IMG/VR virus record: IMGVR_UViG_3300037229_000053
Coordinates: 1 to 45,835 of that record
DNA from: a virus
Reading direction: 5' to 3' (one strand)
DNA: 45,835 nt
In this document: positions 1 through 45,835 of the stretch, one piece after another
How the letters are laid out: every line of letters starts with the position of its first letter
Position numbering within the stretch: the stretch's first letter is position 1
The notes under the pieces: generated by a model
Databases searched by the model: none
What the model was told of the DNA's origin: nothing
The model's input: only the letters and a program-made list of their open reading frames with translations
Made by a program: the position numbers and the translations under genes

Positions 1-227
1 GGTTTTCTCGGTCTGGGTGCAGGGGACATCGGGATCGGCGTCGGCAACGGTGACCATCGATGACCTCCAGCCCATTTTTGCCGAAGCTGCCTACCTCGAT
101 ACGACGGGCTTCTTCAGCTACGTCGGCAATCCCTCCGGGATCGACGGCGATACTGGCAAGTGGGGACCGCAGGATACCGCGAAGCTGATGAATATGGGGA
201 TCGTGCGCGGGACGCTTGCCATCCTCA
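1..227. repeat. Left copy of the contig terminal overlap
   Basis: Bases 1-227 match 45609-45835 at a constant offset of 45608. I count three mismatches: base 4 (T here, C at the right), base 89 (G here, C at the right) and base 100 (T here, C at the right). The same reading frame crosses both copies, so this is best read as an assembly overlap of a circular or circularly permuted phage genome. The mismatches suggest strain variation in the sampled population rather than a fixed terminal repeat. Confidence 0.93.
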
Positions 228-1288
228 CGCAGGCTCCCTCCGGCAAGCTGCACGAAACGACGGGGAGCACGGTCACCGAGCCCTCCGGCTGGGCAATCAA
301 CCCGGTCCAGAGCGAATGCGGCATCCTCTCGGCGTTTGCTCTCACCCTCTCGCAGGCCGACGACGCGAGTGAGGCGGATGGCGGCGACTGGATGGCCTGG
401 GCCTCCGATGTCGGCGCCATGATCTACGGCGGCGGGACAGCGAGCAAGATTTCTCAGGAAATCCAGCCGAACTGGAACCCCGGCGACCAGTCCTATCCGT
501 GGATTCCGGCCAACTCCTCGATCAACTTCGCCGCGGCGATCGGTGCCTGGGTGCTGAACGATCCGGCATCGCGGCTGATCTACTTCGGGCTGCCCATCGG
601 CACAGCGACGGCTCCAAACAAAATCTATGCCCTGAACTACCAGCACCTGGGCAGTGCGCAGGCGATTGCCGACTCGCCGCCCTTCCACCCTTCCTTTGCC
701 GGGAAGTTGATCGCCACAGACAATTCCCGCAAATGGACACGCTGGAACATGAGCATGAACGGCGCGGCGCGGATGTATCGCTCCGGCGGCGAACTGACGA
801 CGGTCCTGATGGGCGGGAACGGCCTTCTGCCAAATTCCGGCGCCAGCGCCTACGGCCACATCTACAAATTGAACGCAAACCAGTGGACTGACAGCGATTA
901 TGGTCAGATCGCGCCGTACTATTGCACCTACTTCTTCCTCGACCCGGAGCGGGCGCAGCAGATGCAGTTGAAGAACGGGCGGCTGCTGATGGCCTATATC
1001 ATGGCGCAGATTCAGCCTCCGGCGGGGATGGCTTCCGGGCAGTCCCAGGTGACGCTCCAGTATCTCTGCGACAGCCTGTCGAATATCTGGCCGCTGTCGA
1101 CCACACGCAGCCTGACCGTCCCGTTCCCGAAGGATCGAAATTTCGGCGGTGGTATGGCGCAGGGAGAACGGATTGCCGTCAAGATTTCGAGCTGGCCGGT
1201 GAGCGGGACCGATAATGGTTTCATTCTGACCCGCTTCACGGCGTGGCTTAAGAATGCAAGGATCCTGACATCAGGAGTCAACCAGTGA
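2..1288 (+). CDS. C-terminal part of very large tail nozzle/stabilisation-like protein
   Basis: This is the 3' part of the gene that begins at 42997; joined across the contig ends the product is 1299 aa. A GTG at 17 would give 423 aa but is only an internal codon. The segment is beta-rich with many Gly/Trp/Tyr blades and no catalytic motif that I recognise. By position (after the head-adaptor genes, before the ejection-protein genes) and by its start it resembles the beta-propeller tail nozzle proteins of podoviruses (T7 gp12 or P22 gp10 type). That assignment is inference from fold style and gene order. The stop overlaps the next gene start as GTGA. Confidence 0.75.
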   Translation, partial: VFSVWVQGTSGSASATVTIDDLQPIFAEAAYLDTTGFFSYVGNPSGIDGDTGKWGPQDTAKLMNMGIVRGTLAILTQAPSGKLHETTGSTVTEPSGWAINPVQSECGILSAFALTLSQADDASEADGGDWMAWASDVGAMIYGGGTASKISQEIQPNWNPGDQSYPWIPANSSINFAAAIGAWVLNDPASRLIYFGLPIGTATAPNKIYALNYQHLGSAQAIADSPPFHPSFAGKLIATDNSRKWTRWNMSMNGAARMYRSGGELTTVLMGGNGLLPNSGASAYGHIYKLNANQWTDSDYGQIAPYYCTYFFLDPERAQQMQLKNGRLLMAYIMAQIQPPAGMASGQSQVTLQYLCDSLSNIWPLSTTRSLTVPFPKDRNFGGGMAQGERIAVKISSWPVSGTDNGFILTRFTAWLKNARILTSGVNQ

Positions 1289-1842
1289 CAGCCGATATTC
1301 GCAACCTCGCATGGCTCCGCTCGCTGAAACTCGACGGTCATCCCGAGTTTGGCGCGAAACTTTTTGAGGCGCTGACGGACGTGCGCAGCGGGCTGGACAC
1401 GCTCGAACAGCAGACCAACTCGAACCTGAACGGTATCCCGGCCGCGCCGCCTGCCCCGCAGAGCGTGAAGGTGACGCCGACGGCGGTTGGGCATCATGTT
1501 TCGATCAACGATGGCACGGACTTCTACCGCGGCAAGTACTACCATGTCGAGTCATCCGAGGATCGGCACTTTACGAACCCGTTCCCGGAATATTCGGGGC
1601 CGGCGCGGGAAATCAACCTGGCAACGGGTCCGCGCGCGCTGCATTTTCGAGTATTCGCTTCCTACCAGAACAGCGACAACAGCGCAGTGGTTTACCACGG
1701 CGGAGCCATTCCGCGGCCGGTTATTGGAGGAACGGCGTTCAAGCCAGGAAGTTCGCAGGGAAGCGGGACGGGGCGGCCGTCTCAGGGATTTGCCGGATTC
1801 GGCCCAACGCCATGGAGGGGGAGCAAGCCTCCAGCGCGATGA
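1285..1842 (+). CDS. Hypothetical virion-associated protein, 185 aa
   Basis: Not recognised. GTG start overlaps the preceding stop (GTGA), so translation is probably coupled to the nozzle gene. The N-terminal 50 residues look helical (LEQQTNSN region), the middle (about 60-150) is beta-like with Tyr/His/Asn, and the last 35 residues are Gly/Ser/Pro-rich and probably disordered. The position between the tail nozzle and internal virion proteins suggests a structural or morphogenesis role. The 3' end overlaps the next gene by about 30 bases in another frame. Confidence 0.7.
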   Translation: MTADIRNLAWLRSLKLDGHPEFGAKLFEALTDVRSGLDTLEQQTNSNLNGIPAAPPAPQSVKVTPTAVGHHVSINDGTDFYRGKYYHVESSEDRHFTNPFPEYSGPAREINLATGPRALHFRVFASYQNSDNSAVVYHGGAIPRPVIGGTAFKPGSSQGSGTGRPSQGFAGFGPTPWRGSKPPAR

Positions 1843-2261
1843 GAGCCAGAGCGATGCAGGAGCGGGACAGGGCGGCGGTCGAGCGGATCCATGCGGCGGT
1901 GGGCTACGAGTTTCCCTTGCCGGCGTGGGACTCTTCTCTTATTGAATCTGCACAGGTTTTGACGGATGATGAGGACAACGTGATCATGGCTGGATTTGCA
2001 GTACGTGTCCCGGAGGTCTATCTTCTCTGTCCGCAGGGCGGCCCCATGCACCCGGCGGTCAAGATGGAGGGGGTAGCCATGCTCCACGGCGCTATGCGGG
2101 ATGAGCTGGCCCCGAAAGGGTACTCGCAGGCGTTCTCCTTCATCTGGCCGAAGTGCGCTGCGTTTGGACGGCATCTGGTAAAGAATTTTGGCTGGGAGCG
2201 CACATGGCCCGCGCTTCGGGTGATGGACTGGAAAGGGGCACCAAATGCCGAAGGGCGTTGA
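1812..2261 (+). CDS. GNAT-like fold protein in the virion module, 149 aa
   Basis: An N-terminal helical part (RAMQERDRAAVERIHAA) is followed by a beta strand with VIMAGFAVRVPEVYLL, a loop, and a C-terminal part containing GYSQAFSFIWP and FGRHLVKNFGWERTW. This order resembles GNAT acetyltransferase folds (strand-4/acetyl-CoA loop then a closing helix-strand), and GNAT-like proteins of unknown role occur in podovirus structural regions. No clear acetyl-CoA pyrophosphate loop (Q/RxxGxG/A) is visible, so catalytic activity is doubtful. It overlaps both neighbours and is likely co-translated. Fold assignment is inference. Confidence 0.6.
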   Translation: MEGEQASSAMRARAMQERDRAAVERIHAAVGYEFPLPAWDSSLIESAQVLTDDEDNVIMAGFAVRVPEVYLLCPQGGPMHPAVKMEGVAMLHGAMRDELAPKGYSQAFSFIWPKCAAFGRHLVKNFGWERTWPALRVMDWKGAPNAEGR

Positions 2262-2814
2262 ATCCGGGCAGCTTGCCAATGCCAGCGCAGGCCGGAACCT
2301 CTCGAACAGTTTGGAAGCCAACGGTGCGAACGTTCTGGGCTCTCTGACGCCGGCGCTGTCGGCGGCGGCCTACGCGCCCTCTGGCTACACGCCGGGGCAG
2401 AAAGCGATGATCGACACAGCCTCGCAGCAATCCGCCGGAGGCACAAACGCGGGCGCGGTGGGCTCAGGAGGCTTGTACGCGGCGCGCACGCGGAATGCCG
2501 GGGCGGCGGGCACGGCCATCGGCTCATCGTCGCGCGCGGCCGGTGCGGGGTTGTCGAAAGCGGCGACGGGGACAGAAGTCAAGAGCGCTGACCTGGCACA
2601 GAAGAACCGTGAGGTGGCGCTGGGAGGCCTCGGCAGTATCGGCAGCGAGCAGACGGGGGCGGGAATCGGCGCGCTGAATTCGTCAAATCAGGCGCTGGCT
2701 GGAGCGGATCAGAGCGCAGCGAACAATCCGTTGATGAAGTTGCTGATGCAGGGTGTGCAGAGCGGCGGTCAGGTGGCTGGGCAATACCTGCAGGGGGGCT
2801 ACGCAAATGGGTAG
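2245..2814 (+). CDS. Ala/Gly-rich internal virion (ejection) protein candidate, 189 aa
   Basis: Strikingly low-complexity: Ala, Gly, Ser and Asn dominate the whole length, with amphipathic helical segments near 30-60 and 120-175 and no Cys. Small, Ala/Gly-rich helical proteins directly after the tail nozzle gene are typical of the ejected internal proteins of podoviruses (T7 gp14 or P22 gp7 type). The sequence alone does not prove this. It begins inside the end of the GNAT-like gene, ends just before an antisense homing endonuclease, and is followed beyond it by two more Ala/Gly-rich candidates. Confidence 0.65.
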   Translation: MPKGVESGQLANASAGRNLSNSLEANGANVLGSLTPALSAAAYAPSGYTPGQKAMIDTASQQSAGGTNAGAVGSGGLYAARTRNAGAAGTAIGSSSRAAGAGLSKAATGTEVKSADLAQKNREVALGGLGSIGSEQTGAGIGALNSSNQALAGADQSAANNPLMKLLMQGVQSGGQVAGQYLQGGYANG

Positions 2815-2827
2815 CACCGGCAACCTC

Positions 2828-3370
2828 CTAAATACGAGCAAATTCTCCGTGAAGCCGCAAAACTGCTATGCGCCTAGCGTCCGCGGCTTGCTCTTTGGTC
2901 TTAAAGAGGCCGAGATAATGGATCGTGTAATCCTTAGTTACCTTCGCGGTCCACTTTCCAGTTTTCGGGTGAAACTGGACACCTGTATATCCGCTGGTGT
3001 TCGTTCTCCTCTTACAAGAGTTTTGGACGTTCTGCGCAGGAGTGGCTGGGCGAAGATTCTGGCGCCGATTGTCCAGCGTATCGCCATTTATGTGGTCGCC
3101 TCTTTTGCCGTCGTTGCAAATGAATCCCAGGACGACTCGATGCATTCCTATTCGACGCTGCTGTTTGATTCCGGTTCGGATATTCCGACGCGCGTAGAAC
3201 GTGCGTGTGCATTTGCTGAATTCAGCGAACCACTTCCACTGCGAGAGATTTTCGTAATCCTCGACAGATACCTTAGCAAATTGGCCCTGAGTGAGGGGGA
3301 TGAGGCGATAATCTGGAAGAGGGCAGGTTTCCTGCTGAATCAGGTTCATGGGATGCCGCTCCAACGGCAT
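2828..3370 (-). CDS. HNH-AP2 homing endonuclease, antisense
   Basis: The 180-residue product carries an HNH nuclease motif (MHRVVLG at about 76-82, GDHINGDTLDNRRQNL at 91-106, with His77, Asp92-His93 and two Asn) and a C-terminal AP2 DNA-binding domain (SGYTGVQFHPKTGKW onwards, about 126-170). Together these are typical of free-standing phage homing endonucleases. It is the only minus-strand gene in the structural region, fills the gap between two virion genes almost exactly and is AT-richer than its neighbours, which fits a mobile insertion. A second ATG 21 bases in (MNLIQQETC) is an equally good start: the first ATG lies inside a possible -10 element. Confidence 0.93.
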   Translation of the reverse strand: MPLERHPMNLIQQETCPLPDYRLIPLTQGQFAKVSVEDYENLSQWKWFAEFSKCTRTFYARRNIRTGIKQQRRIGMHRVVLGFICNDGKRGDHINGDTLDNRRQNLRPATPAQNVQNSCKRRTNTSGYTGVQFHPKTGKWTAKVTKDYTIHYLGLFKTKEQAADARRIAVLRLHGEFARI

Positions 3371-3394
3371 AACAGCCTGTCCTTAGTATATCAA
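3366..3394 (-). promoter_or_regulatory. Candidate own promoter of the HNH gene
   Basis: On the minus strand there is a -35-like TTGATA (3394-3389), a 17-base spacer and an extended -10, TG-T-TATGCC (hexamer 3371-3366). If used, transcription would begin near 3359 and favour the internal ATG at 3349. The element sits under the Shine-Dalgarno region of the rightward gene at 3406, so the two could interfere. Called by eye only. Confidence 0.3.
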
Positions 3395-3405
3395 GGAGGT
3401 GCTGC

Positions 3406-4872
3406 ATGAGCACCCCTCCTGTTCTTACCGGGAATCCTATTTTAGACTCGCCGACGCTGAAGGCCACCCTCGCCGCGCAGATGGCCCAGCAGAATGCTCC
3501 ACCGCCGCCAGCCATCCAGATGCCCGCAGGAGGGGCTGCCGCGAGCCCGTCTATCCTTTCCGGCATGCCCTCCATGCCCAGCACGCCACAGCCAGCCGTA
3601 GGCGCGCCGCGCGGTACCGTGGCGGGCGATACGAACGAGCTGGGGCGAAAGTTGAGTACCGGATCGGGGATCTCGCAGATTCACAGCAAGATCGAGGACA
3701 GCGGCTTCGGCCAGAAGCATCCCGTTCTCAGCAAAGTGCTGGGCATCGGCGCGCAGGGCCTGGCAGAACTCGGGGACATTGGGCTGCGTACCGTGGCGCC
3801 GGCGGTCGACCTCGCTATTCCGGGCACATCGCTGCATCACCTGGCGGATGTGCGGGGCGATCAGCGACAGGTTGCCGGGGACGTGGCGAACCAGGAGAAG
3901 GAAGCGCAAGCCGGCGAAGCAAATGCCCGCGCCAACGCGCTCAGTAATCCAGCCGATGAGATCACCCCCTTGGCGACAACGGGAGGCTATGTCGGAGTGA
4001 GCAGGAAAACTGGACAGGCGGACCCCATCACCGTCAACGGCGAGCAGGCGCAACCTCTCGAAAAGCAGGAGCCAATCCAGCATGCCGTTTTGCCTGATGG
4101 TAGCGTAATCGCCATCACGCGCGGAGCGGATGGGAAAGTCGCGGCGGATGAGGTCTACCACGGCGATCCGAAGGTCCAGACGCAAGTCACTACGCTGGAG
4201 ATTGGCGGCAAGCCGCACCAGGTTATCGTGAACAAGGACACCGGCGAGCAGATCAAAGACCTGGGCGAAACAGGCGAAAAGCCGCCTACAGTGAACGTGA
4301 ACGCGGGACAGAATGAGGCCGATAAACAAGCTGCACGGCTGGGCAAGCCCTACGAGGCCATGAACACCGCAGCGAATTCGCAACTCGACAAGATCGACGA
4401 AGCCGTGTCGATGATTCACGGCAATGCGGAAGCGCAGGCCCTTGGAATTCCAAAGACGATGACAGCGCTGGTGTCCGGTCAGGGTTCGGGAGTTCGCATC
4501 ACGCAGGCGGAGTTAAACATGATCGCTCACGCCAGAGGCGTTCAGGGAGACTTCGAGGGCTACATCAATAAGCTCTCTGGCAAAGGACAGTTGACGAAAA
4601 CGCAGCAGGATCAGATCGCTGGCGTGCTGGGCGACGCGAAACAGCGGATTCTCCTGAAGCAGCAGATCGCCAATCAGACCCTCGACACCATCAATGGCGC
4701 ATCTTCACGAGATCAGATCGTGCAGGCCGATCAGCAGGCGCGGAGGCTCTTTGGGCAACTGGAAAAGTTCGGGCGCTATGAGGGAGAAATCCTTCCTTAC
4801 AATGGGAAGCAGATGAAGATTGTAAGGATTTCGGACGACGGAAAGAAGGTCGACCTTGCCCCCGCAGAGTAA
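3406..4872 (+). CDS. Internal virion/ejection protein candidate, 488 aa
   Basis: Starts at an ATG with a perfect AAGGAGGT ribosome site 7 bases upstream. Residues 1-80 are Pro/Met/Ala-rich and probably disordered. Later parts are polar and helical, with a Gly/Asp-rich beta section in the middle (LPDGSVIAITRGADGKVAADEVY) and a C-terminal helical region (about 330-460) rich in Gln, Lys and Ala. No signal peptide, enzyme motif or membrane segment is seen. Position after the nozzle gene and composition suggest a DNA-ejection protein. Its end overlaps the next gene by 17 bases. Confidence 0.65.
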   Translation: MSTPPVLTGNPILDSPTLKATLAAQMAQQNAPPPPAIQMPAGGAAASPSILSGMPSMPSTPQPAVGAPRGTVAGDTNELGRKLSTGSGISQIHSKIEDSGFGQKHPVLSKVLGIGAQGLAELGDIGLRTVAPAVDLAIPGTSLHHLADVRGDQRQVAGDVANQEKEAQAGEANARANALSNPADEITPLATTGGYVGVSRKTGQADPITVNGEQAQPLEKQEPIQHAVLPDGSVIAITRGADGKVAADEVYHGDPKVQTQVTTLEIGGKPHQVIVNKDTGEQIKDLGETGEKPPTVNVNAGQNEADKQAARLGKPYEAMNTAANSQLDKIDEAVSMIHGNAEAQALGIPKTMTALVSGQGSGVRITQAELNMIAHARGVQGDFEGYINKLSGKGQLTKTQQDQIAGVLGDAKQRILLKQQIANQTLDTINGASSRDQIVQADQQARRLFGQLEKFGRYEGEILPYNGKQMKIVRISDDGKKVDLAPAE

Positions 4873-6778
4873 CGCGGTCACAGTGTCGATGGATGACTTG
4901 AATCAGCCGCAGGTGCGGACGGGAACTCGCGCCAGCGCTGCCGGCCCTGCTGCGTACAAAGAGGGCCAGGTTAGTCTTCCGAACCAAGGACAGGTGACGA
5001 CTGTCGACCTGGACGAGCTCTCTCCGAAACAGGCGGAGTCTCCGGTCGATCACTCTTACAGCACCGAACTGATAAAAGAAATACCATGGGCGGCTGGCCA
5101 ATTCGGCAACGGAGCGGCAAGGGGTCTTCTGCACACGGCCACGGCGTTGCCGGCCTACGTAGCTTCAAAGATCGCGCCGAATTCTCCGCAACTCCAGGAG
5201 CGGGAGCGCATGAATGAACCGGAGAACCCGGTACAGAGCATCGGGCATGGAGTGGAGCAGGCTGGAGAATTCATGCTGCCTGGACTTGGAGAGGAAAAGG
5301 CGGTTTCGCTGCTTCCGGAAAAGCTGGCTTCTCTGGGAAGGATCGGCTATCAGGCCCTCACCAGCGGGGGGGTCAACGCAGCGCAAGGGGGAGGATTCGG
5401 AACCGGCGCGGCTGCCGGCGCGTTGATGGGCGCCATGGGTGAAGGAATGCGCGCGGCTGCGCCGGGAATCGCTGAGAAGGCGCTGGGGATGCGCGGAACC
5501 GATCGCGCCTTTGGAAAGACTCCCGGCAGAGCGATTCTGGACGAAACCTCCGGCGTGCGGCCGGAAAGCGTGGCGACGAGCGCGAAAGAGCGCATCGGAC
5601 AGTTGACTCCGGAACTCGAAAATAAGGTGGATGCCGCCAGCGTGCGGCCTAATCCCATTCGAGGATTTCTGCCAGCTCCGTCGCAGGATATTCCTCTGCA
5701 TAGCGCTGGTGGTGACCAAGGGCGGTTATCACAGCCTGTGATTTTTAATCAACCTGATAGGCCGATGCCGCGCGGACTACCTGCCCCGGCACATGACATT
5801 CCGCTAACAGCTAATCCATTTTACGGGGCTCATCCGCCTGACGAGGGATTGGGAGCTGCCGCCATTAACAACAGTAGAGTCGGGGAATCGATGGCAACTC
5901 CTGAGGGAAATCCGAACTATGGATATTCTGACCAATTTCCGTCCGCGGAAGGTAAATGGACTGGAGGCATCCTGCGGCGCGTAGCCGCAGGCGAGCCGGC
6001 CAGCGGTATGGGGCCAGGGCAATATATCGGAGAGATTCCCGGAGAGCGCGGGGGGCCGTCTCAGGTACAAGGCATTTGGAGGCGACAGCAGGCAAGACTC
6101 TCAGGAGCCATTCCGAAGATCAAGCCGTTTATTCCAAAGGCGTCGGCATCCTTGGCTCCGGCGCGCGACATTCTCAGCGAGGCTCTTGGAAAGGCGACAG
6201 CGCAGAACGCCGAGGGACTTCACGGCCAAATAGGAGGCATGCAGGACTTCCTCTCGCGTCGTTTCGGGAATAGAGAGCCGATCCCCGAAAACGTGACGCC
6301 TCGCGATCTTCTGAACCTCAAACGTGGATTCAGCGAGGAGCACCTGGGATGGAATCCGGATCGCCGCGATGCCGCACTTTCTACGGGTCGGAGAGCTTAC
6401 GGGGCTCTCGACAGCGAACTAGACCGCTCCGTCCCTGAGGCGGCTGGTCTGAACCAGCGCATTTCGAGCCTCATTCCAACGGTCCGCCGCGGCGAAGCTA
6501 TGGCCCGAGGTGAAGGCGCTGGGCCCCGGATCATGGAAAGGATCGCCCGCCCCACCGGGGCGCTCACAGGAGCTATCGGAGGTGGAATGCTCGGCTATCG
6601 GCAGGGCGGGGCTACGGGTGCAGCGGAAGGAGCCGGGCTGGGATTGATTCTTCCGGAGTTGATGACTTCCCCGACCGGCAGGATGGCCTTGGCGCGCGCA
6701 CTCAATCGTCCACTGCCTGCATTTGTTCTGCCCGCTATCCGCGGCGGCGCTCTGCAACTGGACAGGGGGAAGAAGTGA
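4856..6778 (+). CDS. Large internal virion/ejection protein candidate, 640 aa
   Basis: The longest frame starts at TTG 4856, with GAAGGT just upstream; GTG 4883 or ATG 4889 (MDDLNQPQV) are alternatives. It contains Gly/Ala-rich, possibly membrane-active segments near 170-200 (GGGFGTGAAAGALMGAMGEG) and 565-600, and a helical region near 430-540. A linker around 260-350 repeats the motif LPAP-x-x-DIPL twice and is clearly AT-richer than the flanks. Such Ala/Gly-rich hydrophobic patches fit proteins that form a channel for DNA ejection in podoviruses. The role is inference from composition and gene order. The stop overlaps the next start (GTGA). Confidence 0.65.
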   Translation: MPPQSNAVTVSMDDLNQPQVRTGTRASAAGPAAYKEGQVSLPNQGQVTTVDLDELSPKQAESPVDHSYSTELIKEIPWAAGQFGNGAARGLLHTATALPAYVASKIAPNSPQLQERERMNEPENPVQSIGHGVEQAGEFMLPGLGEEKAVSLLPEKLASLGRIGYQALTSGGVNAAQGGGFGTGAAAGALMGAMGEGMRAAAPGIAEKALGMRGTDRAFGKTPGRAILDETSGVRPESVATSAKERIGQLTPELENKVDAASVRPNPIRGFLPAPSQDIPLHSAGGDQGRLSQPVIFNQPDRPMPRGLPAPAHDIPLTANPFYGAHPPDEGLGAAAINNSRVGESMATPEGNPNYGYSDQFPSAEGKWTGGILRRVAAGEPASGMGPGQYIGEIPGERGGPSQVQGIWRRQQARLSGAIPKIKPFIPKASASLAPARDILSEALGKATAQNAEGLHGQIGGMQDFLSRRFGNREPIPENVTPRDLLNLKRGFSEEHLGWNPDRRDAALSTGRRAYGALDSELDRSVPEAAGLNQRISSLIPTVRRGEAMARGEGAGPRIMERIARPTGALTGAIGGGMLGYRQGGATGAAEGAGLGLILPELMTSPTGRMALARALNRPLPAFVLPAIRGGALQLDRGKK

Positions 6779-8937
6779 TTCTGATCGGACTGATTTGCCT
6801 GGGCATCGCTTTCTGCTATTGCATCGCAGAAACTTGCTACGAGAGAGATTGGCCTCGGCGTACGGCGCCATACCTGCTTGCCGTTTTGTTCCTGATTGTC
6901 TGCGCCTCCGGATTCGGGCAGGCGTCCCGCTACGATGGCACGGTTTACACGGTGAACCAGTCCGCGCCGCTGCCCGGAGCCATGCTGCCGGTGCTCGCGC
7001 TCTCCGGGGCGACGGTCCAGATTTGCTCAACCTGGAACAGCACCGCATGCACAGGTCTTCTGCAGACCTACCAGAGCGCCACGGTTTCCGGCCCGAATCA
7101 GTGCCCCACCAGCGCGCAGCTCTACAATGCTCTGGCCAGCGCATGCTCCTCGACAGCGGATGTATCCGGAGGATTCGGGATTTGGACCCTTCCTGGAAGC
7201 TATGCGTATTTCGTGACGACAAGCTATGGAACATTCGGTCCCTATCCGTTTGGGGTGGATGCTGCCGGAGCGTACTGCCCGCTCGCGGGGTGCACCTTCA
7301 CCGGGCCCCTCAGCGGTCCCAGTTTCACAGGAAATGTAATTGGTAATTCCTCTGGGAATTTAGAAGCTGCGGGAGAACCTACTTTTGATGTTAGATATTA
7401 CGGTGCGACTGGAAATGGAACAACTAATGATTGTGCTGCAATATCTAATGCTGTAGCTGCATGGAATACAGCCGGGCACGGCAACCTGTTTTTCCCGCAG
7501 GGAATTTATTACGTTGGGGCTTCCTGTCACATGACAGTGACAGCCAGCGGCTTGATGACAGGTGTCGGGTCTTGCGGTGCAGCAGGAGCGCAGGGTACAG
7601 GCATTCCCGCATCCTCGTGTGGTTCCGTTATCAGCAGCGCCGACACGACTGGCATTCTATTTACTGTCACGTCTCAAAATCTGGTCTATCGAGACCTGGG
7701 TTTTATCAATACCGCGACGGTCACAGCAGGCGCAGCCATCTATACGGACGGAGCGAACACGCAGCAGATCGTATCCTGCGATCATTCCAGTTTCTCCTTC
7801 TTTTATGATTCGTTAAAGCAATTTGTCGGCTCCTTCTGGAACGTGAACGCCTGCTACTTTACCGGTGGCGCTCACACGGATATGTGGATTCAGAACATCC
7901 CGAACCAGGACTCCGGCGACTGGGCGATTACTGGCAGTGCTTTCGGATGCGGCGGAAGTGCGCTGGCCTGTCTCTATATGACCGGCACAGGCGGCGGAAA
8001 AATCACCGGCAACAAAATTATCGGAATTGGTACCGCTGATGCCTTCCGCCTGGACTGTACGGGGGTTTCCTGCACAGGAGAACTCACTGTCGTAGGTAAC
8101 GATATTTACACCAACGTCGGCACGGGCATTCCTGTGGACGTCGTAAATGGAAACGGCTATAATTCTGGCACAGTTGACGGCAATACCATTACTACGGGCA
8201 ACAGTGGAATCAGCCCGGTTACGGTGAATAGTGTGGGTGGCTGGTATATCGGCGGGGGCGTCATTGCCAGCACGGATACAGATATTGCGATGGTGAGTGT
8301 CGGAGGCACCAGCGGTGGTGTGATTATCGGCCCCTTTTCTCAAAACATCGCAAATATAGCGCCTGATATACTTTCCTGCACTGGTTGTTTCGATTTCAAT
8401 AGCCTCAGTACCGGGACATTCGCTCCCGCTGCGGCAAACGGAGGGTATTTTGGCGGTCAGGCTACGGACGATCTCGTTATCGTTCCGAATACATCGGGCG
8501 CGCTTATTCTCAAGGATACTTCTGGAAATGGCATTGGCTTGTTACAGGCAACGCAGGACTCGCTATCGACAGATAACTATCTGGTGCCGTTTCAGCTTTC
8601 CGATACTGTCCCGTCTCTTTCGACCGGCCAATGGATCGGCGCTCCTCTGGTATCGAGCACGCGAGAGCCGGGTATCTACAGTACAAAAGCTCTGATCACG
8701 TTAACTGACTGGTGGACACACGCGCTGCATTTTGAGGGACTTTCGCCAACTACATTTTATTCAGCCGCTGGAACACCTCTTCCAGCGTGTAGTGCAACTA
8801 CTTTAGGAAAGTTGTGGGTTACAGATGCTACAGTAGCAACTTCAGGTACCACCTACGCTAGTGGTGGTACCTATACAATTGGAGTAGAGTGTATTTTTAA
8901 TTCTGTAGGTAGTACATATACCTGGATTATCAACTAG
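6775..8937 (+). CDS. Pectate-lyase-3-type beta-helix tail spike, 720 aa, with N-terminal membrane/signal segments
   Basis: Residues from about 203 (FDVRYYGATGNGTTNDCAAI, then LFFPQGIYYV) match the start of the Pectate_lyase_3 right-handed beta-helix family, common in phage tail spikes that cleave host surface polysaccharide. The rest is Gly/Asn/Thr-rich beta-helix. Unusually for a spike, the first 50 residues contain two hydrophobic stretches (MILIGLICLGIAF and YLLAVLFLIVCASGFG), the second ending like a signal peptide. Several Cys occur in close pairs, as in exported proteins with disulfides. GTG start overlaps the preceding stop. GC falls in the last third, suggesting separate ancestry. Confidence 0.85.
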   Translation: MILIGLICLGIAFCYCIAETCYERDWPRRTAPYLLAVLFLIVCASGFGQASRYDGTVYTVNQSAPLPGAMLPVLALSGATVQICSTWNSTACTGLLQTYQSATVSGPNQCPTSAQLYNALASACSSTADVSGGFGIWTLPGSYAYFVTTSYGTFGPYPFGVDAAGAYCPLAGCTFTGPLSGPSFTGNVIGNSSGNLEAAGEPTFDVRYYGATGNGTTNDCAAISNAVAAWNTAGHGNLFFPQGIYYVGASCHMTVTASGLMTGVGSCGAAGAQGTGIPASSCGSVISSADTTGILFTVTSQNLVYRDLGFINTATVTAGAAIYTDGANTQQIVSCDHSSFSFFYDSLKQFVGSFWNVNACYFTGGAHTDMWIQNIPNQDSGDWAITGSAFGCGGSALACLYMTGTGGGKITGNKIIGIGTADAFRLDCTGVSCTGELTVVGNDIYTNVGTGIPVDVVNGNGYNSGTVDGNTITTGNSGISPVTVNSVGGWYIGGGVIASTDTDIAMVSVGGTSGGVIIGPFSQNIANIAPDILSCTGCFDFNSLSTGTFAPAAANGGYFGGQATDDLVIVPNTSGALILKDTSGNGIGLLQATQDSLSTDNYLVPFQLSDTVPSLSTGQWIGAPLVSSTREPGIYSTKALITLTDWWTHALHFEGLSPTTFYSAAGTPLPACSATTLGKLWVTDATVATSGTTYASGGTYTIGVECIFNSVGSTYTWIIN

Positions 8938-8966
8938 GGATGGTTTACGCATAAAAGGGGGACGAT

Positions 8967-9248
8967 ATGAAAAAGATACTCGGGCTGTTACTCATTCTCG
9001 CCGGTACGTTTGCTTCTGCTCAGAGCCCGCAGACGCAGACCGCGCCGATCTATCCTGTCAATGCGAAGTATACGAATGGTGTTGCGCCAGGTTACGCGGA
9101 TTTGCGCTTTCTACAACGGAGTAGCAGACTTTTGTGTCACCGACAGCAGCATCCTCAGCGGCTATCCCGGTATGGCTGTGGTTTTGTCCAGTGCCACCGG
9201 CGTGTCATCGTTCACGGAAACGACCTGGTAATTTTCGTGAAAGGATAA
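8967..9248 (+). CDS. Small signal-peptide protein, probably frameshifted remnant
   Basis: Starts with a good ribosome site (AAAGGGGG) and a clean signal peptide (MKKILGLLLILAGTFASAQ). The frame reads sensibly to about residue 45 (NAKYTNGVAPGYA), then becomes Arg/His/Gln-rich like a shifted frame. From about 9105 another frame reads FYNGVADFCVTDSSILSGYP and then MAVVLSSATG, ending in TAA at 9231, which looks far more protein-like. A single-base indel near 9100-9115 would join the two into about 88 residues. It may be a broken or internally deleted fibre gene, a sequencing error or, less likely, programmed frameshifting. Confidence 0.5.
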   Translation: MKKILGLLLILAGTFASAQSPQTQTAPIYPVNAKYTNGVAPGYADLRFLQRSSRLLCHRQQHPQRLSRYGCGFVQCHRRVIVHGNDLVIFVKG

Positions 9249-9251
9249 CCA

Positions 9252-9365
9252 ATGAGCATCGAAATCCTCCAGATAGTCCTTACTACCTTTGCTGTACTGA
9301 TGGGTTGCTGCGCCTGTATTTTCCCGTTCGTCTACATAAGATATTGTACCCCAAAAAAACATTGA
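9252..9365 (+). CDS. Small membrane protein, 37 aa
   Basis: ATG with GGATAACC just upstream. The predicted peptide has one transmembrane span (IVLTTFAVLMGCCACIFPFV) and a short basic tail ending KKH. It sits between the signal-peptide remnant and the SGNH fibre gene. It could be a lysis or membrane accessory peptide, but nothing beyond the hydrophobic span supports a function. Its stop region overlaps a candidate promoter for the next gene. Confidence 0.4.
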   Translation: MSIEILQIVLTTFAVLMGCCACIFPFVYIRYCTPKKH

Positions 9366-9388
9366 CATTCATGACCACGATTTAATAA
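9362..9388 (+). promoter_or_regulatory. Candidate promoter upstream of the SGNH fibre gene
   Basis: A perfect -35 TTGACA (9362-9367) is followed by an AT-rich stretch with TAATAA at 9383-9388 (15-base spacer) or TAATTA at 9386-9391 (18-base spacer). This is the most AT-rich spot in the region, 40 bases before the ATG at 9429. It could drive the fibre and lysis cluster. Spacing is not ideal, hence moderate confidence. Confidence 0.4.
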
Positions 9389-9428
9389 TTACCTGTCTGT
9401 TGGTCGATGTCTCCAAACTGAGGCGCAC

Positions 9429-11645
9429 ATGAAGAAGTTACTCTGGATTTTCCTGTTGGCGGCTCCGCTGGGAGCGCAGACGCTGACCAGTCCGCCCCCG
9501 GCGTCTCTCGGTTACTGCTACTACGCCGCCGGGAAAGAGTTCCTGCCCATCGCTGGCGGGAGCGGGGGCAGTATCGTCCTGACGAATCCTCCACCGGCCT
9601 CGCTGATCTTCGGCAACTACGCGGCCGGACCGAATTACCAGCCGCTCCAGTGCGACTCGGGCGGGAACCTGATTATTTCCGGTGGGTCCAGCGCGCTGGT
9701 GGTGGGGACGACCCCCATTACCAGCGGCACGGTCGGACAGACGCTCTACGACAACAATGGAGTTCTGGGGTCGGGCGGCAACGCGGCCACAGCCACAGCG
9801 CTGGCAGCTACCCCGGCGCAATGTCCTGCGGGACAGGTGGCAACTGGTGTTACTGCTGCTGGCGTGGCAAACTGCGCCTCGGCTTTCACGGCCCTTACCG
9901 GCGATGCAATGAGCACGTCTACCGGCGGCGCTACGACGGTCCAGGGCCTGAAGAACGTCCCATTCTGCACCGGCTACACGCCAACCAACGGGCAGGCTGT
10001 GACGCTGACGACGGCGAGCAGCCCGAATCCTTGCTATACGGCGGTGGCCGGTTCGCCTGCATCTCTGACTCCCTATGGCAGTATCTATTCAAACAATAAC
10101 TTCTCGTCGCTGTCTCCATTTACCGTGAACGGAGCTACGGCAGCTACCGAAGCAGCGGGCAGCGGTAGTTGTCCGGCAGGAACGAATTCCTGCATCCAGA
10201 TCAGCGCAGGAGCGGGCAACTTCGCGGAAAGTGTGGATTACACCTATCAGACAACCTTGCCTATCTGGACTGTCAGCATGACGCAGGTTGCCGGGACAAA
10301 GAGCAGCAGCAGTTACGGGCTGGGCCTCGGAATTCGTTCTAACGCCCAACTTTCAACGAGCGTATCGGCGCAGTACTCCGTCGTGGCGCAAATTGATACT
10401 TCTTCCGGCGCTTCCGCTGGAACAGTGAGCTTGGCGGCGTGGTCGGGAGGGAATGTCACTCAGATAGTTGCGTCGGGTACAAAACTGACGATTACCGCTG
10501 GCGATTCGCTGCTTTTTACAGTTACTCGCATTTACGACACGATATATTTCACAGGGCAGGACGTGACCTCCGCCGCAACTCCTGTGACTGTGAGTTATAC
10601 GTTTCCCTTTAGCTACAGTCCCAACGGACCTTATCTCCCGAACGAGGGAAGATTTTCCATCTTTAGCGTCGGTGGGACCCAGACCGTCACTTCACTGTCG
10701 ATCAGTTCAGGTGTTCCGCTGGGTACCGATGTGATGTGTCTCGGAGACTCCAAGACGATAGGCCAATATGCCGGTTCCTACTCTGCGGGCTGGTGCGAGC
10801 AACTGACACCTTACTATCGGAGCTTTCCGCTGTCAGGCGGCTATGATACCTCGGCGGACATCATCTCCAACATGCCGGAGATTCTGGCGCTAAAACCAAA
10901 GGCCGCGATCATTATGATCGGCGGCAACGATCTTGGTAACAGCATCAGTCTGCCCACGGTTGAAGCCAATATAACCACCATCGTCTCAGATTTGGCGGCA
11001 GCGGGAATAACACCCTATTGCGCCACCTATCCCCTCCAGAACGCTGGAGCGAATGTAACATCTCTTAACACATGGATTCTGGCGAATTGCACATCCTTTA
11101 ACGCCAACCCTCCCGGTATGGTGAGCGGCTCAGTGTGGGCCACATGGATCGCCCCCGACAACGTGCATCCGGTCGCACCATGGCATAACTACATCGCTCA
11201 ACAGGCATTAGCCTTTCTTCAGGCGCAAGGGCTACCTCAGCAGCAACCGGGAAATATCGCCATCAAGGTCCAGGGCGGAACGATTCCGGTGCAGGCATTT
11301 GGCGTGATCCAGGGCGGAACGATAAACACGGCGACAAACTGCTCCAGTTCAGCGTCTCCTGCGATATGCGGATCGGCTGCGGCAGGAAGTGTCGCCCTAC
11401 CGACGAATGCTGTCTCCAGTTCCATAGTGGTCAACACGACAGCAGTCACAGCCAACAGCCAGATTCTGGTGACGACGGACGATACTCTCGGAACGAAGCT
11501 GGGCGTCACCTGCAATTCTACGGTGGCTACTTTGGTAGGAGGATTGACGATTTCGGCGAGGACGGCTGGGACCTCGTTCACGATTGCTAACAATGTCGCT
11601 GTTGTGACGAACCCGCTTTGTGTCTCCTACTTGGTGATCAACTGA
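9429..11645 (+). CDS. Fibre/depolymerase with SGNH (GDSL-type) hydrolase domain, 738 aa
   Basis: Begins with a signal peptide (MKKLLWIFLLAAPLGAQ) and a Gly/Thr/Ala-rich fibre-like N-terminal half (about 20-240). A beta-rich, possibly carbohydrate-binding part precedes the hydrolase domain from about 430. SGNH blocks are visible: CLGDSKTIG with Ser441 as nucleophile, GGND with Asn500, and DNVHPV with Asp577 and His580. Such domains deacetylate or de-esterify polysaccharides. The C-terminal 110 residues resemble trimeric fibre tips. Together this suggests a virion-borne esterase acting on acetylated host exopolysaccharide. The signal peptide is unexpected for a virion protein assembled in the cytoplasm. 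Confidence 0.85.
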   Translation: MKKLLWIFLLAAPLGAQTLTSPPPASLGYCYYAAGKEFLPIAGGSGGSIVLTNPPPASLIFGNYAAGPNYQPLQCDSGGNLIISGGSSALVVGTTPITSGTVGQTLYDNNGVLGSGGNAATATALAATPAQCPAGQVATGVTAAGVANCASAFTALTGDAMSTSTGGATTVQGLKNVPFCTGYTPTNGQAVTLTTASSPNPCYTAVAGSPASLTPYGSIYSNNNFSSLSPFTVNGATAATEAAGSGSCPAGTNSCIQISAGAGNFAESVDYTYQTTLPIWTVSMTQVAGTKSSSSYGLGLGIRSNAQLSTSVSAQYSVVAQIDTSSGASAGTVSLAAWSGGNVTQIVASGTKLTITAGDSLLFTVTRIYDTIYFTGQDVTSAATPVTVSYTFPFSYSPNGPYLPNEGRFSIFSVGGTQTVTSLSISSGVPLGTDVMCLGDSKTIGQYAGSYSAGWCEQLTPYYRSFPLSGGYDTSADIISNMPEILALKPKAAIIMIGGNDLGNSISLPTVEANITTIVSDLAAAGITPYCATYPLQNAGANVTSLNTWILANCTSFNANPPGMVSGSVWATWIAPDNVHPVAPWHNYIAQQALAFLQAQGLPQQQPGNIAIKVQGGTIPVQAFGVIQGGTINTATNCSSSASPAICGSAAAGSVALPTNAVSSSIVVNTTAVTANSQILVTTDDTLGTKLGVTCNSTVATLVGGLTISARTAGTSFTIANNVAVVTNPLCVSYLVIN

Positions 11646-11670
11646 TGAGCGACCACGGAGAGCGGAACTA

Positions 11671-11787
11671 ATGTCTAGGGAACTCGTCGCACTCATCGTG
11701 AGGCATGGTGAGACCCCGCAGGCGGCGGCGGCGGTTAACATTGCCATCGCTGGCTGGTTCGGTGTGCATCTTAACAGAGCCTACTGA
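11671..11787 (+). CDS. Hypothetical small protein, 38 aa
   Basis: ATG preceded by GGAGAGCGGAA, with a plausible ribosome site. The peptide starts MSRELVALIVRHGETPQAAA and has a mildly hydrophobic middle (AAVNIAIAGWFGVHL). No family recognised. It lies between the SGNH fibre and the small membrane proteins of the probable lysis cluster. It could equally be a non-coding spacer. Confidence 0.35.
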   Translation: MSRELVALIVRHGETPQAAAAVNIAIAGWFGVHLNRAY

Positions 11788-11823
11788 GCAGCGCCAGCGA
11801 GAAGGACGATCAAGCGAGGCCAG

Positions 11824-12033
11824 ATGACCGATGAGGAATGCCTGCGGAGGATCGAGAGGGATTTGTATTTCGGCAACGGCAAGCCCGCGCTGACCATCCG
11901 TATAGAGGTGACGGAGGAAAAAGTGGATACGATCAACCGTAACCTCAGCAAGCTGGTCTGGCTGGTGCTCGGCACTCTGGTATCGTCTTTGGGCGCTTTG
12001 GCGCTGGCCGTGGTCGCGCATTTTCTGAAATGA
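11824..12033 (+). CDS. Small tail-anchored membrane protein, holin/XhlA-like candidate, 69 aa
   Basis: The N-terminal half is charged and helical (about residues 1-45), ending in a single C-terminal transmembrane span (LVWLVLGTLVSSLGALALAVVAHF). This layout of a short coiled region followed by one C-terminal span resembles XhlA-type holin accessory proteins. It is the first of three consecutive small membrane proteins upstream of the cell-wall enzyme at 17735. Function is inference from topology and position. Confidence 0.65.
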   Translation: MTDEECLRRIERDLYFGNGKPALTIRIEVTEEKVDTINRNLSKLVWLVLGTLVSSLGALALAVVAHFLK

Positions 12034-12043
12034 AAGGAATCTC

Positions 12044-12397
12044 ATGAGCACGTTCATCCCGGCACCTCCGGTTCCTCCACCGACCCTCGCCGACCTGCAG
12101 GCAGAGATCGAAGCAATGAAAGCCCAGCAGAACGCACCGAAAGCGGCGGGTATCTGGAGCACCGTTCTCACTCACTGGAAAAGCACCGCGAACGGCGTGC
12201 TGGCCCTGGGGATCACGGTAGGGCTTGCATTGCTGGCGACCGGCAGTACGCTGCTGACGCCGAAGATGACGACCTACATCACCCTCGGCCTCGCTGTGGC
12301 CCGTGCCATCACCGGGGCGATGTCGAAGGACGCCTCGGCTCTCACGGCGGCGGACATCCAGAAGCAGACGGCGGTGGCGACCGCCAAACAGGCGTGA
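12044..12397 (+). CDS. Small membrane protein, holin candidate, 117 aa
   Basis: ATG with AAGGAATCTC upstream. A Pro-rich N-terminus and short helix (ADLQAEIEAMKAQQ) lead to a hydrophobic region from about 50 to 95 (NGVLALGITVGLALLATG, then a second weaker stretch TTYITLGLAVARAITGAM) and an Ala/Lys-rich tail. One or two membrane spans fit a holin. No family is recognised with certainty. It lies in a run of membrane-protein genes. Confidence 0.65.
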   Translation: MSTFIPAPPVPPPTLADLQAEIEAMKAQQNAPKAAGIWSTVLTHWKSTANGVLALGITVGLALLATGSTLLTPKMTTYITLGLAVARAITGAMSKDASALTAADIQKQTAVATAKQA

Positions 12398-12409
12398 GAA
12401 AATAGGACC

Positions 12410-12712
12410 GTGAGCGTCTGGACCATAGACAGCCTGAAGGAGCACCTGGAGGCGATGCGGGAGGCCCAGCACCGGGAACTCTCCAATGCTATTTTCAGCG
12501 TAGAGAACACCGCGAAGGCAGCGCTGGACTCCTCGAAAGAAGCTGTACTGAAAGCGGAGAACGCAACAGAGAAGCGGTTTGAGGGAGTGAACGAGTTCCG
12601 CGCCACGCTCACGGATCAGGCGGCGCGCTTCGTGACTCGCAAAGAGATGTGGGGGTACATCGCCGCTGGCATTGCCACCATCGCGGCGATTGTCGAGATG
12701 CTCCGAAAATGA
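12410..12712 (+). CDS. Coiled-coil protein with C-terminal membrane span, 100 aa
   Basis: GTG start. Residues 8-75 form a long charged helix or coiled coil (EHLEAMREAQHRELSNAIFS, then repeated Glu/Lys/Ala), followed by a C-terminal transmembrane stretch (MWGYIAAGIATIAAIVEML) and a basic end. The inverse of a classic spanin layout; it may be a holin partner or a membrane-tethered scaffold. The function is not known from sequence. Confidence 0.65.
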   Translation: MSVWTIDSLKEHLEAMREAQHRELSNAIFSVENTAKAALDSSKEAVLKAENATEKRFEGVNEFRATLTDQAARFVTRKEMWGYIAAGIATIAAIVEMLRK

Positions 12713-12766
12713 TCGGTGAGTACAGGGAACGTTTGGAGTAGAATTTCGGCAAACGAAAGGAACCGC

Positions 12767-13291
12767 ATGAACATCACTCGCCGCAAGTTTTCGCTGGGCG
12801 CACTCAGCATGACGCTTCTGGCCGCCGTCGGCTGCAAGGTCGTCACCGCAATCTTCAGCCCCTCCACACTGGCCGGGCTTGTCTCCGAAGTCGGTTCAGG
12901 CGTTGTCGCGCTCCTCACCTTTCTCGGCAAGACCGCGCTCGCCCAGCAGGTGCAGGCGGATATTGCCACGGCGGTGAGCGCCATCACGAGCTGGACGCCG
13001 GGGACTGTTGCCACCGATGTGGAGAACGCGCTGAACGATGTGGCGGCGTTCATCTCGACGATTCCGGGCCTTCAGGCGTACAGTGCGCTGATTTCGCTGG
13101 CCGTGGGCACGATTGACTACATCATCAGCCTCTTCGTCCAGAATTCTCCGGCGGCGCCTGCCGGGGCGATCCGTCCGCGCACCGTGCTGCCTGTTTCGCT
13201 GCCGAATCCTCCGACCAAATCGAGCCAGTTTGCCAGCCAGTGGAACGCGAAGTGCAAGGCGCTGAATCTGGAAACTGTTGAGATCCAGTGA
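12767..13291 (+). CDS. Putative twin-arginine lipoprotein, 174 aa
   Basis: The ATG at 12767 is chosen over an upstream GTG (12716) because GAAAGGA lies just before it and the protein then starts with MNITRRKFSLGALS and TLLAAVGC: a twin-arginine motif (Thr-Arg-Arg-Lys-Phe), a hydrophobic core and a lipobox-like Ala-Val-Gly-Cys23. The mature part is helical and hydrophobic in places (VALLTFLGKTALAQQ, and ALISLAVGTIDYIISLFV), ending in a polar tail. This predicts export and lipid anchoring. Lysis, superinfection exclusion or host-surface change are all possible; none is proven. Confidence 0.7.
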   Translation: MNITRRKFSLGALSMTLLAAVGCKVVTAIFSPSTLAGLVSEVGSGVVALLTFLGKTALAQQVQADIATAVSAITSWTPGTVATDVENALNDVAAFISTIPGLQAYSALISLAVGTIDYIISLFVQNSPAAPAGAIRPRTVLPVSLPNPPTKSSQFASQWNAKCKALNLETVEIQ

Positions 13292-13386
13292 GAGCGTGGC
13301 TCATCGCAGGCGGCTCAGTGGGAGCGGTGGTGATCGCGGTCCTGCTGTTGCTGCGGTGGCTCGCCAACCCGAGGAATTACCGCTGA
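13288..13386 (+). CDS. Single-span membrane peptide, 32 aa
   Basis: GTG start overlaps the preceding stop (GTGA). The peptide is one transmembrane helix (LIAGGSVGAVVIAVLLLL) followed by RWLANPRNYR, a positive C-terminal end. The overlap with the lipoprotein gene suggests translational coupling. Short single-span peptides like this are typical of phage lysis or membrane accessory genes. Coding is likely but not proven. Confidence 0.45.
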   Translation: MRAWLIAGGSVGAVVIAVLLLLRWLANPRNYR

Positions 13387-13399
13387 AAGGTCGCATCGC

Positions 13400-16300
13400 A
13401 TGAAACGCATTCGCCTGCTCCTGTTCTGCCTCGCCGCCGGCCTTTTGGTCGGCGTTGCTTCTGCCCAGCGCGCGGGGTCTACCGCAAGTCTTTCGTGCAG
13501 CCCCAGCAGCTTCACCGCGGCCGGAACGACGACGTGCACCGTCACCCTCAACAGCAACACCGCGACCGTCGTTACGCTGAAAAGCAATAATTCGGCGGTT
13601 CAGGCGACGCCCGCCTCCGTCACCGTAGCGGCGGGCGGGAAGACAGCGGTCTTCACTGTCACCGTCCCGGCGGTCACCACGGCCACCACAGTCACCCTGA
13701 CGGCCTCCCTGACCACTTCAGCGACCTCCACGCTCACCCTTTCACCGGGGACCGCCCTGACCTACATCCTGACCGCCACACCCGCTTCGATAGCCTTCGG
13801 GGATGTCACGGTAGGGCAGAAAGCCTCGAGTACGGTCACCCTGAAGAACGCTGGAACCGGGACCCTTGCGATTTCGGCTGTGACCCCCTCCGCCGGCTTC
13901 ACTGAATCCGGCGGGACCGGGACTCTGGCACCGGGGGCTTCTGCGACCGCGACGGTCAACTGGGGACCGGGCGGGGCTGGGCCGGTGAGCGGCACTCTGA
14001 CGGTGACCTCGAACGCGGCCGCGCTGTCCATCCCAATCACCGGGGACGGGGTCGCGGTTGCGCCGCCTCCGGTCGTCACCGTAAGCAAGCTCACAGCGCC
14101 CTCCAGTGCCTATACAGGGCCTGCCAGCGTCCCGATGACCGTAACCCTTACCTCCGCCCCCACGGTCGCCACCACGGTCAGCCTGACATCCAGCAGCCCC
14201 TCTGTGGCCGTTCCAGCCAGCATCAGCATCCCAGGTGGCTCCATCAGTGAGGGTTTCACGGCCAGCGCCGGTGCCGTTACTGTGGCCACCCCTGCCGTCC
14301 TGTCTGCCTCGCTGAACGGCACGACGGTGACCGACACCCTGACCGACAACCCAGCGGCTGCCGGGGGATGTGGAGCTTTTGCGCCCGTCGACGTGTTTTT
14401 GAACATGGACGGGCCCGCGCCGGGAACGACCGTCTCTACAGCCAATTTGGATTCCGCGACGGAAGGAGTCGGCGTCAGTTGGTCCACCGCGACCAGCCAG
14501 GAGACATTTGCCGCCAGCCAGGTCGCCCTCCCCGGTTCGATCAGCATCAAGGGCTTGTCTACGCATCCGTGCGGTTACGCCACCCAGGCCCTGGCAGTCA
14601 ATGAGGCGGCTTCGATGCCCACCTCGGAGATTGACTTTCCTGCGGGTCACACGCAGGTTGTCGTGCAGGGGTGGCTCGTCGATCTGCCGCCGGACGCCGG
14701 CGGAGCTGGGGACCTGTTCGACAACGTTGTCACGGTCGGCGCAAACGTCAATGCCGGGGGGGTGGTCCAGATTCAGCCGGGCTCGGGCCTGACGTGCGGA
14801 GCCTATGGCCTCGAACTGGAGTCCTACAGCGGCAACGGCGGCACGACCCACAGCCCGTGTATCGCGGTGACGCCAGGGAGCACGATTTTCTACTCGCATT
14901 ACATGAACTTTGGTTCGAGCGGTCCCAGCTGCCTGACGGTATCGCCGCCATGCGAAGGGCTGTACGCCTACACCACCAACGGCGCCACCTTTACCCAGAT
15001 CGGGAGCGGAGTAGCGATCAAACTCAACGGAACAGACACGCTGGGGCGGTCGCTCGTCGGCAACAATGAAAACGCTACGGAAAGCGGCAAGCTCGATTTC
15101 CAGAACACGATGTGGGATTACACGAACGCTAAATGGCCCAACCTGCCCACGGCCGTCACCCCTCCGCCCACAACCTACACCCTGACGGTGAGCGAAACCG
15201 GGACCGGCAACGGAACGCTGAGTTGCTCCTCAGGTACGTATCCTGCCGGCACGGTGGGCACCTGCACCGCAACTCCGGCCAGCGGCTCTACGTTTGGAGG
15301 GTGGAGCGGGGCCTGCTCCGGTACAGGAAGCTGCTCGTACACGATCACGGCCAACACAACACTCACAGCAACGTTTACCGCCAACACCGTGACTCCTCCG
15401 CCGACCGGGGCGCTGTGGAGCGGCATCCTGCAGCCGGTGGGCAGCACGTTCGGCGCGGCCAATGTGGCCAACCCCTTCGGCATTCTGTGGCAGGGGAACG
15501 TCGGTTTGCCTGGGGGAGCAACGGCTTTCAGCGACGGTGCCATCCAGTGTGGATCGACTCTTGCGGCTGGCGCGAACCAAAGCACCATCAACGCAGCGCT
15601 GGCGGCTTGCGGTGGGACCGCAGCCCAGCAGAAAAAGGTTGTGCTTGCTGCCGGGACGTTTCCTGTCACGGGGACGATCAAAGTGCCGTCCTGGACCGAA
15701 TTGAGCTGCACGCCGAACGCTGTCTGCATCATTCAATCAAACGCTGGCTCGTACGACACCTGCGAACCCTACACCAGCGGCGACACCTGCGTCGTGGCGC
15801 TCGGTGAGTCCTCGGGCCTCTCCTACAGCCCCGTCTCGATTACCAGCGGCGCAACCGCGGGCTCGACCAGCCTTGGGCTGTCTTCCACATCGGGGATGGC
15901 TGTGGGCGGCCTGCTCGCCATCTCCGAGACAAATGCCTCATGGGTCAGCTCGAACGGAGACGAGGGGTCGTGCAACTGGTGCGACGGCGGCTTTACCTCG
16001 AACGGCAGCCGCGCCAGGGAACAGGTCGTCAGGATCCTGGCGATCTCCGGCAACACGGTTACCATCGCGGCGCCGGGTCTTTACTCGCCCTACACCAATA
16101 CTCCAACCGCGGTCTACTTCACGCCGGCGGTCCAATATGCGGGCCTGAGGGATGTCCAGATCTACGCGGGCAACGTGGGACTGGGAGCAGACGTGGTGAT
16201 TACCAAGTGCGCGTTCTGCTACGTCAAGGGCGTAGAAGGCAATTATGCGGATGGCAACTGGGTCACAGTGTCCGATTCCTACCGCTTCGAGATCAGGGAT

Positions 16301-17452
16301 TCGGATTTCTCCGGTACCTTCGACCACGGGGCCGGGACGTTCGATGGCGACGTTGATCTCAGTGTGAGAGCGACCTTGGGCTTGGTTGAAAACAACATCA
16401 TGCTCCGCGGCCACAATTCGCTGATGGTGCAGTGGGGAGCGAACGGCAACGTCATCGGCTACAACTATGGGTTGAGCGGCTTCGACAACTCCGGCTACAA
16501 CTCAACCTACGGCGGCTTCAACGCGCACGGCGCGGACCCGCAGTTCAACCTGTTCGAGGGTAACGTAATTCCGACGTACAAACTGGACGGCGTGTGGGGC
16601 GGCAGTACGATGAACACCGCGTTCAGGAACTGGATTCAGCAGACCTCGGACGTTTGCACGCCCTACCAGACCAACGGCAGAGTCGCGGTGACCACGCCCT
16701 GCTTCCAAAGCCCCTACCAGGACGTAGGAGAGCAGCTGGATCATCTGAGCGTCTACAGCATCTCGGTCGCCAACGTGATTGGCTCAGCGCAGCAAATTGC
16801 GCTGAAAGAGACGGACGCGGTGCTCGCGGCGTGGCCTGCCAGCCGCAATATGTTCGGCTCCCTGGGGTGGGGTTACACTTTTGGCTACGGAGACGATGCG
16901 GACGATGGCTCAGGCAACGGGTGCGATGGCGGGACGAACTGCCAGAGCGCTTCTCCTTACGCCACGTCGTTCATCTACAACGATTACCTCGCATCTCCCG
17001 CGACTACGGTCTGCGAGTCGGGTGGCGCAACGGCGTCCTGTCCCGCGACGGCCCCGCCCAGCTTCTACCTCGCAGCCAAACCTGCGTGGTGGGGATCGCT
17101 GCCGTGGCCTGCGAATGGCCCTGACGTGACCGGCGGCACAGGCCCAGCAGGACATGCTTACGGCAATCCTGCCCAGCAGTGTTTCGTGAATGTCATGAAG
17201 GGCACGGATGGCGGGGTGGGGAGTCCGTACGCCTTCAATGAAAACACCTGCTATGGGAGTGCGGCGGCAGCAGCAAGGAAGCGGGCGAGGAAGAAGTGGA
17301 GCACGCCTACCAGTATTTTGGATGTAAGCATGAAATGTCCACTTTGCGGCTTCGTCTGCCGCGCCGGTGATGCGGAGCCGGATTGCGACGGTGACGGCTC
17401 GCTGGGCTGCCCGCAGCCGGACTGCGGCGGGGTTATGGAGATGATCTTGTGA
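13400..17452 (+). CDS. Giant multidomain secreted-type fibre/depolymerase, 1350 aa
   Basis: Signal peptide (MKRIRLLLFCLAAGLLVGVASAQ), Ig-like module about 25-115, choice-of-anchor-D-like module about 117-225 (IAFGDVTVGQKASSTVTLKN), second Ig-like module about 230-320, a lectin or laminin-G-like region about 330-580, a bacterial repeat module about 590-660 (GTCTATPASGSTFGGWSGAC), then a right-handed beta-helix from about 670 to 1290 (VVLAAGTFPVTGTIKV and later Asn/Gly turns). The last 40 residues form an unrelated zinc ribbon (CPLCGFVC, CPQPDCGG) starting at an internal Met. Such module strings are typical of acidobacterial surface proteins. A virion depolymerase or a secreted protein made during infection are both possible. 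Confidence 0.82.
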   Translation: MKRIRLLLFCLAAGLLVGVASAQRAGSTASLSCSPSSFTAAGTTTCTVTLNSNTATVVTLKSNNSAVQATPASVTVAAGGKTAVFTVTVPAVTTATTVTLTASLTTSATSTLTLSPGTALTYILTATPASIAFGDVTVGQKASSTVTLKNAGTGTLAISAVTPSAGFTESGGTGTLAPGASATATVNWGPGGAGPVSGTLTVTSNAAALSIPITGDGVAVAPPPVVTVSKLTAPSSAYTGPASVPMTVTLTSAPTVATTVSLTSSSPSVAVPASISIPGGSISEGFTASAGAVTVATPAVLSASLNGTTVTDTLTDNPAAAGGCGAFAPVDVFLNMDGPAPGTTVSTANLDSATEGVGVSWSTATSQETFAASQVALPGSISIKGLSTHPCGYATQALAVNEAASMPTSEIDFPAGHTQVVVQGWLVDLPPDAGGAGDLFDNVVTVGANVNAGGVVQIQPGSGLTCGAYGLELESYSGNGGTTHSPCIAVTPGSTIFYSHYMNFGSSGPSCLTVSPPCEGLYAYTTNGATFTQIGSGVAIKLNGTDTLGRSLVGNNENATESGKLDFQNTMWDYTNAKWPNLPTAVTPPPTTYTLTVSETGTGNGTLSCSSGTYPAGTVGTCTATPASGSTFGGWSGACSGTGSCSYTITANTTLTATFTANTVTPPPTGALWSGILQPVGSTFGAANVANPFGILWQGNVGLPGGATAFSDGAIQCGSTLAAGANQSTINAALAACGGTAAQQKKVVLAAGTFPVTGTIKVPSWTELSCTPNAVCIIQSNAGSYDTCEPYTSGDTCVVALGESSGLSYSPVSITSGATAGSTSLGLSSTSGMAVGGLLAISETNASWVSSNGDEGSCNWCDGGFTSNGSRAREQVVRILAISGNTVTIAAPGLYSPYTNTPTAVYFTPAVQYAGLRDVQIYAGNVGLGADVVITKCAFCYVKGVEGNYADGNWVTVSDSYRFEIRDSDFSGTFDHGAGTFDGDVDLSVRATLGLVENNIMLRGHNSLMVQWGANGNVIGYNYGLSGFDNSGYNSTYGGFNAHGADPQFNLFEGNVIPTYKLDGVWGGSTMNTAFRNWIQQTSDVCTPYQTNGRVAVTTPCFQSPYQDVGEQLDHLSVYSISVANVIGSAQQIALKETDAVLAAWPASRNMFGSLGWGYTFGYGDDADDGSGNGCDGGTNCQSASPYATSFIYNDYLASPATTVCESGGATASCPATAPPSFYLAAKPAWWGSLPWPANGPDVTGGTGPAGHAYGNPAQQCFVNVMKGTDGGVGSPYAFNENTCYGSAAAAARKRARKKWSTPTSILDVSMKCPLCGFVCRAGDAEPDCDGDGSLGCPQPDCGGVMEMIL

Positions 17453-17727
17453 AACTCGTGAAGGTGCGATTCAATTTTGGCAAGCTGAAGTGCAATCAAC
17501 ACGATCACGCAAAAGCCAGGGCCGCTAAATGGGATACCAGCATTCCCTTTGAGACGATACATGGCCCAGCCCTGAGAATGGTCGATCTACTGGAACCTAT
17601 CCGCCAGAGGCAGGCCGCTAACCCCGAAGGCGGCAGAACGCGCGCTCTTTGGTACAAGCGGCTGTGGTTCTACTTTCCGAGCGGGGCCTGTTGGAATCTG
17701 GACATCGCTCTCGTGCGGAGCCTGTGA
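17449..17727 (+). CDS. Hypothetical protein, 92 aa
   Basis: GTG start overlaps the preceding stop. A basic, polar N-terminus (KVRFNFGKLKCNQHDHAKAR) is followed by a central helix and an aromatic C-terminal part (ALWYKRLWFYFPSGACWNLD). No membrane span, signal peptide or family motif recognised. It is the last small gene before the cell-wall enzyme and may be part of the lysis operon by position only. Confidence 0.65.
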   Translation: MKLVKVRFNFGKLKCNQHDHAKARAAKWDTSIPFETIHGPALRMVDLLEPIRQRQAANPEGGRTRALWYKRLWFYFPSGACWNLDIALVRSL

Positions 17728-17734
17728 GGTTCAG

Positions 17735-18109
17735 ATGACCTGGATCTTCTCCACCACGACAGGCGACCTGACTCAGAACGGAACCGTGATCGGCCACGGC
17801 TTCTCCGGATACGGGACAGGGCTGATGGACCCGGATTTGGAGATGGTGCAGGACGTGGGGCCGATCCCTCGCGGAAGCTGGACCATCGGCCCATTCTTCG
17901 ATGACCCTGAGAAGGGGCCGCTGGTAGCCGATCTGACGCCTTCCCCCGATACCGATGTCTACGGCCGTTCAGGCTTCATGCTGCACGGAGACACAGCCGC
18001 CGATGTGGAGAACGGGACGCAACTCGCCAGCCACGGCTGCATCGTCCTGGCCCGCTCGATCCGCGAGCTGATCGCCGCCAGCGGAGACGCTGAACTCCAG
18101 GTGATCTGA
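17735..18109 (+). CDS. Tlde1/DUF2778-like peptidoglycan L,D-transpeptidase-fold enzyme (putative endolysin), 124 aa
   Basis: The protein has the pattern of the Tlde1 (DUF2778) family: GHGFSGYG, then GPIPRGSWTIGP, then GFMLHGDT with His84, and finally ASHGCIVL with His100 and Cys102, the probable catalytic cysteine. Known members are type VI effectors that cut or exchange peptidoglycan stem peptides in the periplasm. It fills nearly the whole domain length and has no signal peptide, so it would need a holin, and three small membrane proteins lie upstream. It is the only cell-wall enzyme I see, so I infer it is the endolysin. Confidence 0.8.
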   Translation: MTWIFSTTTGDLTQNGTVIGHGFSGYGTGLMDPDLEMVQDVGPIPRGSWTIGPFFDDPEKGPLVADLTPSPDTDVYGRSGFMLHGDTAADVENGTQLASHGCIVLARSIRELIAASGDAELQVI

Positions 18110-18150
18110 TGAGGGCCGAGTCTCCCTGAGCTTCCGCCGAAGTTGTACGT

Positions 18151-18196
18151 CGCGCACATAAATCACTTGACAGAGGCGAGAAGCGCGGGGTAAGCT
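18151..18196 (+). promoter_or_regulatory. Rightward early promoter with 23-bp operator box (pR-like)
   Basis: A 23-bp box (18151-18173) begins CGCGCACATAAAT and ends ACTTGACAG; it contains the -35 TTGACA (18167-18172). With an 18-base spacer the -10 would be TAAGCT (18191-18196), a weak match. The same box, 22 of 23 identical, occurs inverted at 26924-26946. Downstream lies a leader of about 60 bases and then GGAAAGGAG before the ATG at 18265. The intergenic stretch 18110-18264 holds nothing else that I can name. Confidence 0.7.
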
Positions 18197-18264
18197 GTGC
18201 CCAGAATTACAATCCACTACCCGGAGAGGCGCACAGGCAACGCGCAAACCCGGAAAGGAGCAAT

Positions 18265-19404
18265 ATGCCCACCACCGCAATTCCCGCCCCGCATAAAGCT
18301 GAAAAACAAAGAGTCAAGCTGAAGATGGCCGTACAGGGGCCATCGGGATCGGGCAAGACGTTCGGCGCGTTATCTCTCGCCCGCAATCTCTGGCCCACGG
18401 CAAAGATTTGCCTGATCGATTCGGAGAATGAATCGGCTTCCCTCTACGCCGATTCTTTCGACTTCGATACCATTCCCCTCGGACCACCCTTTGAAACCGA
18501 CCGCTACCTGGAGTGCATCCAGATTGCGGTGGACGGGGGCTACGACGTTGTGATCCTCGATTCGATTACCCCGCAGTGGGATGGCGAAGGCGGCATCCTC
18601 CGGCGCAAGGAAGAGATGGACCGCCGCCCCGGCTCAAACGGGTACGCGAACTGGGCGAGTTTCACCCCGGAGCATGAGCGGTTTAAGCAGGCCCTTCAGC
18701 AATCGCCGATCCACCTGATTGCCACGATGCGGTCGAAGCAGGACTACATCCTGACCGCGAACGACAAGGGCAAACAGATTCCCAAAAAGGTGGGCATGGC
18801 TCCGATCCAGCGGGACCAGATGGACTATGAGTTCACGCTGGTCTTCGATGTAGAGATGGACCACAAGGGGAGCGCGTCGAAGGACCGCACGGGCTTATTC
18901 AACGAGAAGATCGTGGACCTCGCCAGCCCGAAGACGGCGAAGCTGCTGCGCGACTGGATCGATAAGGGGAAGGAGGCACCCGCGCCGGACCCTCCGCAGC
19001 CCACCGCCAACGGAGCGAGTGGGACGGTTACGACGAGCACAGATACGACTACATCGAAGACGATTGGCGACCCCCCTGGACCTTCTGACATAGAAACGGA
19101 GCGCGAGAAGTGGCTGGAGGTCTTCACCGCTGCTGAGCCGGAGCAACTGATGACCGACGTTGCGCCACGCCTGAAAGACAAGGTGGCCGAGTCGCTGATC
19201 CGGTGTGCCGACGCCAATCTGCTGGCGGTCATCTTTTACCTTCTGCCCAATGCAGAGGTGTTCTCCGGGTTCTTTTGCCCGCTCCAGAGAATCGCTGTGG
19301 AGATGGGGCGCAAGGACTTCGTGCAGGCGACGGCGGCGGAAGCGCGGCGACGCGAATACAGCGTGAACCGGCTGGAACACCGCTACGAGAAGTCCCATGC
19401 CTAA
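18265..19404 (+). CDS. Sak4-like RecA-fold ATPase (recombination/annealing), 379 aa
   Basis: Walker A GPSGSGKT at 25-32 and Walker B-like DVVILD at 94-99 sit in a RecA-type core that ends near residue 240 (LRDWIDKGKEAP). A Pro/Thr/Ser-rich linker and a helical C-terminal domain (about 275-379) follow. The pattern matches the phage AAA_24/Sak4 family of single-strand annealing partner ATPases. ATG with AAAGGAGC upstream, first gene after the candidate early promoter. Its end overlaps the Gp157-like gene by 8 bases, a common pairing in phages. Likely acts in recombination-dependent replication or repair. Confidence 0.85.
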   Translation: MPTTAIPAPHKAEKQRVKLKMAVQGPSGSGKTFGALSLARNLWPTAKICLIDSENESASLYADSFDFDTIPLGPPFETDRYLECIQIAVDGGYDVVILDSITPQWDGEGGILRRKEEMDRRPGSNGYANWASFTPEHERFKQALQQSPIHLIATMRSKQDYILTANDKGKQIPKKVGMAPIQRDQMDYEFTLVFDVEMDHKGSASKDRTGLFNEKIVDLASPKTAKLLRDWIDKGKEAPAPDPPQPTANGASGTVTTSTDTTTSKTIGDPPGPSDIETEREKWLEVFTAAEPEQLMTDVAPRLKDKVAESLIRCADANLLAVIFYLLPNAEVFSGFFCPLQRIAVEMGRKDFVQATAAEARRREYSVNRLEHRYEKSHA

Positions 19405-19927
19405 AGCCACACTCTACGACCTGAGCGCCGAAGGCCTCGCCATCTTCGACATGCTCGATGAGGCTCTCGGGGAATTGTCCCCGGAACTGGAAGCGCGGCT
19501 CGACAAACTGATGCTCGAAGGCCCGGAACGGCTCGAAGCAGCAGCGTGTGTGGTTCGCACCCTGGAGACCAACGCCGCGGCCTGCGAGATGGAAGCACAG
19601 CGGCTCCGGGACCGAGCCAAAGCCTTTGACGCCCAAGCCATTCGCCTGAAGGAGCGCATGACGCTGTGCCTCGATACGGCGTTTCATGGCAAGGTGAAGA
19701 CGCCGCTGTTTACGATCTGGACCCAGAAGAGCGCGGACCGCACCATCGCCGATCTGGTACCCGGCGTGACGGCGGAGATTTTGCACAGGGAGCGCCCCGA
19801 TCTGGTGCGGGTCAAGATGGAACTGGACCGCGAGAAGTGCGTGGCCGACTGGAAGGCGAAGAAGCCTCTGCCGGAACTGATCCTTTTCGAGGAGAAGACA
19901 GGCGAGCGCTACACGAGGATCAGGTGA
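19397..19927 (+). CDS. Siphovirus Gp157-like protein, 176 aa
   Basis: Two long helices with a central turn (MLDEALGELSPELEARLDKL, and later AAACEMEAQRLRDRAKAFDA with KERMTLCLD) are followed by a beta segment TPLFTIWTQKSADRTI and a C-terminal ERPDLVRVKMELDREK. This is the Gp157 family layout, reported in phages of Streptococcus and many others and usually next to recombination genes. The exact role is unknown. It overlaps the Sak4-like gene and the next zinc-ribbon gene. Confidence 0.85.
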   Translation: MPKATLYDLSAEGLAIFDMLDEALGELSPELEARLDKLMLEGPERLEAAACVVRTLETNAAACEMEAQRLRDRAKAFDAQAIRLKERMTLCLDTAFHGKVKTPLFTIWTQKSADRTIADLVPGVTAEILHRERPDLVRVKMELDREKCVADWKAKKPLPELILFEEKTGERYTRIR

Positions 19928-20184
19928 TGGCACATCATCGCTGCATGGAATGCGGAAAGCTGAACGCTTCGCGCTTTTGCGACGACGCCTGCTTCGAGTT
20001 GTGGTTCTACCGGACAGAACCGCAGCAGCCGGGACACTCGCTGATACCCAACTTCGACATGGGGCACCTCGACAGCACGCGGGGGAGGCCGGCAGAACTA
20101 CCGGGGCGTCCGGGAGGACACCGGCGCGCTGGCAGGGCCTCAGAAGATCCGGAAGGGCTTCAGGGTCCAACATTAGACGTTTGA
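19927..20184 (+). CDS. Small zinc-ribbon protein, 85 aa
   Basis: The ATG shares its A with the preceding stop (TGATG). The N-terminus reads HHRCMECGKLNASRFCDDAC, four Cys in a treble-clef or ribbon arrangement, probably binding zinc, followed by a Pro/Arg/Gly-rich tail. The last codons lie within a copy of the GTCCAA-NN-TTGGAC palindrome. No function can be assigned; small zinc proteins are abundant in this phage. Confidence 0.7.
   Translation: MAHHRCMECGKLNASRFCDDACFELWFYRTEPQQPGHSLIPNFDMGHLDSTRGRPAELPGRPGGHRRAGRASEDPEGLQGPTLDV
20165..20178. repeat. Palindrome copy 1 (one mismatch)
   Basis: GTCCAACATTAGAC, an inverted repeat of GTCCAA around two bases with one mismatch in the right arm. 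It lies in the last codons of the zinc-ribbon gene, just before its stop. One of four copies, all between 20.1 and 26.4 kb. Confidence 0.7.
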
Positions 20185-20323
20185 AGGAAGGGGTGAGGCT
20201 CTGGGACTGATCAACAGCCACGGCCTGAGACGGTGCCTTTGCGGTTATCCCCGGTGCCAGTGCCAGTGCCCCAATAAGCCATGGAAGATCAGCCCGGGCC
20301 GCCGCTACCGCTCGGATGAGTGG

Positions 20324-20578
20324 ATGGACCGATACCGCGTGGAGAAGGACTGGCGCGAACTCTATGCGAAGCCAGATCGGACGCTGCGACTGACGGCGCC
20401 GCGCGCCGCAAAGAGAAAGAAGCGGCGCGGGGCGCTGGTGCTGAACCGCGCTTTTCATACCTCGGCGGGTCTGGAAGAAGCGTATCTGGCCGAACGTGAG
20501 GCCGAGGACCAGCGCAAAGGGCAGGCCGCTCTGGTATCGGCAATGGGCAGCGACGACGATTATCACGGAGAGTTCTGA
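20324..20578 (+). CDS. Basic hypothetical protein with probable Cys-rich N-terminal extension, 84 aa or more
   Basis: The first ATG in frame is 20324 (MDRYRVEKDWREL). The same frame is open upstream to 20177 and encodes a Cys cluster, RRCLCGYPRCQCQCPNKPW, that looks truly coding. No ATG, GTG or TTG exists there, but CTG at 20201 lies 7 bases after GGAAGGGG and would give about 125 residues. A non-standard CTG start, or an undetected frameshift, are both possible. The body is highly basic (RAAKRKKRRGALVL) with an acidic tail, suggesting nucleic acid binding. Confidence 0.65.
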   Translation: MDRYRVEKDWRELYAKPDRTLRLTAPRAAKRKKRRGALVLNRAFHTSAGLEEAYLAEREAEDQRKGQAALVSAMGSDDDYHGEF

Positions 20579-20580
20579 CA

Positions 20581-20766
20581 ATGGCCTGTAACTTCCCGGC
20601 AACGGTGCTGCTCCAGATGCGGCGTGAGGCGGCAGAGCGAGCCAATGACGAAGCCGATCCCACGCCCCTGATGAACTTCGTGCTGGCAATCGATACTCTC
20701 AGGGCGGCGCACTTCGATGTGGACGGCTGCCGGTGCTGGGAAGAGGCGGTGAAACGCAATGCCTAA
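20581..20766 (+). CDS. Hypothetical protein, 61 aa
   Basis: ATG follows the preceding stop by two bases. Helical and slightly acidic (LLQMRREAAERANDEAD), with a C-terminal GCRCWEEAVKRNA. It overlaps the next gene by 8 bases. No recognised family; part of the rightward early operon of small proteins. Confidence 0.6.
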   Translation: MACNFPATVLLQMRREAAERANDEADPTPLMNFVLAIDTLRAAHFDVDGCRCWEEAVKRNA

Positions 20767-21019
20767 GCCGACGCAGTACTCCTGCGCTCAACACGAATTT
20801 GCCAGCGCGCATATCGGCAAGTTGGTCACGGTGCGCGGTATGTGGATGGGCGACTTCCTTGCCACGATGCTCGAAGCGCAGCTCACGCAATGCCGGGTGC
20901 GCTGCGAGAAGAAGCTGGACAGAAGCCGGGCTCTGAGGTTGCGGCTCGAAGTTGTGCTCCCTTACATGGACGTGCTGAAGCTGACTGAGCCGACTATTAC
21001 AGAACGAGGGCACAAGTGA
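20759..21019 (+). CDS. Hypothetical protein, 86 aa
   Basis: Starts MPKPTQYSCAQHEFASAHIG and contains two short hydrophobic stretches that are not convincing membrane spans (VRGMWMGDFLATML, LEVVLPYMDVLKL). Four Cys are present without clear spacing. The stop overlaps the next GTG start. Co-transcribed with its neighbours; function unknown. Confidence 0.6.
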   Translation: MPKPTQYSCAQHEFASAHIGKLVTVRGMWMGDFLATMLEAQLTQCRVRCEKKLDRSRALRLRLEVVLPYMDVLKLTEPTITERGHK

Positions 21020-21183
21020 TCCTCTGTGAGCAGATACTGAAAAGGCAGTTCATGGATACAGCCGTGACGGTGACGCTCACCGAAGACAACGGGTGGACGG
21101 TTGTGTTTGAGAATCTGACACTGACGGAAGCGACGGAGCTGGCGGAAGCGTGGAGGCGGAGACATGACCAGCGGAGCGATTGA
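21016..21183 (+). CDS. Hypothetical protein, 55 aa
   Basis: GTG start overlaps the preceding stop (GTGA). The peptide is strand-rich in the middle (TAVTVTLTEDNGWTVVFENL) and helical at the end (EATELAEAWRRRHDQRSD). This compact alpha/beta layout and tight coupling support real coding. No family recognised. Confidence 0.55.
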   Translation: MILCEQILKRQFMDTAVTVTLTEDNGWTVVFENLTLTEATELAEAWRRRHDQRSD

Positions 21184-21397
21184 AGGCGTTCGTGGCTACC
21201 ATCGGGCTGTCCACCTATCCGAGATCCGCCAGCACATGGCGTACCGGGAGGCGGATTTCAGGCGGGATTGGGAGACGGCGGTGGCTCTGAGTAAACTGTT
21301 GGCGGTGCAGAAAACCGAAGCCTTCGAGCGGCTGCTGGACACGACGTTCATGAGGATCTTAGCGTTCCTGGCGAACAACCCGGAGACGCTGCCATGA
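21164..21397 (+). CDS. Hypothetical helical protein, 77 aa
   Basis: ATG inside the end of the previous gene (20-base overlap). Mostly helical with Arg and Glu (IRQHMAYREADFRRDWETAV) and a Leu-rich C-terminus. No motif recognised. The stop overlaps the start of the next small ORF (ATGA). Confidence 0.6.
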   Translation: MTSGAIEGVRGYHRAVHLSEIRQHMAYREADFRRDWETAVALSKLLAVQKTEAFERLLDTTFMRILAFLANNPETLP

Positions 21398-21489
21398 AAC
21401 ACCCTCTGTCCTGGTGGGTTTATTGGGGATTTACGTACATAAGTCCCGTTTATTGCGACAAGCTACGCATAGGAGGCAACAATGGCTGA
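21394..21489 (+). CDS. Small aromatic peptide, 31 aa
   Basis: ATG overlaps the preceding stop (ATGA) and its own stop overlaps the next gene. Sequence MKHPLSWWVYWGFTYISPVY is rich in Trp and Tyr and could be membrane-associated. A stem-loop of eight pairs lies inside (21426-21447), so the stretch may be regulatory rather than coding. Low confidence. Confidence 0.35.
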   Translation: MKHPLSWWVYWGFTYISPVYCDKLRIGGNNG

Positions 21490-21772
21490 CCGCGTTGAAT
21501 ACCAGTGCGGGCGCTGTGGCTCAAGCATTATGTTCGAGGATTGCCCGAACTGCGGCGGAGATGACGTCTCAGGCCACGAATGCGGAGAAGACTGCTGTTG
21601 CTGCCTCTATCCCGAAGAGAACGTGACCTGCGATATTTGCCACGGCGGCGGGTCTTTTCCGCTATGTTTATCGACCGCGGAATGGTGCGAGGCGCACCCG
21701 CTACCGGGCCGAGAGAAGACACCGCGCTCCACGCCAGAAGCCTTTAATGTGCGTACGAGGAGCGCCCCGTGA
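21482..21772 (+). CDS. Cys-rich zinc-binding protein, 96 aa
   Basis: ATG with AGGAGG six bases upstream, the strongest ribosome site in this operon. Contains CGRCGSS, CPNCGGDD, HECGEDCCCCL and CDICHGGG: at least two zinc ribbons, the last like a DnaJ-type zinc motif. It may be a nucleic-acid or protein-binding adaptor. No family fixed. The next gene overlaps its end by 4 bases. Confidence 0.75.
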   Translation: MADRVEYQCGRCGSSIMFEDCPNCGGDDVSGHECGEDCCCCLYPEENVTCDICHGGGSFPLCLSTAEWCEAHPLPGREKTPRSTPEAFNVRTRSAP

Positions 21773-22419
21773 CCCGTCCAACATTGGACCTTCCCTCTCC
21801 CGACTGGGCCTTTATCGGCAAACTGAACGACGCCCCGGCCGCCACGATGCTCGAAGCCTGTATCCGCGATCTGGACGGCATCGAGAAACAGGTCTTTGCC
21901 GTCCGGGGCCGTGCTCTGCTGATGATGGAGGAGCGCCAGCTATGGAAGCTGCTCACAGACCCTGCCACCAGGGCCCCCTGGCGATCGCTGGACGCCTGGC
22001 TGGCTTCTGCCGCCCCTCACTCCCGCAGCGACTGCTACGCGGCGCGCAGGGCCGTACGGGAGCTGCAGGACGTGCCCTTTGAGACGCTGACCCAGATGCC
22101 CCGCTGCAACGTGGAGCAGCTCAGGAAGGTGTCGAGCGGCGTCCGGGCGCGACCGGAGGTACAGGCGGCGGCGCGGGAACTCCCCGAGAAGGACTTCGTG
22201 GAGAAGCTCAACCGCGAGCACGGGCAGCACCTTGAGAGCCGGAAGCTGGTCCTGATGCCGCCGGCGGGCGAAGCGGAGGAGCTGGAACAGGCTCTCGAGA
22301 TGGCTATGCTGGTCGAAGAATGCAGCACGCGCACCGAAGCGCTGCGCTGCCTGGCTATTTCCTATATTGCGGCGAACTCCCTGGCTTACGAAATCCTGAA
22401 GGGTGCGAGGAAAGCGTGA
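21769..22419 (+). CDS. Hypothetical early protein, 216 aa
   Basis: GTG start overlaps the preceding stop. Mostly helical: residues 35-75 contain the pattern LDGIEKQVFAVRGRALLMME then WKLLTDPATRAPWRSLDAWL, which recurs in phage proteins near replication genes as I remember, but I cannot name the family. The C-terminal half is charged (EKDFVEKLNREHGQHLESRK) and could be a DNA-binding or ParB-like helper. Its stop overlaps the methyltransferase start. Confidence 0.65.
   Translation: MTRPTLDLPSPDWAFIGKLNDAPAATMLEACIRDLDGIEKQVFAVRGRALLMMEERQLWKLLTDPATRAPWRSLDAWLASAAPHSRSDCYAARRAVRELQDVPFETLTQMPRCNVEQLRKVSSGVRARPEVQAAARELPEKDFVEKLNREHGQHLESRKLVLMPPAGEAEELEQALEMAMLVEECSTRTEALRCLAISYIAANSLAYEILKGARKA
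21776..21789. repeat. Palindrome copy 2 (perfect)
   Basis: GTCCAACATTGGAC, a perfect 6-base inverted repeat around CA. It covers codons 3-7 of the gene starting at 21769, close to the start codon, where a bound protein could block transcription. Confidence 0.75.
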
Positions 22420-23258
22420 CAGCGCTGGTCTACGACCTCTATGCAGGTTTAGGGGGCTGGGCGGAAGGCTTCCTCGCTGAGGGCTACGATTGCGTGGGCT
22501 TCGACATCGAGGCGCACGACTACGGGACCGGCGGCTATCCGGGCACGCTGATCCTGCGCGACGTGCGCAGCATCCACGGCTCGGAATTGAAGGACGCAAC
22601 CTGCATCGTCGCCAGCCCGCCCTGTCAGGCTTATAGCTACCGCGCGATGCCGTGGAAGAAAGCCAAAGCGCTACCCCCTCCCGACAACACGCTGTTCAAT
22701 GAGTGCTTTCGCATCCAGCGCGAGGCGAGCGAGGCGGCAGGACACTACATCCCGATGGTGGTAGAGAACGTGCGCGGCGCGCAGAAGTGGGTTGGACGAG
22801 CCAGCGCTCACTATGGCTCCTATTACCTCTGGGGCGATGTGGGGATGGTAGGGAAGCGGGTCATCGCAGGACCGCTTCGGCTTGGGGCGACCGTAGCTCC
22901 GCAGGACTTCACCCGCGTGGCAGGTCAACAGGTCACAAAGAACGGCGGCCGTGGCTCATGGTTCGCTATCGGCTCGCCAGGGCAGTCGACGCTGAGAGGC
23001 AATCCTGACGGGCGCAAAGTGCCAGAGTACTCAGATCCACGTCGCAACGGTGGCAAGGGCGTTCACCTGACTGCACCGCACGAAAATGCTGCCGGCCTAA
23101 AAGAGGGCGGCGACTGGTGGGATAAAGAGTGCCGCAAAACCGGCATGGCCCGTTTCGGCGCCAAATCGAACCAGCGCAAAGCAGCCTCAGCAATGATCGC
23201 CAAGATACCTTTCCCGCTGGCCCAGTATATTGCCCGCTCCTTCCGGGAGCCGCTGTGA
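22416..23258 (+). CDS. C5-cytosine DNA methyltransferase, 280 aa
   Basis: The GTG at 22416, overlapping the previous stop, is chosen over the longer frame. Motif I DLYAGLGGWAEGF (about 7-19) binds S-adenosylmethionine, motif IV ASPPCQAYS carries the catalytic Cys70, and motif VI ENV is at 117-119. The C-terminal PLAQYIARSF region matches motif X. It modifies cytosine in duplex DNA, most likely protecting phage DNA from host restriction. No restriction partner is obvious, but an HNH protein and a Vsr-like nuclease follow directly with overlapping starts. Confidence 0.92.
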   Translation: MTALVYDLYAGLGGWAEGFLAEGYDCVGFDIEAHDYGTGGYPGTLILRDVRSIHGSELKDATCIVASPPCQAYSYRAMPWKKAKALPPPDNTLFNECFRIQREASEAAGHYIPMVVENVRGAQKWVGRASAHYGSYYLWGDVGMVGKRVIAGPLRLGATVAPQDFTRVAGQQVTKNGGRGSWFAIGSPGQSTLRGNPDGRKVPEYSDPRRNGGKGVHLTAPHENAAGLKEGGDWWDKECRKTGMARFGAKSNQRKAASAMIAKIPFPLAQYIARSFREPL

Positions 23259-23587
23259 TCCGCCCCCGCCGCACCCTGAGAAGGGGTGAGCCTTCGAAGG
23301 CGGAGAAGGAGCAGGCCCGCATCGATTGCCGGAAGCGAGCTGGTGCCTGCTGCGAAATGCTGAAGATTACTGGCAGCGCGTCGCCGGAATGTCGCGGCCG
23401 GCGCGTCTTGCCCCTGCTCGGCAATCTTCTGGTGCGCGGGCATCTTCATCACCTGCTGCCCAAAGGTGTCTACGGCTGGCGAGAGTCGCAAGAGACGGGG
23501 CAGCGGCACATCTGGGTATGCCCCCCATGTCACCGCTACGTTCACAACGGAGGCAAGCCATGCCCACCAAAGTCCCGCGTCCCCTGA
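23255..23587 (+). CDS. HNH-type small nuclease candidate, 110 aa
   Basis: GTG overlaps the methyltransferase stop. Basic N-terminus, then DCRKRAGACC, then GHLHHLLPKGVYGW and a C-terminal CPPCHRYVHNGG: His-His and paired Cys in the layout of small HNH nucleases (NinG- or McrA-like). A core Asn is not obvious, so activity is uncertain. Located between a methyltransferase and a Vsr-like nuclease in one transcript. Confidence 0.7.
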   Translation: MIRPRRTLRRGEPSKAEKEQARIDCRKRAGACCEMLKITGSASPECRGRRVLPLLGNLLVRGHLHHLLPKGVYGWRESQETGQRHIWVCPPCHRYVHNGGKPCPPKSRVP

Positions 23588-23907
23588 GTCCCGGCGAGGA
23601 GGAACTGGCGCTTCACCTTCGCGCTCACGGCATCGCGTTCGAGCGGGAAGTACACTTCGATCCGGACCGGCTCTCACGCTTTGATTTTGTGATCGCAGAC
23701 ACAGTGGCCATTGAAGTCGAAGGCGGCACATGGATCCAGGGACGCCACAACCGCGGCAGTTCGATCGCAGCTGACTTCCGCAAGTACAACCGCGCCGCCG
23801 TGCTCGGTTACCGCCTGCTGCGCTTTACCACAGACCAGGTGCGTTCCGGGGAAGCTCTTGATACCGTGCTGGCGCTGCTGGGTCACGGGAGTTCGGCGAA
23901 CCACTGA
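23560..23907 (+). CDS. Vsr/DUF559-like PD-(D/E)XK endonuclease, 115 aa
   Basis: ATG with GGAGGC upstream. Core reads FEREVHFDPDRLSRFDFVIA then VAIEVEGGTWIQGRHNRG and YRLLRFT: the Vsr-like nuclease pattern with Asp42 and Glu52/Glu54 as likely metal ligands and a typical RHNRG substrate loop. Phage members are often annotated as endonuclease-domain proteins. It could repair mismatches arising from methylcytosine deamination, since a C5 methyltransferase is two genes upstream, or resolve recombination intermediates. The last 25 bases overlap a convergent minus-strand gene. Confidence 0.85.
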   Translation: MPTKVPRPLSPGEEELALHLRAHGIAFEREVHFDPDRLSRFDFVIADTVAIEVEGGTWIQGRHNRGSSIAADFRKYNRAAVLGYRLLRFTTDQVRSGEALDTVLALLGHGSSANH

Positions 23908-24083
23908 GCGGTGTCTTCTCCCTGTAGCGTGCGAATTCGCTGTGACAGTTCCTCGAACTTCGCGCTGAACATCTCGCGCCGTCCTGGCATCCACGGCACC
24001 TCTCCGCTCATACGGGCGTACCACGCCGCAGTGAGGTCTCGCTCCTCTTTGAGTGCTATTCCCAGAAGCTCTTTCGTATTCAT
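23883..24083 (-). CDS. Hypothetical helical protein, 66 aa
   Basis: Minus-strand gene with a strong ribosome site AGGGAGGA, 4 bases before the ATG. The product (MNTKELLGIALKEERDLTAA and onwards) is a helical hairpin, charged, with no Cys. It converges on the Vsr-like gene. No function known. It is separated by about 0.9 kb from the main leftward operon. Confidence 0.65.
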   Translation of the reverse strand: MNTKELLGIALKEERDLTAAWYARMSGEVPWMPGRREMFSAKFEELSQRIRTLQGEDTAQWFAELP

Positions 24084-24247
24084 CAATTCCTCCCTAGTAG
24101 GGATTTTGAGCTGGGAAGGGTGTGGCTAACCCGGATCAGCGCACGGCTGCGGGTCTGGCGTCTACGCCCCATCTCCAGCACCTCTCCGCTTGCTAAAGGC
24201 GGTCGGGCGTCGGGTTGCCCTCGGTCTGTGTGACGCCTGAACCTCAT
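24083..24247 (-). CDS. Possible small Arg-rich protein, 54 aa
   Basis: An open frame that ends with TGATG overlap on the start of the 66-aa gene, the same coupling as seen in the leftward operon. The peptide is Arg-rich (MGRRRQTRSRALIRV). No ribosome site is visible, and the start follows directly after a hairpin. Weak; may be non-coding leader. Confidence 0.3.
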   Translation of the reverse strand: MRFRRHTDRGQPDARPPLASGEVLEMGRRRQTRSRALIRVSHTLPSSKSLLGRN

Positions 24248-24254
24248 CGGCTTG

Positions 24255-24286
24255 CGCCAGGAGACTATGGAAGCTCAGTCCTGGCG
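24255..24286. other. Inverted repeat / hairpin
   Basis: Perfect 8-base arms CGCCAGGA (24255-24262) and TCCTGGCG (24279-24286) around a 16-base loop, followed on the plus strand by TTTA. It may be a weak rightward terminator after the early operon or a leader hairpin for the leftward genes. Between 24290 and 24540 I see no convincing gene; a frame at 24267-24503 is open but unsupported. Confidence 0.5.
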
Positions 24287-24550
24287 TTTAGGCGCTTGGT
24301 CAGAACTTCCCGGTCTCCGAGTCAGGTTCCACGGAGGATGGCTCTATCTCGGCTCCCGAGTCTTTCCGCCACGCTCCGCCGCCGGGTCTACCCAGCGCGC
24401 CCTGCTTCCTGCCGCCTGCCCTTTCGAGCAGGAATGCCGGGGCGCGCGAATAGCGAGAGGCCGTGACGAGCAGCGAATTTGTCAGGGGAATCTGCATTCT
24501 TGAAGCGACCAAGCCCTTCCCTTTTAGCATCAAACGCGGTAGAATGCAAA

Positions 24551-24687
24551 TGCGGGGTGAGTGCCATTCAGTCCGCTTCTTGACGTCCAAGCAACGCTCG
24601 AAGCACCCCGCACGAGAAACCCGCAAAGAAGCCAGACTTCGAGTGCTGGCACAGAAGGGCGCTCCTAACCGAGCGCTCTTTCTGTTT
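24551..24687 (+). ncRNA. Candidate structured small RNA ending in a terminator
   Basis: A -10-like TAGAAT (24540-24545) would place the start near 24552. The RNA then pairs TGCGGGGTG (24551-24559) with CACCCCGCA (24604-24612), a perfect 9-base stem with smaller stems inside (GCTTC/GAAGC, CTTG/CAAG). A further 9-base pairing, CGCTCGAAG (24595-24603) with CTTCGAGTG (24637-24645), would be a pseudoknot or an alternative fold. It ends at the terminator at 24657-24687. Intergenic, with no credible ORF. The -35 is poor. No known RNA family recognised. Confidence 0.4.
24657..24687 (+). terminator. Rho-independent terminator
   Basis: Stem GGGCGCTC (24657-24664) and GAGCGCTC (24671-24678) with one G-U pair, loop CTAACC, followed by TTTCTGTTT. 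The strongest intrinsic terminator found in the window. It closes rightward transcription after the early operon or the small RNA candidate. Confidence 0.75.
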
Positions 24688-24748
24688 GTGGTCCGAATTG
24701 CTCAGACACCCTGACCGCCAGCGCTAAAATGGGAACGAGGTACCTCTC

Positions 24749-24946
24749 GTGATTTCAGTTCTGATAACGATTCTCGTCATGTGCATCATCTTCGGGCTGA
24801 TCTGGTGGGTGATCACGATGATCCCGCTGCCCGCGCCGTTCGCTCAGGTTGCCCGCGTGGTGATCGCGGTGATCTTTATTATCTGGATGATCTATCTGCT
24901 CCTGCCGCTGGCCGGGGGAGGCTTCGGGCACCCGTATCTGCGCTGA
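24749..24946 (+). CDS. Two-span small membrane protein (Thivi_2564-like), 65 aa
   Basis: GTG start with GAACGAGG upstream and a possible -10 TAAAAT at 24725-24730. Two hydrophobic helices (ITILVMCIIFGLIWWVITMI and VVIAVIFIIWMIYLLLPLA) are joined by LPAPFAQVARV. The layout resembles the Thivi_2564 family of small membrane proteins, widespread in bacteria and phages and of unknown role. It stands alone after a terminator, so it is probably a self-contained cargo (moron-like) gene. Confidence 0.7.
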   Translation: MISVLITILVMCIIFGLIWWVITMIPLPAPFAQVARVVIAVIFIIWMIYLLLPLAGGGFGHPYLR

Positions 24947-24953
24947 GGCTTTC

Positions 24954-24967
24954 GTCCAATGTTGGAC
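24954..24967. repeat. Palindrome copy 3 (perfect)
   Basis: GTCCAATGTTGGAC, perfect arms around TG, in the 26-base gap between the ends of two convergent genes. Reads as the reverse complement of copy 2. Confidence 0.75.
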
Positions 24968-24972
24968 GTGGG

Positions 24973-25149
24973 CTACCGTCCTATCCATGCGCTGACAGCT
25001 TCCCAGATTACAGCCCCGACAAAGATCACCACAGCCCAGGGCAGGACAACGGCCAGCAGGCGCACCAGAATCAGGTCCAGAGCGCGGAGGAAGCGGCGCC
25101 ACGGGCGGTGAGCACTGCCGGGAGGGTAGGCGTTGCGTACAGAGGCCAT
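24973..25149 (-). CDS. Small membrane protein, 58 aa
   Basis: ATG on the minus strand with AGGAGGGGAGG upstream. A basic N-terminus (RPWRRFLRALDLILVR) precedes one long hydrophobic stretch (LLAVVLPWAVVIFVGAVIW) and a short tail. Last gene of the leftward operon, directly after the Acb2-like gene. Could be an exclusion or anti-defence membrane protein; no direct evidence. Confidence 0.7.
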   Translation of the reverse strand: MASVRNAYPPGSAHRPWRRFLRALDLILVRLLAVVLPWAVVIFVGAVIWEAVSAWIGR

Positions 25150-25164
25150 CAGGAACCTCCCCTC

Positions 25165-25407
25165 CTAGAAGAAATCCGGCTTGGCGATGCTGCGAGTCAA
25201 GGCCATAAGCCCTTCCTGCAGATGAGTCTTACCGATGGCAAGCCAGCGCGGATCGGGGACGGTATCTCCGACTTCCACATTCGCCCTTTGGAGGTTGTCG
25301 ATGAACTCGCCAATCTTTGCACCGAATCCCTTGATCTCGTTCATCAGTGCGATCTCGACTTCGTTAAGTTCGCGGTAGCCTTTAATTTTGCGGTGTTGGT
25401 TTTCCAT
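25165..25407 (-). CDS. Acb2/Tad1-type cyclic-nucleotide sponge (anti-CBASS/Thoeris), 80 aa
   Basis: Start ENQHRKIKGYRELNEVEIAL and end DPRWLAIGKTHLQEGLMALT-RSIAKP closely match the Acb2/Tad1 hairpin family as I remember it: a short helical protein whose oligomer binds cyclic di- and trinucleotides or cyclic ADP-ribose and starves CBASS or Thoeris effectors. Length (80 aa) is typical. AAAGGAG lies 6 bases before the ATG. Within the leftward operon, expressed from the promoter under the shared operator, as expected for an early anti-defence gene. Ligand preference cannot be read from sequence. Confidence 0.82.
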   Translation of the reverse strand: MENQHRKIKGYRELNEVEIALMNEIKGFGAKIGEFIDNLQRANVEVGDTVPDPRWLAIGKTHLQEGLMALTRSIAKPDFF

Positions 25408-25432
25408 TGCGATCTCCTTTCAGATTGTTTCG

Positions 25433-25756
25433 TCAGGAACCGCCCTTGCGAGTCTGCGTGTCGGCGATGACCTTGCGCAGGGCGTCGATCAAATCCCCGA
25501 AACGTGGGCAATCAGGCTGGTGGTGATCTTCGCAGTTAGCCGAGCAATCGCTACAATGGGCCGGTTCACGCTGGACGTGAAGCAGTGCGCCGCAAATGTG
25601 GCAATTCTCAAGTGCATCCAGCAGCGCCTGCCCCGCTGTAGCGAGGGAGACGATCACGGCGTCCTTCTGCTTCACGCGCAGGGCGTCCGCAGCGCCGGCA
25701 GTCGCGCCTCTTTCAGCACGCCTTCCTGAATCAGGTGCCGCCACACGGTCATACAT
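25433..25756 (-). CDS. Cys/His-rich hypothetical protein, 107 aa
   Basis: AGGAG lies before the ATG. After a polar N-terminus the region CHICGALLHVQREPAHCSDC then CEDHHQPDCPRF holds a probable zinc site, followed by a helix LIDALRKVIAD. Overlaps nothing; sits between the coiled-coil gene and the Acb2-like gene of the leftward operon. Function unknown. Confidence 0.65.
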   Translation of the reverse strand: MYDRVAAPDSGRRAERGATAGAADALRVKQKDAVIVSLATAGQALLDALENCHICGALLHVQREPAHCSDCSANCEDHHQPDCPRFGDLIDALRKVIADTQTRKGGS

Positions 25757-25758
25757 CT

Positions 25759-26316
25759 TTATTCTCCTATTTCTGCGAGTGCCGCATCAACGGCGTCCAG
25801 CGCGGCCTCCACGCGGTCAATCTCTGCACGTTCCTCTGGGCGGAGTTCTGAATAGTCGTAGAGCTCACCTTGTTTGCAGGGGGGGCAAACCGAACTGCAC
25901 AGCGTTTGGTACTGGTAGTCCAGCTCAGATTGCGCCAAATGCAACGCCTTGCGTAGTGTTTCGTTGGCCACACTCAGGGCGTCCTTCTGCTGCACCAGGA
26001 GCGCCAGCTCGTCGCGGTCGTGGGCCTCTTCGTTCACCATGCTCTGCTCGTTCGCCGTCGCGCCCTGGAGTTGCTGTTTCAGGCTCTCTACCTGGCGGGT
26101 GAGTTCGGCCACGCGGGATTCAGATTGAAGACGGGCTGCGCATTCGCGGACGGCGATAGCCACAGCAGCATCGCTCCAGAATCCACGGCCGAGACCATAT
26201 GCTTCGACAATGCCCGTGAGGACGCTCACAAGGTAGCCAGCTTCGGCGGCGATCAGCGAAATGGCTTCCTGTTCCCAGTTCCGTTCCGGCAGCGTCTCAG
26301 GTTTCTGGTCGGTCAT
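25759..26316 (-). CDS. Coiled-coil hypothetical protein, 185 aa
   Basis: The ATG at 26316 shares a base with the preceding stop (TGATG), so it is preferred to the longer frame from 26349. N-terminal helical domain with AISLIAAEAGYLVSVLTGIV, then a coiled coil (about 75-135, RVAELTRQVESLKQQLQ), a CPPC pair at about 160, and an acidic C-terminal helix. No enzyme motif. Translationally coupled member of the leftward operon. Confidence 0.7.
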   Translation of the reverse strand: MTDQKPETLPERNWEQEAISLIAAEAGYLVSVLTGIVEAYGLGRGFWSDAAVAIAVRECAARLQSESRVAELTRQVESLKQQLQGATANEQSMVNEEAHDRDELALLVQQKDALSVANETLRKALHLAQSELDYQYQTLCSSVCPPCKQGELYDYSELRPEERAEIDRVEAALDAVDAALAEIGE

Positions 26317-26615
26317 CACCACGCTCCATTCTTCGGTGGGTAGACCCATGTCGCCGCATACTCAGCCGACATCCAATGTTGGACGTTCTGGCACGCGAGG
26401 CACGGGTCGGTTGGGTAGCTGCGGTTCGCTTCGTGGTCGTAGTGGTCCTTGGCCAGCCCACAGGCGCGGCAGATACAGGCGAAGCATACTTCGCCGGGTT
26501 CCAGGGGCCGCTCACAGAGCTGGCAGGAGCGGTCGATAGGGGCACCGGGGTTGGGTAGGGCAAGCCTAGACGCGACGTGATCGATGAGCGAGACCTGTTC
26601 GTCGGCGGTCATCAT
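26316..26615 (-). CDS. Zinc-finger hypothetical protein, 99 aa
   Basis: ATG at 26615 overlaps the preceding stop (TGATG). Contains CQLCERPLEPGEVCFACICR then CGLAKDHYDHEA and CLACQNVQHW: three Cys pairs for one or two zinc sites. The palindrome copy 4 lies inside the gene, near its end. Function unknown; coupled on both sides. Confidence 0.7.
   Translation of the reverse strand: MMTADEQVSLIDHVASRLALPNPGAPIDRSCQLCERPLEPGEVCFACICRACGLAKDHYDHEANRSYPTDPCLACQNVQHWMSAEYAATWVYPPKNGAW
26371..26384. repeat. Palindrome copy 4 (one mismatch)
   Basis: ATCCAATGTTGGAC, matching copies 2 and 3 except for the first base. It lies inside the zinc-finger gene of the leftward operon. Confidence 0.65.
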
Positions 26616-26893
26616 CACTGCTCCTTTCCCACAACCCACTTGAGCAGCCGGGGCCGCAGGGCAAGGCGTACATGCTCCGGTGTCGATCGATTCCCGTCCA
26701 GGGTCTCCTGGGCCACGACAAAGAAGCGCTGCAATTCCGAGGCGGGCAGGGCATCGATCTGCTTTTCGGTGAAGCCGAGCGCGTAGCCAAGGTTATAGGC
26801 TTTCGAGGTGAAGTCCATGAGGGACAGGACATCGAGGGCTGCGAGATCGAGCGGCACGCCGCGCCAGACAATGGGAACAGTCGCAGGATTCAT
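26615..26893 (-). CDS. First gene of leftward operon, hypothetical, 92 aa
   Basis: Starts MNPATVPIVWRGVPLDLAAL; a helical protein with FTEKQIDALPASELQRFFVV and a basic C-terminus. Phage proteins beginning this way are often found next to repressors as I recall, but no function is known. There is no ribosome site: the ATG is about where transcription should begin (-10 CATACT, 7 bases, ATG), so the message would be leaderless. Confidence 0.7.
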   Translation of the reverse strand: MNPATVPIVWRGVPLDLAALDVLSLMDFTSKAYNLGYALGFTEKQIDALPASELQRFFVVAQETLDGNRSTPEHVRLALRPRLLKWVVGKEQ

Positions 26894-26900
26894 GTTTCGG

Positions 26901-26946
26901 AGTATGGCTCCGGGGAGCTACGACTGTCAAGTAATTTATGTGCGCG
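26901..26946 (-). promoter_or_regulatory. Leftward early promoter with the second operator box (pL-like)
   Basis: On the minus strand the 23-bp box (26946-26924) differs in one base from that at 18151-18173. It includes -35 TTGACA (26930-26925), then an 18-base spacer and -10 CATACT (26906-26901). The predicted start falls at about 26894, next to the ATG. The box also lies just upstream of the repressor promoter, so one bound protein could control both directions. Confidence 0.75.
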
Positions 26947-26959
26947 GCTGCTGCTTTTG

Positions 26960-26968
26960 TGGGATAAT
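26960..26968 (+). promoter_or_regulatory. Extended -10 promoter of the repressor gene
   Basis: TG-G-GATAAT, an extended -10, with no good -35. Six bases (GCGGGC) separate it from the ATG at 26975, so +1 would be the A of the start codon, as for lambda cI made from its maintenance promoter. Called by eye. Confidence 0.55.
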
Positions 26969-26974
26969 GCGGGC

Positions 26975-27193
26975 ATGGAGAAAAGCACCATGACCAAACC
27001 CCGCTACTACACAGACGAGCAGGCGCGGGTCATGCTGCGCAAGCGATGCGGCTCGCAGACAGCGCTGGCGAAGCATCTCCGCGTGACGCGGCAGAACGTT
27101 TCGGCCATGCTGAACGGGGCGCCGCTGCACGGGAAGGTTCTGGAGTGGCTGGGCTTTCGGCGGGTCAAGGGGCTGTTGGAGAGGATACCGTGA
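26975..27193 (+). CDS. HTH (Cro/C1-like) phage repressor, 72 aa
   Basis: Residues 27-50 (SQTALAKHLRVTRQNVSAML) are a clear helix-turn-helix of the XRE/Cro type, followed by a short C-terminal LHGKVLEWLGFRRV seen in small phage regulators. The longer open frame upstream is ignored because the leftward promoter and operator occupy it. Divergent from the leftward operon, with the shared operator box between them. It is the likely ligand of the boxes at 18.15 and 26.93 kb. A second ATG at 26990 is possible. Confidence 0.8.
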   Translation: MEKSTMTKPRYYTDEQARVMLRKRCGSQTALAKHLRVTRQNVSAMLNGAPLHGKVLEWLGFRRVKGLLERIP

Positions 27194-27229
27194 GGTGAGG
27201 CGTCTGTTTGGCCGGAGTGAACGGTAATA

Positions 27230-27238
27230 TGCTACCCT
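27230..27238 (+). promoter_or_regulatory. Candidate extended -10 before the small terminase gene
   Basis: TG-C-TACCCT followed by seven bases and the GTG at 27246. No ribosome site is present, so a leaderless or nearly leaderless start is possible. Resembles the elements at 26960 and 27678. Confidence 0.35.
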
Positions 27239-27245
27239 TAACCCC

Positions 27246-27674
27246 GTGATCGACTGGACGCCAGAACTCGAAGAGTCAATCTGTACCAGGCTGATCGAAG
27301 GCAAATCTCTCCGCTCCATCGCGGGCAAAGACGGAATCCCAGCCGAGTCTACGGTTTACCTGCATATCATTCAATCCACAGCCTTTTCGGAGAAATACGC
27401 ACGCGCGCGGGAAGCGCAGATGGAAGCGATGGCGGCGGATATCATTGAGATCGCCGATGATAGCTCCGGCGACATCGAATTGGATGGCGAAGGGAAGCCG
27501 CGGCAGAACGCTGAGTTTATGAATCGATCACGCCTTCGCGTGGACACGCGCAAGTGGCTGATGTCTAAGCTGGCGCCGAAGAAATATGGGGATAAGCAGC
27601 AGGTGGCTTTGACGGATCCCGAGGGCGGCCCGTTGCGCATCATGAGCACAGTACCGCGCCCGCCTAAGCAGTGA
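27246..27674 (+). CDS. Terminase small subunit, 142 aa
   Basis: N-terminal helix-turn-helix (TRLIEGKSLRSIAGKDGIPA, STVYLHI), a central acidic helical region (ADIIEIADDSSGD) and then SRLRVDTRKWLMSKLAPKKY-GDKQ, which is the hallmark of phage small terminase subunits of the terminase_5/Gp1-like type. It recognises the packaging site and loads the large subunit. It opens the structural region 1.8 kb before the large subunit. GTG start without ribosome site. Confidence 0.9.
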   Translation: MIDWTPELEESICTRLIEGKSLRSIAGKDGIPAESTVYLHIIQSTAFSEKYARAREAQMEAMAADIIEIADDSSGDIELDGEGKPRQNAEFMNRSRLRVDTRKWLMSKLAPKKYGDKQQVALTDPEGGPLRIMSTVPRPPKQ

Positions 27675-27677
27675 GTG

Positions 27678-27686
27678 TGCTACACT
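27678..27686 (+). promoter_or_regulatory. Candidate extended -10 before the zinc-ribbon gene
   Basis: TG-C-TACACT with exactly six bases before the ATG at 27693, again placing +1 at the start codon. Overlaps the stop region of the small terminase gene. Confidence 0.4.
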
Positions 27687-27692
27687 CGCGGC

Positions 27693-28019
27693 ATGAGTCA
27701 AGTTGAACGCCCATGTTGGCATTGCGATGCATGCGGTTTTGAGTGGATGCAGGGGCCGACGACTCCCCAGCAATGCGCATCAGCGAAGTGTCGCAGTCGA
27801 AAGTGGAACCAATCTTTTGTCGAGCAGGCCATCGAACGCGGGCGGAAGATTGGGGCTACGGCCGTCTCGATCAATGGGGCTGAATTCCCGATTTCACATC
27901 ATCCTTCCTGCGGGTGCTATCTTTGCAAACCGCCGAAGGGGAGACTGGAGGAGACGCATGGGGGAAGTGAAGGAAAAGCAGGGCCAGCAGGTGCAGAAGA
28001 AGAACCGGCACGTAGCTGA
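27693..28019 (+). CDS. Zinc-ribbon protein, 108 aa
   Basis: Contains CWHCDACGFEW and CASAKCRSRKW, a rubredoxin-like zinc ribbon (CxxC...C...C), and a second cluster CGCYLCKPP. The C-terminal tail is Glu/Ala/Lys-rich. The ATG at 27693 is preferred to the GTG at 27675 because that GTG overlaps the putative -10. May bind DNA or help packaging; not known. Confidence 0.65.
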   Translation: MSQVERPCWHCDACGFEWMQGPTTPQQCASAKCRSRKWNQSFVEQAIERGRKIGATAVSINGAEFPISHHPSCGCYLCKPPKGRLEETHGGSEGKAGPAGAEEEPARS

Positions 28020-28023
28020 GCGG

Positions 28024-28032
28024 TGATATTCT
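28024..28032 (+). promoter_or_regulatory. Candidate extended -10 promoter
   Basis: TG-A-TATTCT, 19 bases before the ATG at 28052, followed by CGGAGGG as ribosome site. A normal short leader here, unlike the neighbouring candidate leaderless starts. Confidence 0.35.
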
Positions 28033-28051
28033 TCTCCCGGAGGGCTGATCT

Positions 28052-28339
28052 ATGGCCAGCACGTTAGGATTCGCGGTAACCATCGCAGCGACGGGGGTTC
28101 CGCAGCAGATCAGCACGGAGGCAGCCTACGCCGCCTACGTGACGGTGCAGAATAACAGCCTGAACTCCATCGCGGTTGGCAAGAATCCGGCCGTGGCGGT
28201 GGGCTCGAACGGGATCCAGATAGCGCCGGCGAACTCCTACACCTTCCCACCGCTGGTGACACGCGGGCATCTGCTGAACTCGATCTGGGTAGTGGGAACC
28301 GCAGGCGATGTGGTTTGGGTGGATGGGGAACGGTACTAA
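28052..28339 (+). CDS. Small structural beta protein, 95 aa
   Basis: Good ribosome site. Beta-rich with Ala/Val/Asn (TAATGVPQQISTEAAYAAYV, IAPANSYTFPPL, VVGTAGDVVWVDGERY), resembling small virion decoration proteins found near packaging genes. No Cys or membrane span. Function is inferred from composition and position. Confidence 0.65.
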   Translation: MASTLGFAVTIAATGVPQQISTEAAYAAYVTVQNNSLNSIAVGKNPAVAVGSNGIQIAPANSYTFPPLVTRGHLLNSIWVVGTAGDVVWVDGERY

Positions 28340-28341
28340 GC

Positions 28342-28878
28342 ATGGAGCGCCCGTCGCCACTGGGTTCGCGCGAGAGCGCGATACTGGAGGCTATGCAGAT
28401 GCACGAGCTGGACCGAGTTGCGGCGGAAACGTTCGTCGACCGATTGCTGGCGGCCTTCGAGAAAGAGAAGCTCGAGGGAGCCGGAAAGCCGCCGCGCGGT
28501 CTGTGGCGCCGTCCCAGCCTATTTAGAGAAGCTATCGAACTCGGCACGGCAGAACCTGTTCCGACCTACGGTCTGACGAAAGATGGCACGCGTTATATCC
28601 TCTCGCGAAGAGCAAGATGCGAGAACTGCAGCCGCTGGCTCATTGATGGAATCGACGATGCAAAATCGCGGTCTGAATATTACCTTACCGGCTGGTGTGT
28701 GCAGTGTCTGGCATCTCATCCATCGAAGGTGAGGGAAGTGCTCAAAGAGCAGGCTGAAGACACGGCATGGCTTGAACAGAATGCCTTGAAGCGGGCCCTG
28801 ACACAGCAAGCGGAATCTCGCCTCCCCCGGCCGTGGTGGAAGCATGCGGTCAATTGGATCCGAATTAAACTGGCATAA
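28342..28878 (+). CDS. Hypothetical protein with zinc site, 178 aa
   Basis: Starts three bases after the preceding stop. Helical N-terminus (ILEAMQMHELDRVAAETFVD), then ILSRRARCENCSRWL and GWCVQCLASHP, a pair of CxxC knuckles, and a charged helical C-terminus. No family recognised. GC-rich like the flanks until about 28500, then AT-richer. Confidence 0.65.
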   Translation: MERPSPLGSRESAILEAMQMHELDRVAAETFVDRLLAAFEKEKLEGAGKPPRGLWRRPSLFREAIELGTAEPVPTYGLTKDGTRYILSRRARCENCSRWLIDGIDDAKSRSEYYLTGWCVQCLASHPSKVREVLKEQAEDTAWLEQNALKRALTQQAESRLPRPWWKHAVNWIRIKLA

Positions 28879-28902
28879 ATACTTGGGTGCGTCACCGTGA
28901 GT

Positions 28903-28919
28903 TGAGGGCTGGGAGCGAT
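28903..28919 (+). repeat. Direct repeat, left copy
   Basis: Seventeen bases, TGAGGGCTGGGAGCGAT, identical to 29075-29091 in the first codons of the large terminase gene. The two copies flank the 44-aa membrane ORF and start 172 bases apart. Confidence 0.85.
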
Positions 28920-28938
28920 ACTGAATGAGGAGAACGAA

Positions 28939-29073
28939 ATGGACGCTGTTGAAAAGCAGGTAGAGCCTCTGCCTGTTGTTGAAATTCGACGAAACCAAGC
29001 AATAGGCATGCTCATTGTCAGCGTAGTCTGGGCTGCGACTGTATTAGTCGTTATTGCCCTTGCCACTCGATGA
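28939..29073 (+). CDS. Small membrane protein inserted before terminase, 44 aa
   Basis: ATG with GAGGAGAACG upstream. Acidic N-terminus (MDAVEKQVEPLPVVEI), RRNQ, then one membrane span (IGMLIVSVVWAATVLVVIAL). AT-richer than the genes around it. It lies between two copies of a 17-base repeat, and its stop overlaps the terminase start. Likely a recent insertion (moron). Confidence 0.65.
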   Translation: MDAVEKQVEPLPVVEIRRNQAIGMLIVSVVWAATVLVVIALATR

Positions 29074-30728
29074 CTGAGGGCTGGGAGCGATTCGCCGCCG
29101 ACCAGCGCGAGGCTGTTGGCCGCGATGTTCGCGCCGAACTGCTGCGCCGAAGGGCGAAGTTCTTTGACGATGTGAGGCGGGCTGCGAAGGATCTCAGCGC
29201 CGGTCGCCAGCAAACGATAGTGCCTGACCTCGGCGACCTCTACACCCCCTACAACTTCCAGGCCGAGTTTCACAAATCGAAGAAGATGTATGGCTTCCTC
29301 GGCGGCTCGGCTGGACCAGGGAAGACGCTGGCGATTCTGATGGAGCAGTTCACCGCCTGCCAGGAATTCAACATCGACGATGGGCCGAGTGTCCATACGG
29401 TCACGTGGCGGCGCACCTTCCCAATGCTGGATGCCACGGTGATTACCCGCTTTCGGGAGACGTTTCCGAAGGAGCTGTACAAGCAGTTCAACTCCACCAA
29501 GAACTTCGTCACATGGAAGAATGGGTCTACAACCCACTTCGGATCCATGCAGTATGAGCACGATGTGTGGAGCTGGCAGGGGCAGTGGTTTCACCAGGCC
29601 TACGACGAACTGCCGGAGTTCACCTTTAAACAGTGGATGGGGACATCGGCGTGGAACCGGTGCCCAGTGAGCGACCAGTGCCGAAAGTATGGCGCTGGCA
29701 ACCCTATCGGGATTGGGGCAATCTTCGTCGAGGATTTGTTCGTCAAAGGTGTCCCATGTAACGGGATGGATGAGGCACAGATAGCCGCGTATGACCCGGA
29801 AGACTACGGCTACTTCCCAGCAACCTACCTCGATAACCCAATCTATGCCAATGATCCGGTGTTCCTGAAGAACCTCGATGCCTATCCGGCGGACGTGCGT
29901 GATGCGCTGAAGAAGGGAATCTGGGGCGCGGCTGGCGGCTACTTCCGCGGCGTGTGGGATGAGAATGAGCACATTTTCGCGGATGGGACGATTGAGCTGC
30001 CAGTGTGGTGGAAGCGCTGGATCAGCGGCAACTGGGGATACTCAGACCCGGCGAGCTATTACAAGCACGCGATGGGCGATCATGGTGAAGTCTACACTTA
30101 CGATGAGCTGTATACAGACCATGAGAACCCCGAACACCTGGCAGAAAGTATCGCGGAATGGGCGCTGGAGAACGGCGAGATGCCGCGGTTTGTCAACTTC
30201 ACTCATTCCTTCGACGCGAACGCCACGAAGCGGACAGCGACCATGGGTGAGGATGCGCGCTCGGTGAATGAGCGGATGCGTCCGATTCTGCAGCGGGCCG
30301 GGATCCCGTTCCCGCAGGCCAGCACGCGCGATAAACTGGGCCGGGACACGCTGATGCGGGAACTGCTGGCCAAGCGGATCAAAACCGGAGAAGACGCGAG
30401 CGGCCATGAGATCGAGCTACCGGGGTGGATGATCTCATCGAGATGCACACAGCTCCGTCGTCTTATCCCCGTCGTCAAGGCGGATGAAAAAAGAGTTGAG
30501 GTAATCGAAAGTCCGGGTGCCGGTGCAGACTCCCCGCTGCAGGGCGCCGGGTACGGGCTGTATGCGATTTTCGGCAGACCGGCGGGCAAACCTCTTGAAA
30601 TTCAGGCGCAGGAGTATTATCGGGGCTTGAGCCCCCGCGCGGACATGACGGCAAAGAGTATCCTGATGAAGAAGTGGCGGCACGAGCACACGCAAAGGAG
30701 GGCCAGCCCATGGGCCACCCGCCAATAG
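29070..30728 (+). CDS. terL: Terminase large subunit, 552 aa
   Basis: Walker A GGSAGPGKT at 78-86 (after KKMYGFL), Walker B-like AYDELPE at 177-183, then coupling and a C-terminal RNase H-like nuclease region with NWGYSDPASYYKHAM and HSFDANATK. The ATPase motor that translocates DNA into the prohead and cuts concatemers. Length is normal for the family. The ATG overlaps the stop of the small membrane ORF. It is followed by small genes and then the portal, the usual head-gene order. Confidence 0.95.
   Translation: MTEGWERFAADQREAVGRDVRAELLRRRAKFFDDVRRAAKDLSAGRQQTIVPDLGDLYTPYNFQAEFHKSKKMYGFLGGSAGPGKTLAILMEQFTACQEFNIDDGPSVHTVTWRRTFPMLDATVITRFRETFPKELYKQFNSTKNFVTWKNGSTTHFGSMQYEHDVWSWQGQWFHQAYDELPEFTFKQWMGTSAWNRCPVSDQCRKYGAGNPIGIGAIFVEDLFVKGVPCNGMDEAQIAAYDPEDYGYFPATYLDNPIYANDPVFLKNLDAYPADVRDALKKGIWGAAGGYFRGVWDENEHIFADGTIELPVWWKRWISGNWGYSDPASYYKHAMGDHGEVYTYDELYTDHENPEHLAESIAEWALENGEMPRFVNFTHSFDANATKRTATMGEDARSVNERMRPILQRAGIPFPQASTRDKLGRDTLMRELLAKRIKTGEDASGHEIELPGWMISSRCTQLRRLIPVVKADEKRVEVIESPGAGADSPLQGAGYGLYAIFGRPAGKPLEIQAQEYYRGLSPRADMTAKSILMKKWRHEHTQRRASPWATRQ
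29075..29091 (+). repeat. Direct repeat, right copy
   Basis: The same 17 bases as 28903-28919, here coding the first residues of the large terminase subunit after Met-Thr. Confidence 0.85.
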
Positions 30729-31093
30729 TAGCGGTAGTCTGCTTCCTGTTGTGCCCGGCCATCGTTCTGGCTGGCGCACTCGTCTCGTCGGCGCGCCGGG
30801 AATCGGTGTGGCGCGAGGCGTACGAACAGAAGACAAATGATCTTCTGGAAGCCACGGAAATGGTCCAGCTTGCGGACAAGGAAATCGCCTTGAGGGACGC
30901 CGATATTGCCACCCGTGAAGCCGAAATCCTGCGTCTGCGCAAAAATGCTTTGACGTCACCGGCAGAAAAGGTGGACAATTCCGTTGTCAAGGCAAAATCC
31001 ACGGCGGATGTGCGTCGCCTCACCGAAGCAGCTTTCGGGCTGGAACTGCGAGAAGCCCTGAATCACCAAGGAGAAGAAGCGCATGATAGCTAA
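30710..31093 (+). CDS. Membrane-anchored coiled-coil protein, 127 aa
   Basis: ATG at 30710 with AAAGGAGGG upstream, inside the terminase end. N-terminal membrane span or signal anchor (VAVVCFLLCPAIVLAGALVS), then a long charged helix (about 30-80, KTNDLLEATEMVQLADKEIA) and a polar tail. Could be a spanin-like or membrane-tether protein. The role is unknown. Confidence 0.65.
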   Translation: MGHPPIVAVVCFLLCPAIVLAGALVSSARRESVWREAYEQKTNDLLEATEMVQLADKEIALRDADIATREAEILRLRKNALTSPAEKVDNSVVKAKSTADVRRLTEAAFGLELREALNHQGEEAHDS

Positions 31094-31514
31094 CGATGGA
31101 ACGAAAGGCATTGGCGGGGTGGCAGTTTCCCGACCGGCCAGTATCCGGCCGCCGGGAAACCTCCTCAGCGTTCCGGCGCACGTCCCCGGACCTGCCGCGC
31201 AACCGCCAGCCCCGCCGCCGCCGACCGCAGCGCAGACCTTCGCGCAGTTACTGCAGGACGAATTGCTCCTGTCGCGCGATCCTCATGTCGCCTCGCGCTT
31301 CGTGGAGCTGCTGGATCAGCATTTCGACGTGAAGCTCGCCGCCCCCGCCGGAGAATGGACACCCGCGCTACCTCCGGGGCACGGGCCGAGTACGCTTCGT
31401 GGCGTGCGCGTCGCTGGAGGATGGAAACCCGATCCCCCGAGACGAGCCGAATCCAAGCCGACCTTACACACTGGCGCCGAAACCTGGACGCCCGCAGTAC
31501 CGAAAGTGCGTTAA
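31083..31514 (+). CDS. Pro-rich hypothetical protein, 143 aa
   Basis: Overlaps the previous gene by 11 bases. Pro/Ala-rich N-terminus (PGPAAQPPAPPPPTAAQTFA), a short helical middle (QLLQDELLLSRDPHVASRFV) and a repeated motif, GEWTPALP near 97 and ETWTPAVP at the end. Not recognised; the two WTPA repeats may be short binding peptides. Confidence 0.6.
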   Translation: MIANDGTKGIGGVAVSRPASIRPPGNLLSVPAHVPGPAAQPPAPPPPTAAQTFAQLLQDELLLSRDPHVASRFVELLDQHFDVKLAAPAGEWTPALPPGHGPSTLRGVRVAGGWKPDPPRRAESKPTLHTGAETWTPAVPKVR

Positions 31515-32042
31515 ATGGCGGAGAGGGAGATTGACCGGCATTTCGAGCGCAAAGTACTGCGACTGCTCCATGAAATTCTCTGCGAAATCAGAGGTGAGCA
31601 GCCGCCCGCAGTTTTCACGGTCCAAATCGCTTCAATACAGGAGAATGCTATGTCCACGACCCCAATCATCGTTCAGGGCACCCCAGCCAGCTTCCTTGCT
31701 TCGCTTCTGGAAAATGGCTCACCCTACGTTGCGCCGGCAGGTTCGACGTACGTCCCGTCCTACACCTGGAGCGCATCCGATCCGGGCTTGCTTCTGACGC
31801 CATCTTCCGACACCACCAGCGTCTCAATCACCGATCCCACCAGCGATACGGCAACCACCGCGACTCTGGGGGTTTCGACTGTCGCGCCAGACGGCAGCAC
31901 CGCTACCGGCACCCTGGTTGTGACTCTGCAGCCAGGAGTGGCAAATGTGTTCTCCGTCAACATCGCTCCGAGTGCTGCTCAGAGTCCCGCAGCCGGTGCC
32001 TCGTTCCGCACGACTCCGGCCTCGATGGCGAAATACAGGTAA
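31515..32042 (+). CDS. Ig-like decoration protein, 175 aa
   Basis: Directly follows the previous stop. A helical N-terminus (about 1-30, EIDRHFERKVLRLLHEILCE) leads to a beta-rich Ig-like module (about 50-150: YTWSASDPGLLLTP, DTTSVSITDPTS, GTLVVTLQPG). Single Ig-like modules of this size are usual in phage head or tail decoration. The N-terminal helix may be a separate ORF, with a second Met at 46 (AMSTTPIIVQG) preceded by AGGAGAATG. Confidence 0.65.
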   Translation: MAEREIDRHFERKVLRLLHEILCEIRGEQPPAVFTVQIASIQENAMSTTPIIVQGTPASFLASLLENGSPYVAPAGSTYVPSYTWSASDPGLLLTPSSDTTSVSITDPTSDTATTATLGVSTVAPDGSTATGTLVVTLQPGVANVFSVNIAPSAAQSPAAGASFRTTPASMAKYR

Positions 32043-32057
32043 ACTATCGCTTGCAGC

Positions 32058-32082
32058 CGGGGCGGCGCGACGCCGCTCCGGG
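32058..32082 (+). other. Intergenic hairpin
   Basis: CCGGGGCGGC (32058-32067) and GCCGCTCCGG (32073-32082) form a 10-base stem with one G-U pair around GCGAC. It has no T tract, so it is more likely an RNA processing or stability element than a terminator. Lies in the 61-base gap before the His-rich gene. Confidence 0.55.
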
Positions 32083-32103
32083 GTGAGGTAAGGAAAGGCG
32101 ATC

Positions 32104-32559
32104 ATGGCACGCGATGGTTTCGACGGCCTCGGCAAGATGCGCAAGGGCGAAAAGCCCGCGTACACGCCCAAGCCGATGGGCGAGAAGAAGCCGGCCATGG
32201 CAGGCGGCGGCGAAGGCGGGGGCGAGAAGCAGCACACCGTCACCGAACATGCCGATGGGCACTTCACCAGCCAGATGCACGGCGGAGAGCCGATGGAGCA
32301 CCCCAACCACCTTCACCTGATGGCGCACATGGGCCACCACATCACCGGCGGCGATAAGCATCACGTTGTCCACCACGACGGCATGGAAGCGCACTCGCAT
32401 TCAGTCGATGAGTCCGGCGAGCACATGGACCATGAAGGCAACTCCGCCGACGACGCGAAGATGGCGCTGGACAAGTTCCTCGGCGAAGAGGCACAGGAGC
32501 CCGCGCACCAGGATGGCGGAGGGCAGGACAATTCAGAGCCGGAATACGGCGGACTGTAA
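32104..32559 (+). CDS. His-rich protein, 151 aa
   Basis: AAGGAAAGG upstream. A basic Gly/Pro/Lys N-terminus, then a central stretch from about 43 to 120 with more than 20 His (HPNHLHLMAHMGHHITGG, HHVVHHDGMEAHSHSVD) mixed with Met, Asp and Glu, and an acidic tail. Such density suggests metal binding or a pH-sensitive scaffold. No family recognised. Position between terminase and portal hints at a virion-assembly role. Confidence 0.65.
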   Translation: MARDGFDGLGKMRKGEKPAYTPKPMGEKKPAMAGGGEGGGEKQHTVTEHADGHFTSQMHGGEPMEHPNHLHLMAHMGHHITGGDKHHVVHHDGMEAHSHSVDESGEHMDHEGNSADDAKMALDKFLGEEAQEPAHQDGGGQDNSEPEYGGL

Positions 32560-32567
32560 GGAGCGAC

Positions 32568-34211
32568 ATGAAGAAAGCACTTTTGCTCATCGGCGCGCTG
32601 GTTCTGGGGCTCTCAGCTCCGGCGCAGGTTGTTTCGACGTTTTCCGGCCAGGCCAACGCGCTCAATTTCAATTACGGTGGAACGGGTTCTAACGGCGCCG
32701 CGCTGCAAGTAGGCGGAGGCGGCGGCGCGGCTGGAACGTCTTATTCGATCACGCTCAATTACGGCTTCACCAGCACCGGGCCGAGCGGCATAAAATTCAA
32801 TCCGTTCGGCAACAGCGCAGCGCTGCCGACGATTGCCATCGGCTCGGGCGCGAGCTATGAAGTGGCGACCCTGACTTCCGTATCGTGCTCGACGCCAACC
32901 ATCTATCAAAGCTGCCAGTTGACGGCTTCGTTCACCAACGCGCACGGCGCGGGCGATGTGGTACGTTCCGGCGACGCCGGCCTTCAGGAAGCGCTCAATT
33001 ATGAGAGCGGTAAAGGCGGTGGGGTTGTACTCGTCGACAGCGGCTGGCAACGCGCCGGTGGCACAAACGCGATGATTGCCGCCGCTGTTGTGGTGCCGCA
33101 GACCTATGTCGAAGACACTCGCGGCCAGGGACAGCCTTACTGGACTCCTCAAGCGGCCAGCGTAACGCTGTTGAGCGCGCCGGCGGCGCTGGTAGCGGCG
33201 AATATCACCCAACCGGCTTCTTGTCCTACGGGCGCAACCTGCGGCTGGACGGCCGCAGAGCCTTATTTCACCATCGCCTATGTGGATATTCTGGGCAACC
33301 TGACGGTGGTGCCGACACCTTACCAGGTGCTCGCCAACCTGACCGCTTCCGTTCCGGTCACCATCGCGTCGCCCGCGGCCGCGACTGGCGCGGTGGGCTG
33401 GGTCGCGTTCTCTGGCGCCAGCGCGACCGCTCTGGACCTTTTGCCCGTCACCACGGCGACTGGACTGCCGATATCGAGCACGGCGGCCGGCGCTGGTGCT
33501 GGTTGCACGCTGACCACCGCGGAGACGATTTTCCCAGCCTGCGCCATCGGGTCCAGTGCAACTTTCAACGCCATCTATGTCAACACGAATATGCTGGCTC
33601 CGCTGAGCACCATTGGCGCGGGGACGAATGAGCCGCTGTTCCAGGCGCATGCCACCTTTGCTTATCAGCCGAGCGCGTTGCCATGGCACGGATTCCAGAC
33701 GGATTTCACCGCTTTCCCGGCCAACGCAACGACCCAGGCGGAAGGCGTTGCCACCATCGGAACGATGAATCTGCCGATCGGCTACCTGAATACTATCGGG
33801 CGCACGATCCGCGTGAGCGGCAAATTCACGTCGACAGTAACCACGGCTTCCACCGAATCGGTCGCTTTATCCCTGGGTGGGATTCTCGGCTACAGCAGCA
33901 ATGCTCCAAAGGCTCTTTGCACGATCACCAGCATTGCTACGCCGACTGGAACCACGGCTACCGGGACGTTTTCCTGTACTCTGACCACCAATGCGGTGGG
34001 AACCACGGCGGTGGGCTCAGTCATGCCTGACGGGTTCGGGGTGCTGAACGTGGCGGCTCTGGCAGGAACGGTCCAGGCGGATACGGCAACGGCGGCAGTG
34101 ACCTCCGTGGGGCTGTTCTCCGGCAACCAGATCTTCGTCGGGCTGACCAACACGGCAACGGCATCGAGCACGGCAACGCTGCTCGATCTGCATATCGAGA
34201 CGCTGCAGTAA
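32568..34211 (+). CDS. Beta-rich virion/fibre protein with signal peptide, 547 aa
   Basis: ATG with GGAGCGAC upstream. Clean signal peptide (MKKALLLIGALVLGLSAPAQ) followed by Gly/Ala/Thr/Ser-rich beta repeats throughout and a few Cys in loose pairs (SCSTPTIYQSCQ; CPTGATCGW). No catalytic motif recognised. Located between packaging and portal genes, where a capsid fibre could be encoded. Like the fibres near 7-17 kb, it carries a secretion signal, which is not expected for a cytoplasmically assembled virion. Confidence 0.7.
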   Translation: MKKALLLIGALVLGLSAPAQVVSTFSGQANALNFNYGGTGSNGAALQVGGGGGAAGTSYSITLNYGFTSTGPSGIKFNPFGNSAALPTIAIGSGASYEVATLTSVSCSTPTIYQSCQLTASFTNAHGAGDVVRSGDAGLQEALNYESGKGGGVVLVDSGWQRAGGTNAMIAAAVVVPQTYVEDTRGQGQPYWTPQAASVTLLSAPAALVAANITQPASCPTGATCGWTAAEPYFTIAYVDILGNLTVVPTPYQVLANLTASVPVTIASPAAATGAVGWVAFSGASATALDLLPVTTATGLPISSTAAGAGAGCTLTTAETIFPACAIGSSATFNAIYVNTNMLAPLSTIGAGTNEPLFQAHATFAYQPSALPWHGFQTDFTAFPANATTQAEGVATIGTMNLPIGYLNTIGRTIRVSGKFTSTVTTASTESVALSLGGILGYSSNAPKALCTITSIATPTGTTATGTFSCTLTTNAVGTTAVGSVMPDGFGVLNVAALAGTVQADTATAAVTSVGLFSGNQIFVGLTNTATASSTATLLDLHIETLQ

Positions 34212-34394
34212 ATGCCGTACGATCAGGTTCTCCCAAAGTTCCGCTCGGGGAAACTCTACTCGGGCGGAACTGGGAAGAAGGTCACCAACCCGAAGCAGGC
34301 TGTGGCGATCATGTACTCGGAACAGGGCGAGGCGAAGAAGAAGCCGGAGTACCGGGCGAAAGGCAAGCTCTATGGCAAAGCTGTACGCGGCTGA
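34212..34394 (+). CDS. DUF6496-like small phage protein, 60 aa
   Basis: Starts at the base after the preceding stop. The pattern FRSGKLYSGGTGKKVTNPKQ, AVAIMYSE is very like the short KVTNPKQAVAIA proteins seen in many phage head regions, some called DUF6496. Basic and possibly DNA-binding. It overlaps the next gene by 23 bases in another frame. Confidence 0.7.
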   Translation: MPYDQVLPKFRSGKLYSGGTGKKVTNPKQAVAIMYSEQGEAKKKPEYRAKGKLYGKAVRG

Positions 34395-34578
34395 CCGGAA
34401 GCGGATGCCGAAAAGCTCCTTCGCTGGGCCGGGACGTTCCTTCCCAATCAGCGATCCCACACACGCGCGTCTCGCCATCTCCGGGGCCACGAGAAGCGAG
34501 CATGCAGGCAACATCTCGGCATCTGAGGCCGACAGGATCAAGGCGAAGGCGCGGGGCAAGCTGTGGAAAGGCAAGTGA
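34372..34578 (+). CDS. Small basic phage protein, 68 aa
   Basis: The pattern RKRMPKSSFAGPGRSFPISD followed by ASEADRIKAKARGKLWKGK is typical of short proteins found beside KVTNPKQ proteins in phage head clusters; their function is unknown. Overlaps both neighbours. Lys/Arg-rich C-terminus. Confidence 0.7.
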   Translation: MAKLYAADRKRMPKSSFAGPGRSFPISDPTHARLAISGATRSEHAGNISASEADRIKAKARGKLWKGK

Positions 34579-34715
34579 AGTGCCGCATCTACAAGGTTTA
34601 CGAGACGTGGTATCTCTTTGTTCCACGCAAGAATCCTGAGAAATGGGCTATCGGCAGAGTGTTTGAGTGCCATTCCTTTCAAGCTGCCATCACAATGCTG
34701 GAGATCATCCGGTGA
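34575..34715 (+). CDS. Hypothetical protein, 46 aa
   Basis: GTG overlaps the preceding stop and the TGA overlaps the next GTG. Strand-rich (VKCRIYKVYETWYLFVPRKN) with a helical end (QAAITMLEII). AT-richer than the flanks. Coupling on both sides supports coding. Function unknown. Confidence 0.55.
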   Translation: MKCRIYKVYETWYLFVPRKNPEKWAIGRVFECHSFQAAITMLEIIR

Positions 34716-34948
34716 CCGGCGAAGAGAAGCTGGCCTTTGTCCAGAAGCAGTTTGATGAGATATGGGCTTCCGGCGAGCCGCGAGTGATCGAATGCCCCTA
34801 CTGCCTGAAGTTCGTTCAGCCCGGAGAGATCGTGTGCTGTGAGACGATGGCTCGTGCCGCAGCGGCGCTGATCGAGCGCGCAAAGCTGGTAGAGACAGGC
34901 CTGAACCTGTTCCAGAGCCGTGAATTTCGGCGGAGGCTGATGAACTGA
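34712..34948 (+). CDS. Small protein with zinc knuckle, 78 aa
   Basis: GTG start overlaps the preceding stop. Helical N-terminus (EEKLAFVQKQFDEIWASGEP), then IECPYCLKFVQPGEIVCCET, a CxxC...CC zinc motif, and a C-terminal helix. Coupled directly to the portal gene (its TGA overlaps the portal ATG). Possibly a head-assembly factor. Confidence 0.65.
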   Translation: MTGEEKLAFVQKQFDEIWASGEPRVIECPYCLKFVQPGEIVCCETMARAAAALIERAKLVETGLNLFQSREFRRRLMN

Positions 34949-37458
34949 TGGCCACCGCTCCCTTTCTTAGTGAGGACGAGCAGGAGACTGGCGACGAGGA
35001 ATCGCCGGATGGCGTGTCCCAGCGCGACGATCCGCCCACTTACGGAGAAAAGAACCGCGATCTGCCAAAAGACCTGAAGGACAAGCTCGAAGCCCTGGTT
35101 AAGAAGCTGCAGGATCAGGAGATGTACGACCGGCGCGTGGAAGTGCTGCTGGACCGCATCCTGCGCTTCTACTACGACGGGATTCAGCACGTTTACCCCA
35201 ACTGGGCGACCGGCGTGTATCAGGTGGGGCAATCGGGCGGCTTCGTCGATATCGGCAACGGCCAGAATGTGCAGTGCCCCATGTTTATGGGCGCGTACAA
35301 CATCTTCCGGCGCGACTGGCGCTCGATGGATGCGGTTCTCACGCAGAACCCTCCCGGCATCGGGTTTGCTCCCGACGATCAAAGCTCGGAGTCGATTGAG
35401 GCGGCGGAAACCGCAGAGGGTTTCTGGAAACTGTTCGACCAGGCGGAAAAAGGTGGCCAGGTCAAGCGCATCCAGAAGCGCATCTCGTATCTGTTCGGCA
35501 TGAGCGGACGGGTGGTTACCTGGACGCGGACAGTGAAGAGCCGGTCACGATTCGGTGTCAACGACGAAGGAGAGGCGCGGTCAATGGAAACCGCCGACGT
35601 CTACGGAACGATGGAGTCGAAGCTGCCCATCGTCTGCCCATCGTCCAAAGAGGCCGTTTACTTCTTTCTGTTCAACGACAAAAACGCGCTCCAGCTCAAG
35701 GGCGAGAATGAATGGATTCGGGATAAGATCACGCCCGGAGAGCCGTCGATTGGGGAGTCGGACTGGAACCGTTTCGCGCGTATCGGCGTGAAGCAGGCGA
35801 AGAAGGGTTTCTTCCTCACCGGGCTGGCGCTGAATTACCTGACGACGGAACTGAACGGGTTTCTGCGCCCGGAAGTCTTTCAGGACAAGCTATTCGACGA
35901 TCCGTACGCTGGTGGGGACGACGGAACCCTCGTCGCCACCCGGGGCGAGAACGAGGCTGGCAAGCCCTTCACCTACCGAGACGCCTTCCTTCAGCTCTAT
36001 CCCGATGGTTGCCATGTGAAGTGGGTGGGAAAGACGTACGCGGAGAGCTGGAACGAGTGCCCCGACGATGCGATTGACGTGGCATTCCCGATGGAGCGGG
36101 ACGGGATGACCGGCGGCGCGCTGATGGAGCCGGACAAGGTGATTCAGGACGCATTCAACGACTACATGAATGCCAAGCGCGAGAACTACGAGACGGGGTG
36201 GAGCGTTACCTACTTCCGCGGCTCGGACGAAGACTATCAGGCCATCTCGAACCAGCGCAGCCGGCCGAACGACTACATTCTCCTGAAGGAAGGACCGCCG
36301 GATCAGGAAATCGGGAAACAGGTCATCTACCGGGAAGCGCCGACAGCGCCTCCCGAAGGGTTCGACGAGGCGATTCAGGAACTCAACAGCATGTCCCACG
36401 ACATCACCGGAGCCCTGCCGGCGCTGCAGGGGGATTCCAAGGCGAGCCAGACCGCTTCCGGGCAGGCGATGGACCGTTCGCAGGCCATGGGGATGCTGGG
36501 ACCGGCATGGGCATCGCTCCAGATCATGTTCTCGGGTATCGCGGAGAAGGCCGCGCGGCTGGCGTCGAAGAATCCGGACCACGGGACGGAAATTGCTGTG
36601 GTCGGCTCCGATGGAGCCAAGGTGACGGTGAAGCTGGAGCGCCTGCGGAAAGGCAAGTTCCATTCGCATGTATCGGATTCGAGCTTCCCGGAGACAACGG
36701 CGGCGAAGCGGGCGAATCTGGCTGATTTGCTGAAGATGGCGGCTGGCTCACCGGTGGGGCAGGCAATCTTTGAATCTCCCGATAACTGGGAAGAGTTCAT
36801 CGAACTCAATGGCAATCCGGACCTCGTGCTGATCCCGGCGATCGCCTACAAAAAACAGACCAGGGAGCTGGAGGAGCTGCTGCAGTCGGCGCCGATCATT
36901 CCCACGCCGGCAGACATTGCCGCGGCCGCGACGGCGCACGCGCAGCAGCAGATACAGGCAGAGCAGAACGCTGCCGCGCAGGGCCTCCCGGCTCCGGTAC
37001 CTGCGCCGTTCCAGCCGCCTCAACCACAACCGTCGCTGATGCCCGAAGCGGACGATTACCACCAGTGGGAGTCGGCAAAATGCCAGGAGTATCTGTCGAG
37101 CGAGGACTGCTGGTTGCGGATGAACGTGGCGCAGCTCGACGGCGCTGGGCCCACGAATCCAGAGGAGGGGGCCGCAGCGCGGACCGAAGCGCTTCAAAAG
37201 GCGACGCTGGGGATCCAGAACGTGCGGCTGCACAAGGCGGTGCACGATCAGTTCATGGCGCAGCAGGCCGCGGCGAAGGCGCAGATGGCGCAAGCGATGA
37301 AGCCCCCCAGCGAGTCGATCAACTTCAAGGATGAGAGCCCCGCCGACAAGGCTCAGATGAATGCGCAGGCGGGGATCAAGGAAGCCGCGCCCGAGGCGCA
37401 GGGCGCGGTCCAGAAGAACGCGGCAAGTCCGGGGACGAGAGGAACGGCGACAGTTTAG
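34948..37458 (+). CDS. Portal protein, 836 aa
   Basis: Acidic N-terminus, then a large alpha/beta protein with YYDGIQHVYPNWATGVYQVG and long helices typical of podovirus portals (P22/N4-like size). The region IQELNSMSHDITGALPALQG then SGQAMDRSQAMGMLGPAW resembles the tunnel and stem helix area. The C-terminal 200 residues are Gln/Ala-rich helices (barrel) and a polar tail. Sits before scaffold and capsid genes, in the usual order. I assign it from layout and size; no single catalytic motif exists for portals. Confidence 0.82.
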   Translation: MATAPFLSEDEQETGDEESPDGVSQRDDPPTYGEKNRDLPKDLKDKLEALVKKLQDQEMYDRRVEVLLDRILRFYYDGIQHVYPNWATGVYQVGQSGGFVDIGNGQNVQCPMFMGAYNIFRRDWRSMDAVLTQNPPGIGFAPDDQSSESIEAAETAEGFWKLFDQAEKGGQVKRIQKRISYLFGMSGRVVTWTRTVKSRSRFGVNDEGEARSMETADVYGTMESKLPIVCPSSKEAVYFFLFNDKNALQLKGENEWIRDKITPGEPSIGESDWNRFARIGVKQAKKGFFLTGLALNYLTTELNGFLRPEVFQDKLFDDPYAGGDDGTLVATRGENEAGKPFTYRDAFLQLYPDGCHVKWVGKTYAESWNECPDDAIDVAFPMERDGMTGGALMEPDKVIQDAFNDYMNAKRENYETGWSVTYFRGSDEDYQAISNQRSRPNDYILLKEGPPDQEIGKQVIYREAPTAPPEGFDEAIQELNSMSHDITGALPALQGDSKASQTASGQAMDRSQAMGMLGPAWASLQIMFSGIAEKAARLASKNPDHGTEIAVVGSDGAKVTVKLERLRKGKFHSHVSDSSFPETTAAKRANLADLLKMAAGSPVGQAIFESPDNWEEFIELNGNPDLVLIPAIAYKKQTRELEELLQSAPIIPTPADIAAAATAHAQQQIQAEQNAAAQGLPAPVPAPFQPPQPQPSLMPEADDYHQWESAKCQEYLSSEDCWLRMNVAQLDGAGPTNPEEGAAARTEALQKATLGIQNVRLHKAVHDQFMAQQAAAKAQMAQAMKPPSESINFKDESPADKAQMNAQAGIKEAAPEAQGAVQKNAASPGTRGTATV

Positions 37459-37468
37459 GAGATAAACG

Positions 37469-38782
37469 ATGGCAGATGAATTGGAACTGAGCGGAACTGA
37501 GACGGAACTGGATCTCGGCGAGACCACTGAAGCGGAGGTCGAAGCGGGTGATGCGGGTGATGCGGGTCAAGCCGCACCTGCGGGTGATGCGGGTGATGCG
37601 GGTCAAGCCGCACGCTCGACCGGCGACGACTGGAAGACGCTCAAAGAGGTGCTGAAGGACCACCCGGATCTCCACAAGCGGGTGAAAGGCGCTCTTCATG
37701 CCGCCGCGAACCTTGAAAAGCGCTTCCCGGACGGTGTTGCGGCGGTCGAGAATCGGCTGAAACTGCTCTCGCAGCTGGACGACAATCCCGATGACCCGGA
37801 TTATGTGGCAGGATCCACGCCGATTGAGGACGTGATCTCGAACACGATTGCCGAGCGAGGCTTCTGGCGGTCATTCGACACCGCTTTCCAGGCTGGCGAC
37901 CCGGCGATCGTGAATCAGATGGTCGAAGCGAACGGGGAAGCCTTCCAAAAGCTGATCCCGCTGGCTATGGACCGCTTCTCGGAGATGAATCCGGACGGGT
38001 TTTCCTCCTACGTGTGCCGCTCGGTCGCTCCGTTCCTCGAAGCGCAGCAGATTCCCCTCCACCTGGCGCTGCTGGCGCGCGTTTTGCCCGAAAAGTCCGA
38101 CGATCCCGGCCTCCAGACGGTGATTGAGGCGGTGAAGGCTATCCGGGGGACCGTCGAGCAGATTCAAAGCACCGCTAAGAAGCCGATTGAGCCGGCGAAA
38201 GGCTCAGCCGCGGCGAAAACCGAGGAAAGTGGGCAGCAATCGCTCGAAAGCCGGGAACTGGCCGTGACGCACGACGAATGGCTTCGCGAAGTGCGCCCGC
38301 GCAGTGAAAAAGCGATGGTCGACGAGGTTCAGCGTGCCTATCCGGGCAAGCGGTTCACTCCGCAGGAGGTCTCCCTGATTCGGAAGGCTCTGACGGAAGA
38401 AGTGAACGCCCGCACGCGCATCAACAGCGGTTACCAGACCAGGATTCGCGGCTTCCTGAAGGCAAAGAACCGTGCGGCGTACCTGATGACCGCTGAGGGC
38501 GAGCACAAGAAGATCATCCGGGATGCGGTGAAGCGGGCGGTAGATCCGGTGCTGGCGAAGCGTGTCAAGGGCAAAACTAACGCACAACAGCAGCCGGGGA
38601 ACCAGCAGAGGCAACAGGAAGCGGCCCAAACAGCCACGAACGGGAATTTCCGGCGGATTGCGAAGTCGCCCTCGCAGCTTGGGCTTGCGGTGGACTGGAG
38701 CCGCACGGATAACGAGATGTACGCGAAGGAAACGGCGTACATCAAGGGCGAGAAACAGGCGGTGAAGTGGGGAAAGGCTTGA
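37469..38782 (+). CDS. Scaffold-like protein, 437 aa
   Basis: AGGAGATAAACG upstream. Very acidic N-terminus (ELSGTETELDLGETTEAEVE) with a 12-residue tandem repeat, helical centre and a basic C-terminus ending EKQAVKWGKA. Highly charged and Gln-rich, with no Cys-rich or enzymatic motif except a single VCRSVAPF. Between portal and major capsid genes, where scaffolds are normally encoded. Role is inferred from order and composition. Confidence 0.75.
   Translation: MADELELSGTETELDLGETTEAEVEAGDAGDAGQAAPAGDAGDAGQAARSTGDDWKTLKEVLKDHPDLHKRVKGALHAAANLEKRFPDGVAAVENRLKLLSQLDDNPDDPDYVAGSTPIEDVISNTIAERGFWRSFDTAFQAGDPAIVNQMVEANGEAFQKLIPLAMDRFSEMNPDGFSSYVCRSVAPFLEAQQIPLHLALLARVLPEKSDDPGLQTVIEAVKAIRGTVEQIQSTAKKPIEPAKGSAAAKTEESGQQSLESRELAVTHDEWLREVRPRSEKAMVDEVQRAYPGKRFTPQEVSLIRKALTEEVNARTRINSGYQTRIRGFLKAKNRAAYLMTAEGEHKKIIRDAVKRAVDPVLAKRVKGKTNAQQQPGNQQRQQEAAQTATNGNFRRIAKSPSQLGLAVDWSRTDNEMYAKETAYIKGEKQAVKWGKA
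37544..37613 (+). repeat. In-frame tandem repeat (36-base period)
   Basis: Two 34-base copies (37544-37577 and 37580-37613) with a 36-base period, coding GDAGDAGQAAPA and GDAGDAGQAARS. Each copy itself contains GCGGGTGAT repeats. Probably a slippage-prone, variable-length acidic linker in the scaffold. Confidence 0.9.
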
Positions 38783-38789
38783 CAGAGGG

Positions 38790-38798
38790 TGATATAGT
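38790..38798 (+). promoter_or_regulatory. Extended -10 promoter upstream of the capsid gene
   Basis: TG-A-TATAGT, the best -10 in the structural region, just after the scaffold stop, giving a leader of about 180 bases. The bases CTTGACAGAGG (38778-38788) repeat 11 bases of the early promoter at 18166-18176, but are too close to act as -35 for this -10. Confidence 0.55.
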
Positions 38799-38824
38799 GT
38801 TTTCAGCCAAATCCATTACGCTTC

Positions 38825-38940
38825 CCGGTTCCGTCTAGAACCGGCCTCGCCATCAGGCGTCGAATAAATCAGGATGTGGCTGATGCAACGCATACGCGAA
38901 CGGCTCGCAACCAACCCGGTGCGGGATGCTCACAGAGCAT
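38825..38940 (+). other. Capsid-gene leader with two hairpins
   Basis: The 203-base gap 38783-38985 holds no ORF that looks real. It contains CCGGTTC (38825-38831) with GAACCGG (38838-38844), a perfect 7-base stem, and ATGCTC (38926-38931) with GAGCAT (38935-38940) around ACA. Neither has a T tract. They may stabilise the abundant capsid message. Confidence 0.55.
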
Positions 38941-38985
38941 TGAAACGGGACGCTGTAGCGATCAACTCACTACGAGAGGATTGTT

Positions 38986-40260
38986 ATGGCCATCGCGGAT
39001 GCCGCACAGGCTCTTGCCTCTGAGCAGGAGTACGTCAGGCCCGAACTTGAGAATTATGTCCTGTCTCAGTCGGTTCTCCTGAAGGAAATCCAGAAATCCA
39101 AAATCAAAGCAGTTTCCGACCGTCCCTCGCGCGTTCCGACGATGCCTTCGCTGGGCGGCAAGCCCCGTGTCGGCAACATGAACGGCGTGGACATGGGCAT
39201 CGGCTCCGGGCCGACGCAGGTTCCCGGCCAGATCACCCCGGTCTGCTACATTCACGCCTTCAGCTACACCAAACAGGCGGAGTATGCGACAGACACGGAC
39301 GAGAAGGCCATCGAGAACTTCGCCACCCTCACCCGGACACTCGCCCCTGAGCGGTTCGCCGACTTCCTCGAAACGGTTCTCCAGGGCAACGGCTCGAACC
39401 AGATCGACACCATCCAGAGCCTCGTGACCAACGGCGGGAACATCGTCGGGATTGGCGTCACCAGCGCGAACCTCTTCCTCGACGACGAAGATATCGATGT
39501 GTGGACCGGCGTTGGCGGCTCTTATGTCGCCACCTTCACCGTCCAGGACAGCGACATCTCGACGAACGTGGTCTACCTTCTCACCCCGGTTCCCACCGGG
39601 ACATTCACGGTCGGCCAGGGGCTCTTTGTCAACGGAGCGTCGGGGCAGGCCAATACCGGCCTTCTGGGGCTGCGCAATTACCAGGTCGCCACCGACACCG
39701 GCAACTGGCTCACGGTGCAGCGTTCGGCATGGCCTGGCAAGTACATTGCCCAGAACGTGCCGGTGAACGGCGCCCTGACTCCGCAGATCGTCCGTGCGCT
39801 CCACTCGCAGATTCAGCTCGCCATGGGCAAAAAGAAAGCCGATGCCGATGAGCTGGTGGCGCACTGCACCGTCAACGAACAGAACGCCTGGGAGCAGAAT
39901 GCGCTTCTGGTGCAGTCCATCAACATGAACGACCTGAAGGGCTCGGAAAGCGAGGACATGCTGAAACGCGAGGCATCGTCCACGATTTCCGGCCGGCGGT
40001 TCCTCATCAACGAGCGCGCGGTTCCAGGGTACATCGACTTCCTCGCTCTCAAGAATGCTTCGATGGTCGAAACCAAGTCCATCGACTTCTACGATGTGGG
40101 CGGCCAGACACTCTTTGGTCTGGTCGGGGAGTCGGGCGGCCAGGCTTCCGGGCTGGTCTTTTACATGGTCGCCGAGCTCAACCTCATCTGGGTACAAACG
40201 AGGATGAACGGGTTCCTGAACGGCATCAGCATCCTGCCCTACCTCTACGGAACTACGTAG
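38986..40260 (+). CDS. Major capsid protein, 424 aa
   Basis: AGAGGATTGTT before the ATG, long leader with hairpins. N-terminus MAIADAAQALASEQEYVRPE, then many beta strands and IHAFSYTKQAEYATDTDEKA typical of HK97-fold capsid proteins with an N-terminal arm. Length, high quality of codons and position after portal and scaffold all support the call. Ends LPYLYGTT just before the next ATG. Confidence 0.85.
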   Translation: MAIADAAQALASEQEYVRPELENYVLSQSVLLKEIQKSKIKAVSDRPSRVPTMPSLGGKPRVGNMNGVDMGIGSGPTQVPGQITPVCYIHAFSYTKQAEYATDTDEKAIENFATLTRTLAPERFADFLETVLQGNGSNQIDTIQSLVTNGGNIVGIGVTSANLFLDDEDIDVWTGVGGSYVATFTVQDSDISTNVVYLLTPVPTGTFTVGQGLFVNGASGQANTGLLGLRNYQVATDTGNWLTVQRSAWPGKYIAQNVPVNGALTPQIVRALHSQIQLAMGKKKADADELVAHCTVNEQNAWEQNALLVQSINMNDLKGSESEDMLKREASSTISGRRFLINERAVPGYIDFLALKNASMVETKSIDFYDVGGQTLFGLVGESGGQASGLVFYMVAELNLIWVQTRMNGFLNGISILPYLYGTT

Positions 40261-40950
40261 ATGGAGAGCGTTATCCAGAGCTGCGGAGAGGTGCCGAAGC
40301 CGCGCATGTGGCCGATGTGCTCTATGCGTGTCTACGGCACCATTCCGGGGCGAGAGGAGCCGCTGTTTCGCATCGTGTACGCGCCTTCTGTCCATTATCT
40401 GGTCGGCGGCGAGTTCACTAACGACAGCGGCGGAGTCGAGTTCACTGGTTACCTGCCGCGCCCGCGGTACGACTACATCGGGGACAAATGGATCCTCGAA
40501 AAGTGGGTATCGGCAAAGGATTTCACCGGGCAAACGGAGATGGAGTACCGGGCGCAGTGGGAAGACCCGCGAACGCATCTCTCGCTCACCGGTCCGTATC
40601 CGCGCGATGGCGAGTATCAGTGGGTGTGGACATTCCAGAATTCGGAGCAGATCAATGCTGCGGGCATCGTCGCGTCGCTGGTGAACAAGGCGAAGTACAA
40701 CTCGAAATCGGCGAACGCGCAGGCGATTCGAGAGATTCAGGATAAGGCGAAGAAGGACCGCTTCCGGAAGAACTTCGACAAGATGAAAGACTCAACCCGC
40801 GCATTCGGGATTCGCGCCGCCAATCTGGGCGGCAGGGTGAAGGCGCAGAAGTCGCGCCCGGAGCTGATGGACGCCAGCAAGCTGGGATTCCCCGCACGGG
40901 GAGGAACGATCAAACCGAGCGCCGGTGAGTTGACCGTCGCCGGATTCTGA
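40261..40950 (+). CDS. Hypothetical structural protein, 229 aa
   Basis: ATG immediately after the capsid stop. Beta-rich N-terminal half (EEPLFRIVYAPSVHYLVGG, GVEFTGYLPRPRYDYIGDKW) and a basic helical C-terminus (QAIREIQDKAKKDRFRKNF). Likely a head-completion or minor capsid factor from its position. Not recognised. Confidence 0.7.
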   Translation: MESVIQSCGEVPKPRMWPMCSMRVYGTIPGREEPLFRIVYAPSVHYLVGGEFTNDSGGVEFTGYLPRPRYDYIGDKWILEKWVSAKDFTGQTEMEYRAQWEDPRTHLSLTGPYPRDGEYQWVWTFQNSEQINAAGIVASLVNKAKYNSKSANAQAIREIQDKAKKDRFRKNFDKMKDSTRAFGIRAANLGGRVKAQKSRPELMDASKLGFPARGGTIKPSAGELTVAGF

Positions 40951-40960
40951 AGGGGGATTT

Positions 40961-41788
40961 ATGCCGGAAACAGTGAGTTATCAGGGCCGCGCGGTTGTGT
41001 CGCAGGCGGTCGCCGAGCGGAGCATTGCCGCGAAGCGCCAGGTGGGCAAAAACCGCGTGCTGCCGATCAAGCTGAGGGTGATCGAGGAGCTGAAGAAGCA
41101 GAAGGTCCACGTCTTCAATGTGGGGCCATGGCCACAGACGGTCAACACCGGATCGACGGGCACCTTCTACATCCCGGCATGCCCGCGCGACAAGGATTAC
41201 ATCGAGATGCTGGTGGCGAACCCCGACAATCTGGACAAGTACGGCAATCCGGTCATGGAGCCGCCGCTGTCGATCATCGTCGAGGAGATGGTCATCAAAT
41301 CCGAAGACGAGATGACGTGCCTGACTGACGACGGTTTCGAGTTCGCGCAGCGCATGATCGGCCTCGGGCGATCGCGGGCGTCGGCCTTTGCTCTGACGCG
41401 CTTTGGGATCTTCGCCTCGATGAACGCTGTCCCGACCGCGGAGGAGAAGGAAAAGGCGCATGCCACGCTCGTTAAGGAGTGCGAGCGGCTGGTGAAGTGG
41501 GCAGCCGATACCTACGTTACCGATCGCAAGCTGTTCTCGCTGGCCGTGCGTCCCGACGTGCATTTCATCGCCGCGCGGGTACTGGGACGCGACAACCCGC
41601 AGGATTCGCCGTGGATGCTCGACGCCAGGCCGCAGAAGCGGATCAAGTGCAAAATGTGCGGCCGCGTCTGCGATCCCGATGTCGCCACCTGCGAAGCGGG
41701 GCATGTCGTCAATATGGAGCTGTTCCTTGAGCTGAAGGCCGCGGAAGAGCAGTTGCAGGCGGCTGTGGCGTCCAGAAAGGCGAAATAG
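40961..41788 (+). CDS. Virion-associated protein with C-terminal zinc knuckle, 275 aa
   Basis: AGGGGGATTT upstream. Mixed alpha/beta core (LKLRVIEELKKQKVHVFNVG is nearly visible from residue 35) and, at about 228-248, KCKMCGRVCDPDVATCEAGH, a zinc knuckle with four Cys, then a coiled C-terminus. Proteins of this layout occur beside capsid genes in related phages as I recall; the role is unknown. Stop overlaps the next GTG. Confidence 0.7.
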   Translation: MPETVSYQGRAVVSQAVAERSIAAKRQVGKNRVLPIKLRVIEELKKQKVHVFNVGPWPQTVNTGSTGTFYIPACPRDKDYIEMLVANPDNLDKYGNPVMEPPLSIIVEEMVIKSEDEMTCLTDDGFEFAQRMIGLGRSRASAFALTRFGIFASMNAVPTAEEKEKAHATLVKECERLVKWAADTYVTDRKLFSLAVRPDVHFIAARVLGRDNPQDSPWMLDARPQKRIKCKMCGRVCDPDVATCEAGHVVNMELFLELKAAEEQLQAAVASRKAK

Positions 41789-42591
41789 TGCCGATTCCTC
41801 CTCCTCCGGTTAGCGCACCGACCGACAGCGTCGATTCTGTCCTCAATCTGGTCAGATCGAAGATGCTGGATACCATCGGTGCGCTTTCCGGGGACATCCT
41901 GACCGATGCCCAGCCGTTCATGCAGGAATACACGAACGCCGGCTGGCGGGAGCTGCAATTCTTTCTCGCCACGCTGGGGCACTCGTTTTTCAAGATGCCG
42001 TTTGTAGGGAAGAATTACCCGGCAGTCGATTCGACCGATCCGGGGACCTGGACCACGCTTTCCTGGACGCAGTTTGTCAACGCGAGCGGTGCCGTCTATG
42101 CGCCGCCCACTGTGGACGTGCTGCCGGCGAACATGATTCTGCCGCTCTGGGTTGGGGAGCGCATCTTCGGTTACACCAGCGCCCGCTATGCGCCGATGAG
42201 CATGGCGCGCGACCGTTTGCCCCAGGTTCAGAAGGGCCCGACGAACGGCTGGTGGGTCTGGGAAAACAACGTGCTCTATATGCCAGGGTCGATCTACTCG
42301 ATGGATCTCCGGCTGGAGCTCGCCATCTACGCTCCGGACTTTGTGACGGCAGGAGGGGTGGAGTGGTATCAGCAGCCGGTGCCGATCATCCGCGCCAAGA
42401 CGGCGCTGGCCTACTTCATCTGCGATGAGGTGACAAAGGCGCGTGAGGATGAGTCGCCGTTCCGCGCGATGGCGGAGGAAGCGGCGAAGCAGATGTTCAA
42501 TCTTGAGGTTTCACAGAAGCAGCGCTATCCCACGCAGCGGAGGCCGTATTGCGGCCGGCGCGGCGATGGGTACGGAGTCGGAGTCTGGTAA
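41788..42591 (+). CDS. Head-tail adaptor candidate, 267 aa
   Basis: GTG start overlapping the preceding stop. The N-terminal helix SVLNLVRSKMLDTIGALSGD then FMQEYTNAGWRELQFFLATL is similar in style to podovirus adaptors (P22 gp4 / T7 gp11 position), with a central beta domain and a basic Tyr/Arg/Gly-rich tail ending GYGVGVW. Inference from gene order, between capsid and nozzle genes. Confidence 0.68.
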   Translation: MPIPPPPVSAPTDSVDSVLNLVRSKMLDTIGALSGDILTDAQPFMQEYTNAGWRELQFFLATLGHSFFKMPFVGKNYPAVDSTDPGTWTTLSWTQFVNASGAVYAPPTVDVLPANMILPLWVGERIFGYTSARYAPMSMARDRLPQVQKGPTNGWWVWENNVLYMPGSIYSMDLRLELAIYAPDFVTAGGVEWYQQPVPIIRAKTALAYFICDEVTKAREDESPFRAMAEEAAKQMFNLEVSQKQRYPTQRRPYCGRRGDGYGVGVW

Positions 42592-42600
42592 GGAGAGAAC

Positions 42601-42993
42601 ATGATCGCAGTGACGGTGGATGGAGTAACAGCGAATCTCGGGCTGCTCGGGGTTCCCGACGTTCTGGAGCGCGAGCAGCTTTACCAGGGCAACCTCACGC
42701 TCTCCGGCAACTACGGCGGAGCATCGACGCACGGCGACACGATGAGTTTTGCCCTTCCGGGGCTTCTCGCCGGACCGGCAACGGTGCCCCTGCGGGTCGA
42801 GATTTACCAGCAGCCACCCTCAGGCACGGCGCCGGGAAACTGCTCAGGCGTCTATTGCCCTGGAACCACCAGGGATAATGGCGTCGTTTCCTTCGCCAAC
42901 GCCGGCACAGAGCTGACGGAGGGCTCGGCGTATACCGGCGCCGCTGCGGCGGCGGTCTGGAAGTTCAGGGCCTACTTCCCGCGCGGGAACTAG
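42601..42993 (+). CDS. Small virion beta protein, 130 aa
   Basis: AAGGAGAGAAC before the ATG. Beta-sandwich-like sequence (AVTVDGVTANLGLLGVPDVL, LTLSGNYGGASTHGDTMSFA) with one Cys pair (NCSGVYC). Ends just before the giant nozzle-like gene. Probably a tail or head surface protein; not identified. Confidence 0.65.
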   Translation: MIAVTVDGVTANLGLLGVPDVLEREQLYQGNLTLSGNYGGASTHGDTMSFALPGLLAGPATVPLRVEIYQQPPSGTAPGNCSGVYCPGTTRDNGVVSFANAGTELTEGSAYTGAAAAAVWKFRAYFPRGN

Positions 42994-42996
42994 CCC

Positions 42997-45835
42997 GTGG
43001 GGATCAACACCGCAGGCGCGATAGCGGCGCCGCTCACCGTCTGGGGGAGCTGGGTAAGCGAAGTGTCCCCGGACGCGCTGCCGGAGAACGTCTCGGCTGA
43101 CAATCAGGACGTGGTATATGGGCCGGGGTTCGTCGCTTCCCGGCCTGCGCTCGACACCATCGCCGGGATCACCTTCCCCGCTGTGGGCGGCATCGTTCCA
43201 ACGGCGGTCTACGGCAAGAGCTTCCTTCTGCCCACGCTTGCCATCAGGAACCTCTATTTGGACTCCGCGGGCCGGATGTGGGTGGAAGACTTCACGAATG
43301 CCCCCGGCGTCATCACTCTCCTGTTCCAGTCCACTCCGGGCAGTTTGTGCCGCTCCTCGACCTTCCAGGGGCGCGAGTACATCGCCATCTCGGACGGTCT
43401 CCACGGAACCGAAGCGCCGCTGGTATGGGACGGAACGAACATGGACCGTGTGACGATCACCGGCCCTGGAGCTCCGCCAGCCATCTCAAACCTGCAACTT
43501 CCGGCGGTACCGATGGCGGCTTCCGGGAACACGCTGACCCGGCTGAACAACGTAGTGAGCTGCGTGACGGCCGACCCGCACAATCTGAAAGTTGGCTACC
43601 AGGCGCTGATCGCCAATGTTCCTGACTCAAACGCCACCACGGTGAACCAGACGAAGCAATCATTCGCCCAGAATGTGAATGGATCCTACTGGGACTTCAA
43701 CTCGGGACAATGGAGAAGCCTCTTTAATCCCGGCACTTCTCCCCTGTCGGCATTTGTCGCCGAAGACTTCGTTTTCAACATCCCCGCCGGGGCCACAATT
43801 CTTGGCATCGTCATTAATTTTGGGGTGCTGTCGCAATCGGCGACCGCCGGCACAGTGGCAGAGGTGGCGCTCTGGAATTCCTCCGGGCAGGTAGGGACGG
43901 CGAAAACCCCAGGGACCGCCATCATCACCACCCCGGTCTATACCCCCTACGGCAGCGCTTCGGATACATGGGGAGCATCGCTGACGCCATCGGTTGTGAA
44001 CGACCCGACTTTCGGGTTTGCGATATCAATTGATGCGGATGGAGTCAGGGATTTTCTGCAAGCTCCGCTGTCGATGACGATTTATTACACCTTATCGGGT
44101 TCGGGAACGGTCGCCACGGTCAGCTCCATCGTTATCGCCAACGAAGTCAATCCGGGGCTCGCGCTGGTGACCACGACCCAACCCCACGGCCTGATCCCCG
44201 GCATCAGCATCTCGCTGGTCGGGGTAGAGCCCTATGCGGTGGGGGGTGGCCTCGCGGCGGCTGAATGGTCTTCGGGAAAAACCACGCTGACGACGGTGAG
44301 CGATCATGGCTTACTTCCGGGGGCCGTGATTCAGGTGGCTGGCGCCACGACATCGACCGCCACGACAGCTTTCAGCTTCAACGGAAATTTCACGGTGCTG
44401 GAGGTTCCCTCTCCCAACCAACTCACGTATTATCAGTCTCCAATCACCGCCGCCGATCCCGATGTTATCGACGCCACCGCGAGTACAGGCACCGTTTCGA
44501 TTGCATGGCCGATTCCGAGCGACACGCCCACTCCCACTTATTTCGAGGTTGATTCCTGCCCCACCCCGACCACTTTCTACATCCCCGTGGACTATGCCGA
44601 CGGGACGTGGAACACGGGGAGCGTGGGTTTCATCTGGGAAGGGACGTTCTACGTCATCCAGGTCCAGAGCGCGACAGAATTCAGCTATTACCAGCCTGGT
44701 CCAAATGGGGCGACGACCGCGGTGGGGACCGTTACCCCCTTCGGGCAGGCTGCGCCGGGTCTTCATCTGGTGCAGGTGCTGTGGCTGACGCGCCAGGGCA
44801 TCATCCCCGCGCCGTCGCCGTTCCTGCAGGCGATCCTCAACGGAGGGCAGTATGTTCAGGTCGCCAACATCCCAATCGGGCCTCCAGGGACGATTGCGCG
44901 CATCCTGGCCTTTACCGGCGCACAGCCCGACATTCCCGGCATTCTGCCGCCGTTCTACTACATCCCGGTTCCTGCGTTCCTCGAGGGCCAGGTCGTGTCC
45001 ACAGCGACGGTCATCAACGACAATACGACCACCGGAGCGGTGCTCGACTTCTCGGACAACACCCTCTATGCGGCCACCGGCATCAGCATTCCCGGCAACA
45101 ATCTGGCGAACCAGGTCGTTCTGGACGGGGCGCTGGGCTTCAGCTCCTACCTCTCCCGGCTGGGAAGCTGGGGGCAGCGCAACGTGATCCAAAACCTCCT
45201 GAACCTCGGCTTCGAGGGCGGCTACACCGGCGGCGGCGCGCCGGGAACCGGGCTTGCTTACCCCCTTGGATGGACTGCCGGCACGGGAACGCTGGTGAAT
45301 GCGCTGTTCGGCATGGCCTGGCAAGTGCTGATCGGCGTTACCCCGGCGGAAAATGGCATGATCTCGCAGCCGGCCGCCACCGACGCCTCTGGTGACCCGA
45401 TCTTTATCGGCAACCAGAGTTATTCGATCCGCTTCCGTGCGTTCACCAACGGCGGTGACGGGGTGGGGCTGACCGTGTGGGCTTCTCTTACCAGCGCTGC
45501 GACAGGATTCAGTTCCACTGCCGAAGTTCCTGTCGGCAATTCCACGCTGCCGCAATGGTTTGAGGGCGATTTCAGCCTGAGCCTGCCGACAGAGATTCCC
45601 CCCGACCTGGTCTTCTCGGTCTGGGTGCAGGGGACATCGGGATCGGCGTCGGCAACGGTGACCATCGATGACCTCCAGCCCATTTTTGCCGAAGCTCCCT
45701 ACCTCGACACGACGGGCTTCTTCAGCTACGTCGGCAATCCCTCCGGGATCGACGGCGATACTGGCAAGTGGGGACCGCAGGATACCGCGAAGCTGATGAA
45801 TATGGGGATCGTGCGCGGGACGCTTGCCATCCTCA
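42997..45835 (+). CDS. N-terminal part of the 1299-aa tail nozzle-like protein, runs off the contig
   Basis: GTG at 42997 (GINTAGAIAAPLTVWGSW) opens a frame with no stop to the window end; it continues at base 2 and ends at 1288. Early residues SADNQDVVYGPGFVASRPAL resemble the start of podovirus nozzle or stabilisation proteins (P22 gp10/T7 gp12 type). Three beta modules share the pattern HGL-x-PG (TTTQPHGLIPGISISLVGV; TTVSDHGLLPGAVIQVAGA; and a weaker PHNLKVGYQALIANV). The size (1299 aa) is well above the usual 500-800, suggesting fused fibre-like domains. Confidence 0.78.
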   Translation, partial: MGINTAGAIAAPLTVWGSWVSEVSPDALPENVSADNQDVVYGPGFVASRPALDTIAGITFPAVGGIVPTAVYGKSFLLPTLAIRNLYLDSAGRMWVEDFTNAPGVITLLFQSTPGSLCRSSTFQGREYIAISDGLHGTEAPLVWDGTNMDRVTITGPGAPPAISNLQLPAVPMAASGNTLTRLNNVVSCVTADPHNLKVGYQALIANVPDSNATTVNQTKQSFAQNVNGSYWDFNSGQWRSLFNPGTSPLSAFVAEDFVFNIPAGATILGIVINFGVLSQSATAGTVAEVALWNSSGQVGTAKTPGTAIITTPVYTPYGSASDTWGASLTPSVVNDPTFGFAISIDADGVRDFLQAPLSMTIYYTLSGSGTVATVSSIVIANEVNPGLALVTTTQPHGLIPGISISLVGVEPYAVGGGLAAAEWSSGKTTLTTVSDHGLLPGAVIQVAGATTSTATTAFSFNGNFTVLEVPSPNQLTYYQSPITAADPDVIDATASTGTVSIAWPIPSDTPTPTYFEVDSCPTPTTFYIPVDYADGTWNTGSVGFIWEGTFYVIQVQSATEFSYYQPGPNGATTAVGTVTPFGQAAPGLHLVQVLWLTRQGIIPAPSPFLQAILNGGQYVQVANIPIGPPGTIARILAFTGAQPDIPGILPPFYYIPVPAFLEGQVVSTATVINDNTTTGAVLDFSDNTLYAATGISIPGNNLANQVVLDGALGFSSYLSRLGSWGQRNVIQNLLNLGFEGGYTGGGAPGTGLAYPLGWTAGTGTLVNALFGMAWQVLIGVTPAENGMISQPAATDASGDPIFIGNQSYSIRFRAFTNGGDGVGLTVWASLTSAATGFSSTAEVPVGNSTLPQWFEGDFSLSLPTEIPPDLVFSVWVQGTSGSASATVTIDDLQPIFAEAPYLDTTGFFSYVGNPSGIDGDTGKWGPQDTAKLMNMGIVRGTLAIL
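45609..45835. repeat. Right copy of the contig terminal overlap
   Basis: Matches bases 1-227 with mismatches at 45612, 45697 and 45708. The frame of the giant gene is uninterrupted through either copy. Confidence 0.93.

Follow-up and report, generated by a model that had tools for sequence, protein, structure and literature searches.

Why should genes that resemble phage tail spikes begin with host-type secretion signals? The cytoplasm is regarded as the place where tailed phages fold and attach their spikes and fibres. The question is raised by a 45,835-nucleotide stretch of viral DNA (the window), a single IMG/VR virus record (IMGVR_UViG_3300037229_000053) in which an earlier note had described signal starts at six genes, beginning at 6775, 8967, 9429, 12767, 13400 and 32568. 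The ends of the window overlap by 227 bp at 98.7%, and it is therefore a near-complete, circularly closed genome, whose last open reading frame runs on into its first. The genes given here with both coordinates lie on the + strand. The late module begins with the terminase small subunit (27246) and large subunit (29070–30728), the latter being the query for relatives and hosts, followed by the 32568 gene and a core portal-like gene (34948–37458; weak match to phrog_332, no signal, 6 Cys). It continues with a scaffold-like gene (37469), a putative major capsid protein (38986–40260) and several small connectors. The capsid protein is a core late gene assigned by position; it has no signal and no PHROG match and is 99% identical in the relative G001. 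A large conserved tail protein (42997 to the window end) then leads into the genes from 1285 to 4856, among them two ejection-protein-like genes named by position (3406 and 4856), and the spikes 6775, 9429 and 13400 close the module. The order approximates that of P22, yet most of the late proteins have no PHROG match.

Signal peptides were judged by a custom scorer of the h-region and cleavage site, by homology and by eye. Eleven known E. coli signal peptides, used for calibration, scored from 6.1 to 10.3. In the window, the scores were 12.4 for 13400 (ASA/Q), 10.3 for 32568 (APA/Q), 9.6 for 8967 (ASA/Q), 8.8 for 12767 (TRRKFS with the lipobox AVG/C), 7.3 for 6775 and 5.7 for 9429 (LGA/Q), and the real score was reached by 0, 0, 0, 2, 13 and 30 of 500 shuffles, respectively. 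The remaining window genes scored at most 3.1, with the transmembrane protein 30707 as the sole exception, and no signal peptide was found among the scored core head, portal and ejection genes. A basic n-region, a hydrophobic core and small residues at −3 and −1, as in Sec signals cut by signal peptidase I, recur in the window and in the family alignments, the −3 residue not being small in 9429 and in some other spikes. A cut before Gln is predicted at four window starts (8967, 9429, 13400 and 32568). All six starts match the description in the earlier note, and the observation is thereby confirmed. It is extremely unlikely that the signals are artefacts of prediction or gene calling, that is, wrong starts or chance hydrophobic N-termini. 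The longest open reading frame of some relatives does start upstream, which leaves the signal at an internal start, but the Shine–Dalgarno spacing at the signal-bearing starts of the window is good, the shuffles rarely reach the real scores, and 75 homologues in two families carry the signal. The control proteins, namely the P22 tail spike, the tail fibre of the Bacteroides phage B124-14 and the fibres of Tunturi_3, score low.

The tail spike at 6775–8937 (720 aa, 25 Cys) stands in the P22-type tail-spike position and has weak PHROG tail-spike matches (1e-4). Its N-terminal domain is 68% identical in G001 and 30% identical in G002. The N-terminal export region (6775–6918) comprises a first hydrophobic segment, an ERDWPRR loop and a second hydrophobic segment ending in GFG/Q. 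The 6775-type spikes show the predicted cut to sit after the second segment, at GFG/QASR, and the mature Gln (Q49) is invariant in 11/11 members of their alignment (A4). The extra first segment with its ERDWPR loop is conserved in the 6775 spike and in those of G409 and G413, and would suit an uncleaved helix for virion attachment or membrane anchoring. Such a use of the hydrophobic ends, which the earlier note had considered for virion attachment, is disfavoured and quite unlikely: the basic start, the small −1 residue and the +1 Gln are conserved and the hydrophobic core varies, and homologues that lack the segment exist and also lack a Cys pair.

Downstream, the start at 8967–9248 had been listed among the fibre and depolymerase genes. 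Its signal start (ASA/Q) stands, but a frameshift has broken the gene, in which the coding sense seems to switch frame; what is left is spike-like and about 93 aa long and is no intact fibre. The GDSL-esterase-type spike at 9429–11645 (738 aa, 16 Cys; PF13472, 1.5e-10) carries its signal at 9429–9476, and its C-terminal 118 aa are 80% identical to a signal-bearing fibre of G413. The largest spike, at 13400–17452 (1350 aa, 37 Cys; PF15780, PF18998), has its signal at 13400–13465, followed by ASH/Ig-like and InlB-type repeats and by a region related to a signal-bearing gene of G415 (38% over 116 aa, 24% over 308 aa). Between terminase and portal lies a fibre-like protein (32568–34211, 547 aa) with its signal at 32568–32624 and a conserved Cys pair, C107/C116. 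The twin-arginine lipoprotein-type start at 12767–13291, in the presumed lysis region, has no homologue among the fetched relatives, and for this reason it was set aside as a member of the exported-spike pattern. The four spike proteins (6775, 9429, 13400 and 32568) together contain 86 Cys in 3,355 aa (2.56%), and 13 core late proteins contain 29 in 4,801 aa (0.60%).

Relatives were collected by means of the terminase large subunit, with terminase identities of 47–80%. In all ten terminase relatives in which a 32568 homologue was found, it has a signal and a cut before Gln, and in the alignment of this family (A2, ten members, down to 31% identity), M1, K2, L5, L13 and Q20 are invariant. In the alignment of 11 spikes (A4), the invariant positions are M1, the mature Gln, C84, C92 and a few structural residues. 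The 6775 N-terminal domain reappears, together with its signal, on spikes of differing length with unrelated C-terminal parts. A conserved N-terminal domain, a variable C-terminal part and a position in the late module are the pattern of tail spikes and receptor-binding proteins. P22 gp9 is alike in its late position after the ejection genes, its variable C-terminal part, its presumed virion-binding N-terminal domain and its tail-spike PHROG matches; it differs in lacking a signal peptide and in its Cys count (8 in 667 aa). The head-binding domain of P22 has no recognisable homology to the window spikes beyond a weak match of that domain type: a profile of the spike N-terminal domain (A5) matched 7eeq_A, a solved tail-spike head-binding domain (E 0.005, about 32 residues). 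A better match to this domain than 7eeq_A is CarboxypepD_reg, which is also found in secreted bacterial proteins. The AlphaFold models were too poor to verify a right-handed beta-helix trimer or to serve in fold searches (pLDDT 45 for 32568 and 42 for 6775). Whole-protein queries with 6775, 9429 and 13400 gave no close relatives in IMG/VR, as expected for variable spikes. Among cultured phages, there was no homologue of the 32568 family and one short, weak match to the spike N-terminal domain.

The earlier note had left open whether relatives keep the signal, and related Acidobacteriota phages and prophages do. As in the window, they bear it on spike-like genes and lack it on core genes. This persistence bears on the proposal that the phage recruits host surface-protein genes or their N-termini. 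Only 13400 has domains that fit it, since ASH and InlB-type repeats are typical of bacterial surface proteins; the hits of a genome scan with 13400 were limited to ASH-domain matches scattered over many phyla, which are no host evidence. The other signals belong to genes of phage spike families, which keep constant places in the late module. That the signals are a functionless leftover of such capture is very unlikely because a leftover would decay, whereas the signals persist over relatives at 47–80% terminase identity, in many families and nearly always with Gln at +1. Furthermore, G413 has a 32568 homologue without a signal, which demonstrates that even closely related phages can differ in having it; the capsid protein of G413 is 92% identical to that of G008, in which the homologue is signal-bearing. 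G413 also carries three spikes with a signal, and this mix excludes a genome-wide signal switch.

Signal-less homologues occur in two families that are unrelated to each other and provide a natural experiment in each. An alignment search with 32568 gave 50 IMG/VR loci, and the comparison was made on 33 distinct rows with a signal and 11 without. The 11 signal-less open reading frames begin exactly at the start of the mature domain, have their own Shine–Dalgarno-like sequence and have no in-frame signal upstream. Two Cys that lie as a pair within a single first-domain loop are present in 33/33 signal-bearing members vs 0/11 signal-less ones. In the spike N-terminal domain family, one prophage has a signal-less form in which both Cys are absent. 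A wider search extended this family to 42 signal-bearing and 6 signal-less members, with the Cys pair in 42/42 vs 0/6; in G412, an insertion parts the two Cys. Pooled over both families, the pair occurs in 75/75 members with a signal vs 0/17 without, and the alignments place Gln at the predicted +1 position in 75/75 of the signal-bearing members. In a tree of the 32568 family that was built without the signal and without the Cys loop, the signal and the Cys pair switch together, with three changes each, at least two of which are forced by well-supported branches. The coupling in the 32568 family is strong; it falls short of formal proof because the Cys criterion was fixed post hoc and independent events are few (two to three in the 32568 family; uncounted, but few, in the N-terminal domain family). 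The gain and loss of Cys pairs with the signal is what would be expected if the tagged, signal-bearing forms fold in an oxidising compartment. The earlier note had regarded homologues starting downstream of the hydrophobic segment as evidence against its reading. Such homologues exist, but they lack the Cys pair and in this way support export of the tagged forms. Its opinion that these are genuine and uncommon signals, and that the Cys pairs fit extracytoplasmic folding, is strongly supported by the family coupling and the Cys densities.

The hosts were sought with the window terminase. It matched in one of 396 genomes sampled across the host phylum, a Terriglobia bacterium, where the matching contig runs on into bacterial genes such as those of acetate kinase and phosphoketolase (recognised by eye). 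At E ≤ 1e-60, 28 of 399 genomes of the same class were matched, and there was no match in 398 Pseudomonadota or 296 Bacteroidota genomes. Judged by these matches, the hosts are Acidobacteriota. All nine prophage spikes examined have the signal, then Gln, and the N-terminal domain. The cut of signal peptidase I before Gln (the Q-rule) has been reported as Bacteroidetes-specific (PMC5837995). The same cut is predicted here, and 36–41% of predicted Acidobacteriota host signals have Gln at +1 (21/58, or 14/34 once proteins that contain a further, later transmembrane segment are removed). Thus, +1 Gln is common in predicted Acidobacteriota signal peptides, beyond the phylum in which the Q-rule was described. 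Within the host class, glutaminyl cyclase of the PF05096 type, the only type counted, occurs in 51 of 151 genomes; not every prophage host has it, as it is present in the prophage-bearing G286 and absent from G1123.

Cultured phages extend the comparison. The podovirus Tunturi_2 comes from Tunturiibacter psychrotolerans X5P2, on which it was isolated, and the paper that describes the Tunturi viruses makes no mention of signal peptides (PMC11924767). Signals are predicted on gp12, gp13, gp14, gp16 and gp17, with +1 Gln in all of them except gp14 (4/5), and the fibres contain 2.09% Cys vs 0.50% in core proteins. The predicted mature N-termini of gp12, gp13 and gp17 read QTAAYP, QTTGAP and QTCTQT. 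The annotation "virion structural protein" in the Tunturi phages is by prediction; gp14 is pectate-lyase-like, and Pfam beta-helix matches in gp14 and gp17 lie below the curated cut-off. Tunturi_1 and Tunturi_2 resemble the window phage as Acidobacteriota podoviruses with Cys-rich fibre or spike proteins bearing A/Q signals. However, the proteins of Tunturi_2 have no detectable homology to the models of the fibre N-terminal domain and the 32568 family. The fibres of Tunturi_3, a phage of the same strain, carry no signals and contain 0.54% Cys, and the fibres of the siphovirus Tunturi_4 likewise lack signals, which excludes a universal rule for Acidobacteriota phages. The trait is neither host-imposed nor limited to one lineage, because the unrelated Tunturi_2 has it and Tunturi_3, on the same strain, does not.

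Sec export, a cut before Gln and oxidative folding are favoured because together they give the simplest joint account of the signal, the site, the Gln and the Cys. Export itself of the tagged spikes is very probable in view of what can be read from the signals, their cleavage site and conservation, the Cys coupling and the host group; we infer actual export and disulfide formation from these features. In the infected cell, the spikes would cross the inner membrane by Sec, and signal peptidase I would expose the Gln. In hosts with a cyclase, this residue may be converted to pyroglutamate. Once cut, the spikes would acquire disulfides as they fold in the periplasm, and the cytoplasm would be the site of head and short-tail assembly, as usual. 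The folded spikes would dock on the tails when the envelope is opened by holin, endolysin and spanin. This last step is conjecture, made plausible by the fact that P22 tail spikes attach to finished spikeless particles in vitro.

A separate question is whether the tagged spikes are virion parts. The earlier note had also proposed that depolymerases are displayed by or released from the infected cell, and this stays the chief live rival, albeit an unlikely one. The tagged spikes would be exported as depolymerases or esterases that the infected cell or lysogen releases or displays, and would clear capsule, destroy receptors so that progeny avoid debris, or block superinfection. Enzyme-type domains are indeed present (GDSL in 9429, pectate-lyase-like in Tunturi_2 gp14). 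The Pantoea glycanase WceF has a tail-spike fold and is exported over the inner membrane, but it is a bacterial gene of an EPS operon with a Tat signal and is not a phage structural protein (PMC7949094). Nixviridae phages of Porphyromonas gingivalis likewise encode several secreted Q-rule proteins with host-type signals exposing Gln, but these are proteins of a Bacteroidota phage, of unknown function and not identified as spikes or fibres (PMC10367356). Against a non-virion role, the tagged genes lie inside the late morphogenesis module, sister phages have untagged homologues at the same locus, and no untagged candidate fit to be the receptor-binding protein was found in nine prophages, G409 and Tunturi_2. 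The receptor-binding protein of the virion is most likely the exported spike since, in the nine prophages and G409, no spike-like late gene was found other than the tagged one. An exported receptor-binding spike would have to join the particle once the inner membrane has been breached. The full reading, in which Sec-tagged receptor-binding spikes and fibres are exported, fold in the periplasm and are added to virions during lysis, is given about an even chance. Two-compartment assembly as such, with spikes maturing in the periplasm and virions completed outside the cytoplasm during lysis, is held slightly more tentatively, at just under even.

In the open-access literature, most subscription journals being outside the scope of the search, no account of tailed phages exporting their tail spikes was found, and as far as we found, a two-compartment route has not been described for tailed double-stranded DNA phages. 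The pattern reaches well beyond the window, to a group of soil viruses with Acidobacteriota hosts. The trait is gained and lost between relatives, and Tunturi_2 (with it) and Tunturi_3 (without it) form a directly testable pair on one strain. If the proposed route is true, the customary cytoplasmic expression of such spikes may fail, part of virion assembly would occur outside the cytoplasm, and the spikes could make use of disulfides and of the envelope chaperones of the host.

The window, taken from a phage of an Acidobacteriota-infecting group, carries a terminal overlap of 227 bp (positions 1–227 against 45609–45835, 98.7%), so record IMGVR_UViG_3300037229_000053 is a near-complete genome in which the last open reading frame runs on into the first. 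Several related Acidobacteriota prophages (loci L213–L216, L219–L220 and L223) adjoin one common gene, whose product begins MKIALAQFNPTVGDF and which we take by eye to be NAD+ synthetase. This shared neighbour suggests that these prophages have a common integration neighbourhood.

At 8967–9248 a signal peptide precedes a coding-like stretch that apparently moves into a different reading frame; the region resembles a small spike gene that has decayed. The hydrophobic protein encoded at 12767–13291 has a twin-arginine lipoprotein-type start, and no homologue of it was found among the fetched relatives. The large spike encoded from 13400 ends in a zinc-ribbon-like tail (17330–17452, CPLCG...CPQPDCGG), which is unexpected on an exported spike and is possibly a small gene fused on. 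The product of 17735–18109 matches a Tlde1/YkuD-type domain, is 96% identical to its counterpart in the related phage G001, and is perhaps the enzyme for cell-wall lysis.

The fibre-like 32568 family occurs in tandem at L132 (2911–3777 and 3747–4772), with one copy lacking the signal peptide and the other bearing it. The related phage G413 (L162–L164), whose capsid protein is 92% identical to that of a signal-bearing relative, encodes a 32568 homologue without signal or Cys pair; its three spikes retain theirs. Across Acidobacteriota genomes (L226–L245, L075–L113), 36–41% of the predicted signal peptides are followed by Gln at +1. On these predictions the rule of cleavage before Gln (the Q-rule) would extend beyond Bacteroidota and hold in Acidobacteriota in partial form.

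Follow-up and report, generated by a model that had tools for sequence, protein, structure and literature searches.

A repeated large-terminase start in a viral genome as a probable mosaic joint that added a small ORF

In the viral record IMGVR_UViG_3300037229_000053 (IMG/VR; 45,835 bases, the whole of which is called the window here), the start of the gene for the large terminase subunit is present twice, with a small ORF between the two copies. With a probability of about two in three, this repeat is a mosaic joint, made when DNAs recombined out of register over a handful of common bases, through which the small ORF was added beside the terminase gene. Gene exchange by way of very short common sequences is usual among bacterial viruses. 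A scan of viral contigs for the terminase returned 41 relatives, the close ones being L002, L003 and L004 (78–80% identity in the best segment). The features of the region are as follows.

27246–27674, + strand: small terminase subunit (PHROG 1482, E 3.6e-38)
28052–28339, + strand: conserved gene (95 aa) that borders the slot described below on the left, ending in GGGGAACGGTACTAA (recognized by DNA identity to relatives)
28342–28878, + strand: 178-aa ORF (ORF178), first cassette, its 5′ part common to L002
28897–28919, + strand: left copy, a putative decayed terminase start (exact part 28903–28919)
28911–28924, + strand: GGGAGCGATACTGA, proposed switch point (13/14 bases as at the 3′ end of the L003 95-aa gene)
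28927–28932, + strand: GAGGAG, likely ribosome site of ORF44 (from the sequence)
28939–29073, + strand: ORF44, second cassette, a 44-aa protein with one hydrophobic stretch (ORF list, hydropathy)
29070–29105, + strand: 5′ end of the terminase gene, 97% identical to L002, holding the right copy (29075–29091)
29070–30728, + strand: large terminase subunit, 552 aa (PHROG 979, E 1.7e-17)

The repeat and the enclosed ORF

The exact repeat (TGAGGGCTGGGAGCGAT, 17 nt) occupies 28903–28919 and 29075–29091 at a spacing of 172 and flanks a 135-base ORF, as an earlier note on this DNA had stated. The right copy begins with the third base of codon 2 of the terminase ORF and ends with the first of codon 8, which bears out the claim that it represents the large terminase start; profile and motif agree on the identity of that ORF, as its translation also contains a Walker A sequence (GSAGPGKT), and Pfam gave no match at E 0.1. 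The left copy sits in the 60 nt that separate the upstream ORF (stop at 28878) from ORF44. It is not covered by any + strand ORF of at least 30 aa in the ORF list of the window, so that the earlier view of a copy without coding role stands for the + strand; minus-strand ORFs do cover it, as they do much of the region. With one extra T allowed, the left copy lengthens to GTGAGT(T)GAGGGCTGGGAGCGAT (28897–28919) and comes to look like an entire terminase start that has decayed.

Dinucleotide shuffles of the window (n = 100) contained a repeated 17-mer anywhere in 14 cases and within 300 nt in none; the real window holds two such close pairs, the terminase-start pair and a tandem repeat at 37544–37613, the latter lying within an ORF and built of units of the GCGGGTGAT type. 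When the starts of 159 window ORFs (at least 90 aa) were scored for upstream copies, the terminase ranked top with a score of 34, followed by 29, 28 and 28. Scores near 28 thus arise by chance, and the score of 31 found for L002 is therefore only moderately above that level.

The ATG of ORF44 is preceded by GAGGAG at a distance of six bases, and its end overlaps the terminase start as ATGA. Its G+C content is 48.9%, as compared to 60.5% for the window, where 2.1% of 135-nt stretches are equally low; the enclosed ORF is hence AT-rich and has its own likely ribosome site, both as previously claimed. Residues 24–42 reach a Kyte-Doolittle value of 2.75 over 19 residues, by which ORF44 is predicted to be a small membrane protein with one transmembrane stretch, in agreement with the earlier description of a small membrane ORF between the copies. 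Small ORFs with hydrophobic stretches are also present at L041:2740–2952 and L002:2079–2264, directly before the terminase or a terminase-start copy, and the site may favour small membrane proteins. No relative of ORF44 was found in nine related records at E 1 (where an empty answer proves little), among 24 candidate stretches of viral contigs (0 confirmed), in 50,697 phage records, or in its own record besides itself; PHROG and Pfam gave no transposase match.

These searches bear on the idea that ORF44 plus 28920–29074 is a small mobile element and the 17 nt a long, duplicated target site, which is quite improbable. The repeat does flank ORF44 exactly and ORF44 is AT-rich, but the insert (28920–29074) has neither inverted repeats nor a transposase, a second copy was not found in its own record, the nine related records, viral contigs or phages, and in L002 and in L009/L019 (see below) repeats of different lengths flank unrelated cargo. 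A transposon- or MPME-like insertion was likewise rejected, as terminal inverted repeats and a recombinase are lacking and the unit was found nowhere else in these searches.

A variable slot before the terminase gene

The 95-aa gene lies upstream of the terminase in L002, L003 and L004 (92% DNA identity to L002 and L003, 74% to L004) and is without match in PHROG and Pfam. What lies between the two genes differs: in L004 the slot is empty (last base of the 95-aa gene at 634, first of the terminase at 635), in L003 it consists of 49 nt, in L002 of a 61-aa ORF, an N6/N4-type DNA methyltransferase (Pfam E 5.3e-13) and a remnant of ORF178, and in the window of ORF178 and ORF44. The borders are kept, with 92% identity between window and L002 at 28015–28344 and 94% at 30917–31199, and ORF44 is absent from L002, L003 and L004, which retain both. 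Since borders are kept while contents change, the two genes enclose a variable slot for cassettes.

The comparison also lends partial support to the earlier reading as an insertion scar. The addition of a small ORF with a working terminase start kept is supported, because the relatives have other genes or none in place of ORF44; the self-contained 172-base unit is not, because L002 has a terminase-start copy beside different cargo, in effect a repeat without the ORF, which the earlier note had named as an outcome against its reading, and L003 and L004 have neither.

ORF178 shares only its 5′ part (28386–28511, 82%) with a relative, L002; 1 of 25 candidate stretches in viral contigs was confirmed and belongs to the L002 contig, and a weak PHROG match (E 0.0072) is to DNA-binding proteins. 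A homing element in the window slot was rejected, as PHROG and Pfam gave no such domain in ORF44 or ORF178. Annotated phages contributed terminase relatives of less than 60% identity only (214 records) and no DNA match, and in bacterial genomes 10 stretches fitted a search pattern, none of which encodes a relative.

Exchange also concerns the terminase itself. The first 36 nt of the window gene are 97% identical to L002, no DNA match follows until 29289, and identity is 82% from there on; the codons after 29105 to about 29288 differ from L002–L004. From the abrupt loss of the L002 match after 36 nt it follows that the 5′ part of the terminase was exchanged as well. L002 and L003 agree at 49/75 bases after the terminase start, and downstream both are equally near to the window. 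At 29106–29288, the N-terminal part after codon 12 is about 36 residues longer than in L002.

Terminase-start copies in relatives

The first 60 bases of each terminase start, together with 20 upstream bases, were aligned to up to 1500 bases before it in 39 records, the window included, with 300 Markov shuffles each. A copy at 0/300 shuffles was obtained for four of the 39: the window, L002, L009 and L019. As L009 and L019 share one joint, these represent three separate joints, spread over two clades with about 70% identity between their terminases. The copies of L009 and L019 match at 38 and 37 of 39 bases, respectively, and the copy in L002 (ATGACTGAGGGCTGGGA, at 2264) is the start assigned to the methyltransferase. 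The remaining 35 records, L003 and L004 among them, have no copy at this level; low shuffle counts in L034 (7/300), L036 (10/300) and L025 (15/300) were treated as chance. The counts are to be read with some constraints: the start taken for L042 (last ATG, 2770) is probably incorrect, another assignment being GTG 2965, L020 and L027 have too little upstream sequence, L028 has no readable motif, several upstream stretches are short, and near-duplicates are frequent among the clade-2 records. One further contig, L076, came from a second scan based on alignment. The 17-mer itself occurs in three viral stretches, one of which is the L002 contig, and the other two, L044 and L045, diverge after the 17 bases. 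Judged from sequence, terminase-start copies mark cassette joints in 4/39 records.

The base that follows the ATGA-type start is of some interest, the copies after ORF178 reading (A/G)TGAG and those after a small ORF ATGAC, in the window and in L002; this one base is suggestive of cassettes and terminase starts travelling together. It also bears on replication template switching or slippage, which might have duplicated the terminase start within one genome and brought the ORF along. A short direct repeat at 172-nt spacing is what such an event could leave, but slippage supplies no new ORF, and the base differences between the copies sort with the neighbouring genes, instead of the copies being identical upstream; this origin is improbable.

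A joint with candidate parent types in the second clade

In the second clade, five contigs (L029–L033) have a 67-aa ORF followed by the terminase, and seven (L005, L007, L008, L024, L025, L035 and L036) a 55-aa ORF followed by the terminase. L009 and L019 combine these in the order 67-aa ORF, terminase start, 55-aa ORF, terminase. To the left of their joint, 265 nt are 97.0–99.6% identical to the four L029-type contigs compared, and to the right 160 nt are 96.2% identical to the five L005-type contigs compared, with 50–63% in the crossed comparisons. The terminase start of L030 (GGTGTAGAGCG) and the start of the 55-aa ORF of L005 (ACAGTAGAGCG) both hold the 8 bases GTAGAGCG where the joint lies; there is thus a different parental arrangement on each side, and the switch falls within a short shared sequence. 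The two types likely represent the parents of L009/L019.

The order may be reversed, L009/L019 being older and L029 having formed by deletion between the copies, and the start of the 55-aa ORF could be an altered terminase start, which would also make the L009/L019 arrangement the older one. Extended to all joints, this becomes a history of losses, in which an older genome held several cassettes behind terminase-start-like translation leaders and relatives lost some of them when copies recombined. Loss between the 39-nt copies of L009/L019 gives the L029 arrangement exactly, and the inserted ORFs of L002 and L009/L019 have the left copy as their coding start; yet the origin of the first copies is left unexplained, L003 and L004 have no copy at all, and the left copy of the window is non-coding, so that such a history is unlikely.

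The same two contigs speak to a metagenome assembly artefact fusing two strains. The window is a single metagenome record, and no second record has its joint. Against this stand the natural ATGA coupling at the ORF44–terminase junction and the analogous joint in L009 and L019, two contigs whose sample numbers differ, which make an artefact very improbable.

The joint in the window

After GGGAGCGAT, the left copy continues ACTGA and there resembles the 95-aa gene at its 3′ end (TACTGA). The window sequence GGGAGCGATACTGA matches the end of that gene at 13/14 bases in L003 (GGGAGCGGTACTGA) and at 12/14 in L002, the bases that back this match beyond the terminase-start sequence being five only (ACTGA). 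When GGGAGCGATACTGA was slid over L002–L004, with stretches holding the terminase start left out, 4 of 1892 positions reached the score, all of them overlapping the end of the 95-aa gene; the next best (11.0 versus 11.5) lies at the margin of the terminase start in L002. L002 shows the left parent type in part, and the switch is read from these 13/14 bases; the joint of L002 itself has no clean switch at the same bases. Searches with the 17-mer, EGWERFA, WVDGER(Y/F)-stop, the 95-aa protein and ORF44 found no contig with the order 95-aa gene, ORF44, terminase, and brought up nothing but unrelated places and the three clade-1 contigs already known.

In the course of events that we infer for the mosaic joint, including its parents, precise switch point and enzymes as well as the making of ORF44, an ancestor with the order 95-aa gene, ORF178, terminase would have met another phage with the order 95-aa gene, small membrane ORF, terminase. 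An exchange at about GGGAGCGRT would then have fused the ancestor's terminase start with the other phage's 95-aa gene at its 3′ end, and the joint in that other phage would read GAGCG(A/G)TACTGAATGAGGAG. The product would comprise a useless terminase-start stub (the left copy), the new small ORF and a whole terminase (with the right copy); the small ORF would be read from its own ribosome site and hand on to the terminase through the ATGA overlap. Annealing proteins tolerant of short homology are a plausible agent, and two genes that may be relevant are encoded in the window.

18265–19404, + strand: AAA_24 ATPase, weakly Sak4-like, possible annealing recombinase (Pfam AAA_24, E 2.2e-16; PHROG 1366, function unassigned, E 5.1e-73; PHROG 124, Sak4-like, E 2.2e-4)
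19397–19927, + strand: Gp157/Mu Gam-like end-protection protein (Pfam Sipho_Gp157, E 1.2e-17; PHROG 253, E 4.4e-20)

Sequence alone cannot separate template switching from recombination of the annealing type. A more tentative and rather doubtful extension is that the terminase start near its E-R codons (GAGCG) is a standing exchange point, upstream of which small genes stack up, thanks to its likeness to sequences at the slot borders, while the stubs record the order of acquisition; if so, cassettes of similar types would follow each other in opposite order in the window and in L002.

Further observations on the terminase genes and the record

In 13 of 37 motif-readable records (L003, at 3058–3090, L011, L013, L019, L020, L024, L025, L029–L033 and L076), a stop lies inside the terminase at codons about 28–30, with extra in-frame bases before a conserved FQ. 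The context is DPY-CCT-TGA-CCT-FQ in 12 of these and DPY-CCA-TAA-GTG-CCT-FQ in L003, and the frame after the stop is open for 492–866 codons in 13/13. Bypassing in T4 gene 60 is a precedent for ribosome hopping, and the proline codons flanking the stop would yield a normal terminase if the ribosome hopped between them; restart at GTG (L003), a dead gene and readthrough are the alternatives. Separately, L028–L037 have a large insert in the terminase Walker A (GPGK, then LLPL...; L034:1762–4413), which looks like an intein; in L034, the one tested, it contains a LAGLIDADG homing-endonuclease domain (Pfam E 3.5e-8).

The ends of the window (5–227 and 45613–45835) agree at 221/223 bases, for which reason the record is probably a complete genome, circular or terminally repeated, with few end differences. 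At 22320–23258 a C-5 cytosine DNA methylase is encoded (Pfam E 1.2e-7).

Comparison with known systems

The window offers a readable case of how phages may gain small orphan genes beside an essential gene without breaking that gene; the visible parental arrangements and the 8-base switch of the second clade bear on whether phage mosaic joints need shared sequence, and terminase-start stubs could serve as markers for further events. As far as the relevant portion of PMC3029335 goes, the closest counterpart is gene 68 of the mycobacteriophage Island3 at its junction with Brujita, a small orphan gene present in one phage and absent in the relative, flanked by a duplicated stretch of about 50 bp from the 3′ end of gene 67, and read there as recombination between short similar sequences. 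The window likewise has a small orphan gene with a duplicated part of the adjoining gene at its flank; unlike in Island3, the duplicate comes from the terminase 5′ start, has a shorter length (17 nt exact) and recurs at several joints. The short conserved boundary sequences treated in the same portion of that paper resemble the present case in that a sequence at a gene border serves as a point of module exchange, but here it belongs to the coding region of an essential gene instead of an intergenic linker, and the core of the switch is 8–9 nt. MPMEs, given there as about 439 bp with inverted repeats, are comparable as very small inserts near a gene start, whereas the window insert has no inverted repeats. 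According to the part of PMC3945230 on phage annealing proteins, Rad52-like enzymes act on short or diverged homology, and truly illegitimate events are probably much rarer; the window phage fits such relaxed recombination in encoding an AAA_24/Sak4-like ATPase, while a switch of 8–9 nt would be shorter than usual for the Rad52-like enzymes. The kind of event is thus already known from Island3 gene 68 and, with no claim that terminase-start copies are unreported, what the present case adds is the mild novelty of an apparently recurrent hot spot.
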